Source: Sneathiella chinensis
GTDB lineage: Bacteria > Pseudomonadota > Alphaproteobacteria > Sneathiellales > Sneathiellaceae
Reading direction: 5' to 3'
NCBI RefSeq assembly: GCF_012720115.1
Contig: NZ_VNWN01000007.1
Span: forward strand, 186,001-250,000
Length of the DNA stretch: 64,000 bases
Position 1 is the stretch's first letter. Each line of letters starts with the position of its first letter. Below the pieces are notes generated by a model. It made no database searches. It saw nothing but the letters and a program-made list of their open reading frames with translations, and was not told the DNA's origin. A program made the translations under genes and the position numbers. Shown one piece after another: positions 1 to 64,000 of this stretch.

Positions 1-367
1 CGCAGTTGGAAATACAGACCATGGCATCAGCACAGTGGGCGTTGACCATATATTCAACAGAGTCGGCAATGATCTCGCGGGACGGCAGGCTGTACAGCAT
101 CCCGTCATGGCCCATGGCAATCCCGTCATCCACCGCAATGGTGTTGAATTCCTTGGCCACACCGCCGCATTTTTCAATCTCGCGGGCGACCATCTGGCCC
201 AGATCCTTCAGGTGCACATGGCCCGGCACGAACTGGGTGAAAGAGTTGACGACCGCAATGATCGGCTTGCTGAAATCCCCGTCCTGCATGCCTGTCGCAC
301 GCCACAGCGCACGGGCACCTGCCATGTTCCGGCCATGAGTGGATGTCTTCGATCTGTATTGCGGCAT
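1..367 (-). CDS. ilvD: Dihydroxy-acid dehydratase, N-terminal part (cut by window edge)
   Basis: Only the first ~122 codons are present; the gene runs off the left edge. The enzyme dehydrates 2,3-dihydroxy-isovalerate and -methylvalerate to the 2-keto acids in valine and isoleucine synthesis, using an Fe-S cluster in the cytoplasm. Visible conserved stretches are the N-terminal [20 protein letters not shown], then [16 protein letters not shown] and [20 protein letters not shown], followed by [10 protein letters not shown], whose cysteine region is a cluster-ligand area in the IlvD/Edd family. The start is the ATG at 365-367. The following 170 bp up to the next gene hold the divergent upstream regions. 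IlvD is favoured over Edd because of the N-terminal motif; the partial length leaves slight doubt. Confidence 0.93.
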
Positions 368-550
368 TTCCTTGTTCCCTGACTGGTTTACAAACTCTTT
401 TTCATTCCTACCCCTTTAATCCCCAGAGGGCAAGCGGCTGAGAGGGCTTTTATACCCCTATTCGGCACAACACAAGGCAACACTATTTGATTGAACAATA
501 ATTACACAACACTACTTAAAGGTGTTTAAAGTAACCAAGTGAGTTTTACC

Positions 551-2149
551 ATGCAATGTGAAGGTATTACACGCGCCGGGAAAAGATGCCGAAAAAAGTC
601 GATCCCCGGTGAACTCTTCTGCGATACGCATAAACGGGTTCGGCGCACCCACAGTCTAGCACTATTATTTCCCATATTGCTCTTTTTTATTGTCATTAAT
701 TTCTTTTTCTACGGCATTTTGTTTGAAAGTATTATCCTGAACTATTTCGGGATCAGCTATCTGGCGTGGGCCGGGGTTGAGGATCTGGTCCTTGGAACTG
801 TCCGCTATGGCGGTGTGGTCCTTGGCATTTCCCTTCTTGTGTGGATGGCCTACAGCCTGCTTCTGGGGCTGTTCCTTGGTTTTTCCCTGCTGGGGCGGGT
901 CATCCTGAATCTGCGCGGGGAGAATTTGCCCTTCCGGACAAGGCTCGCCATTATCGCCTACAGCCTTGTGATTTTCCTGTTCAACATCCTGCGCCTGATC
1001 TTCCTGCCCCTGCCAACGACAATCCGGCGAAAGTCGGAAAAGTTCCTCTCGCAGAGGGAGCGGTTCGCCCTTGGCCTCCGCCGGTTGCGCCCCGCATCGG
1101 GAGCAACAACCCCGCCGCCTGGCCTGCCCGCCCGGACCGCGTGGCACTATTTCTCGCGCTTTGCCCTGCTGCAGCAGTTTGGCCGCCATCGCTTTTTCGC
1201 GCTGGCCATGATCATGGTTCTATCCAGCATCGGCCTGCTGACAGTTGCCGCAAACAAGGCGGGGAACACACTGACCTGCCTGCAGGAAACGGCCGCCCCA
1301 TCCGCTGGCGGCACTCTCGCTCTGCCCTCCGGCATGACCCAGTATTCTGACTGTCCGGGCCTTGCAGCCTCCCCCGCCGCTTCTGGCGGTCACATGGCGA
1401 ACCTGTTTTCCGTGGTGCCGGGCCTGCTGGATTTCCCGCTTGTCCGGGTCGATGGTCCGTCTCCGGCAGGCTGGATGATCTATCTTCGCACCACGTCGCG
1501 CTACACCCTGTTCTTTGATCCGGCAGGCCATAAACCGGTTGTGCTGCCGGGGGCCTTGGCTCTTAACCTGTGGCCTGCCGAACCGGCCCCGCCCAAGGAC
1601 CGCTCCGCCCCGGTGTTGGCCCCGGCCCCTTCCTCGCAGTCTGAGCCTGCAGTTGTGGACACCCCCTCGCCCCTTCAGCGCTTGCTGCAGGAACTGGCCA
1701 ACCTGAAGCGTCCCGCGCCCGAAACACCACCTGCGCAGGTTCCGGCTCAGGCAGCCCCCTTCGGGTATGACAGCTATACCGAGATACAGGCCGACCAGAT
1801 CAAGGATCGCAATATCCCTGTTGGTTGCCTTGCCACACCCCCCAGCCTTGTCAGCCGCTTCCAGAAGGACAGCCACATCCTGTCATCGCCCGTGGATCAG
1901 CAAGCCCTGATTGACCATGCGACAAAGCTTGCGGCCCGGCCTGACGCCGCCGTTCTTGTGTTCGGATTTGCCGATCCGTCCGGGCGCCGGGGGTATAACA
2001 GCTATCTGTCCCTGAAACGGGCGGAACATATCCGCAAATGGCTGGTCAAGCTCGGCGTCGATAACAGCCGGATCATGACGCTGGGTTTGGGGGAAAACCG
2101 GTCCCGTTTCCTGCCGGAACGGCGGACTGAAATCCGCCTTTGTTCCTGA
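551..2149 (+). CDS. DUF5763 zinc-motif membrane protein with C-terminal OmpA-like domain
   Basis: A 532-residue protein of unusual build. The N-terminus has the DUF5763 pattern, QCEGIT...GKRC...FCDTH, with three Cys and one His that could bind zinc. Four hydrophobic segments follow (about residues 36-60, 86-118, 132-155, 215-233). Then comes a Pro/Ala-rich linker and an OmpA-like peptidoglycan-binding domain (about 430-532) with FGFADPSGRRGYN and LSLKRAEHIRKWL, keeping the usual Asp and Arg. The ATG at 551 is preferred to an in-frame GTG at 539 because DUF5763 proteins begin near the first Cys and AAGTGAG sits 8 bases upstream. It probably lies in the inner membrane with the OmpA domain in the periplasm. 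Function is not known. Confidence 0.8.
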   Translation: MQCEGITRAGKRCRKKSIPGELFCDTHKRVRRTHSLALLFPILLFFIVINFFFYGILFESIILNYFGISYLAWAGVEDLVLGTVRYGGVVLGISLLVWMAYSLLLGLFLGFSLLGRVILNLRGENLPFRTRLAIIAYSLVIFLFNILRLIFLPLPTTIRRKSEKFLSQRERFALGLRRLRPASGATTPPPGLPARTAWHYFSRFALLQQFGRHRFFALAMIMVLSSIGLLTVAANKAGNTLTCLQETAAPSAGGTLALPSGMTQYSDCPGLAASPAASGGHMANLFSVVPGLLDFPLVRVDGPSPAGWMIYLRTTSRYTLFFDPAGHKPVVLPGALALNLWPAEPAPPKDRSAPVLAPAPSSQSEPAVVDTPSPLQRLLQELANLKRPAPETPPAQVPAQAAPFGYDSYTEIQADQIKDRNIPVGCLATPPSLVSRFQKDSHILSSPVDQQALIDHATKLAARPDAAVLVFGFADPSGRRGYNSYLSLKRAEHIRKWLVKLGVDNSRIMTLGLGENRSRFLPERRTEIRLCS

Positions 2150-2160
2150 CGGGGATGGGG

Positions 2161-2952
2161 TTACCAGATATAGCCGCGGGCCTCGATCCCCATGACGGAA
2201 TAGTCGATGCGGCGGCGGGCGGCGGCTCTGGCGGCTCCGGCGCAGACCATCAAGGGCACCAGATGTTCTTCGCGGGGATGACAGGTTCCCGCGAACGGGG
2301 CCTGCGCCCAGCTTTCGAACTCGCTCTCCCGGTCCGGCTCGGCCAGTTCGGGGGACAGGACCACCCGGTCCAGCCAGCCATGAAACGCCGTGTTGATCTT
2401 TTGCACATCCGGGTTGTCGGCCTGAAACATCAGCGGGATATTGTGGAAGCTCTGGCCGGACCCGATAATCATCCCCCCTTCTGACAACAGGGGCGACAGG
2501 GCCTTGCCGATCGCCAGATGCCGGGCCGGATCAAGGGATCGTTCCAGCGATATCTGAAGCACCGGGATATCCGCATCCGGGTACAGCAGCATCAGCGGAA
2601 CAAAGGTGCCGTGATCAAAGCCCCGATCGGGGTCGGCGGCGGCGGTGATGCCGGCCTCACCCAGCACGGCCCTGACCCGGTCCGCCATTGCCGGGGCACC
2701 GGGTGCCCCGTATTGAAGGGTGTAAGCCTCGGGCGGGAAGCCGCCATAGTCATAGAGCATACCGGGCGCGGCCCCGCTGCTGACGGAAACCGTGTCCGCC
2801 TCCCAATGGGCGGTGACCACCAGCAGGCAATCCGGCCGGGGCAGGTCCGCCGCCATGGTCTGCAACGCCGCGACCATTTCCCCGTGGCCCGGATCTCCCA
2901 AAAGGGGCATGGGACCACCCCCGTGCGATACAAAGACAACCGGCATTCTCAC
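2161..2952 (-). CDS. LigB-type extradiol dioxygenase (DODA/YgiD family)
   Basis: About 263 residues, the usual size of class III extradiol dioxygenases of the DODA/YgiD type, which open catechol-like rings with a non-haem metal. The metal and catalytic histidines are visible in order: VFVSHGGGP near the N-terminus, VVTAHWEAD, RGFDHGTFVPL and SGQSFHNIP. The substrate cannot be read from sequence; 4,5-DOPA-like catechols are known for relatives. A GTG at 2952, eight bases after AAGGAG, is the best start; an ATG two codons later is possible. It converges with the OmpA-like gene, leaving only 11 bp between the stops. Confidence 0.85.
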   Translation of the reverse strand: MRMPVVFVSHGGGPMPLLGDPGHGEMVAALQTMAADLPRPDCLLVVTAHWEADTVSVSSGAAPGMLYDYGGFPPEAYTLQYGAPGAPAMADRVRAVLGEAGITAAADPDRGFDHGTFVPLMLLYPDADIPVLQISLERSLDPARHLAIGKALSPLLSEGGMIIGSGQSFHNIPLMFQADNPDVQKINTAFHGWLDRVVLSPELAEPDRESEFESWAQAPFAGTCHPREEHLVPLMVCAGAARAAARRRIDYSVMGIEARGYIW

Positions 2953-3037
2953 GGGACATTCTCCTTGTTCAGGGCCTGACTTCAACGTTCCCTATCCTTG
3001 CCCCGGACTAGCCTAAAATCAAGAGGACGGCCATCAC

Positions 3038-3062
3038 AAAAAAGGGAGGCACAAGGCCTCCC
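3038..3062 (-). terminator. Intrinsic terminator of the VPLPA-CTERM gene
   Basis: Arms GGGAGGC and GCCTCCC (3044-3050 and 3056-3062) with a 5-base loop are followed on the minus strand by six T. It lies 25 bp past the stop of the surface protein gene. Confidence 0.8.
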
Positions 3063-3086
3063 AGTTTTGGTTTGGTTGGGTCGCAC

Positions 3087-3755
3087 TTACGTGCTTCTTT
3101 TTCTTGAGAGCCACCCTAGCCCTAGGAGCGCAGCACCGAAAAGCAGCAGGGCCGGTGGCAGGGGAACTATGGAAATGCGAATGGCCATGTCGTCATAGTC
3201 ATGGTCTCCGCGTCCGTCACCAAACAGGGCGATGACGGATGTGGCGCTTTCCTGGAACAGCGCAATGGAAAGATCGCCGTCGATGGTGCCATCATTGTCG
3301 GCACCTTCGGTTGTTGTTGTGTATTGCCAGCAGATAATAAACCAGATTGAACAGGTTTCAGACTCGGTTTCGAACCCGAACGGCAGGGCCCCGTCACTGG
3401 AGAAAGTCACCGTGGACGTATCTCCCACAACAGAGGTATCGTTGTTGAACAGGACCGATTCCGTTCCTTCCAGTTCGACCGCCTCGTTGGTGGCCGCCGC
3501 TTCGCTGCCAAGATAGGTAAAGGTTACCGTTGCCGGGGCACCATCCAGAAACAGGCCGGTTCCCGTGCCATCAGAACTGCTGTTGAACACCAGAACAATA
3601 TCGCCATCAGTCAGGCCTGTGGTTGATGTCAGGTCAAATCCGTTCAGCGCCTCCGCACTGCCGCCGATAATCGAGAAGGTAGAAGCCTGAGCCCAGGCGG
3701 CACTGAAAAGAATGGCCGCACCTACCCCCGCCCCAATCATAAGTTTTTTAAGCAT
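3087..3755 (-). CDS. Secreted VPLPA-CTERM (exosortase-sorted) protein
   Basis: 222 residues with a Sec signal peptide (MLKKLMIGAGVGAAILFSAA, cleaved near AQA-ST) and a C-terminal sorting tripartite: VPLPPALLLF, a hydrophobic stretch, then SRKRST. This is the VPLPA-CTERM form of the PEP-CTERM signal, processed by an exosortase. The body is Thr/Asp/Gly-rich and beta-like, with one pair of cysteines (CSIWFIIC) and an acidic GDHDYDDMAIRI just before the signal, as in other PEP-CTERM proteins. No exosortase gene is in the window. The ATG at 3755 follows GGGGA by six bases; an upstream in-frame start would spoil the signal peptide. Role inferred: surface or exopolysaccharide-associated protein. Confidence 0.85.
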   Translation of the reverse strand: MLKKLMIGAGVGAAILFSAAWAQASTFSIIGGSAEALNGFDLTSTTGLTDGDIVLVFNSSSDGTGTGLFLDGAPATVTFTYLGSEAAATNEAVELEGTESVLFNNDTSVVGDTSTVTFSSDGALPFGFETESETCSIWFIICWQYTTTTEGADNDGTIDGDLSIALFQESATSVIALFGDGRGDHDYDDMAIRISIVPLPPALLLFGAALLGLGWLSRKRST

Positions 3756-4198
3756 GGAATGTCCCCATCCTTGTATCGCAAGCACAGCAGATTGCTCTCG
3801 CAGGAACTCTTGCAGGCAACGACACAGAAAAAATGAATGATGTTAATCTGGATCAGGACAGGTCGGCTTTTTAAGGCCGGGCTTTACGCCAACAGCGAAA
3901 CAGAGCGACCGTATCCCCGGACATGGAACGCAACGTCAATAGGCATCCGTCTTATCTAAATGCTTAACCTTTTGTTAAGTATATTAATAAAAAGCTAAAA
4001 TACAATAATCCATGCCTCTTTTTGTCGTAAATCGGTAAAAATACTACCGCAGTGGGAGAGGAACGGGATGCTTTGAACAGCAACAGGTTCGAAACCGGCG
4101 CCAATACTGCACAAGAAGCCAGTATCAGGCCGGTCATCCGTCCCTTTTCCGTTAATCTGTTCCTGTTTCCCTCGAATCTGTAAGGACCATCGCCGCCC
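3756..4198. other. Intergenic region, 443 bp, no gene seen
   Basis: AT-rich in its middle part (about 3955-4040). It holds the promoter side of the VPLPA-CTERM gene and the downstream side of the acyl-CoA ligase gene. A short dyad CTTAAC-N5-GTTAAG lies near 3962-3978, and a 22-bp element repeated elsewhere lies at 4035-4056. No credible coding frame was seen. Confidence 0.6.
4035..4056. promoter_or_regulatory. Repeated 22-bp element, copy 1
   Basis: GTAAAAATACTACCGCAGTGGG is matched at 18 of 22 positions by GTAAAAGTACCGCCGCACTGGG at 5828-5849. This copy lies 280 bp upstream of the VPLPA-CTERM start; the other lies 70 bp upstream of the acyl-CoA ligase start, both in the same orientation relative to the gene. 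A regulator-binding role is inference. Confidence 0.35.
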
Positions 4199-5758
4199 CT
4201 AGTGGACCTTTGCCCCGTATCCGTCCCAATAAGGCTTGCGAAGTTCTGTTTTCAGGATTTTCCCCGCCCCCGATAACGGCAGCGGTTCCGTCACGAAGGC
4301 GATACTGCGCGGGCACTTGAACCCGGCGATCAGGGAATGGGCATGGTCGATCAATTCATTCTGGGTCGCGGTTTTGCCATCCTGCAGGCGGATGACAGCA
4401 TGGACCTGTTCGCCCCATTTTTCGTGCGGAATTCCGATCACGGCGCATTCCGCCACCAAGGGATGCTGATAAAGGGCATTTTCCACCTCGGCGGAATAAA
4501 CGTTTTCCCCGCCGGAAATGATCATGTCCTTGACCCGGTCCACAATATAGAGAAACCCCTCATCATCCAGATACCCGCCATCCCCGGTATGCATCCAGCC
4601 ATCCCTTTTTGCCTCGGCGGTTTGCTCGGGCTTGTTCCAGTATCCCAGCATCACGTTGTCACCGCGCACGCAGACCTCGCCCACGGTTCCGTTCGGAACC
4701 TCGCTCCCCTGCTCGTCCAGAATGCGCATCTCGACCCCATAAGCCGCCCGGCCCGCCGATTTGTAACGCCCGGCGTGGGGGCCTTCCAGCACATGAAATT
4801 CGGGTCCGGTAAAACTGACCAGCGGGGCACATTCCGTCTGGCCAAAAGCATGGGTGAACCCGCATCCCGGCAAGACCGACAGCGCCTTTTCAATCACCGC
4901 CTCCGGCATGGGCGACGCCCCGTAAAGGACATTCTCAAGACTGCCAAGATCATGGTCCGGCAAGGTGGGGTCATTGACCAGCAGGTTAATCATGGTTGGC
5001 ACCAGAATGGTGCAGGTTATGCCTTCCCCTTGAATGATGGACAGGGTCGCCGCCGGGGTGAAGGCGGGAATGAACACATGACAGCCCAGCCCCATGGTGA
5101 CGCCCAGAACGGCGCTGCCATCGGCGATATGGAACATGGGCGCGGCGTGAAGCCAGCGGCTTTTTTCGGAAAACTGGAAGGCAGGCATACCGTTCAGGGC
5201 ATTGACCACCAGATTGCGATGACTGAGCATCACGCCCTTTGAAACCCCGGTGGTGCCGCCTGTATAATAAAGACCAGCCACGTCATCGCCGCCCCGGCCC
5301 GCATCCGCCACCGGCTCATGATCCCGGATCAACCCTTCATAGGACATCATCCCCTCCGGTGCGGGGCCATCGTCGCAATGGATCACCGTTTCAAGACCGG
5401 GAACGGCCTTTCGCAATTCCGGGACCATGGCCGCAAAGGCATCATCCACCAGAAGGATTTCCGACCCGGAATCATTCAGCCAATAGGCGATTTCCGGCGC
5501 TGCAAGACGGGTATTGACCGGCACAAAGACACCGCCCGCCCATGGTACGGCGTAATAGAATTCCAGATAGCGATCGGAATTGAGGGCCAGAATGGCAACC
5601 CGTTCCCCGTCGCCGATCCCAAGCGATCGAAGCCCGCCTGCGAACCGCTGTACCCGGTCCTTGAATTCGGCGTAGGTCCGGCGGCGTCCCTTGAAAACCG
5701 TCGCGGTCTGGTCCCGTTTGATCTGGACCGCACGCTCCAGCACCTGTGCAATCTGCAT
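4199..5758 (-). CDS. Acyl-CoA synthetase (AMP-binding, FadD/LC-FACS type)
   Basis: 519 residues, full length for an adenylate-forming acyl-CoA ligase. The P-loop-like motif YYTGGTTGVSKGVMLSH lies near residue 165. Downstream are FGQTECAPLVS, the hinge region DRVKDMIISGGENVYSAE and the C-terminal catalytic lysine in LSGAGKILKTELRKPYW. It activates a carboxylic acid with ATP and CoA through an acyl-adenylate; medium or long fatty acids are likely but not provable. The start ATG at 5758 lies 7 bases after GGGAGGGGAAA. It is followed upstream by an MFS exporter on the same strand with a 131-bp gap. The 22-bp element at 5828-5849 may belong to its control region. Confidence 0.9.
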   Translation of the reverse strand: MQIAQVLERAVQIKRDQTATVFKGRRRTYAEFKDRVQRFAGGLRSLGIGDGERVAILALNSDRYLEFYYAVPWAGGVFVPVNTRLAAPEIAYWLNDSGSEILLVDDAFAAMVPELRKAVPGLETVIHCDDGPAPEGMMSYEGLIRDHEPVADAGRGGDDVAGLYYTGGTTGVSKGVMLSHRNLVVNALNGMPAFQFSEKSRWLHAAPMFHIADGSAVLGVTMGLGCHVFIPAFTPAATLSIIQGEGITCTILVPTMINLLVNDPTLPDHDLGSLENVLYGASPMPEAVIEKALSVLPGCGFTHAFGQTECAPLVSFTGPEFHVLEGPHAGRYKSAGRAAYGVEMRILDEQGSEVPNGTVGEVCVRGDNVMLGYWNKPEQTAEAKRDGWMHTGDGGYLDDEGFLYIVDRVKDMIISGGENVYSAEVENALYQHPLVAECAVIGIPHEKWGEQVHAVIRLQDGKTATQNELIDHAHSLIAGFKCPRSIAFVTEPLPLSGAGKILKTELRKPYWDGYGAKVH

Positions 5759-5827
5759 GTTTCCCCTCCCCTGTCATTCTATTTTTACAAGAGAAGTATC
5801 AGCGCAAAAACCCGCATCCGTAAAGAT

Positions 5828-5849
5828 GTAAAAGTACCGCCGCACTGGG
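5828..5849. promoter_or_regulatory. Repeated 22-bp element, copy 2
   Basis: Matches the element at 4035-4056 at 18 of 22 positions (GTAAAA.TAC..CCGCA.TGGG). It lies 70 bp upstream of the acyl-CoA ligase start codon, where a regulator site would be expected. Confidence 0.35.
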
Positions 5850-5889
5850 CAGACCGCAAAAACCGCCCCTGCCCGAAATAGAAAGCGGT

Positions 5890-7116
5890 TCAGGAGAGGG
5901 CGCGGGTCCGGTCAGCGACAAGCTTTCCAAGGATCAGGCACAGGAAGCCAAAGGCAAGGCCGAACAGCAATACAAAGATCAGGGGCAGCGCCGTATCCCC
6001 GTATTGCGCCAGCAGAAGGCCCGCAATGAAGGTACTGAGCGCCCCCATGCCGATTTGCAGCGAACCGGCCAATCCTGCCGCGGCACCAACCCGTTCCGGG
6101 TCCGCCCCGACAGCCCCGGCCATGCCGGAGGCAATGGTGAAACCGTTTCCAAGGGCGATCAGCGACATCAGCCCGAAAAAGGCCACCTTGTCCAAGCCCA
6201 CCGTCAGTTCAAGGACCAGCATGACGACCGGTCCGACCAGCGAAATGCTGTTGCCAATGCAGACCATGCGGAAAATGCCCAGCCGCTGGGCAATGCGGGC
6301 GGTCATATAGTTTCCGCCGATATAGAAAACCGAAATCACCACCAGATAGAGGCCCAATTCCCCGGCGGTTCCCCCCATCAGGTTGACCAGCACATAGGGC
6401 GCCCCGCCCAGAAACGCGAAATAGGCGGACGTGTTAAAGGCCACCTGAAAGGCATAGGCGTTGAATTCCGGATTGGTCAGAAGATGCATGAAAGACCGCA
6501 ACATGCCGCTGAAATTGGTGCGGTGGCGTTTTTCCTCGGGCAGGGTTTCATGGGCCCAACCGATGGAAGCCACCAGAAAAACCGCCCCGGCGGCAATCAC
6601 AAAAACAAAGCTGGCCTGCCAACTGAACCAGTCCTCCAGCACGCCGCCAATCAGCGGGGCCAGTGTGGGGGCCACGACGATCCCCATGGTCAGATAGGCG
6701 ATCATGGCCGCCGCCGTATCCGCGTCAAACAGATCCCGGACCATGGCCCGGCCGATCACCAGACCGGCACAGCCGCCCATGGCCTGAATAACCCGACCCG
6801 CGATCATGATTTCAATCGTCGGCGCGAACAGGCAGATCACCCCGCCCAGAAGAAACACCGTCAACCCGAACAGGACCACCGGGCGCCGCCCGAACCGGTC
6901 TGACACCGGGCCGTAAATCAATTGCCCCACAGACACGGCGGCAAGATACAGGGTCAAGGTAAGCTGCGCGGTGGCGTAATCGGTTTCGAACACCTGTTCC
7001 AGGGTCGGAAGGGACGGCAGGACGATATTCATTCCCATCGGTCCGGCCATGCTGAACAGGACCAGAACAATCAGGGGAATGCGCCGCGTCTGCGATATGT
7101 TGGAATTCGAAACCAT
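5890..7116 (-). CDS. MFS drug/metabolite exporter, Bcr/CflA type
   Basis: About 408 residues with roughly twelve hydrophobic segments, the size and layout of 12-TM major-facilitator exporters. Motif A after TM2 reads YGPVSDRFGRRPVV. The TM5 region has GVLEDWFSWQASFVF, typical of the Bcr/CflA (bicyclomycin/chloramphenicol) branch of proton antiporters in the inner membrane. The ATG at 7116 starts a short polar leader directly before TM1 (IPLIVLVLFSMAGPMG). The frame stays open to 7260, but that extension has no membrane logic. No strong ribosome site is seen at this start, so a few codons either way are uncertain. Substrate unknown. Confidence 0.88.
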   Translation of the reverse strand: MVSNSNISQTRRIPLIVLVLFSMAGPMGMNIVLPSLPTLEQVFETDYATAQLTLTLYLAAVSVGQLIYGPVSDRFGRRPVVLFGLTVFLLGGVICLFAPTIEIMIAGRVIQAMGGCAGLVIGRAMVRDLFDADTAAAMIAYLTMGIVVAPTLAPLIGGVLEDWFSWQASFVFVIAAGAVFLVASIGWAHETLPEEKRHRTNFSGMLRSFMHLLTNPEFNAYAFQVAFNTSAYFAFLGGAPYVLVNLMGGTAGELGLYLVVISVFYIGGNYMTARIAQRLGIFRMVCIGNSISLVGPVVMLVLELTVGLDKVAFFGLMSLIALGNGFTIASGMAGAVGADPERVGAAAGLAGSLQIGMGALSTFIAGLLLAQYGDTALPLIFVLLFGLAFGFLCLILGKLVADRTRALS

Positions 7117-7246
7117 AAACCGGGCCACTGTGAAAAAAGTACGAGGCAAAGAAGCCCGATAGTACAGTCCGTTTCGTTTGAATACAACCAATCTACTACG
7201 ATTTCGGTGGTATGCCCCTATCCCTTCCCGCGCGCCTGCCTCAAAC

Positions 7247-7275
7247 AAAAAGGCGACCACAGGGGCCGCCTTTTT
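7247..7275 (-). terminator. Intrinsic terminator after valS
   Basis: Perfect arms AAAAAGGCG and CGCCTTTTT (7247-7255, 7267-7275) around an 11-base loop. T runs occur on both strands, so it may act in both directions. It lies 33 bp past the valS stop and insulates valS from the MFS gene. Confidence 0.8.
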
Positions 7276-7307
7276 CTCAAACCTTCAGCATTGATGCGAA
7301 TGTGGGC

Positions 7308-9971
7308 CTAGAGTTCTCCCAGCCGGTCCGCAGCGTCTTTCAGCTTGGCCATCTTGACCTCAGCCTCGGCCAGTTTTTCCCGTTCGGCGGCGACCACATT
7401 ATCCGGTGCCCCGCTGACAAATTTCTCGTTGCCGAGTTTCTTGTTCAGGCCGGTGATATAGCCGTTCAGCTTGCCGATTTCCTTTTCAAGACGGGCTTTT
7501 TCCGCATCAAGGTCCATGGCTCCGGCCAGTGGCAGGGCCACAACCGCGCCATCATGGACGAATTGCAGGGAGCCTTTGGGAAGCTCCGCATCCATGCTCT
7601 TGTCTTCAAGACGGGCCAGACGGGAAACGATATTCCAGTGACGGTCCAGACGGGCCTTGTGGGCGTCGCTGCCTTCATTGAAGATCAGCGGGATTTTCGC
7701 CCCGGCAGGAACGTTCATTTCACTCCGCACTCCGCGAATGCCGGTGATCAGGCCCTGAACCCATTCCAGTTCTTCCTCAGCCGCGGCATCAACCGCACCC
7801 GCAGGGTAAACCGGCCAATCGGAAATGATCAGATCATTTTCCCGCGCAACACCAAGGCTGCCCCACAGTTCTTCCGTAACGAACGGCATGAACGGATGCA
7901 GGATTTTCAGGATCTGGTCCAGAACCCACGCCGCCGTGGCGCGAGTTTCGGCTTTCAGGGCCTCGTCATCGCCCTGGAACGGCAGCTTGGCAAATTCCAG
8001 ATACCAGTCACAGAACACGTTCCATGTGAAGGAATAGATGGCACTGGACGCATCGTTAAAACGATACCCGTCGCGCTGCCCTTCCAGAGCCTCGCGAACG
8101 GCAGCTTCGCATTTTGCCACCTCGCCGACGATCCAGCGGTTGACCACGTCCTTGACGGCGAACGGATCAAAGCCTTCATATTCGCGGCATTCATTCATTT
8201 CGCAGAAGCGTGCCGCATTCCACAGCTTGGTGGTAAAGTTGCGATAGCCTTCGACCCTTTGTTCGGACAGGCGGACATCCCGCCCCTGCGCCGCACTGGA
8301 GGACAGGAAGAAACGCAAGGCATCAGCGCCGTAGTTGTCCACAAGGTCAAGCGGGTCCACCACGTTGCCCTTTGACTTGGACATCTTGGCACCCTGCTCG
8401 TCCCGCACGAGGGCATGAATGTAAACCGTATGGAACGGGGCTTCCCCTTCCATGAAATGCAGGCCCATCATCATCATCCGGGCAACCCAGAAGAAGATGA
8501 TGTCAAATCCGGTGATCAGCACGTCGGTCTGGTAGTATTTTGACAGCTCCGGCGTCTTGTCCGGCCAGCCCAGCGTCGAGAACGGCCACAGCGCGGACGA
8601 GAACCACGTATCCAGAACGTCCGTATCGCGGCTCAGTTCCTCATCCCGGCCATAATGGGCCTTGGCAGCGGCGATGGCTTCTTCCTCGGTTTCCTCGACG
8701 AAGATCATGCCATCCGGGCCGAACCATGCCGGAATGCGGTGACCCCACCACAACTGACGGGAAATACACCACGGCTGGATATTCCGCATCCAGTCGTAAT
8801 AGGTGTTGGTCCATTTCGCCGGAACAAATTTTGTCTGGCCGGTTTCAACGGCGCGGATCGCCGGCTGGGCCAGCGTGGCCGCATCGGCAAACCACTGGTC
8901 GGTCAGGAACGGCTCGATCACCACGCCGGACCGGTCGCCATATGGCACCATGTGAACGTGATCCTCGATCTTGTTCAGCAGGCCAAGGGCTTCAATTTCC
9001 GCAACGATTTCCTTGCGTGCCTGGAACCGTTCCATGCCCCGGTATTTTTCCGGGACCTGATCGTTCAGGCAGGCATTCTCGTCCATGATATTGATCACTT
9101 CAAGACCGGCCCGTTTGCCAACCTCAAAGTCATTGAAGTCGTGGGCAGGGGTGATCTTCACCGCACCGGACCCCTGCTCCGGGTCTGCATAGTCGTCCGC
9201 CACGATCGGGATGCGGCGACCAACGATGGGCAGGATCACGAACTTGCCGATCAGGTCCTTGTAACGCTCATCCTCCGGGTGAACCGCAACGCCCGTATCG
9301 CCCAGCATGGTTTCCGGCCGGGTCGTCGCAACCGTGATAAAGCGGCCTTCCTCACCCTCGATGGGGTAATTGAAGTGCCACATATGGCTGTTGACTTCCT
9401 TTTGCTCCACTTCCAGATCGGAAATGGCGGTGTGGAATTTCGGGTCCCAGTTCACCAGCCGCTTGTCGCGGTAAATCAGGCCTTCCTTGTACAGCTGGAC
9501 AAACACCTTGCGAACCGCACGGGACAATCCCTCGTCCATGGTGAACCGTTCACGGGACCAGTCACAGGAGGCGCCCAGACGGTGCAGCTGACCGATGATG
9601 GAGCCACCGGACTGCTCCTTCCATTCCCAGACTTTCTCGATAAACTTTTCCCGGCCAAGGTCGTGGCGGGTGATGCCCTGCTCGGCCAGTTGCCGCTCCA
9701 CCACCATCTGGGTGGCGATGCCGGCATGGTCGGTGCCCGGCTGCCACAGAACATCCTTGCCGCGCATCCGTTCGAACCGAACCAGAATGTCTTGCAGCGT
9801 ATTGTTCAGGGCGTGGCCCATATGCAGGTTGCCTGTCACATTGGGCGGCGGGATGACAATGGTAAAGGCGTCTTCACTATCGTTGCGGCCACAGGCAAAG
9901 GCGCCGCTTTCCATCCACTTGGAATAGAGTTTACCTTCGGCATCCTGAGGCCGATAAGTCTTGTCCAGCAT
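7308..9971 (-). CDS. valS: Valine--tRNA ligase
   Basis: 887 residues, a full-length class Ia synthetase. The HIGH motif appears as NVTGNLHMGHALN, the KMSKS loop as GAKMSKSKGNVVDP. The editing domain has TTRPETMLGDTGVAVHP, and a C-terminal coiled coil (about 815-887) follows the anticodon-binding domain, as in bacterial ValRS. It charges tRNA-Val and hydrolyses Thr-tRNA-Val in the cytoplasm. It follows popZ on the same strand with a 122-bp gap and ends at a clear terminator. Confidence 0.98.
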   Translation of the reverse strand: MLDKTYRPQDAEGKLYSKWMESGAFACGRNDSEDAFTIVIPPPNVTGNLHMGHALNNTLQDILVRFERMRGKDVLWQPGTDHAGIATQMVVERQLAEQGITRHDLGREKFIEKVWEWKEQSGGSIIGQLHRLGASCDWSRERFTMDEGLSRAVRKVFVQLYKEGLIYRDKRLVNWDPKFHTAISDLEVEQKEVNSHMWHFNYPIEGEEGRFITVATTRPETMLGDTGVAVHPEDERYKDLIGKFVILPIVGRRIPIVADDYADPEQGSGAVKITPAHDFNDFEVGKRAGLEVINIMDENACLNDQVPEKYRGMERFQARKEIVAEIEALGLLNKIEDHVHMVPYGDRSGVVIEPFLTDQWFADAATLAQPAIRAVETGQTKFVPAKWTNTYYDWMRNIQPWCISRQLWWGHRIPAWFGPDGMIFVEETEEEAIAAAKAHYGRDEELSRDTDVLDTWFSSALWPFSTLGWPDKTPELSKYYQTDVLITGFDIIFFWVARMMMMGLHFMEGEAPFHTVYIHALVRDEQGAKMSKSKGNVVDPLDLVDNYGADALRFFLSSSAAQGRDVRLSEQRVEGYRNFTTKLWNAARFCEMNECREYEGFDPFAVKDVVNRWIVGEVAKCEAAVREALEGQRDGYRFNDASSAIYSFTWNVFCDWYLEFAKLPFQGDDEALKAETRATAAWVLDQILKILHPFMPFVTEELWGSLGVARENDLIISDWPVYPAGAVDAAAEEELEWVQGLITGIRGVRSEMNVPAGAKIPLIFNEGSDAHKARLDRHWNIVSRLARLEDKSMDAELPKGSLQFVHDGAVVALPLAGAMDLDAEKARLEKEIGKLNGYITGLNKKLGNEKFVSGAPDNVVAAEREKLAEAEVKMAKLKDAADRLGEL

Positions 9972-10093
9972 TTGCTGATACTCTCTTTTCTTTATTTACG
10001 TTCAGATAAATTGGGTGCTTGGGCCGCCCAAGCGGCCCAGAGTATAATCGGCTCACCGCCGGGCAGGAAAGTCAAAAACAGACGTTTTTGCGG

Positions 10094-10795
10094 TTAATCG
10101 TCGTCATCCGCCCGATCAGCGAGCTTGCTCACCTCGCGTTCCACGATCCGCTGCACGATGGCGGCAAGATGCTCATCCAGCCAGTCTTTCAGCATGGGGC
10201 GCAGCAAATCCCGGACCAACTCCTCAAGGGTGGCATGGCCGTTCCCCATGGGCATTCCCCGGGACGAGGAAACCGCACCAGCAAGATGGGCGAAGGAACT
10301 TGTGGCGGCCGCCACGGTCGGATCAGCCAGCAGGCTGTCCACGCGGGACGGATTTTCCTGATAGGCAGGCGCCTGCACCGGAGGTTCCGGCTCAAACATC
10401 GGCTCGGGTTCGGTTTCAGGCTCGGGTTCCGGGTCAAACGCCGGGACCGCATCGAAATCAACCTCAGGCTCGGGCTCCGGTTCGAACGCCGGGACCGGGT
10501 CGAAATCAACCTCCGGCTCTGGCTCGGGTTCCGGCTCTTCCTCGTTAAAGGAAATCACCTCACCGTCGTCATTCACCTCTTCGGTGAGTTCCAGAACATC
10601 TTCTTCCGGTTCGGGCTCGGATTCGGGTTCCGGCTCCGGCTCGGCCTCGACAACGGGGTCTGGTGCGGCGGCCTGTTTTTCCGCAGAAGCGGCGGTGTCA
10701 CCGTTCTCGTCGTCACCGTCTTCGGAAATAATGCGCCGGATAGACGCAAGAATTTCCTCCATTGTCGGTTCTTGTTCTGTTTTTGAATCACTCAT
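10094..10795 (-). CDS. popZ: Cell-pole organising protein PopZ (DUF2497)
   Basis: 233 residues. The two family ends are clear: N-terminal EPTMEEILASIRRIISEDG and C-terminal LVRDLLRPMLKDWLDEHL followed by IVEREVSKLADRA, the oligomerising helices. Between them is a long Pro/Glu/Asp linker with two near-identical 16-residue repeats, VDFDPVPAFEPEPEPE and VDFDAVPAFDPEPEPE. PopZ forms a polar condensate that anchors chromosome-partition and signalling proteins in alphaproteobacteria; the acidic linker tunes its fluidity in Caulobacter. The position between tolC and valS is the common alphaproteobacterial order. Confidence 0.9.
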   Translation of the reverse strand: MSDSKTEQEPTMEEILASIRRIISEDGDDENGDTAASAEKQAAAPDPVVEAEPEPEPESEPEPEEDVLELTEEVNDDGEVISFNEEEPEPEPEPEVDFDPVPAFEPEPEPEVDFDAVPAFDPEPEPETEPEPMFEPEPPVQAPAYQENPSRVDSLLADPTVAAATSSFAHLAGAVSSSRGMPMGNGHATLEELVRDLLRPMLKDWLDEHLAAIVQRIVEREVSKLADRADDDD

Positions 10796-10902
10796 CGTCT
10801 AAATCACCGCCAAGAGGTCACACAACTGCCAGAATGTAACGAAGAATAGCGCAGAGCGCTACCCTTCATCTGGAAGTTTCGTCCTATATCTTTAACGAAT
10901 GT

Positions 10903-12267
10903 TTAATCAAGGCCGCCGTCTGTACCGAACCACTTGTCCCGAACGCGGGTGTAGTTCTGCTCGGGATCGTAGTAGTCAACCTCCAGTCCCAGTTCGCGGG
11001 CACCCAGATTTCCGACTGATGCCAGCACGCCAAACATGGCGATATACACATCCCGGCGGGCGGTCACAAGGTTCACCTGACTGACCAGAAGTTCCTGTTC
11101 CGCATCCAGCACATCCAGCGTGGTGCGGGAGCCGACCTGCGCTTCCTGGTTCACCCCGTCAAGGGCGATGGTGTTGGCGCGGACCTGTTCCTCGGTGGAA
11201 ATGATCTGGGCACGGGCGGATTCAAGCTGCTCCCACGATTGGGTGACGGCTTCGCGCACTTCGCGAACGGCTGCCTCAATCTCGATTTTCCGCTGGCTGT
11301 TGACCTGCCGGGCCTGACGGACCTGACTATAGACGGCACCGGACTGATACAACGGCACCCGCAAGGTTGCGGAAATGGACCCGGTTTCACTCCACTGTGT
11401 GGCGGAATTCTGCTGATCCGCATAACTGAGCGAGCCGTCAAGGCTCACGGTGGGCAGCAACCGGCCAGAGGTGGCGCGGATATTGTGCATCGAGCTTTCC
11501 TCGCGATATTTCGCGGCCTCGATGGTCGGGTTGTTTTCCAGCCCGAGGGAAATGGCGCCGTCAAGGGACTCCGGGAAGTTTGGCGGTGTCTCCGGATAGC
11601 TGACAGAGCCGGGACGCTGTCCCACGATCCGCTCATAGGTGGCCTCGCTCGCCTTCAGGGTGCCGATGGCTCGAACCAGATCGGATTTTGCACCGGCCAG
11701 ACGGGCTTCTGCCTGCGCCACGTCGGTCCGGGTAATTTCACCCACATCAAAGCGATCCTGTGCCGCTTCACGCTGGCGCTCCAGCACTTGAACGTTGTTC
11801 TGGTTCAAATCCACAACCGCCTGATCGCGCACCACATTCATATAGGCGGACACGGCAGATTGCAGAACGTCCTGCTCCACTCCGTCCAATCCGGCCCGCG
11901 CGGCCAGCACATCCGCCTCGGCGGAACTGGTTCTGGCGATCGTCTGGCCGCCGGTATAAATCGGCTGCGATACGGTCATGGCAACGGAACTTGGGGTATA
12001 GTCGTTATCGGCGCCGGTGCCGCTGTTCATGGAATTGTCGCTGTATTCAGCGCCAGCCTCGCCCACCACCGTGACGGTCGGGCGCCAGCCGGACAGGGCT
12101 TGCGAAACGCCTTCATCCACGCTGCGGACATTGGCGCGCTGCGCCTGAAGGGTCGGGTTGTTGGCATAGGTGAGTGCCAGCGCTTCCCTCAATGTCTCGG
12201 CTTCCGCCTGTGCGAAGGAAAATGTCACCGCCACCACTGACGCCACTGTCAGGATTGATTTTCTCAT
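10903..12267 (-). CDS. tolC: TolC-family outer-membrane efflux/secretion channel
   Basis: About 454 residues. A signal peptide (MRKSILTVASVVAVTFSFAQ, cleaved after AEA) precedes TLREALALTYANNPTL, the opening of the OEP repeat fold. Two internal OEP repeats with long helices follow, for example LEQDVLQ-type helices and EEQVRANTIALDGVNQEAQV. It forms the trimeric outer-membrane duct for type I secretion and RND pumps. The ATG at 12267 follows GAGGG and gives a clean signal peptide; in-frame starts at 12282 and 12291 would put a charged tail before it. It lies downstream of pcm (218 bp gap) and may share its transcript. Confidence 0.92.
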   Translation of the reverse strand: MRKSILTVASVVAVTFSFAQAEAETLREALALTYANNPTLQAQRANVRSVDEGVSQALSGWRPTVTVVGEAGAEYSDNSMNSGTGADNDYTPSSVAMTVSQPIYTGGQTIARTSSAEADVLAARAGLDGVEQDVLQSAVSAYMNVVRDQAVVDLNQNNVQVLERQREAAQDRFDVGEITRTDVAQAEARLAGAKSDLVRAIGTLKASEATYERIVGQRPGSVSYPETPPNFPESLDGAISLGLENNPTIEAAKYREESSMHNIRATSGRLLPTVSLDGSLSYADQQNSATQWSETGSISATLRVPLYQSGAVYSQVRQARQVNSQRKIEIEAAVREVREAVTQSWEQLESARAQIISTEEQVRANTIALDGVNQEAQVGSRTTLDVLDAEQELLVSQVNLVTARRDVYIAMFGVLASVGNLGARELGLEVDYYDPEQNYTRVRDKWFGTDGGLD

Positions 12268-12485
12268 ATTACCCGCCCTCATACCTTTCACGGTCTGCTA
12301 TTCGCGTTCAAAGTTGTCTTGTCAATGCGTGCCGAAGCCCCTCTCCTGCCCGGCTGCACCTAAACTTTATACTCAGACGCCCTTTTACCAGCCGTTTTTA
12401 CAGCCGACGACAGGAATCACGTAATGAATTCCGAACCTTGTGATCCCCATCATACATGATTTAGTTTTATGTTAGAGAAATAAAA

Positions 12486-13139
12486 CTAAAAACTGAATTC
12501 TTCAGCCGGCCGCAATTCCGGAAGGGCCGGTACTGCGGCATCAAAGACCTGCTCGTCATGGAACCGGTCGCCCTTGCGATAGATAACGGTGGCAACACCC
12601 GGGTTCGTCCCGATCACACAGATCAGGCGTCCGCCATCGGCCAACTGGTCCAGCAGGGCTTGCGGCACGGCCGGAATGGCGCCGTTCACATGAATGACGT
12701 TATACGGCCCCTGTTTGGCATTGCCGTCCTGAAGGTTTCCTTCCACAACGGCCACGTTGTCCGCTTCCAGCCGGGTCAGGATCTCGCTCGCCTTTTCCAC
12801 CATCCCTGCGGTGCTTTCAATGGCGACAACCGCCTGCGCCAGTTCACCCAGAACGGCGGAGGAATATCCGGTGCCGACCGCGACATCCAGAACCACGTCG
12901 CTTTCCTCAACGCGGGCTTCCTGCAGCAGGCGGGCAAAAACCCGCGGCTCGATCAGGTAGCGGCCTTCCGCAATGGCCAGATCCTCATCCATATAGGCGA
13001 CCCCGCGCAGGTCTTTCGGAACGAATTCTTCCCGCGGAACCGTGTTCATGGCATCGGCCACGCGATCACTGGTCACATTGTTCGGACGGAGCTGGCTGAG
13101 AACCATGCTAAGACGTGCTTCGGCGAAATTTTCGGTCAT
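12486..13139 (-). CDS. pcm: Protein-L-isoaspartate O-methyltransferase
   Basis: 217 residues. The SAM-binding motif I is VVLDVAVGTGYSSAVL, preceded by EPRVFARLLQEA and followed by VVAIESTAGMVEKA. The N-terminal RPNNVTSDRVADAMNTVPRE fits the PIMT family. The enzyme methylates isoaspartyl residues in aged proteins to start their repair. It heads the pcm, tolC, popZ, valS block. Relatives beside tolC in alphaproteobacteria are often annotated as pcm although activity is rarely tested. Confidence 0.88.
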   Translation of the reverse strand: MTENFAEARLSMVLSQLRPNNVTSDRVADAMNTVPREEFVPKDLRGVAYMDEDLAIAEGRYLIEPRVFARLLQEARVEESDVVLDVAVGTGYSSAVLGELAQAVVAIESTAGMVEKASEILTRLEADNVAVVEGNLQDGNAKQGPYNVIHVNGAIPAVPQALLDQLADGGRLICVIGTNPGVATVIYRKGDRFHDEQVFDAAVPALPELRPAEEFSF

Positions 13140-13524
13140 TACCCTATTCCGATTTCCCTATACTCATTGCAATGCCCCCGACGGCAAAACATCCGGCGCC
13201 ACCGCAACGGCACAAACCGCAACGGCGCAAGGGGGTTTGCTGCCTTATACTGAATGTGGACGGAGAATGGCAAGAAGGAAGCGTATCTTCGCCTTCCTTT
13301 TCGGGGAATTTTCAGGGAATTGACGACCAGACGTGATATTTTCGCACATCCCCCTGCCCCAGCGGCCCGCCCGGCCCGCCCGGCCAAGCCAGCAAACATC
13401 CCGCCCAAAACGGGAAAGTGAAAAAATTTCCCGCTTCAGGCAGGATAGCAATTGACCAACCGCGTCTGTCGGACTATACAACGCATCTCAAACGCCAACC
13501 CACCTTCCAAAGGTGAGGACGCGA
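13140..13524. other. Intergenic region, 385 bp, pcm upstream and tRNA-Cys promoter side
   Basis: No convincing gene. It contains a short GC-rich direct repeat (GCCCGCCCGG units at about 13366-13382) and the region upstream of tRNA-Cys. Open frames across it lack ribosome sites and family features. Confidence 0.55.
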
Positions 13525-13598
13525 GGCCTGGTGGCGGAGTGGCGACGCAGCGGATTGCAAATCCGTGTACACCGGTTCGATTCCGGTCCAGGCCTCCA
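13525..13598 (+). tRNA. tRNA-Cys (GCA)
   Basis: Acceptor arms GGCCTGG and CCAGGCC pair fully, the anticodon GCA is at 13557-13559 in the stem-loop CGGATTGCAAATCCG, the T arm is CCGGTTCGATTCCGG, and CCA is encoded at 13596-13598. Confidence 0.97.
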
Positions 13599-13703
13599 AT
13601 CTTAAGCCCTTGAAAAACATAGATTTTTCGAGGGTTTTATTTTTATCAATCTGTATACCTAAAGGAAACTATGACGATATTACGGATCATAGTTTAATTA
13701 TCC

Positions 13704-14027
13704 TCAAGCTCCCTCATCAGACGCATCATTTTTCTTACCCCTACTAGGCTCACACTGATAGAGCCTGAATAAAATATGATAGAGATCTGGGTAATAGTAA
13801 GAGGAGAGCCTTCTAGTGAACTCGAACAGATCGACTCCTAGGGCTCTTGCTGTAGGCTCGAACTTATCAGCAGCCAACTTCATACGTCCTGACTCGATGT
13901 TCGAGTAGGTAGTATAATGAGGGAAACCAATAAACTTATTGACTTCTACTTGTGTCATCTCGACCTTCTGTCGCAACCCTTTAATATAAGCTCCCGCTTC
14001 AGGATATCTAGCGATTTTAGATGTCAT
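13704..14027 (-). CDS. Small XRE-family (helix-turn-helix) regulator
   Basis: 107 residues. The N-terminal half has the XRE pattern: IKGLRQKVEMTQVEVNKF for the first two helices and YSNIESGRMKLAADKFEPTA for the recognition region, then ARALGVDLFEF. The C-terminal ~35 residues are Tyr-rich and unrecognised. GGAG lies eight bases before the ATG. The gene and its surroundings are clearly more AT-rich than the neighbours and sit just after tRNA-Cys, which suggests acquired DNA, though no integrase or direct repeat of the tRNA end was found. Target unknown. Confidence 0.7.
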   Translation of the reverse strand: MTSKIARYPEAGAYIKGLRQKVEMTQVEVNKFIGFPHYTTYSNIESGRMKLAADKFEPTARALGVDLFEFTRRLSSYYYPDLYHILFRLYQCEPSRGKKNDASDEGA

Positions 14028-14409
14028 AGTTCTACTCCATGTCGTGTACTAGGGAGACTTATAAAGGAAAGTTTCCGCTTTGCAATACACCTTCCGGTAG
14101 GGGCGAAATGACACATGCTTTCAAAAAATGTAACTTGATGAACCCTCCTCAACAAAACAAATCCCTTCCCGGACATAGCATCCTGCACAGCAAACCCAGT
14201 TCACCCTATCGCCATGGTCAAATTCGCCGACACTCGCATCCAACTCAAATTTTTATGAGCTTACCACATAAACATCGGGCAGATTGAACCCCAGCATCGA
14301 AAACATCACAGCTAAACCACCACATCATCGAAATCCAAAATCACCACATCAGCGTAACATATCAGAATTTACACCTGAAAACCTACCTAACAACCCAAAG
14401 GCAGCCCTC
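14028..14409. other. Intergenic region, 382 bp, AT-rich, no gene seen
   Basis: It holds the upstream side of the XRE gene and the downstream side of the flavoprotein gene. Base composition is unlike the flanking chromosome. Open frames here have no ribosome site or recognisable features. Confidence 0.55.
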
Positions 14410-15867
14410 TCACTCCCGGCTTTCTTCCCATTCATCGCCGAGGAGTTCCGGCTCATCGAACGCGATGAAGTCGGTCAGGTGTTCGTGTTGCCCTGCCTTG
14501 AACAGGGCCTTGACCAGATGATCGACCAGTCGTTCGGTGCCTGTGTTGATGCCGGGGATGTCGCTGCTGACGGGGGCGTGGCTGAGGGTGGCGGCGGCGT
14601 TGAAAAGGTGCAGTCGTTCCAGAAAGGCGGCGCGTTCCTCGTGTCCCGGCTTTGGCAGGAACTGGAAACCCTCCCCAAGATAGGGATAGCGGAGCAAGGT
14701 GTCGTCCTGCTGATCTTCCGGGGGGTGATACGCGTCCCGCCACAGGCGGATATCGTCCGCAAAGGGCGCCAGTTCCGGCTGCTGCGTCACATCGATGGCG
14801 TAGCCGGTACCGAAAATGACGAAATCGGCCCGCCGCTCGCCCCGGCCGGTTTGCAACACCACCTGATCGTCCTGCATTTCCATGGAATGGATGGGTGATC
14901 CGGTATGCAGGTGAAAACCCGGATGGGCCTTCAGGCGCAACATGGACGCCCGCGGCGGCGCCACCCGCGCATCCAGCCCCGTTTTCAGGAACTGCCAGCG
15001 CAGGGCATCCTCCAGTGCACAATAGCCCCGCATATACCCCGGATAAACGATCCCCTTGAACTTGTTCAGGCGGGGAACCTCTGGGGCGCGGATCAACATG
15101 CGCACCTCGCGGGCCCCGGCCTCAAGGGCCATGGCCGCATTATCCGCCGCCGAGGCTGCCGCCCCGACCACAACAATCGACTTGCCCGTCAGGGCCCCAA
15201 AATCAATATCTTCCTCTGTATGGGCGTATCGCTCTCGCGGCAGGCCGGACACCCCATCCGGCAGGGCGACACCACCAAAGGCTGCCCGTCCGGTTGCCAG
15301 AACCACGTGACGGGCGAAGACGTCCTCCCGCACGCCGTCCCGGTCCAACGCAAGCCGGAACAGGCCCCCGGCGCCATCCGCCCCGCACGCAGGGTCTATT
15401 CGGCGAAGGTCGGTATTGTTTTCAACGGGGATCTCCAGCACCTTACGGTACCAGCGAAGATAATCCATCCACTGCTCACGCGGGATGCGGTCCAGTCCCT
15501 CCCACGCACCCGCGCCCTCGGTCGCTTCGAACCAGGCGCGGAAGGTCAGGTCGGGCAGGCCCAGATTCGGACCGGTCAAATGCTTGGGGGATCGCAGGGT
15601 GCGCATCCGGGCCGTTGTCACCCACGGCCCTTCCTGCCCTTCCGGGCTGCGATCAAAAATCCTGAAATTCTGAACCCCTTCTCGCATCAGGGCAAAGGCA
15701 AGCGCAAGGCCGCAGGCGCCGCCGCCGATAATTGCCACATCCAGCGCCGCCCGACCATCAGGCGCCGTCTGCCCCTTAACCCAGTTGGCGGCCGGAAAAT
15801 TCAAATAACGAAGATGACGACGGAGCTGTTGTTCAAGTTGGGCAAGACCGGCATTGTCCTTGGGCAT
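14410..15867 (-). CDS. FAD/NAD(P)-binding monooxygenase-like flavoprotein
   Basis: 485 residues. The FAD dinucleotide fold starts at VAIIGGGACGLALAFAL (about residues 43-59). A second Rossmann motif, KSIVVVGAAASAADNAAMAL, lies near the middle, and a late FVIFGTGYAIDVTQQ matches the ATG motif seen in flavin monooxygenases and N-hydroxylases. The segment RTLRSPKHLTGPNLGLPDLT follows the pattern of Baeyer-Villiger/ornithine-hydroxylase relatives. Probably an NADPH-dependent flavin monooxygenase of unknown substrate. The start follows AAGAAGC. It stands alone, divergent from the Pmp3-type gene. Confidence 0.75.
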   Translation of the reverse strand: MPKDNAGLAQLEQQLRRHLRYLNFPAANWVKGQTAPDGRAALDVAIIGGGACGLALAFALMREGVQNFRIFDRSPEGQEGPWVTTARMRTLRSPKHLTGPNLGLPDLTFRAWFEATEGAGAWEGLDRIPREQWMDYLRWYRKVLEIPVENNTDLRRIDPACGADGAGGLFRLALDRDGVREDVFARHVVLATGRAAFGGVALPDGVSGLPRERYAHTEEDIDFGALTGKSIVVVGAAASAADNAAMALEAGAREVRMLIRAPEVPRLNKFKGIVYPGYMRGYCALEDALRWQFLKTGLDARVAPPRASMLRLKAHPGFHLHTGSPIHSMEMQDDQVVLQTGRGERRADFVIFGTGYAIDVTQQPELAPFADDIRLWRDAYHPPEDQQDDTLLRYPYLGEGFQFLPKPGHEERAAFLERLHLFNAAATLSHAPVSSDIPGINTGTERLVDHLVKALFKAGQHEHLTDFIAFDEPELLGDEWEESRE

Positions 15868-15969
15868 GTTTTTGCTTCTTGTTTTTTGTCTGTAATCGAG
15901 TAATCAAAGCCTTTACCATACAGACCAGATCACACTGGATTAAACAAAAAACGCGATACGGAGTATGTT

Positions 15970-16161
15970 ATGCGACTGATTTTGGCCCTTTTGCTGCCCT
16001 TCATGGTGTTCTTTACCATCGGACGTCCTTTTCAGGGCATTTTCTGCCTGATCCTGCAATTGACCATGATTGGCTGGATCCCGGCGGCGATCTGGGCGGT
16101 CTATGCCCTCAGCCAGTATAAAACCGATCAGAAAATCCGCGGAATGCACAATCAAGGGTAA
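15970..16161 (+). CDS. YqaE/Pmp3-family small membrane protein
   Basis: 63 residues with two hydrophobic segments separated by a short polar loop: LILALLLPFMVFFTIG and CLILQLTMIGWIPAAIWAVY, then a basic tail. This matches the Pmp3/YqaE family (UPF0057), small membrane peptides often induced by salt or cold stress. GGAG is nine bases before the ATG. Stress role is family knowledge, not shown here. Confidence 0.85.
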   Translation: MRLILALLLPFMVFFTIGRPFQGIFCLILQLTMIGWIPAAIWAVYALSQYKTDQKIRGMHNQG

Positions 16162-16322
16162 ACAACCCCAGACAATTCTCATACAGAATTATGTGGTAAA
16201 TCGCGGAAATTAAAGGTTTTTTCAAAGTCCTGAAAAAAAATTTAAAAAAAATGCAAAACAGGGCTTGGCAGGTCAATCTGCAATTGCTATAAGCCGCGAA
16301 CCCGATGAGATCGGGCCACTGA

Positions 16323-16398
16323 TCCCCGATAGCTCAGTTGGTAGAGCAGCTGACTGTTAATCAGCCTGTCGCAGGTTCGAGTCCTGCTCGGGGAGCCA
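16323..16398 (+). tRNA. tRNA-Asn (GTT)
   Basis: Acceptor arms TCCCCGA and TCGGGGA pair, D arm GCTCAGTTGGTAGAGC, anticodon GTT at 16356-16358 in CTGACTGTTAATCAG, T arm GCAGGTTCGAGTCCTGC, and CCA encoded at 16396-16398. Confidence 0.98.
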
Positions 16399-16402
16399 AT
16401 TC

Positions 16403-16440
16403 AAAAAGGCCCTTGGCGATAAAACGCCAAGGGCCTTTTT
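16403..16440 (+). terminator. Intrinsic terminator after tRNA-Asn
   Basis: Perfect 16-bp arms (16403-16418 and 16425-16440) with loop ATAAAA, ending in TTTTTC on the plus strand. It begins five bases after the tRNA CCA end. Confidence 0.93.
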
Positions 16441-16552
16441 CTTTGTGCGCCGTGGACAGGCGCCCTCACCCGCTGTCTTTTCCCGACCCATTTCTTGAAC
16501 CGGCCGCCTTGCCGTGCCATCATTCCGGAAAACAAGAACAAGGGGGGAAACC

Positions 16553-17344
16553 ATGCCGTACCAGTTTATTGCCGTGGACCGGGAAAACCACATCACCACA
16601 ATCACCCTGACACGGCCAGAGGTGATGAACGCCATCAATCCGGAAATGCACGAGGAATTGCAGCAGGCCTTTGATGAATTTGCCGCGGATAACGACCAAT
16701 ATATTGCGGTGATAACGGGGGATGGAGAGCGGGCCTTTTGCGCAGGCAGCGACCTGAAGGCCATTGCCGGGCGCGACCCTGAAAAACGCCATGCCTATCC
16801 GGCAAGTGGGTATGCCGGTCTGATTGAGCGATTTGATCTGGACAAACCGGTCATCGCGGCGGTCAATGGCATTGCCCTTGGGGGTGGTTTTGAAATTGCG
16901 CTGGCCGCGGATCTGATCATTGCGGCGGAGACAGCCAGCTTTGGATTGCCCGAGCCCCGTGTCGGGGCCATCGCCATTGGCGGCGGCATTCACCGTCTGG
17001 CCCGCCAGATCGGGCAGAAAAAGGCCATGGGCCTGTTGTTGACCGCCGATCGGGTTTCCGCCGCCGAAGGGGAAAAGCTGGGCTTCGTCAACGAGGTGGT
17101 TCCGGCAGGCGACCTGAAAGCCGCCACCCGGCGCTGGTGTGACCGTATTCTTGATTGTGCCCCGCTGGCCATTCGGGCGACCAAGCAGGCTTTTTACAAG
17201 GGTCTTGAAGAAGAAAGTCTGGAACAGGCCATGGCCGCCCAAGCAGGCTATCCCGCTTTTCAGACATGGCGCCATGCGGAAGACACGGTGGAAGGCCCCC
17301 GCGCCTTTGCCGAAAAGCGCAAACCCCGCTGGCAGGGAAAGTAA
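16553..17344 (+). CDS. Enoyl-CoA hydratase/isomerase family protein
   Basis: 263 residues, normal crotonase length. CoA-binding and oxyanion-hole segments are AFCAGSDLKAI (about 62-72) and NGIALGGGFEIALAADLIIA (about 104-123). FGLPEPRVGAIAIGGG carries a glutamate at the position of the second catalytic acid. The enzyme hydrates or isomerises enoyl-CoA; the sequence is nearest to carnitinyl/crotonobetainyl-type hydratases, but specificity cannot be fixed. The ATG at 16553 follows AGGGGGG by six bases. It is a single gene between the tRNA-Asn terminator and the end of the phage cassette. Confidence 0.88.
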   Translation: MPYQFIAVDRENHITTITLTRPEVMNAINPEMHEELQQAFDEFAADNDQYIAVITGDGERAFCAGSDLKAIAGRDPEKRHAYPASGYAGLIERFDLDKPVIAAVNGIALGGGFEIALAADLIIAAETASFGLPEPRVGAIAIGGGIHRLARQIGQKKAMGLLLTADRVSAAEGEKLGFVNEVVPAGDLKAATRRWCDRILDCAPLAIRATKQAFYKGLEEESLEQAMAAQAGYPAFQTWRHAEDTVEGPRAFAEKRKPRWQGK

Positions 17345-17381
17345 CCGATCCGTCAGACCGTCCGGCCAGCCGGGCTGACGG

Positions 17382-17747
17382 TCATTCCAGCAGGAAATCC
17401 GGCCCGGCCTCCAGAAAGCCGCGCCCATAGGTCCGTCCGCGCCCTTCCCGACTGGAGAAATCCAGTTCGGTCGGGTCGCCGCGATCTGTTCGGCAGAATT
17501 CCCCCGGCCCATCCCTGTCCGCATCCGGCAAAGCCGCACCTGCGTCCGGTACACCGACCAGATGACGCAGCGCCTGTGTCTCCCGCTCTGCTTCAAGGGC
17601 CATATCCTCTGCGTCCGGCCCACCATTGTCATTGGCGGGAATATCCCGAAGAAAGGCGTCAATCTCCGCTGCCGTCATGAACCGGATGCCGGTCCGTCCT
17701 GACAGCTCATCGCGCCCCTGTTCATTCTTAATTTTTTCCTTCTTCAT
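17382..17747 (-). CDS. Hypothetical protein at the distal end of the phage cassette
   Basis: 121 residues, not recognised. Charged and Gly/Asp-rich, with an N-terminal Lys/Glu-rich stretch, FMTAAEIDAFLRDIP and a C-terminal GRTYGRGFLEAGPDFLLE. No membrane segment or signal peptide. The start has GAGAGG seven bases upstream and lies 21 bp after the lipase stop, so it is the last gene of the cassette transcript. It converges with the enoyl-CoA hydratase. A hairpin CCGTCAG/CTGACGG (17350-17381) without a T tract lies between the two stops. Confidence 0.65.
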   Translation of the reverse strand: MKKEKIKNEQGRDELSGRTGIRFMTAAEIDAFLRDIPANDNGGPDAEDMALEAERETQALRHLVGVPDAGAALPDADRDGPGEFCRTDRGDPTELDFSSREGRGRTYGRGFLEAGPDFLLE

Positions 17748-17768
17748 TTTTCCTCTCCCTTTCCTAAC

Positions 17769-18443
17769 CTAGGTATCGGCCTGCTCCGGCCTTGTGATTA
17801 TTCCTGTGGCCCCTGCCCGCTGTTGCATGCCCCGCAAGTAGGCATTCATGGAATGGCCGAAGCCTTTCAGCCGCACCGCCCGCCCCACATGACAATAAAG
17901 GGCGGTCTGATCCTTCTGGCCGCGAACGCTTCCGAAAAGGGGATAGCGCGTCACCAGATCGTTGCGGTTTTCATAGCGGGTCACCCGAAGGCGGGCGTTC
18001 AGGCCGCGGACAAAAACCTCATCCCCCACACGGGGGCTGGCAAAACAGAACACCCGGTCCCCCCCGCAAAGGCCGCCCGCCAGCACCGCAATGGCCGCCC
18101 CCATGGAATGACCGGTGAAAAAGACGCGCTCCGCTCCTTTCAGATGGGCGCGAATGGCCGGCAGCAGGCTCCACAAGGCGCGGTGATACCCTTCATGCAC
18201 CCGGCCCGGCCCCATCCACGGCACAAGATCCGTCTTCAGGTTATGATCAAAGTTCCGCTCGCCCTCTTTACGCCACACGGTTCCCCGCACGGCGACCACC
18301 GCCTTGCCACCCTTTCGGCCCAGCCAGCAGCGCACCCCCCGGTTCCCGAAGGCCTGATAACTGAAGCCAAGACGCGCCGCGTCGCTGGCCCCGTCGTCCA
18401 GATAGGCGATCCGGGCACATTCCACTGCAACAACCGGCCTCAT
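17769..18443 (-). CDS. Lipase (class 3 alpha/beta hydrolase) in the phage cassette
   Basis: 224 residues. The nucleophile elbow is VFFTGHSMGAAIAVLAGG (Ser in GHSMG). A candidate Asp is in ENRNDLVTRYPL, and a candidate His is in LKGFGHSMNAYL, the order of class 3 lipases; KAVVAVRGT supplies the oxyanion strand. No signal peptide. The start overlaps the stop of the upstream 67-residue membrane protein gene by four bases (ATGA), so it is translated with the virion genes. In this position phages usually carry the endolysin; no muramidase or amidase is seen. A role in lysis or envelope disruption is inference. Confidence 0.8.
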   Translation of the reverse strand: MRPVVAVECARIAYLDDGASDAARLGFSYQAFGNRGVRCWLGRKGGKAVVAVRGTVWRKEGERNFDHNLKTDLVPWMGPGRVHEGYHRALWSLLPAIRAHLKGAERVFFTGHSMGAAIAVLAGGLCGGDRVFCFASPRVGDEVFVRGLNARLRVTRYENRNDLVTRYPLFGSVRGQKDQTALYCHVGRAVRLKGFGHSMNAYLRGMQQRAGATGIITRPEQADT

Positions 18444-18643
18444 CGATCATCCGCATTCCGGTTTTTCCCCACATTCCCCGCCAACAGGTTCAGAACCTGC
18501 AACAACCGGTCAAGCCGCCTGTCATTGGACCGGCTGGGCGTCAGGGAGGTGATCAGGGTTGAAAACAACACCAGAAGGGCCAGAATTTCAGCGCCTCGCG
18601 ATAGGGAATCTGTGAATTTTTGCAAGATAAATGTCTCGTCCAT
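18440..18643 (-). CDS. Small single-span membrane protein (holin-like candidate)
   Basis: 67 residues. A polar N-terminus (MDETFILQKFTDSL) precedes one hydrophobic segment, GAEILALLVLFSTLITSL, and a basic, leucine-rich tail with NDRRLDRLLQVLNLLAG. GAAGGAAAG lies before the ATG at 18643. It sits directly between an XhlA-like gene and the lipase gene. Holin or pinholin function is a guess from size and position. Confidence 0.6.
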   Translation of the reverse strand: MDETFILQKFTDSLSRGAEILALLVLFSTLITSLTPSRSNDRRLDRLLQVLNLLAGNVGKNRNADDR

Positions 18644-18653
18644 AGTCTTTCCT

Positions 18654-18872
18654 TCACGGGGTAAAAGGTCGGAGGGTCTGCCCGATCCAGGCGGCAAAGG
18701 TGGTTAACGCAATAACCAGCGTCCCTGTGATGCCGATAACCTTGACGGCACCGCGCCCCATACTGACCTGCAGGCTGAGCGATTTCACATCATCCCGCAG
18801 CTCGACCATATCCAGATGCAGGTTCTCGATCCGGGCCCGCATGGACCCGATTTCATGTTCCAGTTTTTCCAT
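18654..18872 (-). CDS. XhlA-like phage membrane protein
   Basis: 72 residues. An N-terminal coiled-coil of about 40 residues (MEKLEHEIGSMRARIENLHL, then VELRDDVKSLSLQV) is followed by one transmembrane helix, VIGITGTLVIALTTFAAWIG, and a short tail. This is the layout of haemolysin XhlA and similar phage lysis-module proteins. It lies 10 bp upstream of the second small membrane gene. Family assignment rests on layout rather than strong motif matches. Confidence 0.6.
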   Translation of the reverse strand: MEKLEHEIGSMRARIENLHLDMVELRDDVKSLSLQVSMGRGAVKVIGITGTLVIALTTFAAWIGQTLRPFTP

Positions 18873-18891
18873 GGGATTTTCCGTTTTCGTA

Positions 18892-19746
18892 TCACGCGAT
18901 CACATGAATGCCGATCCAGGTCTTGTCCGACCCCGGCAGGTTGATATTCACCCCCGCATCCTGAAGGACGCCCAACTCGAAATAGTCACCGGGGATCACC
19001 GACAGGACCGGCGAAACAAAGCTCTGTGTGGTGGCGCTGTCTCCCTTGACGCTCTGGCTCACCTGCCCCGCATAGCTTCCCCCGCCGCCCTTCTGAAGGC
19101 GCAGCAAGCGCCAGCCTGTGCCATTGTAATCCCAGGTGACCTGCCCACTCAGGATCACTTTCGAGACCCCCGCCGGAATGGTGATCCGGCTTTCCATGCC
19201 TGCTGTTCCGTCAAAAAAATCATCTGTGTCATGGGCAACGCTGTCCCAATCGATCGCCGTATAGACATATATCGGGGTCCCCGGATTTGACGGATTATCC
19301 GGCAGAAGCGGAATGGTTGTCGCGGCGGAACGGGACAGCAGCGCCCCCTGATATCCGCCGCCACCCGCCCCAGCGGACAGGCTGTCCGTCAGCGGCACAA
19401 TGGCGCTACCATCGCAATAGAGCAGCCGCGTCTCGCCCGTCAGTACCGGAACGGAAAGCCCCCCGGCGGTTCGGACACCAGCGGTCTGGCCACTGTCGTT
19501 ACTGACCATGAACGGGCGGGCAATGCTCGGCACCACAAAATCAAATGCCAATGCGGGCGTTCCCGTGATCCGGTGATGCCAGTTCTGGCGAAACTGGTGC
19601 GCGGTGACCACAACGCCCGCATCGGTCGCCACATGGTCCGGTATCTGGTCGCACAAGGCGCTTTCCAGAATGGCATCCGCGTCATTGGATGTGACATAGG
19701 CCGCCGACTGGTTTTCAGCAATTAGTGGCAAATCAAGTGCCCCCAT
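18892..19746 (-). CDS. Phage tail-fibre-like protein
   Basis: 284 residues. The N-terminus MGALDLPLIAENQSAAYVTS resembles DUF2793-type virion proteins (LP.I...Q....T.N). The C-terminal half (about 170-284) is a Gly/Thr-rich beta region with GVSKVILSGQVTWDYNGTGW, like a C1q/jelly-roll head. The start ATG comes directly after the stop of the tail hub gene (TAGATG), so the two are coupled. A receptor-binding or decoration role is inferred from position downstream of the hub. Confidence 0.6.
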   Translation of the reverse strand: MGALDLPLIAENQSAAYVTSNDADAILESALCDQIPDHVATDAGVVVTAHQFRQNWHHRITGTPALAFDFVVPSIARPFMVSNDSGQTAGVRTAGGLSVPVLTGETRLLYCDGSAIVPLTDSLSAGAGGGGYQGALLSRSAATTIPLLPDNPSNPGTPIYVYTAIDWDSVAHDTDDFFDGTAGMESRITIPAGVSKVILSGQVTWDYNGTGWRLLRLQKGGGGSYAGQVSQSVKGDSATTQSFVSPVLSVIPGDYFELGVLQDAGVNINLPGSDKTWIGIHVIA

Positions 19747-22700
19747 CTAAAACTCCCCCTTCACCGGATATCCCCGCCCGATGGCGTCCGACAGTTGAAA
19801 AACGGTCACCTCAAGCGTTGGAATTTCCTCAAGCGTTAAATTAAAATCCTCATTGAATTCAGCAAGTTGATACTCAAAGCTCAGGGTGTCCCTGACATAT
19901 TTTGACACCATTTCCGCCCCATACCTGAAGACGATCTCATACCGCTCGCTCCCTTCTGACAGCGGCACCGGTGCGGACAGGCCGCTCCCGGCGATGCGGC
20001 TTCGGCGGACCCATGACACCTGCAGGGTTCCGCCGGAGCGCCCCCCCGACAGATGCACCGGCGCGTATGGTTTCAGGTCTCGCCCGGTCAGCGACTGGAT
20101 CAGGGGCGGCGCCTGTTCCAGCAACTGCCCGGCTGCAACCGCCTTCCAATGCAGCGGCATCAACAACCGGGACAGGGGAACCTGACCCCGGCGGACGGTG
20201 TTGCTATCCAGCAGAAAGACCCGCTCCCCCGCCTGATGCCCACCGGCAAACGGGTCTGTCCCCCGCCGTCCCCGTAGCAGGGTGGACAGGGTGATCGTAC
20301 CGTCCCCGTTGTCCTGAACCGACTTGAACTGAACCAGTTCCTGCCCGACCAGCACCGGGTTGGTCCCGTTCAGGAAATCCGCCTCGGGGATATTCTCGAA
20401 CTGGTCGGCCCCATGCAGAAGACGAACGGTCAGACTGTTTTCCCAGTCCGTCCGGTACGGGGTTACTGGCTCTCCCAGCGCGTTCAGGGCAATGCCCCAT
20501 GCCACCTGCCGATCAACGGCGTCCTGAAATGTGAACCGCTCCCCGGTTTCCGATGAATACAGCCCGCCCCCGTTCCAGCGCGCCCCGTATCCCGCAGCGG
20601 CGAAATAGTACCGGCTTCCTGTCCCGGCCAACGCATCCTCATCCCGCAGCAGGGGCAGATCCAGAATGAACGGCTCCAGCATCTGCGGGCGGTGAATGGC
20701 ATAGGCGGGAACGCCCGCCCCGGCATCCGCATCCACCTGTTCCCGTCGCTCGGTTCGGGAAAAGGCGATGCCCTCCACCTCCATGGACAGGTCTCCCCCC
20801 AGATGGGTCTGCACCAGACGGCATTCCTGACGGGTACCCGCCCCCGTGATGGCAACCCGGTCCGACGGGTCCAGATACAGATACCGAAGCGGCAGCACGC
20901 CCCGTGCCTGTTCCCGTTCCGCCCATGCCTCCCGCAGCAGGTTTTGGCACAGGGCCTTGGCCTGCCCGCCGCCAAGGGCCATTGGCAGGTCCAGTGTGGT
21001 TTCGTTCCGGGCGAACATGGTCGCACGCGGTGTCTGGTGGCGGCGGGCGCTTTGCGCCCCGGCAAGGTAGCCCCCATCCGTCGCCATATAGGAAACGGTC
21101 AGGGATTCCGGCAATTCACTTTCCTGTATGCGGGTGCGCACCACCGGCTCCAGAAACGCCTCCTCGGGAATGGTCGCGGCAAGGCTGTCCGTTTCCGGCT
21201 TGAAACACAGCTTGTACCCGCATTCCACCAGATCATATCCGCCCGCACTCAGCACCGGTTTCAGGGCTTCCTGCAGGGACATGGGCCGGTTCAGGACATA
21301 TCCCCCGATACTGCCTGTCACCTGCCCCGTATCCAGATCGGACAGGGACAGCCCGGCCATCGCGCCCAGACGCTCGAACAGGGACTTGAAACCTGCCTTG
21401 CTGCCCTGCTGGCGGTTCAGATAGAGACGCCGCAATCCCTGCACCCGGCTCAGGATGATCGCACTATTTGAAACCGCATCATGGAAGAACGAGAACTGGC
21501 CGCCCGTGACACCGAAATTTCCCGCATCCTCGCGGGACCGTTCCGCCAGCGTTTCCGCGTCCAGTGACACCAGATACCGCCCATCCTGCAGGTATACCAG
21601 CGACACATCATCGTTCACATGAACTGGCGACACCCGCAACCCTTGCAGGTCATCACGGAAGGCGGTGATGGTCCCGCTCAGCAGGGACCACTTGAACAAT
21701 CGATAGTCATTCTGGAACACCAGCTCCGCCCGGTCCCGCAAATAGGCGACCAGACGGGTGACATTGTTTGTCTCGCCTGCGTTACCGGGGGTCAGGTCCG
21801 CGCCCGGCACGGTAAAATGCTCCGCCTCCATTGCCACTGCCGGGCCGCTTGGGGCCTGCCGGGTATCCAGACGGACGGCGACGATTTCAAGATCGGTGAA
21901 CCACGCCGTCGAATACCGGCCTGACATGCTGATCCAGGCCACCTCGTCCCGGTCGGTCACAGCGCCTGAACAATACCGGGTTGCCGTATCCACACGGCCG
22001 CACACCGCCCCGGTCTGGTCAAACACCACCACCTGCCCGCCCGACTGCGATCCGGCAACCTGAAACAGCGCCCCGGTGACAGACGACCGGACATCTGTAG
22101 AATGACTGACCGCCCCGATACCGGACGGCAGCGGAACCGTATCCATCCGGCGCATGGCAACCGTGTCGAACCTTGCAATGGTGCGCGTTCCGAACATGCC
22201 AAGGCCCGTCCCGATCCAGATCACGCCGTTTCTGTCCAGCGGCAGGGTATCCATGCTGACCGGCAGCCTTGGGAATCCCTCCTCGCTGACAGGGGCTTCC
22301 CCCAAAACGGACAGGCTGTCCGCATCAATCTTGCGAACCGTGTCCACCCCGCCGATCACCTCGTAGCTGAACAGGGACCGACGATAGGGATCGAAAGCCA
22401 GACTGCTGGCATTGACCGTCTGGTTGGCCCCCGTCTCAAACGGATAGGACCGCGCCCCGCCCGCAGACAGAAGCGCCTCGATATTCGGCAGGCGATTTCC
22501 ATAATCCGCCAACGGCAGCCGATCGAACACCACATAGCTCACCCCCCGGTAGGCAGGCACATTGCCAGCCCCAAGGTCTGCCTCCATGATACTGTCCGGC
22601 AGTTGCCCGTCCGTCCCCGAATAATACCGCACGCGAAGGCCGGGAATGCGGGTCTCGCCCGCGCCCTCCCGATCAAGGATCAGTTTACCGTCGGCCCACA

Positions 22701-23073
22701 GCTTCAAAAGGGAGGGCAATTCCCCTTCCGCAAAGGCAACGGCGAAGCTGGCAAAATATCGGTATCCGCCCGCAGCGTGCCCCCGTCCCGCGCCGCCTTT
22801 CCCGCCATCGCCTTGTCCGGCGGCCTCGGCCTCAACGGGTCCGGCCCAGATGATGTTTCCGCCCATCCGCATGGTTCCGAACAGCTTCGGGATCGGCATC
22901 CCGTAGGAAGACCCCGTCACCCGAAGGGTGTCCAGACGCGGGCCGCCCCGGTCATCCCCGGACGGAAAGAAGATGCGCCCAAGGGTTGATCCCAGTTGCC
23001 AGCCGGTGCCTGCGCCAATCCCCGTGATGCTGCCAAGACCAGCCCCGGCAAGGCTCAATGCCAATGTCGCCAT
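19747..23073 (-). CDS. Phage tail hub/host-specificity protein with propeller-like insert
   Basis: 1108 residues, in the position of gp15 of the Rhodobacter gene transfer agent. Residues 1-200 form a conserved tail-hub start (GSSYGMPIPKLFGTMRMGGN, then YFASFAVAFAEGELPSLLKL). Residues about 215-555 hold seven or so repeats that look like propeller blades, such as SLAFDPYRRSLFSYEVIGG, NGVIWIGTGLGMFGTRTIAR and VSLVYLQDGRYLVSLDAETL. From about 560 the phage-tail_3 region begins (LSLSDLDTGQVTGSIGGYVL). C-terminal fibronectin-like segments end the chain. It overlaps the NlpC gene at TGATG. It probably closes the tail tip and contacts the host. Confidence 0.78.
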   Translation of the reverse strand: MATLALSLAGAGLGSITGIGAGTGWQLGSTLGRIFFPSGDDRGGPRLDTLRVTGSSYGMPIPKLFGTMRMGGNIIWAGPVEAEAAGQGDGGKGGAGRGHAAGGYRYFASFAVAFAEGELPSLLKLWADGKLILDREGAGETRIPGLRVRYYSGTDGQLPDSIMEADLGAGNVPAYRGVSYVVFDRLPLADYGNRLPNIEALLSAGGARSYPFETGANQTVNASSLAFDPYRRSLFSYEVIGGVDTVRKIDADSLSVLGEAPVSEEGFPRLPVSMDTLPLDRNGVIWIGTGLGMFGTRTIARFDTVAMRRMDTVPLPSGIGAVSHSTDVRSSVTGALFQVAGSQSGGQVVVFDQTGAVCGRVDTATRYCSGAVTDRDEVAWISMSGRYSTAWFTDLEIVAVRLDTRQAPSGPAVAMEAEHFTVPGADLTPGNAGETNNVTRLVAYLRDRAELVFQNDYRLFKWSLLSGTITAFRDDLQGLRVSPVHVNDDVSLVYLQDGRYLVSLDAETLAERSREDAGNFGVTGGQFSFFHDAVSNSAIILSRVQGLRRLYLNRQQGSKAGFKSLFERLGAMAGLSLSDLDTGQVTGSIGGYVLNRPMSLQEALKPVLSAGGYDLVECGYKLCFKPETDSLAATIPEEAFLEPVVRTRIQESELPESLTVSYMATDGGYLAGAQSARRHQTPRATMFARNETTLDLPMALGGGQAKALCQNLLREAWAEREQARGVLPLRYLYLDPSDRVAITGAGTRQECRLVQTHLGGDLSMEVEGIAFSRTERREQVDADAGAGVPAYAIHRPQMLEPFILDLPLLRDEDALAGTGSRYYFAAAGYGARWNGGGLYSSETGERFTFQDAVDRQVAWGIALNALGEPVTPYRTDWENSLTVRLLHGADQFENIPEADFLNGTNPVLVGQELVQFKSVQDNGDGTITLSTLLRGRRGTDPFAGGHQAGERVFLLDSNTVRRGQVPLSRLLMPLHWKAVAAGQLLEQAPPLIQSLTGRDLKPYAPVHLSGGRSGGTLQVSWVRRSRIAGSGLSAPVPLSEGSERYEIVFRYGAEMVSKYVRDTLSFEYQLAEFNEDFNLTLEEIPTLEVTVFQLSDAIGRGYPVKGEF

Positions 23074-23486
23074 CAGGCCAGCCCTCCCAACCGGAACAGG
23101 GCAAAGGGCGCGGCGAACCGGTCAACCGGTTCCTCCACCACCTTGCGGCGGGCCGCATGGGCATGAATAACCGTCCACTGCCCGTCCTGACAGGCCAGAA
23201 CCCCCACATGAACGGGGGTTCCCTCATCCCGGAACAGGGCAATATCACCCGGTGCGGGGTCGTCAGTCCTGATCGGCACAAGGGTCGAAGTCAGGTGCCG
23301 CAGCAACGCACTGCCGTTCGGGCGGCGATCATAATCCACCGGTGCCGGAACGGGATGCCCCACACCGTCGGCCACCATCAGGCACAAGCCGACGCAATCC
23401 ACCCCCTGCCGGCTTCGTCCCTGATGACGCCATTTCACGCCCGTCCAGGAACGGGCCTTTTCCACGATGGCAAGCCCGTCAATCAT
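23073..23486 (-). CDS. NlpC/P60 peptidase of the tail tip
   Basis: 137 residues, matching gp14 of the Rhodobacter GTA. The catalytic cysteine is in SRQGVDCVGLCLMVAD. A histidine follows in GTPVHVGVLACQDG with a further IHAHAARR. NlpC/P60 peptidases cut the peptide stems of peptidoglycan; in tails they open the wall during DNA entry. The ATG at 23486 overlaps the DUF2163 stop by eight bases, and the stop overlaps the hub start. An upstream open extension in this frame lacks a ribosome site. Confidence 0.87.
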   Translation of the reverse strand: MIDGLAIVEKARSWTGVKWRHQGRSRQGVDCVGLCLMVADGVGHPVPAPVDYDRRPNGSALLRHLTSTLVPIRTDDPAPGDIALFRDEGTPVHVGVLACQDGQWTVIHAHAARRKVVEEPVDRFAAPFALFRLGGLA

Positions 23487-24324
23487 CCACCACCTCCAGC
23501 AGGGCGTCCGTCCCCGGTATATGGGGAAAACCCTGAAAATTAAGACTGTTTGAAAACCGGTTGCGACAGGTCTCGAACCGCTTGTCACATCCCGGTGTCA
23601 GAAGAACCTCGTCTCCCGGTGCCATCTCGAACGGCGCCCCGGTAAACAGGAAAATTTCACCGCTGGCCGGGTCCACGCCCTCAATTTCAACAGACCGGCC
23701 CGCATTCAGCCCACTTGTAAAGGTTACCAGCCCCCCGATCAGGCCGTTCCAATCCCCGGAGAAGATCTCAAGGCCAAGCCCCTGCCGGTCCCGGACCGAC
23801 AGAACCCTGTCCGCAACCTCCAGCGCGGCGACATTGACCCCGCATTTCCCATCGCCAAGATCGGCCCGGCATTCCGGGGTGTACAGGGCCCCGACCTGCC
23901 GCCGCAGGGCATCCGACAGGCCGCGTAGCTCCGCCGCAAACCGGCCGTCCTCCCAACGAACCTCGCCGATCCAGCCTTTGCGAAGGGGGATGGTGCCCTG
24001 TTCGGGGGCCTGCCAGTTGACCAGAAACAGGCGGATTTCCGCATGATCAAAAAGCCCGGCCTCCAGCGCCTCGGCGGGCAATCCATCAAGGGACAGGCTG
24101 CCCGACACCTCCATGTCATCAGCGGCAACCCCGGCGGATGTCTTCATGGCGGACCGGCTGTATCCCTGCCCGGCCTGATAGACCGCGCCCGCCACCGTCA
24201 TATCCCGGTCATGATCGGTAAAGCGCAAGGTCACACCATCGCGCCGGATCACCTCCCAACAGGTGGCAAGGGACGTCACTTCCCCTTCCATATGGGCTTT
24301 CAGGTCAAGGCTGATCTCCTTCAT
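23479..24324 (-). CDS. DUF2163 tail hub protein (GTA gp13-like)
   Basis: 281 residues. DUF2163/BR0599 features are SLATCWEVIRRDGVTLRFTD at the start and the C-terminal TPGCDKRFETCRNRFSNSLN. Four cysteines occur in two pairs, TPECRADLGDGKC and PGCDKRFETC; the homologous RcGTA hub is reported to hold an Fe-S cluster, so these are candidate ligands. It forms the baseplate hub between the distal tail ring and the tip. The ATG at 24324 overlaps the upstream stop (ATGA). Confidence 0.88.
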   Translation of the reverse strand: MKEISLDLKAHMEGEVTSLATCWEVIRRDGVTLRFTDHDRDMTVAGAVYQAGQGYSRSAMKTSAGVAADDMEVSGSLSLDGLPAEALEAGLFDHAEIRLFLVNWQAPEQGTIPLRKGWIGEVRWEDGRFAAELRGLSDALRRQVGALYTPECRADLGDGKCGVNVAALEVADRVLSVRDRQGLGLEIFSGDWNGLIGGLVTFTSGLNAGRSVEIEGVDPASGEIFLFTGAPFEMAPGDEVLLTPGCDKRFETCRNRFSNSLNFQGFPHIPGTDALLEVVDD

Positions 24325-24938
24325 ACCCGGATCTCCACCAACCGGACCCGCTGCCACTGATGAATGTCCGGGCCGGGAATGGCCGCTTCCATCAGGTCCG
24401 TATCAAAGCGAACCGGCACATCAAATTCGCAGCTAACAGCAATCTCGGCGCCCGGATCGGGGGCCGTCGTGAACTGAACCGTGCCTGTCTGGTGATCCAC
24501 GGTCCAGTTGCCAAATTGCGCCGTCCCGTCCAGATAAACCGTGGCCGTATCCTGTACGATCTTATGCAGGCGGCGCTCATATCCCGGGGCCAGTCCCTCC
24601 GCATCCTGATAGCGTTTGACGATCCCGAATGATTCGGTCGTCCCATCGCCGGTTCCAAGGACGCCCTGCTCCAGCTGGAAATCCGCAAAATCCTTGAGCC
24701 GAAAACCATAGGCCCGGCCCCGCCGCGCATGAAAGAAGCTCAGAACCGCCTCCCATTCCTGACCCCGGCTCGGGCTGATATCCACGGAATATTCCCGCCG
24801 GGCCTCGGCCCAGTTGATATTGCGCTGTTCATGACCGGACCCCAGTATCTGGACCGTGGTGGAAAACCGGGGGCCGCCCACCGCCCCATAGGAAATGCGG
24901 GTCGGAAACCTGATCTCGTGAAAAGTCATGATTGTCAT
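24321..24938 (-). CDS. DUF2460 distal tail protein (GTA gp12-like)
   Basis: 205 residues, the length of the TIGR02217/DUF2460 family. Typical segments are FHEIRFPTRISYGAVGGPRF at the N-terminus and FFHARRGRAYGFRLKDFADF in the middle. Such proteins form the ring at the end of the tail tube. The start overlaps the tape-measure stop by four bases and its own stop overlaps the DUF2163 start by four. Confidence 0.9.
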   Translation of the reverse strand: MTIMTFHEIRFPTRISYGAVGGPRFSTTVQILGSGHEQRNINWAEARREYSVDISPSRGQEWEAVLSFFHARRGRAYGFRLKDFADFQLEQGVLGTGDGTTESFGIVKRYQDAEGLAPGYERRLHKIVQDTATVYLDGTAQFGNWTVDHQTGTVQFTTAPDPGAEIAVSCEFDVPVRFDTDLMEAAIPGPDIHQWQRVRLVEIRV

Positions 24939-25627
24939 CCGTTTCTTCTGGTGGCGTGACGGGCGGCCTGAAAGGCCTCTGCCTGCAACTGCGCCTGTGA
25001 TTTCCTGAACCCCGCTACATCGGGCGTCGCGATATTGAACGTAATGGCGATATTGGGCGGGGCCGCTGCCATCTCCCGCTGCTGTTGCTGGGCCGGGGTC
25101 TCAACGGTTACCCGCTCCCCCCGGCTAAGGCGCATCCCCACAAGGTTCCGGTCCCGCCCGGCGGGCCCGCCAACGGTGAACTGACCGCCGCTGTTAAAGC
25201 CCGGAAAGAACCGGGTCAGCATATCCCCCGCCAGTCCGAACAATCCGCCGCCACCCGCCCCGCTGCCGCCTTGCCCGGCAAAATAGCGTGTCCCCCGTTT
25301 TAAAAATTCCGTTTCAAGACGGCCCAGCACCTGTTCCAGGCTGCGGCCCTTGACCAGCAACTGGTCCAGCGCCCCCAGAAACACCCCATCCAGCGTCCGG
25401 CCCACATCCCGCCCCTTGCCTGCAAGGGTGTCCAGCGCCTTCAGGCCGGGCGACACATCCACGGCCCCAAAGGCAATTTTCAATCCGCTGGCCGCCGCAT
25501 CCCCATAGGTGCTGAACGCCTTGCCAATCTGTTCCGCCGTCTCCCGAATACGGCCCAGCTCGGCCGCGGCACTCCCCAGCCCCTCGGCCTCAAACTCCAC
25601 CGTGATATCCGCCAGATCCGTTTCCAT
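24935..25627 (-). CDS. Short tail tape-measure protein (GTA gp11-like)
   Basis: 230 residues. The N-terminal half is helical (LGSAAAELGRIRETAEQIGK, LKALDTLAGKGRDVGRTLDG). A Gly-rich centre follows, then FNSGGQFTVGGPAGRDRNLV and GERVTVETPAQQQQ, motifs of tape-measure C-termini. It sets tail length and passes through the tube during ejection. Ordinary siphophage tape measures are several times longer; RcGTA gp11 has about this size. GGGGGG precedes the ATG. The first 38 bases overlap the end of the upstream chaperone frame. Confidence 0.82.
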   Translation of the reverse strand: METDLADITVEFEAEGLGSAAAELGRIRETAEQIGKAFSTYGDAAASGLKIAFGAVDVSPGLKALDTLAGKGRDVGRTLDGVFLGALDQLLVKGRSLEQVLGRLETEFLKRGTRYFAGQGGSGAGGGGLFGLAGDMLTRFFPGFNSGGQFTVGGPAGRDRNLVGMRLSRGERVTVETPAQQQQREMAAAPPNIAITFNIATPDVAGFRKSQAQLQAEAFQAARHATRRNG

Positions 25628-26000
25628 GATGCCCCCCGCCCGATACGGCCACCGGGCCGCTGTTAATGTCCTCGTTTTCCTGAACCTGCCGCCACAGCCG
25701 GATCAGCCTTGAAAGAACCTGCACCTCTTGCGGTGCGGGCTGCAGTCCGGTCAGGGCAACCAGATCGGACCTGATATCCGACGGCCCCGGCACCCCCTCG
25801 GCAAACCCGCTGCTGAATTCCAGAATCAGGCCAAACCACGCCCACAGATACCGGACGCAGGCGGGAATGCCGGTCTCGCCCTCTGACGGACCTTCCCGCC
25901 CCAATTGGCGCAAGACCGCCCCTTGGGTAATGCCATGAAGATTGACCCGCTTTTCCGCCTGCATTCTGGCTTTTGCCGCCGTCAGCAGGCGACGGGTCAT
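25590..26000 (-). CDS. Tail assembly chaperone, second frame (GT-type extension)
   Basis: 136 residues if started at the ATG at 26000, which overlaps the stop of the upstream frame (ATGA). Contents include LRQLGREGPSEGETGIPACV and LIRLWRQVQENEDINSGPV, then a Gly/His-rich tail. The frame is open upstream of the ATG through TACCGA to a T7 run, so it can also be entered by a -1 shift from the upstream frame. Position and size match gp10.1 of RcGTA and the T part of lambda GT. Whether it is made separately, as a fusion, or both cannot be seen. Confidence 0.72.
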   Translation of the reverse strand: MTRRLLTAAKARMQAEKRVNLHGITQGAVLRQLGREGPSEGETGIPACVRYLWAWFGLILEFSSGFAEGVPGPSDIRSDLVALTGLQPAPQEVQVLSRLIRLWRQVQENEDINSGPVAVSGGGHHGNGSGGYHGGV

Positions 26001-26398
26001 TCGGTAAAAAAACGGCTGCGATCCTCAACAAATCGCGCCACCTGTTCACGGACCCAGACATGCTCCGAATACAGCGCCTCTGCCGCCCGCACCGAAAAGG
26101 GCACCGCCTCGCCGCGCAGGATCACATTGTCCCAGCCCATTGTCAGGGCAGCCAACCGGCGGATCAGGTTTTTCTCAAGCTCTGCAGCGCTCAAATTTTC
26201 CGCTCCGCTGGCCAGTTGTGCGTCGATCTGTTGGCGCAGGATGGCCCGAAAGGTCTCAGAATCCTGTCCCTTCAGTCGGATTTGAACCGGCAACACCGCC
26301 TCCGTCACCGGATGGCGCAAGGCCAGAACGGCCCCCGCCTCGGCACGGGCGGTGAGGTCCAGACCCGCAAGATCAACGATCTCCAACTCGCTTTTCAT
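25997..26398 (-). CDS. Tail assembly chaperone, first frame (G-type)
   Basis: 133 residues between tail tube and tape measure, the place of lambda G and RcGTA gp10. It is mainly helical: FRAILRQQIDAQLASGAENL, AELEKNLIRRLAALTMGW, VRAAEALYSEHVWVREQV. AGGAGG lies before the ATG at 26398. It ends ...R-F-F-T-E-stop, with the two Phe codons forming a T7 run three codons before the stop. Such chaperones coat the tape measure before tube assembly. Confidence 0.78.
   Translation of the reverse strand: MKSELEIVDLAGLDLTARAEAGAVLALRHPVTEAVLPVQIRLKGQDSETFRAILRQQIDAQLASGAENLSAAELEKNLIRRLAALTMGWDNVILRGEAVPFSVRAAEALYSEHVWVREQVARFVEDRSRFFTE
26006..26012 (-). promoter_or_regulatory. Candidate -1 ribosomal frameshift site (T TTT TTT)
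   Basis: Read in the chaperone frame on the minus strand this is CGT TTT TTT ACC GAA TGA, so the last base of CGT and two Phe codons make the heptamer T TTT TTT. A -1 slip gives TAC CGA ATG ACC and runs straight into the second chaperone frame, with no stop between. G/GT frameshifts are conserved in long-tailed phages. No downstream stimulator was modelled. Confidence 0.6.
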
Positions 26399-26407
26399 CT
26401 CCCCCTC

Positions 26408-27313
26408 CTAGGCTGGTATTCTTGTGATCTGGATATTGCTGCCCAACACCCCGTCATGCAGGGCGATAAAGGGCAGGGTCAGGATTGCGCCCCGCCCGCC
26501 TTTCACCGGAATGTCCGCCCCGCTGTAAAGGATATTGGGGAGCAGGATTTCATACCCGCCACCTTCCCCGTTCAGGGTAAGGGCGAGGCGGCTGGGCACC
26601 TTGCCCAGGAACTTGTCGATCAGGGCGCGGTTCTCGAACCAGACCGTCATTTCGCCGCTGACACGGGACCGGCCATAAGTCATCGCCCCGGCAACATCAC
26701 TGCCCAGAACATGCGCGGCCTCAAACCCGTTCTCGATCTTGAGGTCCAGCCCCGCCACCTCGGCCAGCGGGGCACCGCCCTCGCTCACGCTGCCACCAAA
26801 ACCATCCATGGGCGCGGCGGAAAGGGTCGGCCCCGGCGATGGGTCCAGCGCCGCCGCCGCCGGCATCATGTCCCGCCCCATGATACCGAACCGGCCACTG
26901 ACCAGACTGTCCGGTTGCACGGTCAGGGCCATCTGGTTCACGACGCATCCGGTAAACCGCTGATATTGTTGGATATCGGGAAAGCCCCGCTCGATCGTGA
27001 AGCTTTTCTCCTCGCTGCCGGTCTTCAGCACATTCCCCGACCAGCTTGCGCAAAACGCCCCTTCCAGAAGGCTGTCGAAGCTGCCGAAGGACAGTTCAAA
27101 ATCAATGTCCCCCGCCACCGATTTCCGGCCATGATTGAAATGGCCGATCTGACGATCACTGCGGATTTCATCGCTTTCCACCGTCTCTTTTGACAGGGTC
27201 AGGTCACACCCCGTATGACGAAGCGGAGTGATCTCTGGGCTGGGCGGCGTCGTGCCTGCCACATCTTCCGCGACGATGCCCAACAGGTGCCGGGACTGGC
27301 TTGCAAATATCAT
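26408..27313 (-). CDS. Tail tube (major tail) protein
   Basis: 301 residues. Resembles Phage_tube_2-type tube proteins: TPLRHTGCDLTLSKETVESD, GDIDFELSFGSFDSLLEGAF, and the paired later domain starting SVSEGGAPLAEVAGLDLKIE. It would form the hexameric rings of the tail tube. GAGGAG lies before the ATG. The gene sits between the tail terminator and the chaperones, as expected for a siphovirus-type tail. Confidence 0.85.
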   Translation of the reverse strand: MIFASQSRHLLGIVAEDVAGTTPPSPEITPLRHTGCDLTLSKETVESDEIRSDRQIGHFNHGRKSVAGDIDFELSFGSFDSLLEGAFCASWSGNVLKTGSEEKSFTIERGFPDIQQYQRFTGCVVNQMALTVQPDSLVSGRFGIMGRDMMPAAAALDPSPGPTLSAAPMDGFGGSVSEGGAPLAEVAGLDLKIENGFEAAHVLGSDVAGAMTYGRSRVSGEMTVWFENRALIDKFLGKVPSRLALTLNGEGGGYEILLPNILYSGADIPVKGGRGAILTLPFIALHDGVLGSNIQITRIPA

Positions 27314-27326
27314 GGTCTGCTGCTCC

Positions 27327-27716
27327 TCAGAAAAAACTGCGCCAGGCGATTGTCACCGGCAGCCGAACAAATTTCAGGCCGCCTGTATCCCGGCCAATCC
27401 GGTGTGTGCGAAGGGTGGTGTCCTGCCCCTCGAATGTCAGGATCAGTCCCGCCCCGAAATGGGCACTGATCTGATCGACCCGGCGAAGGGCCGCATCCAG
27501 ATCGACGTCCTGCACATGAATGCGGTATCCGCCCTCGCGCTGTTCCGGCTGGCTTATGCCCAGAAACACGGCGCGGGACCGACCCGGTAGGAATTCCGTG
27601 ATCACACAGGGCTGCCCCGGTGCCAGATGGGCGGGGCGGCCATGATGAACCACCGCATCAAGGGTGAGCCCTCGCAAATGCTGGTCCAGTGCGGCCTGAA
27701 CTTTTCGGTATCCCAT
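27327..27716 (-). CDS. Tail terminator-like protein (DUF4128 type)
   Basis: 129 residues. KVQAALDQHLRGLTLDA at the start and YRIHVQDVDLDAALRRVDQI in the middle match small tail-terminator proteins of the DUF4128/gpU kind, which cap the tube after polymerisation. It lies directly upstream of the tube gene, 13 bp apart, which supports the role. Sequence evidence alone is moderate. Confidence 0.7.
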   Translation of the reverse strand: MGYRKVQAALDQHLRGLTLDAVVHHGRPAHLAPGQPCVITEFLPGRSRAVFLGISQPEQREGGYRIHVQDVDLDAALRRVDQISAHFGAGLILTFEGQDTTLRTHRIGRDTGGLKFVRLPVTIAWRSFF

Positions 27717-27730
27717 AAACGCCCCCCCTT

Positions 27731-28087
27731 CTATTGATAGCGAACATCAAACAAGACGCCCGCCCCAAGGTCCGCCCCCTCAACCGCCAGAAGGGTCCGG
27801 CGCACTCCGTCCACCACAAGGTCGTCATGAACACGCGGCACCACCGCCGAACTTTCCAGAAGCCCCCTTGTCGCCGCCGGATAAAGCTCCGGGCCGCTTT
27901 CGGTCCCGCGTGCGCCGCCCGTCCCGGTCATCAGCAACCGGGCCGGAAACTGGTCTTCCCCGCTGACCGGCGGCTCCCCCGGAAGGGTATCTGTCGGGGT
28001 CTTGCGGATAATCTGGACCGGCACGACCACATCACCCAGCCGGTCCAGAACCCCTTTGACCGACTGCCGGATTTCCTCTTTGTTCAT
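27731..28087 (-). CDS. Head-closure/stopper-type phage protein
   Basis: 118 residues starting at the ATG at 28087, which follows GAGGGTGAG. MNKEEIRQSVKGVLDRLGD begins a short helix, followed by beta-rich VVVPVQIIRKTPTDTLPGE and ending LAVEGADLGAGVLFDVRYQ. Small size and location between the head-completion and tail-terminator genes suggest the head-tail stopper. Not recognised by motif. Confidence 0.6.
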   Translation of the reverse strand: MNKEEIRQSVKGVLDRLGDVVVPVQIIRKTPTDTLPGEPPVSGEDQFPARLLMTGTGGARGTESGPELYPAATRGLLESSAVVPRVHDDLVVDGVRRTLLAVEGADLGAGVLFDVRYQ

Positions 28088-28112
28088 CTCACCCTCGCCT
28101 TGTTGTTTCCTG

Positions 28113-28580
28113 TCAGCCGCGCCGCAATTCCCGCCGTGCCGGTCTGGCCCCGATCTGCTGTAACAGCCGGAAGACAAAGCTGGGTTGGCGGCCTGCACCT
28201 GAATAGACAATCTCGACCGGACCGATTTTCTGGCGGCTGACCTCGCGCCCGCCCATCAGGTCCGTGCCGCCCGTTACAAACCGGGCGGCCAGTTCCAGAA
28301 CGGCCGTTCGCAAGGCATGAGGCAATTCCGCCAGCAGGCGGCCATCCGCATCCCGTGCCCCGGTCCGGGGCCATTTCAGGCCTTGCCGGTCCGATCGGGG
28401 CCGACCGGGATACTCGAAACTGTCCACATACAGGCTTGCCCGGATCAGGGCCTGTTCCCGGACCGGGTCCGCCGCCGCATTCCAGGAATGATGACCCAAG
28501 GCCGCAAAATGGCTGCTGGCATCCGCCAGCCCCACATAACTGTCGGCTCCCTCAATCCCGCTTCCCGTTTCCAAGATCAC
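28113..28580 (-). CDS. DnaT-like head-tail connector protein
   Basis: 155 residues. Phage proteins labelled DnaT-like share this pattern: ETGSGIEGADSYVGLADA, REQALIRASLYVDS, RQGLKWPRTGARDADGRLL and KIGPVEIVYSGAGRQPS. Despite the family name they act as head-completion adaptors on the portal in tailed phages with P22-like coats. It follows the coat gene by 73 bp. Confidence 0.78.
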   Translation of the reverse strand: MILETGSGIEGADSYVGLADASSHFAALGHHSWNAAADPVREQALIRASLYVDSFEYPGRPRSDRQGLKWPRTGARDADGRLLAELPHALRTAVLELAARFVTGGTDLMGGREVSRQKIGPVEIVYSGAGRQPSFVFRLLQQIGARPARRELRRG

Positions 28581-28653
28581 GCTTGCTCTCCCTGCTGCTG
28601 AAGATAGTTACCCGGTAAAAGGAAGGGGGACGTCGCCCCCTCCCCCTGTCGGA

Positions 28654-29790
28654 TCAGGGTTTCCCGGCCAGACGTACCGCGAATTCTGGACGCACCAGCT
28701 TGACCCCCCACAGGATGTCAAACTCCCACACCACCTGTTTGTACTGACGGCTGACCTCCAACCGCAGGGACAGGCCGGTCACCGGGTCGGTCATCGACAT
28801 GATCTGGTTGCCCAGCCCCATATCCTGCGTACTGTGCGCCAGCGGACGGTTGGCAAAGGCCAGCGCATCCCGGTTGAACACCAGATTGACCGTGTGGGAC
28901 GGGACAAAACTGACATTCTCCGCCCCGGCCGGATCGGTCACAAGCGGCGGATCGATGGTCAGGGTGGACTGGTCCAGCGCCAGTTCAGTGGCGGCGCGAA
29001 CCACATATTGCTGGTCGCTCCCCTCAATGGTCAGCACATCGCCAACCGCTGGCCGGGCGGCTAGCCCCGTCAGGACCAGCGTGTTGCCGCTGCTGCCCTC
29101 ATCCACCACAACGGCGGCCCCGGCGGCCCCGGTCACATGGGTCATCACATGGTCATCGCTGAACCAGTTGATGCCGTATTTCCGGCCAATCTCGCCGTCA
29201 ATCTTGACCTCACTGGTTCCCGCCTTGTCCGCATCCGCGAACGCCGACAGGTCCAGCGCACTGGCCTCCGCATCGAAATTCAGGACCCCGTAGCGGTTTT
29301 CCTTCGGCGCCCGCTGCTGAAGCAACAGTTTGCGGGCGTCGATGGCATCCCCGGACCCGCCGCTGAACGGCACCTGTGCCGGGTCCCCCACCAGCCCGTA
29401 AACCCCCGTATATTCTGCATGGATCGACTGGTTCACCGCATTGGCAAGGGCGCGAATGGCCGATCCGGCCTGCATGGGCAGGAAATTGTCGCGGCCTTCC
29501 ACCTCCATCATTTCCTTGTCGGTCAGGTGAAACCCCGCCTTTTTCCAGTTCTTCAGTTCAATCTGAACCTTTCTGATGGCCACATCCTCGGGCACGGGCG
29601 GGGTGATATCCGGGGTGACGTCGGTGGCGCTCAGTTCGGCAGGCACCGGAACGTCGATGGTATCCCCCTTCTCGGCGGCGATGGCGCTGTAATCCCCGTT
29701 GACAAGGCGGGGCATGATGGCCTGTTCCCGCAGGGTCATCAAGCCGCGCGCAAGGATTTTCGGCATCACGGCCGATACGTTATTGGTCAT
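28654..29790 (-). CDS. Major capsid protein, P22 coat-like
   Basis: 378 residues. The start KILARGLMTLREQAIMPRLV followed by AEKGDTIDVPVPAELSATDV is the hallmark of the P22-type coat family (HK97 fold). LVFNRDALAFANRPLAHS and SLRLEVSRQYKQVVWEFDIL lie near the C-terminus as in that family. An internal beta-rich stretch (about 235-300) may be the inserted I domain. GGAGAG precedes the ATG. No prohead protease is present; a scaffold gene lies upstream, as expected for this capsid type. Confidence 0.9.
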   Translation of the reverse strand: MTNNVSAVMPKILARGLMTLREQAIMPRLVNGDYSAIAAEKGDTIDVPVPAELSATDVTPDITPPVPEDVAIRKVQIELKNWKKAGFHLTDKEMMEVEGRDNFLPMQAGSAIRALANAVNQSIHAEYTGVYGLVGDPAQVPFSGGSGDAIDARKLLLQQRAPKENRYGVLNFDAEASALDLSAFADADKAGTSEVKIDGEIGRKYGINWFSDDHVMTHVTGAAGAAVVVDEGSSGNTLVLTGLAARPAVGDVLTIEGSDQQYVVRAATELALDQSTLTIDPPLVTDPAGAENVSFVPSHTVNLVFNRDALAFANRPLAHSTQDMGLGNQIMSMTDPVTGLSLRLEVSRQYKQVVWEFDILWGVKLVRPEFAVRLAGKP

Positions 29791-29839
29791 GTTTTTTCTC
29801 TCCAGTGGGTAATGATAAAATCTTGACGAACAACAACTG

Positions 29840-30463
29840 CTAGAAGGACACGGTCACCTTTCCGGCGGCGATTTCCTCGATCCGGTTGTTAAGCTGGCTC
29901 TGGTCATGGCCGTTGACCCGGCCTGCCTGCAGGGCGCCCCCCGCCGGGTTCATGCCGCCGCCCCGTGTCTCGTCCTGCTCAAACGCACGGTTAAACAGGG
30001 GCGAGACCTTCATCTCCTCGACCAGGTCCTCCAGACTGAACGGGGCGCCGTTGTCGCAAACCCGCGGCTCCCCATCCGGCCCCAGAACCCGCAGAACCCG
30101 TTTTCCCCCCTCTTCGGCGATGGACACCACCTCGCGGATATGGGGCAGCAACAATTCCACACTGCCCCGCGCCGCCGACACGGCCCGCGCCGCCAGACCG
30201 TCAACCCGGTGCCTGTCCGTCTGCCGGGTCACATCGGCAAGTGTTGCGGTTCGCGCGGCCAATTCCTGCTCCATGGCGGACAGACGGGATCGCAGGCTTT
30301 CCTTCTCCTGCTCCAGATGGGCGATGGCTTCCTCTCTGCCGCCCGACAGGCGCCCGGCCAATTCCTCGTTCAGGGCAAAACCGTCATCCGCCTCGCGGTA
30401 CAGGCTGCGAAACTCCTCTGGCGCCGTGTCCAAAGCCTTCATTTTTTCGGGAAATTCAAACAT
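29840..30463 (-). CDS. Capsid scaffolding protein
   Basis: 207 residues, strongly acidic and helical. A coiled-coil spans about 45-85 (HLEQEKESLRSRLSAMEQEL). The C-terminal part contains SLEDLVEEMKVSPLFNRAF, common in phage scaffold proteins upstream of P22-like coats. It would direct coat assembly and then leave the prohead. The gene is separated from the portal gene by an 84-bp gap that holds a terminator-like hairpin. Confidence 0.75.
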   Translation of the reverse strand: MFEFPEKMKALDTAPEEFRSLYREADDGFALNEELAGRLSGGREEAIAHLEQEKESLRSRLSAMEQELAARTATLADVTRQTDRHRVDGLAARAVSAARGSVELLLPHIREVVSIAEEGGKRVLRVLGPDGEPRVCDNGAPFSLEDLVEEMKVSPLFNRAFEQDETRGGGMNPAGGALQAGRVNGHDQSQLNNRIEEIAAGKVTVSF

Positions 30464-30478
30464 TCAGACCTCTTCCAT

Positions 30479-30501
30479 AAAAAAAGGCCCCTTTCGGGAC
30501 C
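30479..30501 (-). terminator. Weak intrinsic terminator between portal and scaffold genes
   Basis: On the minus strand GGTCCC-GAAA-GGGGCC forms a six-pair stem with one T-G wobble and a GAAA tetraloop, followed by seven T. On the plus strand the wobble becomes a C-A mismatch and there is no T tract, so the signal is directional. A leaky stop between packaging and capsid genes would set expression ratios. Confidence 0.55.
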
Positions 30502-30547
30502 CTGTGAAAAACCGTTTTTGACCTTGTAACCAACCGCTCGTACTGCC

Positions 30548-31855
30548 TCAGCCGGACAGCGATCCTGCATCATTGAAACTGCTGGCGGACTTGAAAATCC
30601 CGCGCACGGCCAGTTCCGCCTGCAGGGTTTCCGGGGTGATCTCCCCCATCTGGCGAAGCGACAGAAGATGCCCCACGTCCGTCCCCCCGGCACCGCCCTT
30701 CAAGGGGTCCGCCGAGACCGACAACCGGCCCACGGCCTCCAGTCCTGACCAGCTTCCAAACAGGGCCAGCATCAGGTTCAAGCTGTCCTCCAACTCCTGT
30801 GCCATGCCGATCAGCGGGGACAGCGCATCCCGCGCATCCAGTGCCCGTCCGGTCGCGGTTTCCCCGATGGCCCCGGCCTCGAACTGAAGCCCGAACATCT
30901 GCATGGCCTTTTCCAGATGGGCCAACTCCCGCGCCCCGGCCTCCAATGCCGCACCGGTGCTTTCCACATAATAATATTTCCCGTCCGTATCGGACGTGGT
31001 CAGAACCTTGTTCGGCCCCACCTCGATGGGGCCATCCAGTTCCGGGTCGTATCCGGCGGCGGCCAGTATGGGAAAGGACGCCACGTTCAGCGCGTTTCGC
31101 TGGTCAGAGCGGATCTGGTAATGCTCCAGATTAAGATAAGCCAGATCCTCCAGCGGGGGGGCGGCCTGCATGAAACCGGTCCGGTTGGTATACAGGGTGA
31201 CCAGCGGAATGCGTCCAAGGCTGTTCTCCCCCTCTTCCCGGCACTGCCATCGCCCCTTTTCATCCTGCCGCCATACCGTCCAGTGATCGGGGGCCAGCAC
31301 CCGGATTTGCGGGACAACCCGCTCCCGGTTTCCGTGATATTCCCGCCCGCCCTCACGAATGCGGACCTGCACCAGTTCGTGATTGCTGCCGTTCAGGTGC
31401 CAGCGGGCCGCGATCAGGTTTTCCGCGGGCACATGCACCGCATAGGGGCGACCGACCCCGCCGCCGCCAGTGGGAAAATCCACCAGAACATGGCTCAGTC
31501 CGCACACAAGGGCATCCTCGAACCAGGCCTTGGCAAAGACATTCAGTCCCCGCCCCATCAGATCGATATTGCGGAACTGGTTCTGGATCCCGTCCGGCAT
31601 GTCACTGCTGGCCCGGATCGGTTCGGCAAAGACCCGGCCCACCAGCTTGCGGACAGTCTGCCCGAAATAGTTTCTAAGCACGGTGCGGTTCGCCCGCTCC
31701 CGATATACGGTTTCATTTTCCGCCGGATGACGGGGCAGGAACCGGGTTCCCATGGCCTGCATGACTGCGGTGCCGCCCAGAAGGCTTTTCGGCAAGGCCC
31801 ACCGGCGCGCCATATCCTCAAAGGCCGGGGACGGGATTGAAGGATCATCTGTCAT
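30548..31855 (-). CDS. Phage portal protein (DUF4055 type)
   Basis: 435 residues. The N-terminal region PSPAFEDMARRWALPKSLLG and YRERANRTVLRNYFGQTVRK plus DALVCGLSHVLVDFPTGGGG and YVESTGAALEAGARELAHLE fit the DUF4055 portal family found with P22-like coats. The portal dodecamer gates DNA entry at one capsid vertex. The ATG overlaps the terminase stop by four bases. Confidence 0.85.
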   Translation of the reverse strand: MTDDPSIPSPAFEDMARRWALPKSLLGGTAVMQAMGTRFLPRHPAENETVYRERANRTVLRNYFGQTVRKLVGRVFAEPIRASSDMPDGIQNQFRNIDLMGRGLNVFAKAWFEDALVCGLSHVLVDFPTGGGGVGRPYAVHVPAENLIAARWHLNGSNHELVQVRIREGGREYHGNRERVVPQIRVLAPDHWTVWRQDEKGRWQCREEGENSLGRIPLVTLYTNRTGFMQAAPPLEDLAYLNLEHYQIRSDQRNALNVASFPILAAAGYDPELDGPIEVGPNKVLTTSDTDGKYYYVESTGAALEAGARELAHLEKAMQMFGLQFEAGAIGETATGRALDARDALSPLIGMAQELEDSLNLMLALFGSWSGLEAVGRLSVSADPLKGGAGGTDVGHLLSLRQMGEITPETLQAELAVRGIFKSASSFNDAGSLSG

Positions 31856-33204
31856 GTATACATATCCTTTTGCATGGTCTGTCGTGTCTCCTGCAAGGCG
31901 TTGAACGCCTCCACCACCGCATCAACCTGATCGTCATGGCGCCCCCCGGGGAAATTCTCCAACTCCCGAAGGAAGGCCTCGTTCCACAGCCCGTTTACCA
32001 GCACCACGTTGCCAGCCTCCACCTGCGCAGAAAAAGGCGCGGCCCGGGTCACCTTGTCCCCGCTGACCGGACGGGCCCGAACCCGGTATCCCGCCAGCAG
32101 GGCCACAAACCGTTTTGCCTGCGCCTTGCCGGCCTGCCCCGGGTCCTGCGGCAATGCGATCGCAACCCGCGCTCCATCCTGCGTGGCCAGCGCCTGTATG
32201 GTGCCTTCCACCCCGCCGGGACTGGCCCGCAGCCGTTCCACATGCTCGATCACATACCCGCCGCTTTCGGTCCGGCCAACGCGGGCCCCAACGGTCCAGT
32301 CGCCCTGCCCGCCTTCGCTGGCGGCAAGGTCCCATCCCCTTGCGGATCGCTGAATGTCTGCCGGGGGCCGATCCACAATCCGAAACCAGCCGCGCCGGAA
32401 ATATTCCCCCGCTGCCGGGCGGATTTTCCAGTTTCCCAGCAGCAACCGTTCCCGCTCCACCCGGTCAAGGGCGGCCAGATTGGCCCGGTATCCCCGGTCC
32501 CGTTCCAGCAGGATTCTGTTATCCTCAATATTCGCGGCAATGAAAGTCACCGACTTCGGGACCGCGCCGGGAAATCGCTGGGTCAGTTCCGCCTCCCCAT
32601 CGGCCCAGACCAGTGCATCCTCGTCCCGCACGAACCAGCGGACCACCCCGGAACGATCCTTGATCGGATATCCGGTTTGCGGGTCGATCCACCAGTCGAT
32701 AAACCGGGCGACCCAGCTATCCGCATCCGGGTTACAGGTGGCCCGCACATAGGGGCGAACCCCGCAGGTGGAGCGGTTCCGGCTCAACATGTAGAAAAAC
32801 TGGCTTTCCGTGAAATGGGTCAGTTCATCAAAGCCGATGCAGGTAATCTCTGTCCCCTGCCAGTCATATCGGTTCTTTTCATGTTCCATATATCCGAAAC
32901 TGATGGCCGCCCCGGACGCAAAGCGCCACGACAGGTCCGTTTCCCGTGCCGCCGCGCCGGTCTTCCCATATAATTCCCGCGAGGCGTCCCACAACCCGCC
33001 TTCATTACGGATCTGTTTGCCTGTCCGGCGAAACAGAACCGACCGGAAGCCGCCAATTCCCACATGCCGAAGCGGCTCCAGCAGCAGCGCAAAGCTCTTG
33101 CCCCCGCCGGCCGCCCCGCCATAGATGGCAATGTCCGCCGCACTGGACAGAAAAGCCTCCTGCGGGCCGGGTTGCGGCCTAATCTCTGCCATTGCTCGGG
33201 ACAT
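31852..33204 (-). CDS. Terminase large subunit (packaging ATPase/nuclease)
   Basis: About 450 residues. The Walker A-type loop is AIYGGAAGGGKSFALLL, and Walker B is CIGFDELTHF with FMYMLSRN-like coupling downstream (FFYMLSRNRSTCG). The nuclease domain shows RGWDLAASEGGQGDW and a late GGRHDDQVDAVVEAFNAL, the acidic residues of the RNase H fold. It cuts and pumps DNA into proheads. Start options are ATG 33204 and ATG 33192; both overlap the small subunit gene. Confidence 0.93.
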   Translation of the reverse strand: MSRAMAEIRPQPGPQEAFLSSAADIAIYGGAAGGGKSFALLLEPLRHVGIGGFRSVLFRRTGKQIRNEGGLWDASRELYGKTGAAARETDLSWRFASGAAISFGYMEHEKNRYDWQGTEITCIGFDELTHFTESQFFYMLSRNRSTCGVRPYVRATCNPDADSWVARFIDWWIDPQTGYPIKDRSGVVRWFVRDEDALVWADGEAELTQRFPGAVPKSVTFIAANIEDNRILLERDRGYRANLAALDRVERERLLLGNWKIRPAAGEYFRRGWFRIVDRPPADIQRSARGWDLAASEGGQGDWTVGARVGRTESGGYVIEHVERLRASPGGVEGTIQALATQDGARVAIALPQDPGQAGKAQAKRFVALLAGYRVRARPVSGDKVTRAAPFSAQVEAGNVVLVNGLWNEAFLRELENFPGGRHDDQVDAVVEAFNALQETRQTMQKDMYT

Positions 33205-33595
33205 AGACCCGTGTCCTGAAAATGGATGTCCGCTCGCCGCTCTCCCGGCCGGAACGCTGCGGCGCATATCGCTGCGGCGCGAACTGCTCCATCAACCATT
33301 TACGGGTATCGATCCTCAGTTTCGAACGGGCAACGGCTTCCCGGCCGTCCGGTGTCTCGGCGTCGTCGCTATCCGCAATGGTGACAATTTCCCCGGCGAA
33401 ATAATCCGCAAGGAACAGGCGGACCCGTTCATCCTCTTTCTTGTTGAACACCGTCCCCGCAAGCGAAAGCAGCTCCTGAACCCGTGATTTCTTGCCAAGT
33501 TCCTTCAGCAGTGAAAAATCGGAATTGCTGCCGAAAATGCGGTTCTGGATTGCCGATCGCAAGGCCTCCAGCGCGTTTTTTCTGGACAATACCAT
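33179..33595 (-). CDS. Terminase small subunit-like protein
   Basis: 138 residues from the ATG at 33595, which follows AAGGGGG. LEALRSAIQNRIFGSNSDFS and FLADYFAGEIVTIADSDDAE, then KLRIDTRKWLMEQFAPQRYA, follow the pattern of phage small terminase subunits. It would recognise the packaging site and recruit the large subunit. It is the first gene of the long structural transcript. Confidence 0.72.
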   Translation of the reverse strand: MVLSRKNALEALRSAIQNRIFGSNSDFSLLKELGKKSRVQELLSLAGTVFNKKEDERVRLFLADYFAGEIVTIADSDDAETPDGREAVARSKLRIDTRKWLMEQFAPQRYAPQRSGRESGERTSIFRTRVYVPSNGRD

Positions 33596-33799
33596 TCTGC
33601 CCCCTTCCCAAAAGAGCAACCATAAGATGCACCCCAAAAGAACAGGCTTCGCGATCTGGCGTTGCCTGATCCAGACAACGCACAGACACAAGCGGGCTGC
33701 ACGGCGACAAGACCGCACATCCAGAACCCACTTCAAACATCTGTTATTATGGAGAAATTCCCCGTCAAAGGGGAGATGAAACACACAGTAGCGGAAAAT
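33596..33799. promoter_or_regulatory. Probable late-promoter region of the phage cassette
   Basis: About 200 bp without a credible gene, between a strong terminator and the small terminase gene. The structural operon must start here or depend on read-through from upstream. No clear -35/-10 pair was recognised, which would fit a promoter needing an activator. Confidence 0.4.
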
Positions 33800-33831
33800 A
33801 AAAAAGCCTGAAGCAGCTTCCCGCTTCAGGC
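33800..33831 (-). terminator. Intrinsic terminator ahead of the late operon
   Basis: On the minus strand perfect nine-base arms GCCTGAAGC and GCTTCAGGC (33806-33814, 33823-33831) are followed by TTTTTTATTTT. It ends the transcript of the 33899-34405 gene before the terminase genes. Confidence 0.85.
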
Positions 33832-33898
33832 CCAATTCCTGATCATGAGAAATATCTTATCAAACTTGCCCCCGAACTGTCAACGCTATTTTTCTATT

Positions 33899-34405
33899 TT
33901 ATGGTGTTTTTCTCAAATTGACATAAATCTCCAGGCAGGCTTTCAGGGTGTCCCGGGCATATCCTTTTCTTTTTCTGCGCGCCTTGTCCGTCTCGCGGCA
34001 ACTTCGGCCAAACACGATGATATCCAGCGCCGCAGCCACGGACAGCCCCTCGGCCTGACAGGCGGTTGCCCACGCCAGAAACTGCCGGATCACATCCGCC
34101 TGCCAGTCGTCATTCGGGGCGCTGCCCCGTGGCATGGCCTCATACAGGGAGGTGCGAAACCCCAGCCCCGTCGTTCGAAACTGAAAGCCGTAGTAAATCA
34201 ACTGGGCGGCCCGTGTCTCTTCCGCGTTCATCCCCTCCCAAAGGCGGCGATCCGTTTTCCGGGGCCTTGTCCGCAGGGCTTCCCTGTTATTCTCGGGGAT
34301 ATTGTCATTGGCGGGCGTCGGACATGCCCGCCCCGTATCGGCGACATAACAGCCGGTCAGACCGCATCTTACACACAGACTCTTATTATTCGGTTTGAAT
34401 GTCAT
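33899..34405 (-). CDS. Cys-motif phage protein, candidate late-gene regulator
   Basis: 168 residues from the ATG at 34405, which follows GAGGGGAGAG. The N-terminus has CVRCGLTGCYVADTGRAC, four cysteines that may bind zinc. The C-terminal region AAALDIIVFGRSCRETDKAR and KGYARDTLKACLEIYVNL is helical and basic, reminiscent of the C-terminal ends of phage late activators or antiterminators. It is a one-gene transcript between the repressor-side promoter region and a terminator, directly upstream of the packaging genes, the place of Q in lambdoid phages. Role is inference; the family is not recognised. Confidence 0.55.
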   Translation of the reverse strand: MTFKPNNKSLCVRCGLTGCYVADTGRACPTPANDNIPENNREALRTRPRKTDRRLWEGMNAEETRAAQLIYYGFQFRTTGLGFRTSLYEAMPRGSAPNDDWQADVIRQFLAWATACQAEGLSVAAALDIIVFGRSCRETDKARRKRKGYARDTLKACLEIYVNLRKTP

Positions 34406-34729
34406 TCTCTCCCCTCTTTTATATTTTTCGGAACATGTCGAACAAGGCCGCAGCACGTGTTGGCGCTCCGGACAAAGATTGATTGAAACAAAACTAAAGC
34501 AACCTAATGTTGCGTTATTCAACCGGTCCGGTGTATATTAGATAAAATTTTCCGAACGACAGAAATACGAGACTCTGAAGCAGCCCCACACACAAAGCAC
34601 GACTTCAAGTTGTTTTAATAATGATAATTTTCGTTCTACCTATACGATAAGTTCAGCATGGTAGTGCGTCAAACAAATTTACGTTATTCGTAAATATACT
34701 TCGTCACAAGGGAGAATAAATAATATATT
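34406..34729. promoter_or_regulatory. Divergent control region with two operator-like dyads
   Basis: 324 bp of AT-rich DNA between the minus-strand late regulator and the plus-strand repressor gene. Two dyads share the core CGTTATTC: GTTGCGTTATTCAAC at 34509-34523 and ATTTACG-TTATT-CGTAAAT at 34677-34695, the latter 35 bp before the repressor start. Operator function is inferred. Confidence 0.45.
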
Positions 34730-35287
34730 ATGAGACGCTCATGGATAGAACTGCGCTTGTCTGAAATCGGCAAGAAAAAAACTGAACTTGGCGCGGCACT
34801 AGGCCTTCCGCCCTCAAGAATCACCGATATCATCAAGGGACGCCGACGAATACAATCCCACGAAATCCCGGAACTTTCATTATTTTTGGATTTAAGCCAG
34901 AATTTCATACTTCAGAAAATTCGACTGGATCAGAACGAATCCCCCGGTATTCCTCCGGGCAGAACAGAATCCATTCCGGTCGTCGGGCAGATTTCCGATG
35001 ACTTTGGCAGTTACCGGCTGTGGCAACAGGAAGACCAGTACGAAATTTCCCTGCCTCGCTCCGGCATCGCCCCGAACGAAGCCAAATTCGCCATCGAGGA
35101 AAGCGTCACATCCGATTTTCCGGGATACACCCTGTATATCTGCCTGCATCCCCTCAGCGGATGTCAGGAAACCGCTGTGTCCGGTCAGAAGGCCCGGCCG
35201 GATAAACAGAAAGAAAAAAGCTGGCTTGTCCAGGAACAGCAAGGCCTCGTGGCCCGTATCATCGGCAAGTATGAGGAATATTGCTAG
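34730..35287 (+). CDS. Phage repressor-like HTH regulator
   Basis: 185 residues. The N-terminal HTH reads RLSEIGKKKTELGAALGLPP followed by SRITDIIKGRRRIQSHEIPE, then a leucine-rich link. From about residue 80 it has IPVVGQISDDFGSYRLWQQ, like the start of an S24/LexA-type C-terminal domain, but the usual Ser-Lys catalytic pair is not evident and the domain is short. It is transcribed away from the phage genes, as expected for a CI-type repressor. AAGGGAG lies 15 bases before the ATG, so the start is poorly served or leaderless. Confidence 0.75.
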   Translation: MRRSWIELRLSEIGKKKTELGAALGLPPSRITDIIKGRRRIQSHEIPELSLFLDLSQNFILQKIRLDQNESPGIPPGRTESIPVVGQISDDFGSYRLWQQEDQYEISLPRSGIAPNEAKFAIEESVTSDFPGYTLYICLHPLSGCQETAVSGQKARPDKQKEKSWLVQEQQGLVARIIGKYEEYC

Positions 35288-35311
35288 GCACCGGACCAAA
35301 GCCGCCTAAAA

Positions 35312-35345
35312 GCAAGGCACGCCCTTTATCTAGGGCGTGCCTTGC
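35312..35345 (-). terminator. Intrinsic terminator between repressor and 83-residue gene
   Basis: Perfect 14-base arms, GCAAGGCACGCCCT and AGGGCGTGCCTTGC, with loop TTATCT. On the minus strand TTTT follows, ending the 35362-35613 transcript. On the plus strand A residues follow, so it is weaker for the repressor gene. Confidence 0.75.
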
Positions 35346-35361
35346 AAAAAAACAGACATCC

Positions 35362-35613
35362 TTATCGGTCCCCCCCTCCGGGGAAGGCCAGGATCTGTGC
35401 AATTCGTGCCATATCCGGGGCGGTGACGTCACCGTCCTCGTCATCCCCCATATTCATGGGGACACCAATGGTTTCCAGTGATGCCGCGATAATGCCGGCC
35501 GTCACATACAGCCGGCTGTACATTGCCTCGGCATATGCCTTTTCAAGATATTCCCGCAGGGCGCCATGCGGCCCCGGCCGGTCCTTGTCCCCGTCCTTCA
35601 GTTCCCCGTCCAT
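35362..35613 (-). CDS. Hypothetical 83-residue protein at the cassette edge
   Basis: 83 residues, not recognised. Acidic ends surround a helical middle, LREYLEKAYAEAMYSRLYVT followed by AGIIAASLETIGVPMN. No signal peptide or clear membrane span. GGGGGAG lies seven bases before the ATG, and a strong terminator follows the stop, so it looks expressed. It may belong to the phage cassette or to the host. Confidence 0.55.
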   Translation of the reverse strand: MDGELKDGDKDRPGPHGALREYLEKAYAEAMYSRLYVTAGIIAASLETIGVPMNMGDDEDGDVTAPDMARIAQILAFPGGGDR

Positions 35614-35964
35614 CTATGCTCCCCCGGCTTCTCGTTGCGTCGACCCAATGACCTATATTTTTGACTAAAGGGGTAAAAAAACGCAACAGAATTCGCCCTT
35701 AAGATATAGAATAAACCACCTAAACTGAAATAGGTCATATTTTAAATCTTGCAAATGATGTCTTTCGGCGGCGGCTGCATTTCACGCATTGCGGGTACAG
35801 GTGCCGCCCCGTTTTCCAAGGCTTCCGCCCCCTATTCCCTTGCCCTCCCCTTGCCTTTTTCCAGTCTGTTTCGGCGTATTTTAAATTTCCTTGAAAACCG
35901 TATGGTAATATAATAAATTAACAGTAATTTTCCGTTAAACATTTTTATTCACAAGAATACAGCT
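35614..35964. other. Intergenic region, 351 bp, AT-rich, no gene seen
   Basis: Separates the phage cassette from cysK. It contains an inverted pair ATGACCTAT (35648-35656) and ATAGGTCAT (35730-35738) and an AT-rich stretch before cysK that probably holds its promoter. No tRNA, repeat of a tRNA end or coding frame was seen. Confidence 0.55.
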
Positions 35965-36969
35965 ATGACCATCCGCACAAACTTCGTCGATACCATCGGC
36001 AACACGCCCCTTATCCGACTGACCGCCGCATCGGAGCAGACAGGCTGCGAAATCTACGGTAAGGCGGAGTTCCTGAACCCCGGCGGGTCCGTCAAGGACC
36101 GGGCTGCATTAGCCATCATCAAGGATGCCGAAGCCAAGGGCCTGCTGCGCCCCGGCGGTATCATTGTGGAGGGGACGGCCGGCAATACGGGCATTGGCCT
36201 TGCCCTTGTTGCCAATGCAAAGGGATACCGGACCGTGATTGTCATGCCGGAAACCCAGACCGCCGAGAAGAAGGCCCTGCTGCGCTATTGCGGGGCGGAT
36301 TTGCGCCTTGTACCGGCCAAGCCCTACAAGGACCCGGACAACTATATCAAGTATTCCGGCCGTCTGGCCGAGGAACTGGCGGCCTCCGGGGAAAACGGGG
36401 CCATCTGGGCCAACCAGTTTGACAATGTGGCCAACCGGACCGGTCATTTCGAAACCACGGGACCGGAAATCTGGCAGAATACGGATGGCAAGGTGGACGG
36501 CTTCATCTGCGCGGTCGGCAGTGGCGGCACCCTTGCGGGTGTGGCAGGTGCGCTCCGGGATCGCAACCCGGCGATCAAGATCGGGCTTGCCGATCCCATG
36601 GGCGCGGCGCTGTTCAATTACTACACCCACGGCGAACTGAAGGCTGAGGGCAGCTCCATTACCGAAGGCATCGGTCAGGGGCGGATTACGGCCAATCTGG
36701 AAGGGCTTGAAGTGGACTTCCCCTATCAGATCAGTGACCGCGAGGCCCTGAACGTGCTGTATGACCTGAATATTCATGAAGGTCTGCAACTGGGTCTTTC
36801 CACCGGTGTCAATGTGGCTGGCGCCATTCGCATGGCCCGGGAAATGGGCCCCGGCCACACCATTGTCACGGTCCTTTGCGACACGGCACAAAAGTACTTT
36901 AGCAAGCTGATGGACGTTGATATGCTCCGGGCAAATGACCTTCCGGTTGCACCCTGGCTGGAAGGATAA
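35965..36969 (+). CDS. cysK: Cysteine synthase A (O-acetylserine sulfhydrylase)
   Basis: 334 residues. The PLP lysine is in NPGGSVKDRAALAIIKDAE, the substrate loop in VEGTAGNTGIGLALVAN, and the phosphate-binding loop in AVGSGGTLAGVAGALR. It makes cysteine from O-acetylserine and sulfide in the cytoplasm. The C-terminus is longer than in many CysK. The loop EGTAGNTG rather than EPTSGNTG is a variant seen in several alphaproteobacterial homologues. It begins a plus-strand run with alaX, sseA and a GNAT gene, 32-50 bp apart. Confidence 0.92.
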   Translation: MTIRTNFVDTIGNTPLIRLTAASEQTGCEIYGKAEFLNPGGSVKDRAALAIIKDAEAKGLLRPGGIIVEGTAGNTGIGLALVANAKGYRTVIVMPETQTAEKKALLRYCGADLRLVPAKPYKDPDNYIKYSGRLAEELAASGENGAIWANQFDNVANRTGHFETTGPEIWQNTDGKVDGFICAVGSGGTLAGVAGALRDRNPAIKIGLADPMGAALFNYYTHGELKAEGSSITEGIGQGRITANLEGLEVDFPYQISDREALNVLYDLNIHEGLQLGLSTGVNVAGAIRMAREMGPGHTIVTVLCDTAQKYFSKLMDVDMLRANDLPVAPWLEG

Positions 36970-37001
36970 TCAAAAATGCCCTGAAACGGAGACTGAGACA
37001 A

Positions 37002-37715
37002 ATGACGATCCCCCTTTTTCGCGACGATGCCTATCAGACAACGTGCACTGCAACGGTGACGGACATCAACGACAAGGGGGGGATCATTCTTGACCAGACC
37101 GTTTTCTATCCCACCGGTGGCGGCCAGCCCGGCGACACCGGCACCCTGACCCTAAAGGACGGCTCCGTTGTCACCATCGCCACAACGGTCAAGGGCGACA
37201 CGCCGGAGCAGATCGTCCTTGTCCCTGCAGAGGGCCAGACCCTGCCCGCGGTTGGCGACACCGTCACCGCCGAGATCAACTGGACCGTCCGCCACCGCCT
37301 GATGCGGATGCATACCTGCCTGCATCTTCTGTCCACTGTCCTGCCCTATCCGGTCACCGGCGGACAGGTGTCCGATGGCAAGGGGCGGCTTGATTTTGAC
37401 CTTCCCGAAGCCAGCCTCGACAAGGAAGACATCACCCGCCAGCTTAACGAGGTGATCGAGGGTGCCCACCCGGTATCTTCCGACTGGATTACCGATGCCG
37501 AACTGGATGCCAAGCCCGACCTTGTGAAAACCATGTCCGTGCAGCCCCCGCGCGGCGCGGGCAAGGTCCGCCTGATCCGGGTTGGCGACGTGGATCTGCA
37601 GCCCTGCGGCGGCACCCATGTGAAGAACACTTCGGAAATTGGCCGGGTTCTTGTGCGAAAAATCGAAAAAAAGGGTCGTCAAAACAGGCGTGTTTCCCTT
37701 ACCTTTGATGAATAA
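37002..37715 (+). CDS. Alanyl-tRNA editing protein (AlaX)
   Basis: 237 residues, a free-standing homologue of the AlaRS editing domain. Zinc ligands are the HTCLH pair in RMHTCLHLLSTVLP and the Cys/His of LQPCGGTHVKNTSEIG. FYPTGGGQPGDTGTL at the start is typical. AlaX removes serine or glycine wrongly attached to tRNA-Ala. It lies 32 bp after cysK in a probable operon. Confidence 0.92.
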   Translation: MTIPLFRDDAYQTTCTATVTDINDKGGIILDQTVFYPTGGGQPGDTGTLTLKDGSVVTIATTVKGDTPEQIVLVPAEGQTLPAVGDTVTAEINWTVRHRLMRMHTCLHLLSTVLPYPVTGGQVSDGKGRLDFDLPEASLDKEDITRQLNEVIEGAHPVSSDWITDAELDAKPDLVKTMSVQPPRGAGKVRLIRVGDVDLQPCGGTHVKNTSEIGRVLVRKIEKKGRQNRRVSLTFDE

Positions 37716-37765
37716 GCGATCCCTTGTAAAACAGCAATCAGACTAACCGAGTGAGCCCGAACAGA

Positions 37766-38623
37766 ATGTCTTATGCCAACCCCACCTCTCTTGTGTCTAC
37801 CGAATGGCTTTCCCTGAACATGTCCGCGCCGGACATCCGCATTGTGGATGCGTCCTGGTACATGCCGGGGGAACAACGGGATCCGAAAGCCGAATTTGAC
37901 GCCGCCCATATTCCCGGCGCCATCTTCTTCGATATTGACGAGATTGCGGATACGGACAATCCCCTGCCGCACATGATCCCAAGCCCGGAAAAATTCTCCA
38001 GCCGGATGCGCAAGCTGGGCCTTGGCGATGGCAACCGGATTGTCATTTATGATGGTGCGGGCGTCCGCAGTGCCGCCCGTGCGTGGTGGATGTTCCGCCT
38101 GTTCGGCCATAACGAGGTGTCCATTCTGGATGGCGGACTGCCCAAATGGCAGGCAGAAGGCCGTCCGGTCACCGACATGCCCTCCCACCCGTCCGAACGG
38201 CACTTCACCTCTCGCTTCAACAACATGATGTACCGGGAAAAGGCGCAGGTCCGCCGCAATATTGAAACCGCAAGGGAACAGGTTCTCGACGCCCGCTCAA
38301 AAGGGCGCTTTGAAGGGGTTGAGGCCGAACCCCGCGACGGTCTTCGCGGCGGCCGCATTCCCGGCTCGCTCAACCTGCCGTTCAACACACTGCTGAAGGA
38401 AGACGGCACCCTGCTGGACGCGGAGACGCTCACAACCCGCTTCCGCGAGGCGGGCATAGACCTGTCCAAACCGGTTACCACCACCTGCGGCTCTGGCATT
38501 ACGGCCTGTGTTCTGGCCTTTGGCCTGCACCTGATCGGCCACAAGCAGGTTGCGGTTTATGACGGCTCCTGGACCGAATGGGGACTGGATGACAGCATGC
38601 CCATTTCAACCGGGACAAAATAA
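37766..38623 (+). CDS. sseA: 3-mercaptopyruvate sulfurtransferase (two-domain rhodanese)
   Basis: About 285 residues with two rhodanese domains. The active-site loop in the second domain is TTCGSGITACVLAFGL, the CG(S/T)G(V/I)TA form of mercaptopyruvate sulfurtransferases. The first domain has IVDASWYMPGEQRDP and IPGAIFFDIDEIAD. It moves sulfur from 3-mercaptopyruvate to thiols or cyanide. The ATG at 37766 is preferred; an in-frame GTG at 37751 is possible, and neither has a strong ribosome site. Third gene of the cysK run. Confidence 0.92.
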   Translation: MSYANPTSLVSTEWLSLNMSAPDIRIVDASWYMPGEQRDPKAEFDAAHIPGAIFFDIDEIADTDNPLPHMIPSPEKFSSRMRKLGLGDGNRIVIYDGAGVRSAARAWWMFRLFGHNEVSILDGGLPKWQAEGRPVTDMPSHPSERHFTSRFNNMMYREKAQVRRNIETAREQVLDARSKGRFEGVEAEPRDGLRGGRIPGSLNLPFNTLLKEDGTLLDAETLTTRFREAGIDLSKPVTTTCGSGITACVLAFGLHLIGHKQVAVYDGSWTEWGLDDSMPISTGTK

Positions 38624-38662
38624 TCCCGACCGGAACAGAATAACCAGAACCGGAGCAAAACA

Positions 38663-39217
38663 ATGCCAATCCAGAGGAAACCGACACCGGATGCAGAAGG
38701 CCTTTGGCCCGTCACCATCACCTATCTGAAGATGGAGGAACGGCCGGTGCCACAGGTTATTCCGGCCCCGGCGGTGCCCCATTCCATTTTGCGGGCGGAA
38801 AAGCCGACGGTTTCCTTTTACCGGTATCTGTATGATGCGGTCGGCCGGGATTGGGCCTGGATCGACCGCAAGAAACTGGGTGACGACGCGTTGTCGGAAA
38901 TTCTGGTGGATCCGGGGACCGAAATCTATGTTCTGTATATCCGGGGGGTTCCCGCCGGCTATGCCGAACTGGATTTCCGCAAATTCCCCTCCGTTGTGGA
39001 TCTGGCCTATTTCGGCATCATGCCGGAATTTATCGGCATGAAACTGGGGCCGTATTTGCTAAACTGGGCTATCGAACAGGCATGGCGGCGCAACCCGGAT
39101 CTGGTGACCGTCAATACCTGCACCCTTGACCATCCGAAGGCCCTGCCCCTCTATCAGCGGTTCGGCTTTACCCCCTATCGCCAGCGGGAAGTCCTTATCG
39201 ACCCGGTCGAGGATTAA
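38663..39217 (+). CDS. GNAT-family N-acetyltransferase
   Basis: 184 residues. The acetyl-CoA fold is seen in VVDLAYFGIMPEFIGMKLG (motif A beginning) followed by NTCTLDHPKALPLYQRFGF, the classic motif B with the Tyr. It transfers an acetyl group to an unknown amine. It ends the cysK-alaX-sseA run. Confidence 0.85.
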   Translation: MPIQRKPTPDAEGLWPVTITYLKMEERPVPQVIPAPAVPHSILRAEKPTVSFYRYLYDAVGRDWAWIDRKKLGDDALSEILVDPGTEIYVLYIRGVPAGYAELDFRKFPSVVDLAYFGIMPEFIGMKLGPYLLNWAIEQAWRRNPDLVTVNTCTLDHPKALPLYQRFGFTPYRQREVLIDPVED

Positions 39218-39270
39218 TCCCCTTCCGCCCTGTCTGCCCCGCGCCCCTGCATGGCAGCGCCCGCCTGCCC

Positions 39271-40293
39271 TCAGGTCAGGCGATAGCGGTTGGTTTCCGG
39301 ATCATACGACCGCCCGTCAATCAGGTTCGACGGCGTCCCCAAAAGGGCGGACTTCATGTCCATCATGACCCGCTGGCTTTCCAGATAATAGGAATGCTCC
39401 ACCAGTCCCGAAACCACATCCGTACAATCAACCAGCGTCACCTTGCCGGGAATGGACCTTGGAATACGCGGCCCGTCATCACCGAGCCGGTCCGGGTTGC
39501 CCTTGGTCTTGTCTGAAATGGCCATGGCCCGGTCTTCATTGTTGAAATAGACATTCACCCGCTTGGCGATCCGGGGCAGGAATTTCAGCTTGTGCTCTTT
39601 CTCGAAGGCGTCGTCATCCTCGTCCGCCGCCATCAGGAAAATCTGGTCGAACAGGCGCGGCGGACGCCCCGGCGCCTGCCGCAAAATTTCCTGCAAGGCA
39701 TGCCGCAGCACATAATTGCCCATACTATGCGCCACCAGATGAAGTTTCTGGTCGCAGGCCTCGTCCGGGGTGGACCCGCGCAAATAATCCCCGAGCTTCA
39801 GGAAGCTGCGGGCAAAGGCCGGCCCCGATGCCGCCGCATCCTGCCGATCATTGGCGTAGGCAATAAAAGGCATCATGGACCCGTCGGACGGCCACGAGAA
39901 CAGCACAACATTCACCCCCCGTCCCCCGGCGGCATCGCGAAATTCGTGCTTCAGGCGGGCGGCGGCGGACAGCGCCTCGTGAAAGGACACGTTGTATCCG
40001 TGGATAAAGACAATCGTGTCCGTGCCCTCAAGGGCCATGCTGTCCCGAACCTTGCCGAAAATCTCCAGACTGCCAAGTTTCGATCCCTTGCCGTCCTTCT
40101 GCTTGCGGCCCGCATCCTTTCGCAAAATCTCCTGCGCAAGGGAAACGGTGATCTGATCGAACCCTGCGCCTGTCACATCGGCAGTGCCAAAGCGCAGGCT
40201 GGCAAGGCCGTCTTCACTGAAATTGCGCCCGAAATCATCGGGCTTGTTTTTGCGATTGGGTTTCCTGTTGGTTCCAAAACAGATCGATGTCAT
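39271..40293 (-). CDS. DUF900 alpha/beta hydrolase
   Basis: 340 residues. TIVFIHGYNVSFHEAL gives the oxyanion strand, VVLFSWPSDGSMMPFIAYAN a DUF900 signature, and LHLVAHSMGNYVLRHAL the nucleophile serine. DUF900 proteins are serine hydrolases of unknown substrate, often near stress or secretion genes. No signal peptide. It converges with the GNAT gene. Confidence 0.87.
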   Translation of the reverse strand: MTSICFGTNRKPNRKNKPDDFGRNFSEDGLASLRFGTADVTGAGFDQITVSLAQEILRKDAGRKQKDGKGSKLGSLEIFGKVRDSMALEGTDTIVFIHGYNVSFHEALSAAARLKHEFRDAAGGRGVNVVLFSWPSDGSMMPFIAYANDRQDAAASGPAFARSFLKLGDYLRGSTPDEACDQKLHLVAHSMGNYVLRHALQEILRQAPGRPPRLFDQIFLMAADEDDDAFEKEHKLKFLPRIAKRVNVYFNNEDRAMAISDKTKGNPDRLGDDGPRIPRSIPGKVTLVDCTDVVSGLVEHSYYLESQRVMMDMKSALLGTPSNLIDGRSYDPETNRYRLT

Positions 40294-40484
40294 GCCCGCC
40301 CCGCCTTCCTACAGCAAAAAGAAGTTTAGAAAACAATTATAAAATCGTTTTGCGGGCAAGCCAACCGGAAAGCCGTTTCCTACTACCCTTTCCGGCCTTT
40401 GCCCCCGGATTTGCAAGAAACCCCATTTCATTATACAATAAACTTCTAATTGAAAGCGCCCTGCCGGATAAAGGAGCGAGTTTC

Positions 40485-41306
40485 ATGATCACGTTCTCAT
40501 CTCAAGCGATGTGCAAACGGGCCCTTCTTGCCGGTTTTGCCCTGCCACTGATGCTGTTCGCGGCCCCGGCCGGGGCCGCGCCGCAAATCCTTGCGGTGGC
40601 CTCGGCGGACCTGCCGGTTTCCCTCTCTTGCGAAAAAGGGGAATGCAGCGCCGAGCTGACCGCCATCTGCCTGCAGGAGCATCGGGCCTCGCCCCATGCC
40701 GGTCAGGAATATTACGTTCACGACAACCAAAAACTGGCGCTTTCCCTTGTGCGGCCGGATGGGGACCGGATTGACCTGTCAAACCTGCCCCTGACCATCC
40801 GGGCGGCCCGCGGTCACAATGCCGTTCAGGTCTCCCTTGCGGAAACCCGGTTGCGGGGGCTTGGGGATGGCACCTTGATGGTCACCGTGCCCGAGGGTAT
40901 CTCGCTTATTCCTGTTCCGATTGCCAATGATGCAAAACCGCAAACGGAAGCGGATATCCTGCTGGCGACAGGCCCCCTTCGGTCGGTTGCTACCCGCCTT
41001 GTGGATCGGGATCAGGGCCGGGCCAATGCCGCCCGTCTGGTCAATCAGGCCATCAATGCGTTGCCCGGCAAGGGCCGCGCCTCCCCGTCAGAGCGCGAGA
41101 CTGCCCTCGCCTTCTTTAGCGGTCAGGCGGATCAATCCCGGTACCCGGATCAGGCAACAACCCTCGCCCGTGATACGGTCCGGCAATGTTTCGAGGAAAC
41201 CGTGGTGGGCTTTCGCAGTTTCCGCCAATGTCTGGGAAGCAGCCATGACCAGTTGATCGGCAAACTGAATACCCGATACTGGCGGTCGCTCAACGCGGGT
41301 AGCTGA
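40485..41306 (+). CDS. Exported protein of unknown function
   Basis: 273 residues from the ATG at 40485, which follows AAGGAG. Signal peptide: a basic start, then RALLAGFALPLMLFAAPAGA with cleavage near AGA-AP. The mature protein has paired cysteines (SCEKGECSAELTAIC) and a late helical part with CFEETVVGFRSFRQCLGSS. No recognised family. Periplasmic location is inferred. It stands alone between the DUF900 gene and the outer-membrane protein gene. Confidence 0.7.
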   Translation: MITFSSQAMCKRALLAGFALPLMLFAAPAGAAPQILAVASADLPVSLSCEKGECSAELTAICLQEHRASPHAGQEYYVHDNQKLALSLVRPDGDRIDLSNLPLTIRAARGHNAVQVSLAETRLRGLGDGTLMVTVPEGISLIPVPIANDAKPQTEADILLATGPLRSVATRLVDRDQGRANAARLVNQAINALPGKGRASPSERETALAFFSGQADQSRYPDQATTLARDTVRQCFEETVVGFRSFRQCLGSSHDQLIGKLNTRYWRSLNAGS

Positions 41307-41378
41307 CGCGTCAGGCCCGCCTGGCCCATTGCGCCGTACCTTCCCGCCCGAGTGGGCCGAAGCCTTGGTGCGGTTGCC

Positions 41379-42293
41379 CTAGAACCGGTGCCGATAGCCA
41401 AGCGACAGATAATTCGCGCCGCCACCATCCGTGATCAGGCCATACCCGCCGGACCGATGGTGGAACCGGACGAAAACCTCTTCGTTTTCATACTCCGGCA
41501 GGGCAAAGGTCAGCTCCGGCGAGAAAAAATGCAGCCAGCGCGAAGTATCCCCGCCATCGGCCCGGTCTTTCTCGATCTCGGCGATCCCGGTGGCGTAGTT
41601 CATGCCGATCGGCAGGCCCAGCGTTGTTTTCACATAGTCATTCCACGGGAATTTCATCCAGCGTAAATACAGCGCTGCCCAAAACTCATACTCGTCTTCC
41701 TTGCCGAACCGCTTGGCGATCCCCACCTCCGGCTCCAGCACCGCCCAGTCGTAAAAATTCACCAGTTTCTTTGAAAAGGTGGCCGCAATCAGCCCGCTGT
41801 CCCGGTAATCCCAACTGGTGGGAAAGGATGGGCTGTTGATGAAGATATCCTCCATATGATCTTCAACCCCAACCCCCACATATAGGGAAAAGGCGCAACT
41901 GCCACGGCATTCATCAAGGGCATAGAGGGACAGGCCCCCGCTCTGGCTCTGTTCCTGATCCGGGTTTACGGATATGCCCGAACCGGGGCCCGTATCCGCC
42001 ACGAAAATCGGCTCCCCGCCCACGGGCGCGGGGCTTAAAAGGCCCGGTTGACGGGCCGCGATGCCCATACTGTCCGCACCTCTGGCACCGGATGTCACAC
42101 CAAAACCGGGGGCAACCATCCCGTTGCCCTGTCCGCCATCCCATGATGTCCCTTGCGGGGCGGGGCTTGTAAAAGGATGCGGGGCAAACAACATGTCTTC
42201 AAAGCTATGCGGTAATCCGTCTGCGGCCCGGGCACCCGGCGTCATGCCCAGTCCCCCAGCCAGTATTGTGCACAGCACAGCCAAAATCCGCAT
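41379..42293 (-). CDS. PagL-like outer-membrane protein (lipid A deacylase-like)
   Basis: 304 residues from the ATG at 42293. A signal peptide (MRILAVLCTILAGGLGM, cleaved after ARA) is followed by about 110 Gly/Pro-rich residues and then a beta-barrel domain. The end VRFHHRSGGYGL...NYLSLGYRHRF matches PagL/acyloxyacyl hydrolase-type barrels, with the His-x-Ser pair and a terminal Phe. PagL removes the 3-O acyl chain of lipid A. Usual PagL proteins are much shorter, so the linker is extra. Activity is not certain. Confidence 0.65.
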   Translation of the reverse strand: MRILAVLCTILAGGLGMTPGARAADGLPHSFEDMLFAPHPFTSPAPQGTSWDGGQGNGMVAPGFGVTSGARGADSMGIAARQPGLLSPAPVGGEPIFVADTGPGSGISVNPDQEQSQSGGLSLYALDECRGSCAFSLYVGVGVEDHMEDIFINSPSFPTSWDYRDSGLIAATFSKKLVNFYDWAVLEPEVGIAKRFGKEDEYEFWAALYLRWMKFPWNDYVKTTLGLPIGMNYATGIAEIEKDRADGGDTSRWLHFFSPELTFALPEYENEEVFVRFHHRSGGYGLITDGGGANYLSLGYRHRF

Positions 42294-42424
42294 CCTTTTG
42301 CCCCCACCCCTCGCCCTTACATAAGAGAATAAAAGCGAATCAATTTCTCCATAAGGTATTATCACATTTCATATTGCGAGAATTATTTTTCATAAATTCG
42401 CCTCTATTTCGGCAAGACTTGGGC

Positions 42425-42456
42425 AAAAAAAAGAACCCCGAAAAATCGGGGTTCTT
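42425..42456 (-). terminator. Intrinsic terminator of the aap operon
   Basis: Arms AAGAACCCCGA and TCGGGGTTCTT (42431-42441, 42446-42456), loop of four, then TTTTTT on the minus strand. It lies 29 bp past the aapP stop. Confidence 0.92.
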
Positions 42457-42484
42457 GCAGGGGTCAAGGGATCGGCTGTTCCCC

Positions 42485-43258
42485 TCAGGCGTTGTGAAGA
42501 ATTTGCGACAGGAACAACTGCGTCCGCTCGCTTTGGGGATTCTCGAAAAACTCCTGAGGCGGGGCCTGCTCGATAATCTCGCCGCCATCCATGAAGATCA
42601 CCCGATCGGCCACGGTCTTGGCAAAGCCCATTTCATGGGTCACGCAGATCATGGTCATGCCGTCTTCGGCAAGGCTGATCATGGTGTCCAGCACCTCCGA
42701 GATCATTTCCGGGTCCAGCGCCGATGTGGGTTCGTCGAACAGCATGATCCGCGGGTTCATGCACAGCGACCGGGCAATGGCAACACGCTGCTGCTGTCCG
42801 CCGGAAAGCTGGCCCGGATATTTATGGGCCTGTTCGGGAATTTTCACCCGTTCCAGAAACTGCATGGCGGTGGCTTCCGCTTCCTTTTTCGGGGTCTTGC
42901 GCACCCAGATCGGGGCCAGCGTGCAGTTTTCCAGCACCGTCAGATGGGGGAACAGGTTGAAATGCTGGAACACCATGCCCACTTCACGGCGGATTTCATC
43001 GATCTTCTTCACATCATTGGTCAGTTCGATGCCATCCACGATGATCTGTCCCTGCTGGTGTTCTTCCAGCCGGTTGATGCAGCGGATCATGGTGGACTTA
43101 CCCGACCCGGACGGCCCGCAGACCACAATCCGCTCGCCCCGGTTGACGGTCAGGTTGATATCCCGCAGCACGTGGAATTCCCCGTACCATTTATGCATCC
43201 CGATCAACTGGATCGCGATATCGTCCTGTTTGTTTGATGCCTTGGCAGCGTTATTCAT
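42485..43258 (-). CDS. aapP: Amino-acid ABC transporter, ATP-binding subunit
   Basis: 257 residues. Walker [15 protein letters not shown], signature [15 protein letters not shown], Walker [16 protein letters not shown] and the H-loop CVTHEMGF are all present. It powers import of polar L-amino acids with the two permeases upstream. Last gene of the aapJQMP (bztABCD-type) operon, 12 bp after aapM. Confidence 0.95.
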
Positions 43259-43270
43259 AATGCCTGCCTC

Positions 43271-44371
43271 CTATCTTTTATGACCGGTATGGAGCTTGTT
43301 CTCCAACCAGATGCTGTAACGTGACATGCCGAAGCAGAAGACCCAGAACACGGCGGCAACGAAGACATAGCCCTCGGTTGCCAGTCCCAGCCAGTTCTTG
43401 TCCGTCGTCCCGGACTTGATCACACTCAACAGGTCCAGAAGCCCGATGATGATGACCAGCGTGGTGTCCTTGAACAGTCCGATGAACGTATTCACAATGG
43501 CCGGAATGGAAATCTTCAGCGCCTGCGGCAGGATGATCAGACCCATGGCCTGCCAGTATCCAAGACCCAGCGATTTTGCCGCCTCCATCTGGCCTTTCGG
43601 GATGGCCTGCAAGCCACCGCGGATCACTTCGGCCATATAGGCCGCCGAGAACAGCGACATCCCGACCAGTGCCCGGATCAGCTTGTCAAAATTCATGCCC
43701 TCCGGCAGGAACAACGGCAACATGACCGAGGCCATGAACAGGACCGTAATCAGTGGCACGCCGCGGATCAGTTCAATGAAGCCCACACAGACCATGCGCA
43801 CCACCGGCATGTCCGATCGCCGTCCCAGCGCCAGAACGATCCCGAGTGGCAGGGCCACGAAAATGGACACCGACGCCAGAACCAGCGTCAGGAACAGCCC
43901 GCCCCATTCAGATGTTTCCACCTTTGGCAGGCCAAAGCCGCCATAAAACAGGAAGTAACAAAGGATCGGATAGACAACGAACAGGAAGACCGCCGGCCAT
44001 TTCTTGTCCTTGATCACATCGGACAGCACCAGAAACAGCCCGACCGCCCCCAGAACATAGCCAACATTGATGCGCCAGCGTTCCGCCTCGGGATAGAAGC
44101 CATACATGTTCTGCCCGAACCGGGCCTTGATGAAGACCCAGCAGGCCCCCGTTCCGGTGCAATCCTCCCGCGTGGTGCCCGCAAAGTTGGCGTTAATGAT
44201 CGTATAGCCGATCAGGGCGCTCATCGCCTCCCACACAACATAGAGGGAGACCAGTGTCAGGATCGTGTTCCACCAGTTCGAGAACAAATTCTGACGCAGC
44301 CACCCGATCACACCGGTTTGAGACACCGGCGGCGGCAGTTCGGGATGACGTTCTGTTTTCACAATAGCCAT
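43271..44371 (-). CDS. aapM: Amino-acid ABC transporter permease (AapM/BztC type)
   Basis: 366 residues, longer than simple His/Glu permeases because of an extra N-terminal section with added spans, as in AapM. A conserved EAA loop reads GGLQAIPKGQMEAAKSLG. A periplasmic Cys pair (REDCTGTGACWVF) precedes GQNMYGFYPEAERW. It forms the inner-membrane channel with AapQ. Confidence 0.94.
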   Translation of the reverse strand: MAIVKTERHPELPPPVSQTGVIGWLRQNLFSNWWNTILTLVSLYVVWEAMSALIGYTIINANFAGTTREDCTGTGACWVFIKARFGQNMYGFYPEAERWRINVGYVLGAVGLFLVLSDVIKDKKWPAVFLFVVYPILCYFLFYGGFGLPKVETSEWGGLFLTLVLASVSIFVALPLGIVLALGRRSDMPVVRMVCVGFIELIRGVPLITVLFMASVMLPLFLPEGMNFDKLIRALVGMSLFSAAYMAEVIRGGLQAIPKGQMEAAKSLGLGYWQAMGLIILPQALKISIPAIVNTFIGLFKDTTLVIIIGLLDLLSVIKSGTTDKNWLGLATEGYVFVAAVFWVFCFGMSRYSIWLENKLHTGHKR

Positions 44372-44374
44372 TTC

Positions 44375-45571
44375 TTACCTCTCTACCAGGGCGATGCGCC
44401 GGTTGTACCAGTTCATGAACATGGAAATGAGCAGGCTGATGCCAAGATAAAACGCCATCGTAATGGCAATGACCTCGATCGCCTGTCCGGTCTGGTTCAG
44501 GGTGGTTCCGGCAAAAATGGCCGTCAGGTCCGCATAACCGATCGCCGTTGCCAGCGACGAGTTCTTGGTCAGGTTCAGATACTGACTGGTCAGCGGCGGT
44601 ACAATCACCCGCAGCGCCTGCGGCAGGATAACCAACCGCATGGTCAGGCCGGGCCGAATGCCAAGGGAATGGGCCGCCTCGGTCTGGCCATGACTGACCG
44701 AATTAATCCCGCCGCGAACGATTTCCGCGATAAACGCGCCGGTATAAATGGACAGCCCCAGCCACAGGGCTAGGAATTCCGGCTCCAGCACCCAGCCACC
44801 GGAGATATTGAAACGGCCAAGGTTCGGGGTTTCGAATGAAAACGGCATCCCGGTCACCAGCGCCGCCAGCACGGGCAAGCCGATGATCAGTCCGACACAA
44901 GACCAGAAGACCGGAAAGGCCTGCCCCGTCTTGTCCTGCCGCTTGTGCGCCCAGCGCGTCAGGAACACCGCCCCTGCGATGGCCACAACCAGCGCCACCA
45001 CAATGACCATGAAGCCCGCCTCGGGGATCACACTCGGGAAATAGATGCCGCGATTGTTGATCGCCACATTCTCGCCGATCTTGATACTGTCCCGCACGGT
45101 CGGCAGAACACTGAGAACCGCGAAATACCAGAACAGAAGCTGAACCAGCAGGGGGATATTGCGCATCACCTCGATATAGACGGCGGCGATCTTGTTGACG
45201 ATCCAGTTTTTGGAAAGCCGCAGCACACCGAACACAAACCCGAAGATCGTCGCCAGAACAATCCCCGACAGCGATACAACCACCGTATTGATAATGCCGA
45301 TCAGCAGAACATCGCCGTGGGTGGATGTCTGCGCGTTATAGTCCAGCAACAGGACAATGCCGATACCGAAACCCGCAGGTTCCGACAGGAAACCAAATCC
45401 GGACGCGATCCCGCGTTTCTCCAGATTTTCAACCGTGTTATTCCCAACGTAAAAAACGAAAGCAAGGAAAAGCGTTATAACAAGGATCTGAAAGAAGACG
45501 GCTCTTGCTTTCGGGTCCCGCCACAGACTGACCTTGTCCCCTCCTTGTCGCCCCAGTGCATCAACAGCCAT
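44375..45571 (-). CDS. aapQ: Amino-acid ABC transporter permease (AapQ/BztB type)
   Basis: 398 residues with about eight spans. NNTVENLEKRGIASGFGFL is the AapQ-type N-terminal motif, and the EAA loop is GGINSVSHGQTEAAHSLG. It lies four bp before aapM and is separated from aapJ by a terminator-like hairpin that would lower its expression relative to the binding protein. Confidence 0.94.
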   Translation of the reverse strand: MAVDALGRQGGDKVSLWRDPKARAVFFQILVITLFLAFVFYVGNNTVENLEKRGIASGFGFLSEPAGFGIGIVLLLDYNAQTSTHGDVLLIGIINTVVVSLSGIVLATIFGFVFGVLRLSKNWIVNKIAAVYIEVMRNIPLLVQLLFWYFAVLSVLPTVRDSIKIGENVAINNRGIYFPSVIPEAGFMVIVVALVVAIAGAVFLTRWAHKRQDKTGQAFPVFWSCVGLIIGLPVLAALVTGMPFSFETPNLGRFNISGGWVLEPEFLALWLGLSIYTGAFIAEIVRGGINSVSHGQTEAAHSLGIRPGLTMRLVILPQALRVIVPPLTSQYLNLTKNSSLATAIGYADLTAIFAGTTLNQTGQAIEVIAITMAFYLGISLLISMFMNWYNRRIALVER

Positions 45572-45610
45572 TCGGGCCTCCTTCCCGGAGTAGTCGTGAA
45601 ATCAACTGGC

Positions 45611-45658
45611 AAAAAACAGGAAAAGTGCATGCCTCTGGAAGAGACACACACCTTTCCT
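45611..45658 (-). terminator. Attenuating hairpin between aapJ and aapQ
   Basis: On the minus strand an 18-pair stem with several G-T wobbles (arms at 45641-45658 and 45618-45635, loop of five) is followed by G and TTTTTT. Partial termination here would give more binding protein than permease, a usual feature of such operons. Confidence 0.75.
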
Positions 45659-45674
45659 TAATCCTCAACCGTCC

Positions 45675-46688
45675 TTAGCGGGCTGGCGGGGCGTAGAGAA
45701 TGCCACCCTTGCTCCACAGCTGGTTCAGACCGCGGGCGATGTTCAGAGGTGTGCCGGCTCCCAGATGTTTTTCGAAGATTTCACCATAGTTGCCAACCTG
45801 CTTGATGGCATTGGCAGCCCATTCAGGGCCCAGACCAAGCTGGCTTCCAAGGTCACCGGATGTGCCGAGCAGACGGGCGATTTCCGGGTTCTTGGAGGAT
45901 TTCATTTCATCCACGTTGGAAGAATTGATCCCCAGTTCCTCGGCGATGATCAGCGCATTCAGCGTCCAGCGGGCGATATCGCCCCACGCATTGTCACCGT
46001 GACGAACGAGCGGGCCCAGCGGTTCCTTGGAAATGATTTCCGGCAGAACAACATGGTTTTCCGGATCCGCCAGAACCGAACGCTGCGAATACAGGCCGGA
46101 CTGGTCCGTTGTGTACACGTCGCAGGTATCCTTGATATAGGCTTCGCGAACCTCGTCAGAGGTATCGAACAGCACGGAGTCGTATTTCATGCCATTGGCA
46201 GCGAAATAGTCAGCCAGGTTCAGTTCGGTTGTGGTCCCGGACTGGATACAGACGCGGGCGCCATCCAGTTCCTTGGCGGATTTCACGCCGAGGGATTTCT
46301 TCACCATGAAACCCTGACCGTCGTAATAGTTGACGCCGACAAATTCAAACCCCAGATTCACGTCCCGGCTGAGGGTCCATGTGGTATTCCGGGCCAGAAC
46401 ATCGATTTCACCGGATTGCAGGGCGGTAAAACGCTCTTTCGCGGTGGTCGGGGTATATTTCACCTTGTCCGGGTCGCCAAAGATCGCGGAAGACATGGCG
46501 CGGCAGATGTCCACATCGAACCCTTCCCAGACACCCTTGTCATTGGGCGCGGCAAACCCTGCCAGTCCCGTGGTAACCCCGCACTGGATAAAGCCCTTGG
46601 CGCGAACGTCATCCAAAGTTGCAGCGGATGCGGTCCCGGCCAGCAATGTGACGGCAGTCGCAACAGCAATAAAGCCTGTCTTTTTCAT
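45675..46688 (-). CDS. aapJ: Amino-acid ABC transporter, periplasmic binding protein
   Basis: 337 residues from the ATG at 46688, preceded by GGAAGG. A signal peptide, MKKTGFIAVATAVTLLAGTA, is cleaved near ASA-AT. The mature chain begins LDDVRAKGFIQCGVTTGLAG and holds the family signature VWEGFDVDICRAMSSAIFG. AapJ/BztA proteins bind a broad range of polar L-amino acids. It is the first gene of the operon; the 276 bp upstream, shared with a divergent beta-lyase, hold the promoters. Confidence 0.94.
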   Translation of the reverse strand: MKKTGFIAVATAVTLLAGTASAATLDDVRAKGFIQCGVTTGLAGFAAPNDKGVWEGFDVDICRAMSSAIFGDPDKVKYTPTTAKERFTALQSGEIDVLARNTTWTLSRDVNLGFEFVGVNYYDGQGFMVKKSLGVKSAKELDGARVCIQSGTTTELNLADYFAANGMKYDSVLFDTSDEVREAYIKDTCDVYTTDQSGLYSQRSVLADPENHVVLPEIISKEPLGPLVRHGDNAWGDIARWTLNALIIAEELGINSSNVDEMKSSKNPEIARLLGTSGDLGSQLGLGPEWAANAIKQVGNYGEIFEKHLGAGTPLNIARGLNQLWSKGGILYAPPAR

Positions 46689-46964
46689 AAAACACCTTCC
46701 TGTCAGATCATGATTACTCTTTTGGCCCCGCGTCTTCCCGGGGCGTCTGCTCGTTGGCAGACCGGGGGCTCGTCTCCCAATCAAGGCTCCCCATAGAAAT
46801 GACGATAGTAATTTTACCGTAACGGTCAATAAAAAATTTTATCAATCTAATTTACATATTGAAAATTTAGATCACCCTTCTGGAAACTTTCATACTTTCC
46901 ACAACAGTCGCGATCCTTTATTCATTAAGAAAATTTCCCAGTATTCAAAAATGGATAGGCAGGC

Positions 46965-48140
46965 ATGAAAGACGAAACGAAGATTGTGATCGCAGGGCGC
47001 CACCCGGACGAGAATTTTGGCATTGTCAACGCACCGGTTTATCACGCCTCGACCATCCTCTATTCCTCGCTTGCCGAACTGGAGGAACGCCACCGGGACC
47101 GGGCCAAGGGGGAAAAGGTTGTCACCTATGGCCGCATGGGAACGCCAACCACATGGTCGCTGGAAGATGCGGTTGCCGAACTGGAAGGCGGATACCGCAC
47201 ACAGGTCTTCCCGTCCGGCCTTGCCGCCTGCGCCCACGCGCTTCAGGCGTTCCTAAAAACCGGGGACCATATCCTGATGACCGATAACGTCTATGGACCG
47301 ACCCGCGCCTTCTGCGACACGGTCCTGAAACGGTTTGGCGTGGAAACCACCTATTACGATCCGCTTGTCGGTGCCGGGATCGCGGAACTGATGCGCCCGG
47401 AAACCCGTGTTGTCTTCACGGAATCCCCCGGCTCCCAGACCTTCGAGATGTCCGACATCCCCGCCATTGCCGAGGTTGCCCACAAGAAGGGCGCGGTTGT
47501 CATGATGGATAACACATGGGCGTCCCCGCTCTATTATAAGCCGTTCGAGCATGGGGTCGATGTTTCCATTCAGGCCGGGACGAAATATATCGTCGGCCAT
47601 TCCGACGTGATGCTGGGCACCGTGACCACCACACAGGAACACTGGGCCACCCTGCAGGCGGGTGCCAACCTGACCGGCCAGACCGCCGGTCCCGATGATG
47701 TCTATCTGGCACAGCGTGGCCTTCGAACCCTGTCCGTGCGCCTGAAACAACATATGGAAAACGGGATCAGGGTCGCCGAATGGCTGAAAGGCCGCCCGGA
47801 AGTGCATTCCGTGCTGCATCCAGCCCTGTCCGACCATCCGGGACATGACCTTTGGAAGCGGGATTTCCTGGGCGCGTCCGGCCTGTTTTCAATCCAGTTG
47901 AAGGCCCTGCCGAAACCGGCGCTTGCGGCCTTTATGGACAATCTGGAACTGTTCGGCATGGGCTATTCATGGGGCGGCTATGAAAGCCTGATCATCTATG
48001 CCGATCCGTCCAGCCACCGGACCGCGACCTCGTGGGACAACACCAATCCGCTGGTCCGGCTGCATATCGGTCTGGAAAGCACGGACGACCTGATTGCCGA
48101 TCTTGAGAACGGCTTTGCACGCCTCAACAAGGCCCTTTAG
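46965..48140 (+). CDS. metC: Cystathionine beta-lyase (PLP, Cys/Met metabolism)
   Basis: 391 residues. The PLP lysine is in DVSIQAGTKYIVGHSDVML. GRMGTPTTWSLEDAVAELEG and DNVYGPTRAFCDTVLKRFG fit cystathionine beta-lyase of the MetC type. It cleaves cystathionine to homocysteine, pyruvate and ammonia, or acts as a cysteine desulfhydrase. It is divergent from aapJ and followed 36 bp later by hisI. Confidence 0.9.
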   Translation: MKDETKIVIAGRHPDENFGIVNAPVYHASTILYSSLAELEERHRDRAKGEKVVTYGRMGTPTTWSLEDAVAELEGGYRTQVFPSGLAACAHALQAFLKTGDHILMTDNVYGPTRAFCDTVLKRFGVETTYYDPLVGAGIAELMRPETRVVFTESPGSQTFEMSDIPAIAEVAHKKGAVVMMDNTWASPLYYKPFEHGVDVSIQAGTKYIVGHSDVMLGTVTTTQEHWATLQAGANLTGQTAGPDDVYLAQRGLRTLSVRLKQHMENGIRVAEWLKGRPEVHSVLHPALSDHPGHDLWKRDFLGASGLFSIQLKALPKPALAAFMDNLELFGMGYSWGGYESLIIYADPSSHRTATSWDNTNPLVRLHIGLESTDDLIADLENGFARLNKAL

Positions 48141-48176
48141 GCGGGGCTTTGCCCCCCTTACCTTTCTGGTGATAGA

Positions 48177-48569
48177 ATGATTGACGCCCTTGAAAAGACC
48201 TTGAAATTCAACGCCGACGGACTGATCCCGGCCATCGCCCAGCAACATGACACCGGCGAGGTGCTGATGATGGCGTGGATGAACCGGGATGCCATCCGCG
48301 AAACCCTTGACACCGGAATTGTCTGCTACTGGACCCGGTCCCGCCAGAAGCTCTGGCGCAAGGGAGAAACATCGGGCCATGTCCAGACCCTTGTGGATTT
48401 CCGCGTCGATTGCGATGGCGACACCCTGTTGTTGCTGGTCGACCAGAAAGGCGTGGCCTGTCACACGGGCCGCCATAACTGCTTCTTCCGCTCAGTGCGG
48501 GAGGGCGATCTTGAAACCATTGCTGACGTGGAAATCGATCCCGAAAGCATGTACGGCGACAAGAAGTAG
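48177..48569 (+). CDS. hisI: Phosphoribosyl-AMP cyclohydrolase
   Basis: 130 residues, the single-domain form. Metal and catalytic motifs are YWTRSRQKLWRKGETSGH, DCDGDTLLLLVDQ and GVACHTGRHNCFF with the conserved cysteines. It opens the purine ring of phosphoribosyl-AMP in histidine synthesis. No other his gene is in the window. modB begins three bases after its stop. Confidence 0.95.
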   Translation: MIDALEKTLKFNADGLIPAIAQQHDTGEVLMMAWMNRDAIRETLDTGIVCYWTRSRQKLWRKGETSGHVQTLVDFRVDCDGDTLLLLVDQKGVACHTGRHNCFFRSVREGDLETIADVEIDPESMYGDKK

Positions 48570-48571
48570 GC

Positions 48572-49273
48572 ATGATGTTGTCGCCGGAGGAATGGGAGGT
48601 CATTTCGCTGTCACTCCGCGTTGCCACGTGGAATACGCTTCTCTCCATCCTGCCGGCGATTGCCTGCGCATGGCTGCTGTCGCGCCGGGATTTTCCCGGC
48701 AAGGCGGTGTTCAGCACCCTTGTTCACCTGCCCCTTGTGGTGCCGCCCGTCGTGGTCGGGTATTTCCTGCTGGTCCTGATGGGGCGAAACGGCCTGATCG
48801 GCGGCTGGCTTTTCGATACCTTCGGAATTTCCCTGATCTTCAGTTGGAAAGGCGCGGTTCTGGCCACGGCGGTCATGTCCTTCCCCCTTGTGGTGCGGAC
48901 CATCCGGCTGGCCTTTGACGGTGTGGACCGAAAACTGGAAAGTGCCGCCCTCACCCTTGGGGCCGGGCCCGTTCGGGTATTCCTGACCATCACCCTGCCC
49001 CTGATCCTGCCGGGTATCCTGTCGGGCGCCACGCTGGGTTTTGCCCGCGCCCTTGGGGAGTTCGGGGCCACCATCACCTTTGTTTCCAACATTCCCGGAG
49101 AAACCCGCACCTTGCCCGTTGCCATCTATTCCCTGCTTCAGGTTCCGGGCGGCGAGGATCGGGTGGAACGGCTGGTGATCCTGTCGCTGCTTCTGGCGTT
49201 TGGAACGGTTGCCCTGTCCGAATGGCTGGCCCGGTTGACACGACGGCAACTGGACGGGGGGCGCCATGCTTGA
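48572..49273 (+). CDS. modB: Molybdate ABC transporter permease
   Basis: 233 residues with five to six spans. The EAA-type loop lies in KLESAALTLGAGPVRVF, and GFARALGEFGATITFVSNIP is the ModB signature. It imports molybdate with ModC and a periplasmic ModA. The stop overlaps modC by eight bases. No modA is adjacent. Confidence 0.93.
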   Translation: MMLSPEEWEVISLSLRVATWNTLLSILPAIACAWLLSRRDFPGKAVFSTLVHLPLVVPPVVVGYFLLVLMGRNGLIGGWLFDTFGISLIFSWKGAVLATAVMSFPLVVRTIRLAFDGVDRKLESAALTLGAGPVRVFLTITLPLILPGILSGATLGFARALGEFGATITFVSNIPGETRTLPVAIYSLLQVPGGEDRVERLVILSLLLAFGTVALSEWLARLTRRQLDGGRHA

Positions 49274-50369
49274 GGTTTCCGTCACCCGTCCCCTGCCCGC
49301 CCTCACCCTTGAGGCCCATTTTTCCGCCGGGCGCGGGATCACCGCCCTGTTCGGCCCGTCAGGCGCGGGAAAAACGTCTCTTGTCAGGATGCTGGCCGGT
49401 CTCGACACCCCGGCGCATGGGCGCATCATTGTCAATGACCGTCCCCTGTTCGAACGGGCCGCGACCGGACCGGCAACCTGCAACATTCCGCCCCAAAAGC
49501 GGAGCATCGGATATGTTTTTCAGGAAAACCGCCTGTTTCCCCATTACACGGTCCGGGGCAACCTGACCTATGGCCGCACCAGCGCCGCCGCCGCGGGCAA
49601 GGCACCGGTCACATTTGACGATACGGTCAGCCTGCTGGGGCTGGAAGCCTTACTGGACCGCAAACCCGCCACCCTGTCCGGCGGCGAACAACAACGGGTC
49701 GCCATCGGTCGGGCTCTGCTGTCCAACCCGGACCTGCTGATCATGGATGAACCGCTGTCCAGCCTTGATCTGGCACGCCGGCACGAGATCATGACCCTGA
49801 TCGAGCGCATCCGCGACCAGTTTGACCAGACCATTATCTATATTTCCCATTCCATCGAGGAAGTGATCCGGCTTGCCGACACCCTTGTCCTGATGGACCA
49901 GGGCAAGGTGCAGGCCTTTGGCCCGGCGACGGACATCCTGTCGCGCCCTGCCCTGTTCCCCTTTACCGGCGGAAGTGATGCGGGCACGGTGGTGGAAGGC
50001 ATTGTCACCGGTCATGACCCGGACCACAGGCTAAGCCGCCTGGACACACCAGCGGGGCTTTTGACCCTGCCCCTTGTCCCTGCCGAGCCGGGCGAACGCT
50101 TGCGGATTCGCATTCGGGCGCGGGATATCGCCATCAGCACCCGCCCGGTTGAACAGATTTCCATCCTCAACCGGCTTCGCGGGATTGTGTCTGCGGTTCA
50201 TCCGGCCGGTTCCGGCAGTGTGGATGTCACCATAGACACAGGCGTCCCCCTGACGGCGCGGATCACCCGAAAATCATTTGACGACCTTGGGCTGGATGTG
50301 GGAACAGAGGTTTTTGCCCTTGTCAAATCTGTGACCGCCGATGCCTATCACCGGCATTCTGGAGAGTAG
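49266..50369 (+). CDS. modC: Molybdate ABC transporter ATP-binding protein
   Basis: 367 residues. Walker A LFGPSGAGKTSLVRML, signature LSGGEQQRVAIGRALL, Walker B LLIMDEPLSSLDLARR, H-loop YISHSIEEVI. The C-terminal ~120 residues (VSAVHPAGSGSVDVTIDTG, ALVKSVTADAYHRH) are a Mop/TOBE molybdate-binding domain that senses internal molybdate. Confidence 0.94.
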   Translation: MLEVSVTRPLPALTLEAHFSAGRGITALFGPSGAGKTSLVRMLAGLDTPAHGRIIVNDRPLFERAATGPATCNIPPQKRSIGYVFQENRLFPHYTVRGNLTYGRTSAAAAGKAPVTFDDTVSLLGLEALLDRKPATLSGGEQQRVAIGRALLSNPDLLIMDEPLSSLDLARRHEIMTLIERIRDQFDQTIIYISHSIEEVIRLADTLVLMDQGKVQAFGPATDILSRPALFPFTGGSDAGTVVEGIVTGHDPDHRLSRLDTPAGLLTLPLVPAEPGERLRIRIRARDIAISTRPVEQISILNRLRGIVSAVHPAGSGSVDVTIDTGVPLTARITRKSFDDLGLDVGTEVFALVKSVTADAYHRHSGE

Positions 50370-50381
50370 ATCGTACCCTCA

Positions 50382-51620
50382 ATGACCCCGAAATCCTCAA
50401 AAATCGTAATCATAGGCGGCGGCCCGGTCGGCCTGATGGCGGCCCAGATCCTGAGCGAGACCCCGGCCTTTGATGTTCATCTCTATGAACAGAAACCCTC
50501 CGTTGGCCGGAAATTCCTGTTGGCCGGACGGGGCGGCCTGAACCTGACCCATTCCGAGGACAGCACCCGGTTCGCCGCCCGCTTTGGCAAGGATGAGGCG
50601 CTGTTCAAAACCCTGATGGAACGGTTTTCCCCCGCCGATCTTCGGGACTGGGCACAGCAGCTTGGCGTGGACACCTTTGTGGGCAGCAGCGGGCGCATCT
50701 TCCCCACCGAAATGAAAGCCACCGGTCTGGTGCGCGCCTGGACCAAGAAACTGACCGAACAGGGCGTTACCTTTCACCTGCAACACCGGTTCCTGTCTTT
50801 TTCCGAAGACAGAACCGTCACCTTTGAAGGCCCGGACGGACACCCCGTCGAGGTTCAGGCCGATGCCCTTCTGTTCGGACTTGGCGGGGCCAGCTATCCG
50901 CATCTGGGATCACGGGGGGACTGGACCGACGAATTTGAACGGCACGGCCTTGAGATGGCCCCGTTCCGCCCCACCAACTGCGGCTTTCATGTTCTGTGGT
51001 CCCGTTTCATTCTGGACCGGTTTGAAGGAATGCCCCTGAAAAACATCCGGCTGGAGCATGAGGGCAACACCTCCCGCGGGGATATGGTAGTGGCGCGATA
51101 CGGACTGGAAGGGGGCGCGCTTTATGCCCTCGCCCGTCCGCTGGCCGAAACCCTGGATCGGGAAGGTCAGGCCACTCTCAATATTGACTTGCGGCCCGAT
51201 ATGGACCTACCAGAGGTGGAACAGCGCCTGTCACAGCCGCGCGGCAAGGCCAGCCTGTCCAGCTTCCTCAAAAAGACCCTGAAACTGACCCCGCTTGAAA
51301 TTGCCCTGCTACAGGAATTCTCCGGCCCGCCGCAATCCGGGGCAGCGGCACTGGCAGAGCGGATCAAGAAAATCCCCGCTGAAATTTCCGGCATCCGCCC
51401 CATTGAGCGGGCCATCAGCAGTGCCGGCGGCATCGCCATGAACGAGGTGGACAGCGGCATGATGCTGAAATCCCGCCCCGGTATTTTTATCGGCGGCGAA
51501 ATGATGGATTGGGAGGCCCCGACCGGCGGTTACCTGCTTCAGGGCTGTTTCAGTATGGCAGTGGCGGCGGCCGATGGCATCCGGCACTGGCTTGACCAGA
51601 CGCCCGCAACAAACGGATAG
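50382..51620 (+). CDS. HI0933/BaiN-type flavoprotein (TIGR03862)
   Basis: 412 residues. FAD fold KIVIIGGGPVGLMAAQIL, then KPSVGRKFLLAGRGGLNLTH, the hallmark of this YhiN/HI0933 group. A late GGIAMNEVDSGMMLKSRPG and PTGGYLLQGCFSMAVAA close the flavin site. An NAD(P)/FAD oxidoreductase of uncertain substrate. It begins 12 bp after modC. Confidence 0.9.
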   Translation: MTPKSSKIVIIGGGPVGLMAAQILSETPAFDVHLYEQKPSVGRKFLLAGRGGLNLTHSEDSTRFAARFGKDEALFKTLMERFSPADLRDWAQQLGVDTFVGSSGRIFPTEMKATGLVRAWTKKLTEQGVTFHLQHRFLSFSEDRTVTFEGPDGHPVEVQADALLFGLGGASYPHLGSRGDWTDEFERHGLEMAPFRPTNCGFHVLWSRFILDRFEGMPLKNIRLEHEGNTSRGDMVVARYGLEGGALYALARPLAETLDREGQATLNIDLRPDMDLPEVEQRLSQPRGKASLSSFLKKTLKLTPLEIALLQEFSGPPQSGAAALAERIKKIPAEISGIRPIERAISSAGGIAMNEVDSGMMLKSRPGIFIGGEMMDWEAPTGGYLLQGCFSMAVAAADGIRHWLDQTPATNG

Positions 51621-51640
51621 AATATCCTTAAAATGAAAGA

Positions 51641-51663
51641 AGGCGGACCGCCCCGGTCCGCCT
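51641..51663 (-). terminator. Terminator-like hairpin between flavoprotein and Crp-type genes
   Basis: Perfect arms AGGCGGACC and GGTCCGCCT, loop of five. On the minus strand TTCTTTCATTTT follows, so it probably ends the regulator transcript; the plus side lacks T. Confidence 0.6.
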
Positions 51664-51694
51664 CGAATGGTATGCCCCTGAACGCGGCAAGTCT

Positions 51695-52396
51695 TTAGCG
51701 CGGAACACTGCCCGGTGAAATGGCCAGCGTGCTGATAAATTCCTCGATCGCGGCCCGATCCTTCAGATACAGGGTCTTGCCCTTCTTGAAGACCAGATTG
51801 TCATTGCTGAGCTGCCCCAGAACACGGGCCACCGTTTCCCGCGTGGTAGACACGCGGCTGGCAATCACGCTTTGGGTTGGCATGGGATAGATCAACCACG
51901 AATCCTTGTTGATCGGGTCCGTTTCCGCCATCCGCAGCAATTCCTGACAGACCCGCTGCACCGCGCCAAGGGTGGACAGGTCAAGGATGCGGTCGTCATT
52001 GGTTCGGATAATCACGGCCAGACGCTGCATCACCTGCATCATGATTTCCGGGTGGCTCATCAGAAGGTCGCTGAAATTCTCAGGCGACAGGGCCGCCAAC
52101 AGGCATTTCTTGTTGGCGATGATATTGGCTGACCGCGGTTTGCCGTCTATGGCGGACAATTCACCGAAATACTGGCCCGCCTCAACCGTGGCGTAGGCCA
52201 CTTCGCGGCCGGACACCCCGAAATTGACAACATTGACGCTGCCCTCAACGACAAAGAAAACATCCCGGCTGGTGCTGGATCGCTCCAGAATCTGCTCTCC
52301 CGATGTGTAGGTCTTCCAGGAGCATTTACCGGACAGGCCCATCCGTTCTTCCGGGGACAGACCGTTCAGCAACTCAATATTGTCAAGATTCTGCAT
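51695..52396 (-). CDS. Crp/Fnr-family transcriptional regulator
   Basis: 233 residues. An N-terminal cyclic-nucleotide-binding fold with YFGELSAIDGKPRSANIIAN (phosphate cassette region) is followed by a dimer helix and a Crp-type winged helix, TQSVIASRVSTTRETVARVL. There is no N-terminal Cys cluster of the FNR kind, so it does not look like an oxygen sensor. Target unknown; divergent from the deaminase gene. Confidence 0.9.
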   Translation of the reverse strand: MQNLDNIELLNGLSPEERMGLSGKCSWKTYTSGEQILERSSTSRDVFFVVEGSVNVVNFGVSGREVAYATVEAGQYFGELSAIDGKPRSANIIANKKCLLAALSPENFSDLLMSHPEIMMQVMQRLAVIIRTNDDRILDLSTLGAVQRVCQELLRMAETDPINKDSWLIYPMPTQSVIASRVSTTRETVARVLGQLSNDNLVFKKGKTLYLKDRAAIEEFISTLAISPGSVPR

Positions 52397-52661
52397 GGCG
52401 ATTTAATCAATTCACTCGACCGAAGAATGATCGGTATTTTTCCACTAATAATTCAAATTTAGTTGGTTTACCCAACGTCGGCAACAGGTTTCGGCCCGTA
52501 AGGGGAAACTTCCAATATCACTTCATTTGCCGCAAAACAAAAACCACATCCCTTTTCGAAACGGAGTCGTTTATATTTCATACCGAAGCAGGGTTAATAC
52601 AATGTGACAGGAATGACATTTGAGACCCGGACCCGCAACATCGACACATGAGACCGCCATC

Positions 52662-54026
52662 ATGGACACTATTACGGAAAAAGCCCTCTGGATCAAAAAC
52701 CCCCTCGCCCTGCTGGCCGATGGGGCCGAAGGCGGGATTGTCATCGATCAGGGCAAGATCGTTGAACTGGTCGGACCGGGCCAGTCCCCGTCCAGCATCC
52801 CGGCCGACCGGTTGCAGGTGTTCGATGCCGGAAATCATGTGGTCCTGCCCGGCCTGATCAACACCCACCACCATTTTTACCAGACCCTGACCCGCGCCTG
52901 CCCGCCGGCCCTGAACAAACCCCTGTTCCCGTGGCTGGTGGCGCTGTACCCCTTGTGGGCCCGACTAACGCCGGACATGATGGCCACGGCCTCACGGTTG
53001 GCGATTGCCGAACTGCTGCTATCCGGTTGCACCACCGCCGCCGATCACCATTACCTGTTCCCGGTGGCCCTGACCGATGCCATCGACATTCAGGTGGAAC
53101 AGGCCCGCAAGCTGGGCATCCGCATGACCGTCACCCGGGGCTCCATGAGTTTGGGCGAGGATCAGGGTGGCCTGCCCCCGCAAAGCACGGTTCAGGACGA
53201 ACAGGTCATTCTGGACGACAGCCAGCGACTGATCCGCGCCTATCACGACCCACAGGAAGGGTCCATGACACAGGTGGCACTGGCCCCCTGCTCTCCGTTC
53301 TCGGTCAGTACCGACCTGATGCGCGCCTCGGCGGAACTGGCGCGGCAGCACGGTGTCCGCCTGCACACCCATCTTGCGGAAACCCATGACGAGACAGACT
53401 TCTGCCTGAACATGTTCGGCCAGCGGCCCGTTGACTATCTGGAAAATGTCGGCTGGATGGCGGACGATGTGTGGCTGGCCCACGGCATTCATTTCAATGA
53501 CGAGGAAATCGGCCGCCTTGGTGCCGCCGGGGTCGGGATTTGCCACTGCCCCTCCTCCAACATGGTGTTGTCGTCCGGCATTGCCCGCACGTTGGAACTG
53601 GAAGCGGCAGGCTGCCCGGTCGGGCTTGGCGTGGACGGCTCGGCCTCCAATGACGGCTCCAACCTTGTGCAGGAGGTCCGGCAGGCCCTGCTGATCGGGC
53701 GGCTTCGCTATACCGCTGATGACATGACCCACCATGCCGCCTACCGGTTTGCAACCGAAGGGTCTGCACGCTGTCTGGGGCGTTCCGACATTGGACGGAT
53801 TGCCCCCGGAATGCAGGCCGACCTTGCCCTGTTCAAGCTGGACGAACCCCGCTTTTCAGGATCAGGCGACCCGCTGGCCGCCCTGCTTCTGTGCGGGGCC
53901 CATGCGGCGGACGCCGTCATGGTCAAGGGGGAATGGCGCGTCCGGGATGGCGAGATCACGGGCCTCGACATGGACCGGCTGATGCGGGACCATCATGCCC
54001 TTGGGCAAGCCTTGCAGGGGCGTTAA
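52662..54026 (+). CDS. 8-oxoguanine deaminase-like amidohydrolase
   Basis: 454 residues from the ATG at 52662. The metal histidines are in LPGLINTHHHFYQTLTRACP and RLHTHLAETHDET, with WLAHGIHFNDEEIG and the Asp in GLGVDGSASNDGSNL. These match the TRZ/8-oxoguanine deaminase branch of the amidohydrolases. It removes an amine from a purine or triazine ring. The region to the Crp-type gene (265 bp) holds both promoters. Confidence 0.87.
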   Translation: MDTITEKALWIKNPLALLADGAEGGIVIDQGKIVELVGPGQSPSSIPADRLQVFDAGNHVVLPGLINTHHHFYQTLTRACPPALNKPLFPWLVALYPLWARLTPDMMATASRLAIAELLLSGCTTAADHHYLFPVALTDAIDIQVEQARKLGIRMTVTRGSMSLGEDQGGLPPQSTVQDEQVILDDSQRLIRAYHDPQEGSMTQVALAPCSPFSVSTDLMRASAELARQHGVRLHTHLAETHDETDFCLNMFGQRPVDYLENVGWMADDVWLAHGIHFNDEEIGRLGAAGVGICHCPSSNMVLSSGIARTLELEAAGCPVGLGVDGSASNDGSNLVQEVRQALLIGRLRYTADDMTHHAAYRFATEGSARCLGRSDIGRIAPGMQADLALFKLDEPRFSGSGDPLAALLLCGAHAADAVMVKGEWRVRDGEITGLDMDRLMRDHHALGQALQGR

Positions 54027-54127
54027 GCCATCCGGCAAGCGGCCCGGAAAGTCTTGAAAGCGATACAGAAACCTCTAAACTACGTATCATGACACCAGAA
54101 CCGGTGGCCTGATAAAACGGATGTTCT

Positions 54128-55060
54128 GTGACTGCTGCAACCGACCCGCATATTGACCGTCTGCTTTCCAGCCTGAATGTAAAGGCCCGATCCTTGCTGA
54201 TGACGGTGTGGGGCGATGCCATTGCCCCCCATGGCGGGACGGTCTGGCTGGGCAGTCTGATTGACCTTGCGGCTGACCTTGGCCTGAATGAACGTCTTGT
54301 CCGCACCTCTGTCTTTCGGCTGAAACAGGAAAACCTGCTGACCAGCGTCCAGAAGGGCCGCCGCAGCGATTACACCCTGACCCCGTCGGGACGCCACCGG
54401 GTCGAGGAAGCGACACGGCGCATTTACAATTACCAGCCGGAACCGTGGGACGGGAAATGGGTCTTCCTGTTTTCCGAGCGCCGCAGCATGAGTGACGAGC
54501 AAAAGCGCCTGCTGGGGCTGGAACTGGGCTGGCTGGGGTTTGGCGATCTTGGTGCCGGCATTTATGCCCATCCCGGCGCGAACACGGCGGCGGTCTCGAC
54601 ACTGCTTCAGGATCTGGGGCTGGAACCCCATGTGGCCATCCTGTCCGGCGAGGGACTTGCCCCGCCTGAAAAAACACCGCAGCATATTCTGGTGCAAAAA
54701 GGCTGGAACCTGCAACAGATCGAGGCCGGATACACGGAATTCATGGATCATTTTTCCGGCATTGGGAAAGCCCTGATAGCGGGCCACCAACCCGACGCGC
54801 GGACCTGTTTTCTTGTTCGTACATTGCTGGTTCATGGATACCGGCGGGCGTTGCTGCGCGATCCCATGTTGCCCGAACGGCTGCTGCCACAAGGCTGGAG
54901 CGGTAACCGCGCCCGGCTTCTGTTCCGGGACATATACCTGCTTGTCTGGGAACAGGCGGAACAACATCTTTTAAACATACTGAGAACCGTTGACGGCGAC
55001 CTGCCACCGGCGTCAGCGGAATTCCATGCCCGCTTTGGAGGGTTGAAACAGGCACAGTAA
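54128..55060 (+). CDS. paaX: PaaX-family transcriptional repressor
   Basis: 310 residues with a GTG start. A PaaX-type winged helix, VRTSVFRLKQENLLTSVQKG followed by RSDYTLTPSGRHRVEEATRR, and the PaaX C-terminal domain (RRALLRDPMLPERLLPQGWSG as its end) are present. PaaX represses phenylacetate catabolism and is released by phenylacetyl-CoA. No paa gene is nearby, so its target is elsewhere or different. Confidence 0.88.
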   Translation: MTAATDPHIDRLLSSLNVKARSLLMTVWGDAIAPHGGTVWLGSLIDLAADLGLNERLVRTSVFRLKQENLLTSVQKGRRSDYTLTPSGRHRVEEATRRIYNYQPEPWDGKWVFLFSERRSMSDEQKRLLGLELGWLGFGDLGAGIYAHPGANTAAVSTLLQDLGLEPHVAILSGEGLAPPEKTPQHILVQKGWNLQQIEAGYTEFMDHFSGIGKALIAGHQPDARTCFLVRTLLVHGYRRALLRDPMLPERLLPQGWSGNRARLLFRDIYLLVWEQAEQHLLNILRTVDGDLPPASAEFHARFGGLKQAQ

Positions 55061-55077
55061 TGGGGGGACGTGAATAA

Positions 55078-56400
55078 ATGGGTCAAGGATTGAACGTTGC
55101 GATTGTCGGCTCGGGACCGGCGGGCATGTATTCCGCCGGGGCGCTGCTGGCCAAATGCCCGGATTGCCAGATTGATATTCTCGACAAGCTGGCAACGCCC
55201 TACGGGTTGGTGCGGGCCGGGGTGGCCCCGGATCACCAGACCACAAAGAATGTCTCTCGCGCCTATGACAAGATCATGGAAAATGAAAGCGTCCGATTTG
55301 TCGGCAACCTGTCCTTTGGCAGTGACATTTCGCTGGAAACGCTGAAAAGCCTGTATGATGTTGTGATCATCGCCATTGGCACCCCGCGGGACAAGACCCT
55401 TGGCATTCCGGGGGAAGACAAGCAAGGGGTCTACGGGGCACAGACCTTTGTCTACTGGTATAACGGTCACCCGGAATACCGGGACGCGGTCCCCCATCTG
55501 GATATCCGGGACGCCATTGTCATCGGCAACGGCAATGTGGCCCTTGATGTAGCCCGTATCCTGCTGCGAACCGAGGATGAAATGGCCGGCACCGACCTTG
55601 CCGACCACGCCGGAGAGCGGATTTTCACCAGCCCGCTGAAAACGGTTCATGTGGTCGGGCGGCGCGGCGCGGAACACGCGCAGTTTTCCTCCAAGGAACT
55701 GAGCGAGCTTGGCGAAATGCAAAATGCCGTTCCCTATACCGATCCGGCTGAAATCCCGGACAGTTTCCTAATTGACGATGCCAAGCGGCAAAAGGTGGTG
55801 AACACCAATCTTGATCTGCTGCGGCAATATGCGGAAAACAGCCCGAACGGCGCCGACCGGTCCCTGTATCTGGATTTTCATCTGTCCCCAACCGAGATTC
55901 TGGGCGATCAGTCGGTCGAGGCGGTCCGTTTTACCCGCAACCGGATCGAAAACGGGAAAGCCGTCAGCACCGGGGAAACACTGGATATTCCCTGTAACCT
56001 TCTTGTCACCTGTATCGGGTACGACCTGACCGGGCTGGAAGGACTCCCCGTCGAGAAAGGCATTGTGCGCAATATGGACGGCAAGGTTGAGGATGGCGTT
56101 TACGTTGTCGGCTGGGCAAAACGAGGCCCCACCGGCACAATCGGCACCAACCGTCTTGACAGCCAGAATGTCGTGGAGAAAATACTCTCAGACTTTGAAT
56201 GCGAAAAATTTTCAGAAAAAGACGGTCCTGTTGGACTGGACAGATACTGTGCGGAAAAAGGGATTGAAACGGTCTCGTTCGAGGATTGGAAAACAATCGA
56301 CCGGGCGGAAACGGAACGTGCCGACCACGACGCCCCGCGCAGGAAATTTGTCCGCAAAAGGGACATGCTGTCATTGATCAAGGAAAGCAGAACAGAATGA
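55078..56400 (+). CDS. Adrenodoxin reductase-like ferredoxin--NADP+ reductase
   Basis: 440 residues. FAD motif VAIVGSGPAGMYSAGALL, then TPYGLVRAGVAPDHQTTKNV, NADP motif AIVIGNGNVALDVARILLR and the C-terminal VVGWAKRGPTGTIGTNRLD, all typical of the mitochondrial adrenodoxin reductase/FprA type. It passes electrons from NADPH to a [2Fe-2S] ferredoxin. It starts 17 bp after paaX and overlaps the next gene by four bases. The adrenodoxin-like fdx at 57913-58242 is a possible partner. Confidence 0.9.
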   Translation: MGQGLNVAIVGSGPAGMYSAGALLAKCPDCQIDILDKLATPYGLVRAGVAPDHQTTKNVSRAYDKIMENESVRFVGNLSFGSDISLETLKSLYDVVIIAIGTPRDKTLGIPGEDKQGVYGAQTFVYWYNGHPEYRDAVPHLDIRDAIVIGNGNVALDVARILLRTEDEMAGTDLADHAGERIFTSPLKTVHVVGRRGAEHAQFSSKELSELGEMQNAVPYTDPAEIPDSFLIDDAKRQKVVNTNLDLLRQYAENSPNGADRSLYLDFHLSPTEILGDQSVEAVRFTRNRIENGKAVSTGETLDIPCNLLVTCIGYDLTGLEGLPVEKGIVRNMDGKVEDGVYVVGWAKRGPTGTIGTNRLDSQNVVEKILSDFECEKFSEKDGPVGLDRYCAEKGIETVSFEDWKTIDRAETERADHDAPRRKFVRKRDMLSLIKESRTE

Positions 56401-57206
56401 TTATTGCCCAGATGAGCGATCCCCACATTTCCGTGAGAGGATCGGAATTTGACAACCTTTACCATACTGCGGATCGTCTGGATGCGGCGCTGGCCCATGT
56501 CAACGCCCTGTCCGTCCGGCCCGACCTGATCATGATGACCGGCGACCTTGTCGATGCGGGATCGGCCGAGGAATACCAGAACCTGAAAGCCAGCATCGAC
56601 AAATCCGACATCCCGGTTTATCTCGGGATTGGCAACCATGACTGCCGCGACACCATCCGCACCGTCTTTACCGATGCCGACTACATGCCGAAAGAAGGCT
56701 TTCTTCAGTATGTGGTGGAAACCCCGCATATCAACGCCATCATGCTGGACACCAATATCCCGCAATATCCGGGGGGCATCCTGTGCCGGGAACGGCTGGA
56801 CTGGCTGGATGCGACCCTGTCCGCAAACCCGGACAAACCGACCCTGATCTTCATGCACCACCCGCCCTTTGATACCGGCATTCGCGCCATGGACCAGATG
56901 AGCCTTCAGGATCGGGACAGCTTTGGCGCCGTCATCGAAAAGCATTCAAACATTACGCGGATTTTCTGCGGTCACCTGCACCGCCCCATTCAGGCGGCGT
57001 TCCACGGCACCTGTGCCCAGGTCTGCCCGTCCACGTCGCACCAGATCCTGCTGCATCTGGAAGAAAGCGAACGACTGGCCACGGTTGCCGAACCACCGGC
57101 CTATCTGCTGCACATGCTGAACAGCGACAAGCGGGACGTTGTGACCCATATGGAATATGTGAAGGATTATCCCATGATCTGGGAATTGGAAGGCGACCTT
57201 TACTAA
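56397..57206 (+). CDS. CpdA-like metallophosphoesterase
   Basis: 269 residues from the ATG at 56397, overlapping the upstream stop (ATGA). Metal-binding motifs in order: QMSDPHISVRG, MMTGDLVDAG, LGIGNHDCRD, FMHHPPF and CGHLHRPIQ. This is the calcineurin-like phosphoesterase set found in 3',5'-cAMP phosphodiesterase CpdA. Substrate not proven. Confidence 0.88.
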   Translation: MIIAQMSDPHISVRGSEFDNLYHTADRLDAALAHVNALSVRPDLIMMTGDLVDAGSAEEYQNLKASIDKSDIPVYLGIGNHDCRDTIRTVFTDADYMPKEGFLQYVVETPHINAIMLDTNIPQYPGGILCRERLDWLDATLSANPDKPTLIFMHHPPFDTGIRAMDQMSLQDRDSFGAVIEKHSNITRIFCGHLHRPIQAAFHGTCAQVCPSTSHQILLHLEESERLATVAEPPAYLLHMLNSDKRDVVTHMEYVKDYPMIWELEGDLY

Positions 57207-57221
57207 GGCCGCCTTGCCAAA

Positions 57222-57247
57222 GCCCCGCCGCCCGGCGGGGCGCTTTT
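57222..57247 (+). terminator. Intrinsic terminator after the phosphodiesterase gene
   Basis: Arms GCCCCGCC and GGCGGGGC (57222-57229, 57234-57241), loop GCCC, then GCTTTT. It ends the paaX-oxidoreductase-phosphoesterase run and meets the end of tenA. Confidence 0.8.
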
Positions 57248-57248
57248 A

Positions 57249-57911
57249 TCAAAGCGCGTTCAGGCCCATCTGCCAGAAAGAGATTTCAAGGCGGGTGGCA
57301 TCGCCGAAGGTTTTCGACAGGCTGTCGAACCGTTTTTCCGTAAACCGGCTTTCCGCCAGACGATCGATCTGGCGAATGGAATCCTCGACCATCTCCTGAT
57401 AGTCATCACTGGCATACACCTCGATCCACGGAAGATAGGGGTTCCCTTCCTTGACCGTGGCGGGGTTGTCCATCAGCGCCCGGCCAATTTCGCCATACCC
57501 GACGATGCAGGGCGCCAGCGCCACATAAAGATCCAGAATATCGCCTGCCATGCCCCGTTCCAGCACATAGCGGGTATAGGCCATGTTTTCCGGGGCTTCT
57601 GTCACCTGCTGCATTTCCGCCTCGCTGATACCCCAACCGGCGCAATATTTCACATGCAGGCTCATTTCCGTATCAACCAGTCCGTTGACGGTTTTTGCGG
57701 CCGCTTTCAAATCGTCCAGATTGTCGGACTTGTAGGCCGCCAGCGCGTAGGCGCGTGCAAAATGGATCAGGAACAGATAATCCTGTTTCAGGTAAAACTC
57801 GAACGCCTCACGGGGCAGATCGCCGCGCCCCAGGCCCTGAACGAAGTCGTGCGTAATGTATGCCTGCCAATCGGAAGGATTGGCAGCCTTCAAACGTGAA
57901 AAAAGTGTCAT
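57249..57911 (-). CDS. tenA: TenA-family aminopyrimidine aminohydrolase
   Basis: 220 residues, all-helical. KQDYLFLIHFARAYALAAYK and LAPCIVGYGEIGRALMDN with the active-site Cys region of TenA are seen, and HVKYCAGWGISEAEMQQ fits too. TenA salvages the pyrimidine part of degraded thiamine. It starts one base after the fdx stop, in the desulfurase-fdx-tenA run. Confidence 0.88.
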   Translation of the reverse strand: MTLFSRLKAANPSDWQAYITHDFVQGLGRGDLPREAFEFYLKQDYLFLIHFARAYALAAYKSDNLDDLKAAAKTVNGLVDTEMSLHVKYCAGWGISEAEMQQVTEAPENMAYTRYVLERGMAGDILDLYVALAPCIVGYGEIGRALMDNPATVKEGNPYLPWIEVYASDDYQEMVEDSIRQIDRLAESRFTEKRFDSLSKTFGDATRLEISFWQMGLNAL

Positions 57912-57912
57912 A

Positions 57913-58242
57913 TCAGAACATCTGGTTATTAAAGGATGAGGGAAGGGTTACAATCAGGCCGTCCAGTTCCTCGGACATGAGGATCTGGCATCCCAGCCTT
58001 GAGGTGGGGGTCAGGCCAAAGGCAAGGTCCAGCATATCCTCTTCATCGTCGCTGGCCTCCGGCAACCGGTCGAAATCATCGTCATCGACAATGATATGGC
58101 AGGTGGAGCAGGCAAGACTGCCTTCACAGGCTCCTTCCAGATCAAGCCCGTTCTGCTGGGCGATCTCCAGAATGGTCATGCCAAGCGGTGCATCCACTTC
58201 AAGCTTTTCACCGCCCGGTTTAATGAAGGTCATTTTCGGCAT
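57913..58242 (-). CDS. fdx: Adrenodoxin-type [2Fe-2S] ferredoxin
   Basis: 109 residues. Cluster cysteines are in GACEGSLACSTCHIIVDDDD (C-x5-C-x2-C) and the distant SRLGCQI. The acidic helix after the cluster (DDFDRLPEASDDEEDMLDLA) is a partner-binding surface in adrenodoxin and Isc ferredoxin. It supplies electrons to Fe-S assembly or an oxygenase. It lies 41 bp after the cysteine desulfurase. Confidence 0.94.
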   Translation of the reverse strand: MPKMTFIKPGGEKLEVDAPLGMTILEIAQQNGLDLEGACEGSLACSTCHIIVDDDDFDRLPEASDDEEDMLDLAFGLTPTSRLGCQILMSEELDGLIVTLPSSFNNQMF

Positions 58243-58283
58243 GACTGTCTTTACTCCTGAACTGCGTTATTGAAGAGAATTGA

Positions 58284-59405
58284 TCAAGCGGCAAATTTCG
58301 GCGACTTTCGCCGGTACAACTTGTCCCAGACTTGTACAAATTTGTCCATATCCGATTGTGTCGTCATCCAACCAAGGCTGACCCGGATGGCCTCGCTGGC
58401 CTCCTTGTCGCTGGCCCCCATGGCCGTCAGCACATGGCTGGCCTTCACCTTGCCACTGGAACAGGCAGACCCGGCGCTGACCGCAATACCGGACAGGTCG
58501 AAATTCATCACCTGAAGTTCCGCGCCCACCCCCGGCATGGAAAGGGCGGAGGTATTGGGAAGGCGCGCCGTTTCCTGCCCATAAATCCGCGCCTCGGGGC
58601 ACAAGGCCCGGATGGCGTCCTCCATGTGATCGCGCAAGGTCGCAAGGGCGGCATAATCGGCCAACCCCTCGCCTGCCAGCCGGGCGGCCAGCCCGAAACC
58701 GGCGATCCCCGCCACATTTTCGGTGCCGCCGCGACGGCCCAATTCCTGCCCGCCGCCTTTCTGGATGGATTGCAGGGGAAGCCCCTCGCGCACGATCAGG
58801 GCGCCCTGCCCTTGCGGGCCGCCGATTTTATGCGCCGACAGGGACATCATATCCGCCCCCAGCGCCCTGAAATCCACCGGGATCTTGCCCAGCGCCTGAA
58901 TGGCATCCGTATGCAGCAATCCGCCTTTGGCATGGACCAGTTCGGCAATCTCAAAGATGGGCTGGATCACGCCGGTTTCGTTATTGGCCAGCATGACGGA
59001 CACAAGACATGGCCCGCCCCCCTGTTCCAGCGCCGCCTCCAGCGCCGACAGGGACAGCAAACCCTTTTCATCCACAGGAAGACGGACCACCCACCCTTCC
59101 GGCCCGGCGGCCAGAACAGAATCATGTTCGGCGGCACTGACCAGAAGCAAACGTTCACCCATGCCGTTCAGGGCCAGATTGTTGGCTTCCGTTCCGCCGG
59201 ATGTGAAGATGATTTCCTGCGGCTTGCATCCTGCAAGCGCGGCGATTTCCGCACGGGCGTCTTCAACACGCCCCTTGGCCTTGCGCCCGGAAGCATGAAC
59301 CGAAGACGGGTTCCCCCCCTCCTTCATCACCTCGGCGACCAGGTCGACAACCTGGGGCCGGACAGGGGCCGTTGCGTTGTAATCCAGATAGATACTGCTC
59401 GTCAT
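58284..59405 (-). CDS. Cysteine desulfurase (NifS/IscS type)
   Basis: 373 residues. IYLDYNATAPVRPQVVD at the start, PLP histidine near SAAEHDSVLAAGPEGWV, PLP lysine in SLSAHKIGGPQGQGALIV, and the active Cys in VSAGSACSSGKVKASHVL, class I type. It frees sulfur from cysteine as persulfide. The ATG at 59405 lies only five bases past the T run of a strong terminator and has no ribosome site, unlike its neighbours. It leads into fdx and tenA. No iscU or sufB is next to it. Confidence 0.94.
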   Translation of the reverse strand: MTSSIYLDYNATAPVRPQVVDLVAEVMKEGGNPSSVHASGRKAKGRVEDARAEIAALAGCKPQEIIFTSGGTEANNLALNGMGERLLLVSAAEHDSVLAAGPEGWVVRLPVDEKGLLSLSALEAALEQGGGPCLVSVMLANNETGVIQPIFEIAELVHAKGGLLHTDAIQALGKIPVDFRALGADMMSLSAHKIGGPQGQGALIVREGLPLQSIQKGGGQELGRRGGTENVAGIAGFGLAARLAGEGLADYAALATLRDHMEDAIRALCPEARIYGQETARLPNTSALSMPGVGAELQVMNFDLSGIAVSAGSACSSGKVKASHVLTAMGASDKEASEAIRVSLGWMTTQSDMDKFVQVWDKLYRRKSPKFAA

Positions 59406-59409
59406 AGAC

Positions 59410-59446
59410 AAAAAAATATGTCTTGCCGTCGCGTCCGGCAAGACAT
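59410..59446 (-). terminator. Strong terminator or attenuator between cysE and the desulfurase gene
   Basis: On the minus strand perfect 11-base arms ATGTCTTGCCG and CGGCAAGACAT (in plus coordinates 59418-59428 and 59436-59446), loop of seven, then A and seven T. The T run ends five bases before the desulfurase ATG. It either ends the cysE transcript or gates read-through into the desulfurase. Confidence 0.9.
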
Positions 59447-59485
59447 TATCGCATAAGGGTTTACGGGGGGAACGAAAGGACGGGC

Positions 59486-60253
59486 CTAACGATCCTGCTT
59501 GTGGGTCTTGACCGTGGTCTCTTCCAGCTCGATTTCCTCGGTCGAGATCAACAGGTGCGAACCATGCCGCTCCTCAGCCTCTTTTTCAAGTTCCTCAACC
59601 CGCATGGACAGGGACTGAACCTTGTCCAGAAGGCCGTCCATGACCTTGAAGACCGGATCGGGCAATTCGTCACTGCCGATACCATAGGCGGCGAATCTCT
59701 CGTCCGTCCGGGTTCGAAGCGCACCATTGGCCGCCCGCGCCGGGCTGCCCACAACGGTCACCCCTTCGGGGACATCCTTCACCACAACCGAGTTGGCGCC
59801 GACGCGGCCACAGCGACCCACCGTGATCGGGCCCAGAACCTGCGCCCCGGAGCCGACAATCACGTTGTCACACAAGGTCGGGTGGCGCTTGACGTTGCGT
59901 TGGGAATCCGAATCCACCGACGGCGCCACACCGCCAAGGGTCACGTCATGATACAGGGTTACATTATCGCCGATTTCGGCGGTTTCCCCGATCACCACGC
60001 CCATGCCGTGGTCAATAAACAGCTTGCGGCCAATCACCGCGCCGGGATGAATTTCGATACCGGTTACAAACCGGCTGAACTGTGAAATCAGGCGGGCAGT
60101 CAGGCGCCAGTTTCGTCGCCACAATCCATGTGCAACACGATGCAACAGGACAGCATGAAACCCGGAATAGAGGAGCGCGACCTCGATTTTCGAGCGTGCT
60201 GCCGGGTCTCTTTCCATCACTCCGGCAAGATCTTCGCTAATATGCTTGAACAT
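59486..60253 (-). CDS. cysE: Serine O-acetyltransferase
   Basis: 255 residues, a short (NifP-like) form without the long N-terminal helical domain. Left-handed beta-helix repeats include [40 protein letters not shown] and [20 protein letters not shown]. It acetylates serine for cysteine synthesis and feeds CysK. The C-terminal tail is long and charged, unlike the short inhibitory tail of enteric CysE. Confidence 0.94.
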
Positions 60254-60465
60254 ATGCCCTTTCCTTCTGTATTGTGCCGCACTTATAGCGGAAAATACGA
60301 GTGGTTACAACGCGCCCGGTAAAACCAGATATAACTGTGATGAGAATCTGGTCAACTGCCCCTCACCTGTTGGTGTATAATATGTCGCTAATTGTTGACC
60401 CTCGTCACAGATTGAGTAGCCCGGCTTCTGATAGAGGCGAGGGAAAGATAGGAACTAGAGAATAG

Positions 60466-61119
60466 ATGCCTGACATTATTTTTAACGGTCCGGAAGGCCG
60501 GCTTGAAGGTAAGTATCACCATTCAAGTGAACCCAATGCCCCCCTTGCGCTGATCTTGCATCCCCATCCGCAATTTGGTGGCACCATGAACAACAAGGTG
60601 GTCTATCACATGTTCACCACCTTCAAGAACCGGGGCTTTTCGGTTCTGCGGTTCAACTTCCGGGGTGTGGGACGCAGTCAGGGCGACTATGATCAGGGTG
60701 TGGGTGAACTGTCCGATGCCGCAGCGGCACTGGACTGGATGCAGACCCATAACGAAAATTCACCTGCCGTTTGGGTTGCCGGCTTTTCCTTTGGCGCGTG
60801 GATTGCCATGCAGCTTCTGATGCGCCGCCCCGAAATCGAAGGCTTCATTTCCGTGGCACCGCCCGCCAACATGTATGACTTTTCGTTCCTGGCGCCCTGC
60901 CCGTCTTCCGGTGTCATCATCCACGGCGACAAGGACCGTCAGGTCCCGACCAAGGATGTGCGCAAGCTGGTCGAGAAACTGCAGGCCCAGAAAGGCATCA
61001 CCATTCACCACAGCGAAGTGGAAAACGCCGATCACTTCTTCGAGAACACCATCCCCAACCTGATGGAATCCGTTGACGATTATCTGAACATGCGTTTGCA
61101 GGGCGACGCGGAGAAATAA
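60466..61119 (+). CDS. Alpha/beta hydrolase (COG2945 type)
   Basis: 217 residues. LALILHPHPQFGGTMNNKVV at the start, FRGVGRSQGDYDQGVGELSD, and the nucleophile elbow VWVAGFSFGAWIAMQLL. His in ENADHFFENT completes the triad. Homologues often sit near Fe-S or cysteine genes in alphaproteobacteria. Substrate unknown. It is divergent from cysE; the 212 bp between hold both promoters, with TATAAT at 60374-60379. Confidence 0.88.
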   Translation: MPDIIFNGPEGRLEGKYHHSSEPNAPLALILHPHPQFGGTMNNKVVYHMFTTFKNRGFSVLRFNFRGVGRSQGDYDQGVGELSDAAAALDWMQTHNENSPAVWVAGFSFGAWIAMQLLMRRPEIEGFISVAPPANMYDFSFLAPCPSSGVIIHGDKDRQVPTKDVRKLVEKLQAQKGITIHHSEVENADHFFENTIPNLMESVDDYLNMRLQGDAEK

Positions 61120-61170
61120 TCCGCCGCCCAATTCGCCCATAAAATGCCGCCGAACGATGCTTCGGCCCCG

Positions 61171-61201
61171 GCCCGCGACCTTCCCGTCGCGGGCTTTTTT
61201 T
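61171..61201 (+). terminator. Intrinsic terminator after the hydrolase gene
   Basis: Arms GCCCGCGAC and GTCGCGGGC (61171-61179, 61186-61194), loop of six, then seven T. It lies 52 bp past the hydrolase stop. Confidence 0.93.
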
Positions 61202-61289
61202 ATGCGCCGCTTCCGCTGGACTTCCCCCCGCAGCAATGCCTATTATGAGAAAAAAATAAACAAACAAAACAACCAAAAGGGATACGGGA

Positions 61290-62144
61290 ATGAAGAAGAA
61301 CCTGACGGGGAAGCGGGTCATTCTGACGGGGGCCGCCTCGGGCATTGGTCAGCAACTGGCCCTGACACTGGCCGCACGGGGCGCGGAACTGGCCCTGTCC
61401 GATATCAACGAAACGGAATTGCAGGACACCGCCGCCCAGCTAACCCATCTGGGCGCGCCCCGGTTTCGCACCGACAGGCTGGATGTATCCGACACGGAGG
61501 CCACCCGGCGCTATGCGGAGTTGATCCAGGCTGAATTCGGCCCCGCCGATCTTGTCATCAACAATGCGGGCCTGACCCGTGTCGGCCCGTTTGCGGATGT
61601 GGAGCTATCCTCGCTGGAACATGTCATGGAGGTGGATTTCTGGGGCGTGGTACGTATGTCAAAGGCCTTTCTGCCGCAACTGATCGCCACCAAGGGGCAT
61701 CTGGTCAATATCTCCAGCCTGTTTGGCCTGATCGGCTATCCGGGGCAAGCGGGCTATTGCGCGGCCAAACATGCGGTCAAGGGCTTCAGCGAAAGCCTTG
61801 CCATTGAAATGTCCCCCCACGGGGTCACGGTCACATCGGTTCACCCCGGCGGCGTGCGTACCAACATCATTCGGAAATCGACCATTGACGCCCCCATGGC
61901 AGGTGTTCGAAACAAGGAACAGATGGCCAGAAGTTTCGACCAGATGGCGGAAACATCGGCGGCAGATGCGGCGGCCATCATCGTTCGCGGCATCGAGAAC
62001 GGCAAGGAACGCATTCTGGTGGGCCGGGATGCGGTGATCATTTCCCTGCTGCAGCGGTTGATGCCGCAAGGCTACAAACGATTGCTGATGAAGGTTTTAT
62101 GGAAACAGGGGCGCAAAAAACCGGCCGAGCCCCGCCCCGCCTGA
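61290..62144 (+). CDS. Short-chain dehydrogenase/reductase
   Basis: 284 residues. Cofactor motif ILTGAASGIGQQLALTL, NNAG in DLVINNAGLTRVG, catalytic Ser in LVNISSLFGLIG and Tyr-Lys in AGYCAAKHAVKG. HPGGVRTNIIRKSTID and a basic C-terminus resemble a group of SDRs acting on lipids or steroids. It converts an alcohol and a ketone with NAD(P)H; the substrate is not known. Confidence 0.9.
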   Translation: MKKNLTGKRVILTGAASGIGQQLALTLAARGAELALSDINETELQDTAAQLTHLGAPRFRTDRLDVSDTEATRRYAELIQAEFGPADLVINNAGLTRVGPFADVELSSLEHVMEVDFWGVVRMSKAFLPQLIATKGHLVNISSLFGLIGYPGQAGYCAAKHAVKGFSESLAIEMSPHGVTVTSVHPGGVRTNIIRKSTIDAPMAGVRNKEQMARSFDQMAETSAADAAAIIVRGIENGKERILVGRDAVIISLLQRLMPQGYKRLLMKVLWKQGRKKPAEPRPA

Positions 62145-62250
62145 AAAATCAGGGACGGGCAGCGGGCCACTGGCAGGCCCATCCGGGCAAACGGCCTTGC
62201 CCCTGCCCCGTCCGCCCCTATCCTTGAAAGGAAGAGCCGCGCCATGACAG

Positions 62251-62295
62251 GAACCGCATAAACCGCATGAACCGCACAAACCACACGAACCGCCC
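62251..62295. repeat. Five tandem 9-bp repeats across a start codon
   Basis: Five units of nine bases: GAACCGCAT, AAACCGCAT, GAACCGCAC, AAACCACAC, GAACCGCCC. They span the ATG at 62267 and encode N-R-T-N-H-T-N-R. A change in copy number would keep the reading frame. Confidence 0.8.
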
Positions 62296-62503
62296 ACAGC
62301 AGCCCCCCCTGATCCGGGGCCGCCGCCAGTATGACGAGATACTGGAACGGCAGGAAGCCCAGCTGAACGCCCTGAACGAGGCGGGCGATGATGCCTATCA
62401 GCGCCTGTTCGTCCGCGACCGGAAATTTGGCGGCGGCTCGCTGTTTCTGGCGCTGCTGATTGCGGCGGCGGTTGCCGCGCTGATCGTCTCGCTTATGCCG
62501 TAA
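62267..62503 (+). CDS. Small membrane-anchored protein of unknown function
   Basis: 78 residues: a polar, Asn/Arg/Gln-rich start, a helical middle (RRQYDEILERQEAQLNAL) and one C-terminal span, GGSLFLALLIAAAVAALIVS. Its ATG has no ribosome site. AAAGGAAGAG instead precedes an ATG at 62244 whose frame reads only MTGTA and stops at 62259, close enough for reinitiation at 62267. The 3' end overlaps anmK by 11 bases. Not recognised. Confidence 0.55.
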   Translation: MNRTNHTNRPQQPPLIRGRRQYDEILERQEAQLNALNEAGDDAYQRLFVRDRKFGGGSLFLALLIAAAVAALIVSLMP

Positions 62504-63617
62504 GCTGTTCTTGCTCGCCCGCTTGTCCCGCTTGCGGGCGGAACAGGACACCGCCCTGCATGGGGGCGCGGACGCCGGTTGTTTGCGGCAGGCTAAGCGG
62601 TTGCCCGTTCAGGCTGCGCACCGCCAGAAAGGCGAAGGCCTCTGCCTCCAGTTCATCGCCGCGCCAATTGACGGCTTCCACCGGTTCCACCGGAACGCCC
62701 AGTTCCTGCGACAGCCGTTCCATGATCCAGTTGTTATGGCGCCCGCCGCCGGTCACCAGCCAGCGCCGTGGCGGCCGGGACAGATGCTCGCCTGCCCGGG
62801 CAATGGACTGGATCGTAAAGGCCGTCAGGGTTGCCGCCCCGTCCGCCGGGGACAGATGCGCCACGGGCGCGGCGGAAAAATCATCGCGGTCCAGACTTTT
62901 CGGCGGTTTCCGATCAAAATAGGGATTGTCCAGCAACTGTTCCAGCGCCGCGGCATCAACCGTGCCGGATCGGGCCAGCGCCCCCCCGGCATCATATCCC
63001 TGCCCCGTATGGCGCATCACCCAGTCATCAATCATGGCACTGGCCGGGCCGGTATCGAAGGCAATGATATCCTCGCCGTCCAGCCATGTGACATTGGCCA
63101 CGCCGCCCAGATTGAGAACCGCAACCGGCTGATCCAACCCGGAGGCCAGCGCCCGGTGATAAAGCGGCGCAAGCGGTGCGCCCTCGCCGCCGGCCTGCAC
63201 ATCCGCCGTCCGAAAATCCGCGACCACATCAATACCGGTCAGGTCGGCCAGCAACTGCCCGTCCCCCACCTGCACGGTGATGCCGTTCTCCGGTTCGTGA
63301 TACAGGGTCTGACCGTGAAAGCCGACGGCCCGCACCTCAGACCGGTCCAACCCGCTTTTGTCCAGCAGGTCCAACGCAAGGGCCGCATGCTGGCGGGTAA
63401 ACTCCGCCACCAGTTCCGCCGGGGCAGAACGCTGCCCGAGGCAGGCCCGGAACTGTTCGCGAAAGCCGGGATCATAAGGAATGGACAGGGCCGGGCCAAA
63501 TTCCTGCACCTCGGTCCCGTCCGTTTTCAGCAACGCGGCATCCACCCCATCCATTGAGGTCCCGCTCATCATGCCGATGGCCCACTCTGCCTTGGCGCCT
63601 ACTGTGTCCTTCTTCAC
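62493..63617 (-). CDS. anmK: Anhydro-N-acetylmuramic acid kinase
   Basis: 374 residues. ATP and sugar motifs: IGMMSGTSMDGVDAALL, VGFHGQTLYHEPENG, VLNLGGVANVTWLDG and IAFDTGPASAMIDDW. It phosphorylates anhMurNAc from cell-wall turnover to MurNAc-6-P. It is divergent from tyrS, the usual arrangement in alphaproteobacteria. Confidence 0.95.
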   Translation of the reverse strand: MKKDTVGAKAEWAIGMMSGTSMDGVDAALLKTDGTEVQEFGPALSIPYDPGFREQFRACLGQRSAPAELVAEFTRQHAALALDLLDKSGLDRSEVRAVGFHGQTLYHEPENGITVQVGDGQLLADLTGIDVVADFRTADVQAGGEGAPLAPLYHRALASGLDQPVAVLNLGGVANVTWLDGEDIIAFDTGPASAMIDDWVMRHTGQGYDAGGALARSGTVDAAALEQLLDNPYFDRKPPKSLDRDDFSAAPVAHLSPADGAATLTAFTIQSIARAGEHLSRPPRRWLVTGGGRHNNWIMERLSQELGVPVEPVEAVNWRGDELEAEAFAFLAVRSLNGQPLSLPQTTGVRAPMQGGVLFRPQAGQAGEQEQLTA

Positions 63618-63713
63618 ATCCCTGCTCCTTCGTTTTAATCCGGTACTTCCAATCCCATGGGAAAGTATGGTACAGGAACGGCTCTTTCAACGTAATCAGC
63701 AAAAGTAGTAAAA

Positions 63714-64000
63714 ATGACTAATCTACGCTCTGACTTTATGCAAATGTTCCTGGACAGGGGATACTTCCACCAATGCACCGACATCGAAGCATTGGACAAG
63801 TCTCTGTATGATGGACCGGTCACAGCGTATATTGGCTTTGACTGTACGGCCCGCAGTCTTCACGTTGGTAGTCTCATGCAGATCATGATCCTGCGCCGCC
63901 TGCAACAGGCTGGCCACAAGCCCATCGTGCTGATGGGCGGCGGGACAACCAAGGTGGGAGACCCCACAGGACGGGATGAAAGCCGCCCCGTGATCACGGA
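63714..64000 (+). CDS. tyrS: Tyrosine--tRNA ligase, N-terminal part (cut by window edge)
   Basis: About 95 codons before the window ends. [20 protein letters not shown] is the TyrRS start, followed by [20 protein letters not shown] with the HIGH-like HVGS, and [19 protein letters not shown]. It charges tRNA-Tyr. The ATG at 63714 follows a weak AGTAGTAAAA leader. Confidence 0.95.

Follow-up and report, generated by a model that had tools for sequence, protein, structure and literature searches.

How does the second of two overlapping frames in a phage tail gene cluster come to be translated? The question is raised by the minus strand of the window, the whole stretch of 64,000 nts of Sneathiella chinensis DNA that was analysed, where the frames termed ORF1 and ORF2 form an overlapping pair between a tail tube gene and a tape measure gene (order tube, ORF1, ORF2, tape measure). 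The features concerned are these.

26408..27313, minus strand: tail tube protein, the upstream neighbour of ORF1 (PF18906 Phage_tube_2, E 2.6e-51)
26398..25997, minus strand: ORF1, a G-like tail assembly chaperone of 133 aa
26012-26006, minus strand: slippery heptamer T_TTT_TTT, the predicted −1 shift site
26000..25590, minus strand: ORF2, a T-like extension in the −1 frame, 136 aa from its ATG and 138 aa from the slip
24935..25627, minus strand: short tape measure protein of 230 aa, the downstream neighbour (PHROG tape measure families, best E 3.9e-9)

The 3′ end of ORF1 reads GAT CGC AGC CGT TTT TTT ACC GAA TGA. The preliminary description of this DNA had pointed to the heptamer within it, to a path into ORF2 in the −1 frame free of stops, to a fusion of about 270 residues and to an overlap of the two frames as ATGA. 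Each of these is correct: the heptamer T_TTT_TTT is at 26012-26006 of the minus strand (a strand that had not been stated), the ATGA is at 26000-25997 of the same strand, and translation of ORF1 to F131, followed after a −1 slip by TAC CGA ATG, yields a predicted fusion of 269 aa with no internal stop.

Programmed −1 ribosomal frameshifting of the lambda G/GT kind is, on the comparative sequence evidence, very probably the answer. The majority of ribosomes would end at the ORF1 stop codon and so give the G-like chaperone. A minority would pause at a stem-loop six nts downstream of the heptamer, with a Shine Dalgarno-like sequence nine nts upstream perhaps adding to the pausing, and these paused ribosomes would slip one base back on T_TTT_TTT to enter ORF2. 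Their product would be a 269-residue G-T fusion having its first 131 residues in common with the short form. By analogy with lambda, coating of the tape measure protein would fall to the short form, and the scarcer long form would bring in the tube protein. That ribosomes slip here, how often they do so and what each product is for are what we infer; the earlier proposal of a G-GT type fusion is supported by comparison (a natural fusion, heptamers in 33 of 36 relatives, and profile matches), with the fusion protein itself being putative.

That the pair encodes tail assembly chaperones had also been proposed, and is supported. ORF1 has a profile match to phrog_313 ‘Tail assembly chaperone’ (E 7.7e-11), and a match to the same family at E <= 0.1 is found in 19 of 19 aligned ORF1 homologues. 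Leave-one-out HMMs built from relatives pick out ORF1 (E 3e-47) and ORF2 (E 2.7e-23) of the window, and no further frame at E <= 10 among its 925 open frames. Neither of the two has a direct Pfam match, and Pfam and NCBIfam searches with ORF1 relatives gave weak single-member matches only. PF23812 Phage_TAC_18 scores above its cut-off in 5 of 7 tested proteins of ORF2 relatives (the fusion of locus L018 and the ORF2 of L015 are not above it) and at E <= 0.1 in 4 of the 14 members of ORF2 alignment A3; it has no match to ORF2 of the window. The N half (18-129) of the 271-aa phrog_8233 is matched by one ORF1 relative and its C half (147-261) by three ORF2 relatives, all of these matches being weak (E 0.001-0.006).

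The predicted model of ORF1 (pLDDT 92.5) has 24 matches at E <= 0.001 among viral models, nine of which are named tape-measure or tail assembly chaperones, the remaining ones being mostly unnamed. Short and long versions are present among the viral models, with Sansa at 161 and 310 aa and Scapp at 129 and 236 aa, and the Scapp pair matches the ORF1 model at E 0.012 and 0.006. The best PDB row for the ORF1 model, the top of 11 chains with Z of at least 2 among 300, is the HK97 tail assembly chaperone, 2ob9_B, a weak match (Z 4.9, rmsd 6.8, 97 aligned). Foldseek against the PDB gave no match at E <= 0.001 for the ORF1 model or the ORF2 model, and PDB sequence searches gave nothing convincing. 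The best VIA rows for the ORF2 model (Z 6.3 and below) were small helical domains with unrelated names and were discarded.

The T run by itself says little, since T7 is frequent across the 3.55-Mb genome (322 places on the forward and 315 on the reverse strand, overlapping places included). A canonical W-type X_XXY_YYZ heptamer is present in the last 10 codons of 5 of the 388 gene-like ORFs in 464 kb of the same genome, and for none of these 5 is the −1 frame open for at least 80 codons beyond the stop (the sample includes 14 kb in duplicate, from an overlap of the window with one fetched stretch, and the greedy gene set omits ORF1 itself). When the last 16 codons of ORF1 were resampled synonymously, a canonical heptamer arose in 4% of 2000 trials.

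The relatives were assembled as 61 loci, of which 36 are distinct once exact duplicates are dropped; with 3 phage loci, 39 were compared. The ORF2 family follows the end of ORF1 in any frame, being in −1 in 36 loci, in +1 in two (L022 and L025) and in frame 0, as an in-frame fusion, in one (L018). Near the end of ORF1 a canonical heptamer is found in 33 of the 36 −1 loci versus 4.25 expected from synonymous resampling by each locus’s own codon usage (canonical W-type, last 16 codons, −1 frame open), though many of the loci are closely related and their counts are therefore non-independent trials. The heptamers are T_TTT_TTG/T/C, A_AAT_TTT/C and G_GGA_AAC/G; the preliminary description had looked for a run of seven T at the same codon, and what is conserved is a canonical heptamer but not always seven T. 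Sites of the form A_AAC_TTC, A_AAC_TTT and A_AAG_TTC were not counted as canonical, and L020, L062 and L063 have a canonical G_GGA_AAN one codon upstream of non-canonical A_AAN-type sites. In L041, L050 and L052 the site is still TTT TTG although TTT provides 4-12% of Phe codons there (25-95 Phe codons per locus) and TTG 5-10% of Leu codons.

Homologues keeping both frames and lacking any slippery run had been named at the outset as what would speak against the proposal. Three such loci exist, L007 (CGT TTT ATT), L019 (AAT TTC CTG) and L027 (GTG GAT TTT), none of which has a canonical heptamer, and they tell against a strict heptamer rule, set beside the 33 of 36 that keep one. On these alignments the slippery site and the frame are conserved beyond chance, and the site appears to be maintained by selection. 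Single-protein ORF1 scans of genome contigs and of viral contigs found no relatives; a narrower ORF1 alignment found 14 loci in genome contigs, 12 of which coincide with stretches taken from genomes of the same genus, and 14 in viral contigs, and a class-wide profile search was positive in 6 of 385 genomes, that of the window included.

Two elements flanking the heptamer may act as stimulators.

25943..25999, minus strand: stem-loop of 15 bp in two blocks, starting 6 nts after the heptamer, a probable stimulator
26022..26027, minus strand: Shine Dalgarno-like TGAGGA, 9 nts upstream of the heptamer, a possible stimulator

Folding of the downstream RNA, the check that had been suggested, does give a predicted stem-loop 6 nts past the heptamer. 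A 60-nt segment at the site folds at −31.3 kcal/mol (z −5.24), a z not reached in any of 402 background segments of the cluster (minimum −3.31) and an energy reached in one of the 402 (20006-20065). The 81-nt fold of the site has −32.9 kcal/mol (z −3.59), with none of 200 shuffles as low. For 38 sites, L018 being left out, the mean z is −1.28 versus −0.17 in 950 background segments (p 1e-6, uncorrected for kinship). The stem-loop is not universal: z is −2 or lower in 13 of the 38 sites versus 5.5% of the background.

The duplex of TGAGGA with the anti-Shine Dalgarno sequence has −5.6 kcal/mol. A stretch of −5 kcal/mol or better at the same 9-nt gap is found in 22 of the 39 loci, and in 18 of those 22 it is TGGAGGA, at −9.3. 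The stretch also codes for a conserved V-E-D, so that selection on the RNA is not separable from selection on the protein. Stimulation of −1 shifts by Shine Dalgarno-like sequences is described in a passage of PMC4066793.

Could ORF2 instead be a separate protein, made with no frameshift by translational coupling, in which ribosomes terminate at TGA and restart at the overlapping ATG? Separate initiation had been allowed for in the preliminary description, and at the ATG of the window, which overlaps the ORF1 stop, coupled re-initiation is possible. The same applies to L006, L015, L016 and L030, where an ATG has the same position (a TTG overlaps the stop in L007 and L026). As the general mechanism, independent initiation fails, since 20 of the 36 −1 loci have no ATG, GTG or TTG in the −1 frame from −45 to +30 of the ORF1 stop. 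Even in the window no Shine Dalgarno-like stretch is visible by eye in the 20 nts preceding the ATG, the nearest ending 21 nts upstream of it, and the UG of ORF2’s AUG is predicted to be paired in the base of the stem-loop. Coupling moreover leaves both the excess of heptamers and the in-frame fusion unexplained, and is unlikely to be how ORF2 is expressed.

Programmed frameshifting, the preferred reading, would have taken more than one direction in the family. A profile of the −1 ORF2s matches L022 (E 1.2e-21) and L025 (E 2.7e-15), both in the +1 frame, and has no match in the other two frames of either. A scan for the clade of these two loci gave 38 viral loci, 30 of them distinct (L122-L159), and in 25 of the 30 ORF2 is in +1. 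Each of these 25 has, at the same place, a TTT whose next base is C or T, the codon after TTT being CGA in 13, CGC in 8, TGT in 3 and CAA in 1; per 1000 codons in these viral loci there are 2.0 CGA, 3.6 CGC and 23.0 CGT (12,727 codons of long ATG frames, from which spurious frames were not weeded out). In the remaining 5 of the 30, L148, L152, L156, L157 and L159, the ORF2 match is in −1, and for L156 and L157, both of which run off their contigs, it is weak (E 7e-5). The ORF1s of L148 (ACA AAT TTT ACG, −1) and L158 (ACT AAC TTT CGA, +1) are 75% identical. From the frames only, we infer the slip directions in these phage relatives. The +1 site of influenza A PA-X is given as UCC_UUU_CGU in a passage of PMC3498833, and the phage chaperone +1 loci resemble it with UUU_CGA in 13 of 25 and UUU_CGC in 8 of 25, the genes being unrelated and the direction of the phage shift being read from the frames.

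In L018 (G023, 1855-1880) a run of ten T puts both domains in one frame as a natural fusion, with the ORF2 profile at E 7.3e-10, and a −1 slip there would meet TGA at once. This inverted layout we take to be like that of dnaX. The T10 may be an artefact of assembly at a homopolymer, and no further inverted fusions turned up when viral contigs were scanned with the L018 protein. The family, in which one codon pair occurs in −1, +1 and fused arrangements, offers a natural series for testing how frameshift direction evolves.

The T10 of L018 and the T7 of the window are homopolymers on which RNA polymerase might add or drop a U, transcriptional slippage then yielding both frames; a passage of PMC4066793 discusses A7/U7 runs as possibly prone to this, and in L018 it is a real option. 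For the window it is most improbable: the non-homopolymer sites A_AAT_TTC, G_GGA_AAC and G_GGA_AAG need the same −1 frame, and the stem-loop and Shine Dalgarno-like elements suit ribosomal slippage. That a single gene has been split by an indel, through decay or sequencing error, can practically be dismissed, for though both ORFs are in one frame in L018, the two-frame layout recurs in 36 distinct loci and the +1 layout in L022, L025 and 25 further distinct viral loci, and seven other genes of the cluster look purified in three close pairs.

The −1 ribosomal frameshift of the window is thus well supported by comparison of sequences and ordinary in kind, its trick being known from many phages. 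Xu, Hendrix and Duda reportedly described a conserved tail-gene frameshift in 2004. In L063, a relative from a Mannheimia phage, the site is G_GGA_AAG, which we take to be lambda’s own heptamer. The likeness of the window to lambda G/GT is one of layout and consists of two overlapping ORFs ahead of the tape measure gene, a −1 slip close to the 3′ end of the first ORF and a fusion sharing its N-terminus with the short form (PMC5009743). Unlike lambda, the window has T_TTT_TTT and a strong predicted stem-loop, in a head-tail cluster that appears to be chromosomally fixed. In E. coli, U_UUU_UUU is less shift-prone than A_AAA_AAG according to a passage of PMC5009743, a point against the frameshift. 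Phage SPP1 of Bacillus subtilis likewise has a putative −1 shift, on UUUUUUC, giving the longer chaperone of the gp17.5/gp17.5* pair (a passage of PMC6316719), a likeness of description. The phrog_313/Phage_TAC_18 (PF23812) chaperone pairs of phages such as Acinetobacter Effie and Rhizobium P106B have an ORF1 homologous by sequence and an ORF2 homologous by profile, in the same frame relation. In ten fetched phage regions ORF1 is annotated as hypothetical or uncharacterised, and no joined CDS is flagged. In the record of phage 9g (L065 43359-44170), a locus excluded from all counts, the −1 frame carrying ORF2 stays open past the ORF1 stop; the chaperone frameshift of this phage was published as −2 (a passage of PMC4276943).

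The value of the frameshift lies in the natural series of slip directions and in what it tells about the cluster to which the pair belongs.

17769..34522, minus strand: head-tail cluster of ~17 kb (about 17.8-34.5 kb; with its edges, 17382-35287 of the window)
Cluster content, minus strand, first part: Lipase_3, 72-aa and 284-aa proteins (unscanned for families), Rcc01698-like, NlpC/P60, hub, DUF2460
Cluster content, minus strand, second part: tape measure protein, ORF2, ORF1, tube, terminator, two small unscanned genes, P22-like coat
Cluster content, minus strand, third part: one unscanned gene, DUF4055 portal, Terminase_6, Sf6-type TerS, one gene without a Pfam match
34730..35287, plus strand: HTH gene at the cluster edge, a candidate regulator (PF01381 HTH_3, E 1.1e-4)

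The HTH_3 match has 22.6 bits, slightly below the cut-off of 23, and tblastn found the gene in 4 of 11 relatives’ stretches. Among the cluster proteins scanned (several cluster ORFs were outside the scan) there is no integrase or replication gene. No direct repeats join the cluster ends, and the four repeat families are all inside the cluster. Its tail end (DUF2460, hub, NlpC/P60 and Rcc01698-type) is RcGTA-like and presumably resembles the RcGTA gene order. Its head genes are not of RcGTA type: unlike RcGTA, it has a P22-like coat, a DUF4055 portal and an Sf6-type TerS. The HK97-type portal family PF04860, which we take to be that of the RcGTA portal, has a match in a single one of the 24 genus genomes, which is not G000, and the Caulobacter control was positive.

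Passages of PMC9662315 define gene transfer agents by tailed-phage-derived particle genes that are endogenized, mostly vertically inherited and co-diversifying with the host, and by particles that package host DNA at random, are too small for their own genome and pass DNA on. Particle genes derived from a tailed phage are what the cluster contains, and it is a candidate gene transfer agent as judged from its genes. Like RcGTA (alphaproteobacterial type I) and BaGTA (type II), as presented in PMC9662315, it is a head-tail cluster at a chromosomal flank that appears to be fixed. For Sneathiellales, Table 3 of Kogay et al. 2019 gives 2 genomes, 1 prophage and 0 RcGTA-like clusters (PMC6821227), and among the papers searched no other one mentions both gene transfer agents and Sneathiella.

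A frameshift in tail chaperones would serve little purpose if no tail were built, so its conservation in a cluster with a shared chromosomal flank and no integrase among the proteins scanned is independent evidence of continued particle making. In a joint reading, which is a serious possibility falling a little short of probable, the cluster would be an independent Sneathiella gene transfer agent, with a P22-like head and a short RcGTA-like tail, that was in its chromosomal place before the radiation of the genus and has stayed there, and the conserved frameshift signal would reflect tail assembly still under selection. The family would be an evolvable frameshift module at one Asn-Phe codon pair, shifting −1 or +1 in relatives that are 75% identical, and in L018 the logic would be inverted, with the fusion as default and a −1 slip on T10 leading to an immediate stop and the short form. 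A conserved frameshift, a shared flank and the lack of an integrase among the proteins scanned suggest that Alphaproteobacteria may have a third lineage of gene transfer agents.

The gene order of the cluster is kept in the 10 Sneathiella stretches compared, with tblastn missing the lipase in 3, ORF2 in 2 and the HTH gene in 6 of the 10. A PALP/AlaX-like flank is shared by all 9 Sneathiella for which the fetched stretch is long enough to include it; G009 has its PALP gene ~12 kb from the cluster, and the contig of G013 breaks off within the cluster. Genes 7308-12486, which form the other flank, were found in 6 of 10 Sneathiella stretches and not found in G003, G014, G018 and G021. G024, from another genus, shares neither flank. 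Of 24 genus genomes 19 have the coat gene. Three of the other five are 56-66% complete, and the two near-complete coat-less genomes, G001 and G005, have cluster remnants at the same place, G005 weakly (31-37% identity). The shortened cluster of G001 (L120, G001:C12, about 15.1-19.0 kb) keeps matches to lipase, to the 72-aa and 284-aa proteins, to TerL and TerS and to the 33899 gene; the 40 kb fetched there gave none for any gene lying between TerL and the 284-aa protein.

The coat gene of G009 (L090, G009:C11:138689-139818) is in two overlapping frames, split at residue 288, and homopolymers around the junction are all shorter than 5; error, decay or recoding may be the cause. Protein distances of cluster and host (7 cluster and 7 host genes, 10 genomes) are correlated, with a Mantel r of 0.893 (p 0.0002) on which one close trio weighs heavily. 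When seven cluster genes are compared across three close pairs, dN is about 0.01-0.08 versus a dS of about 0.13-0.92.
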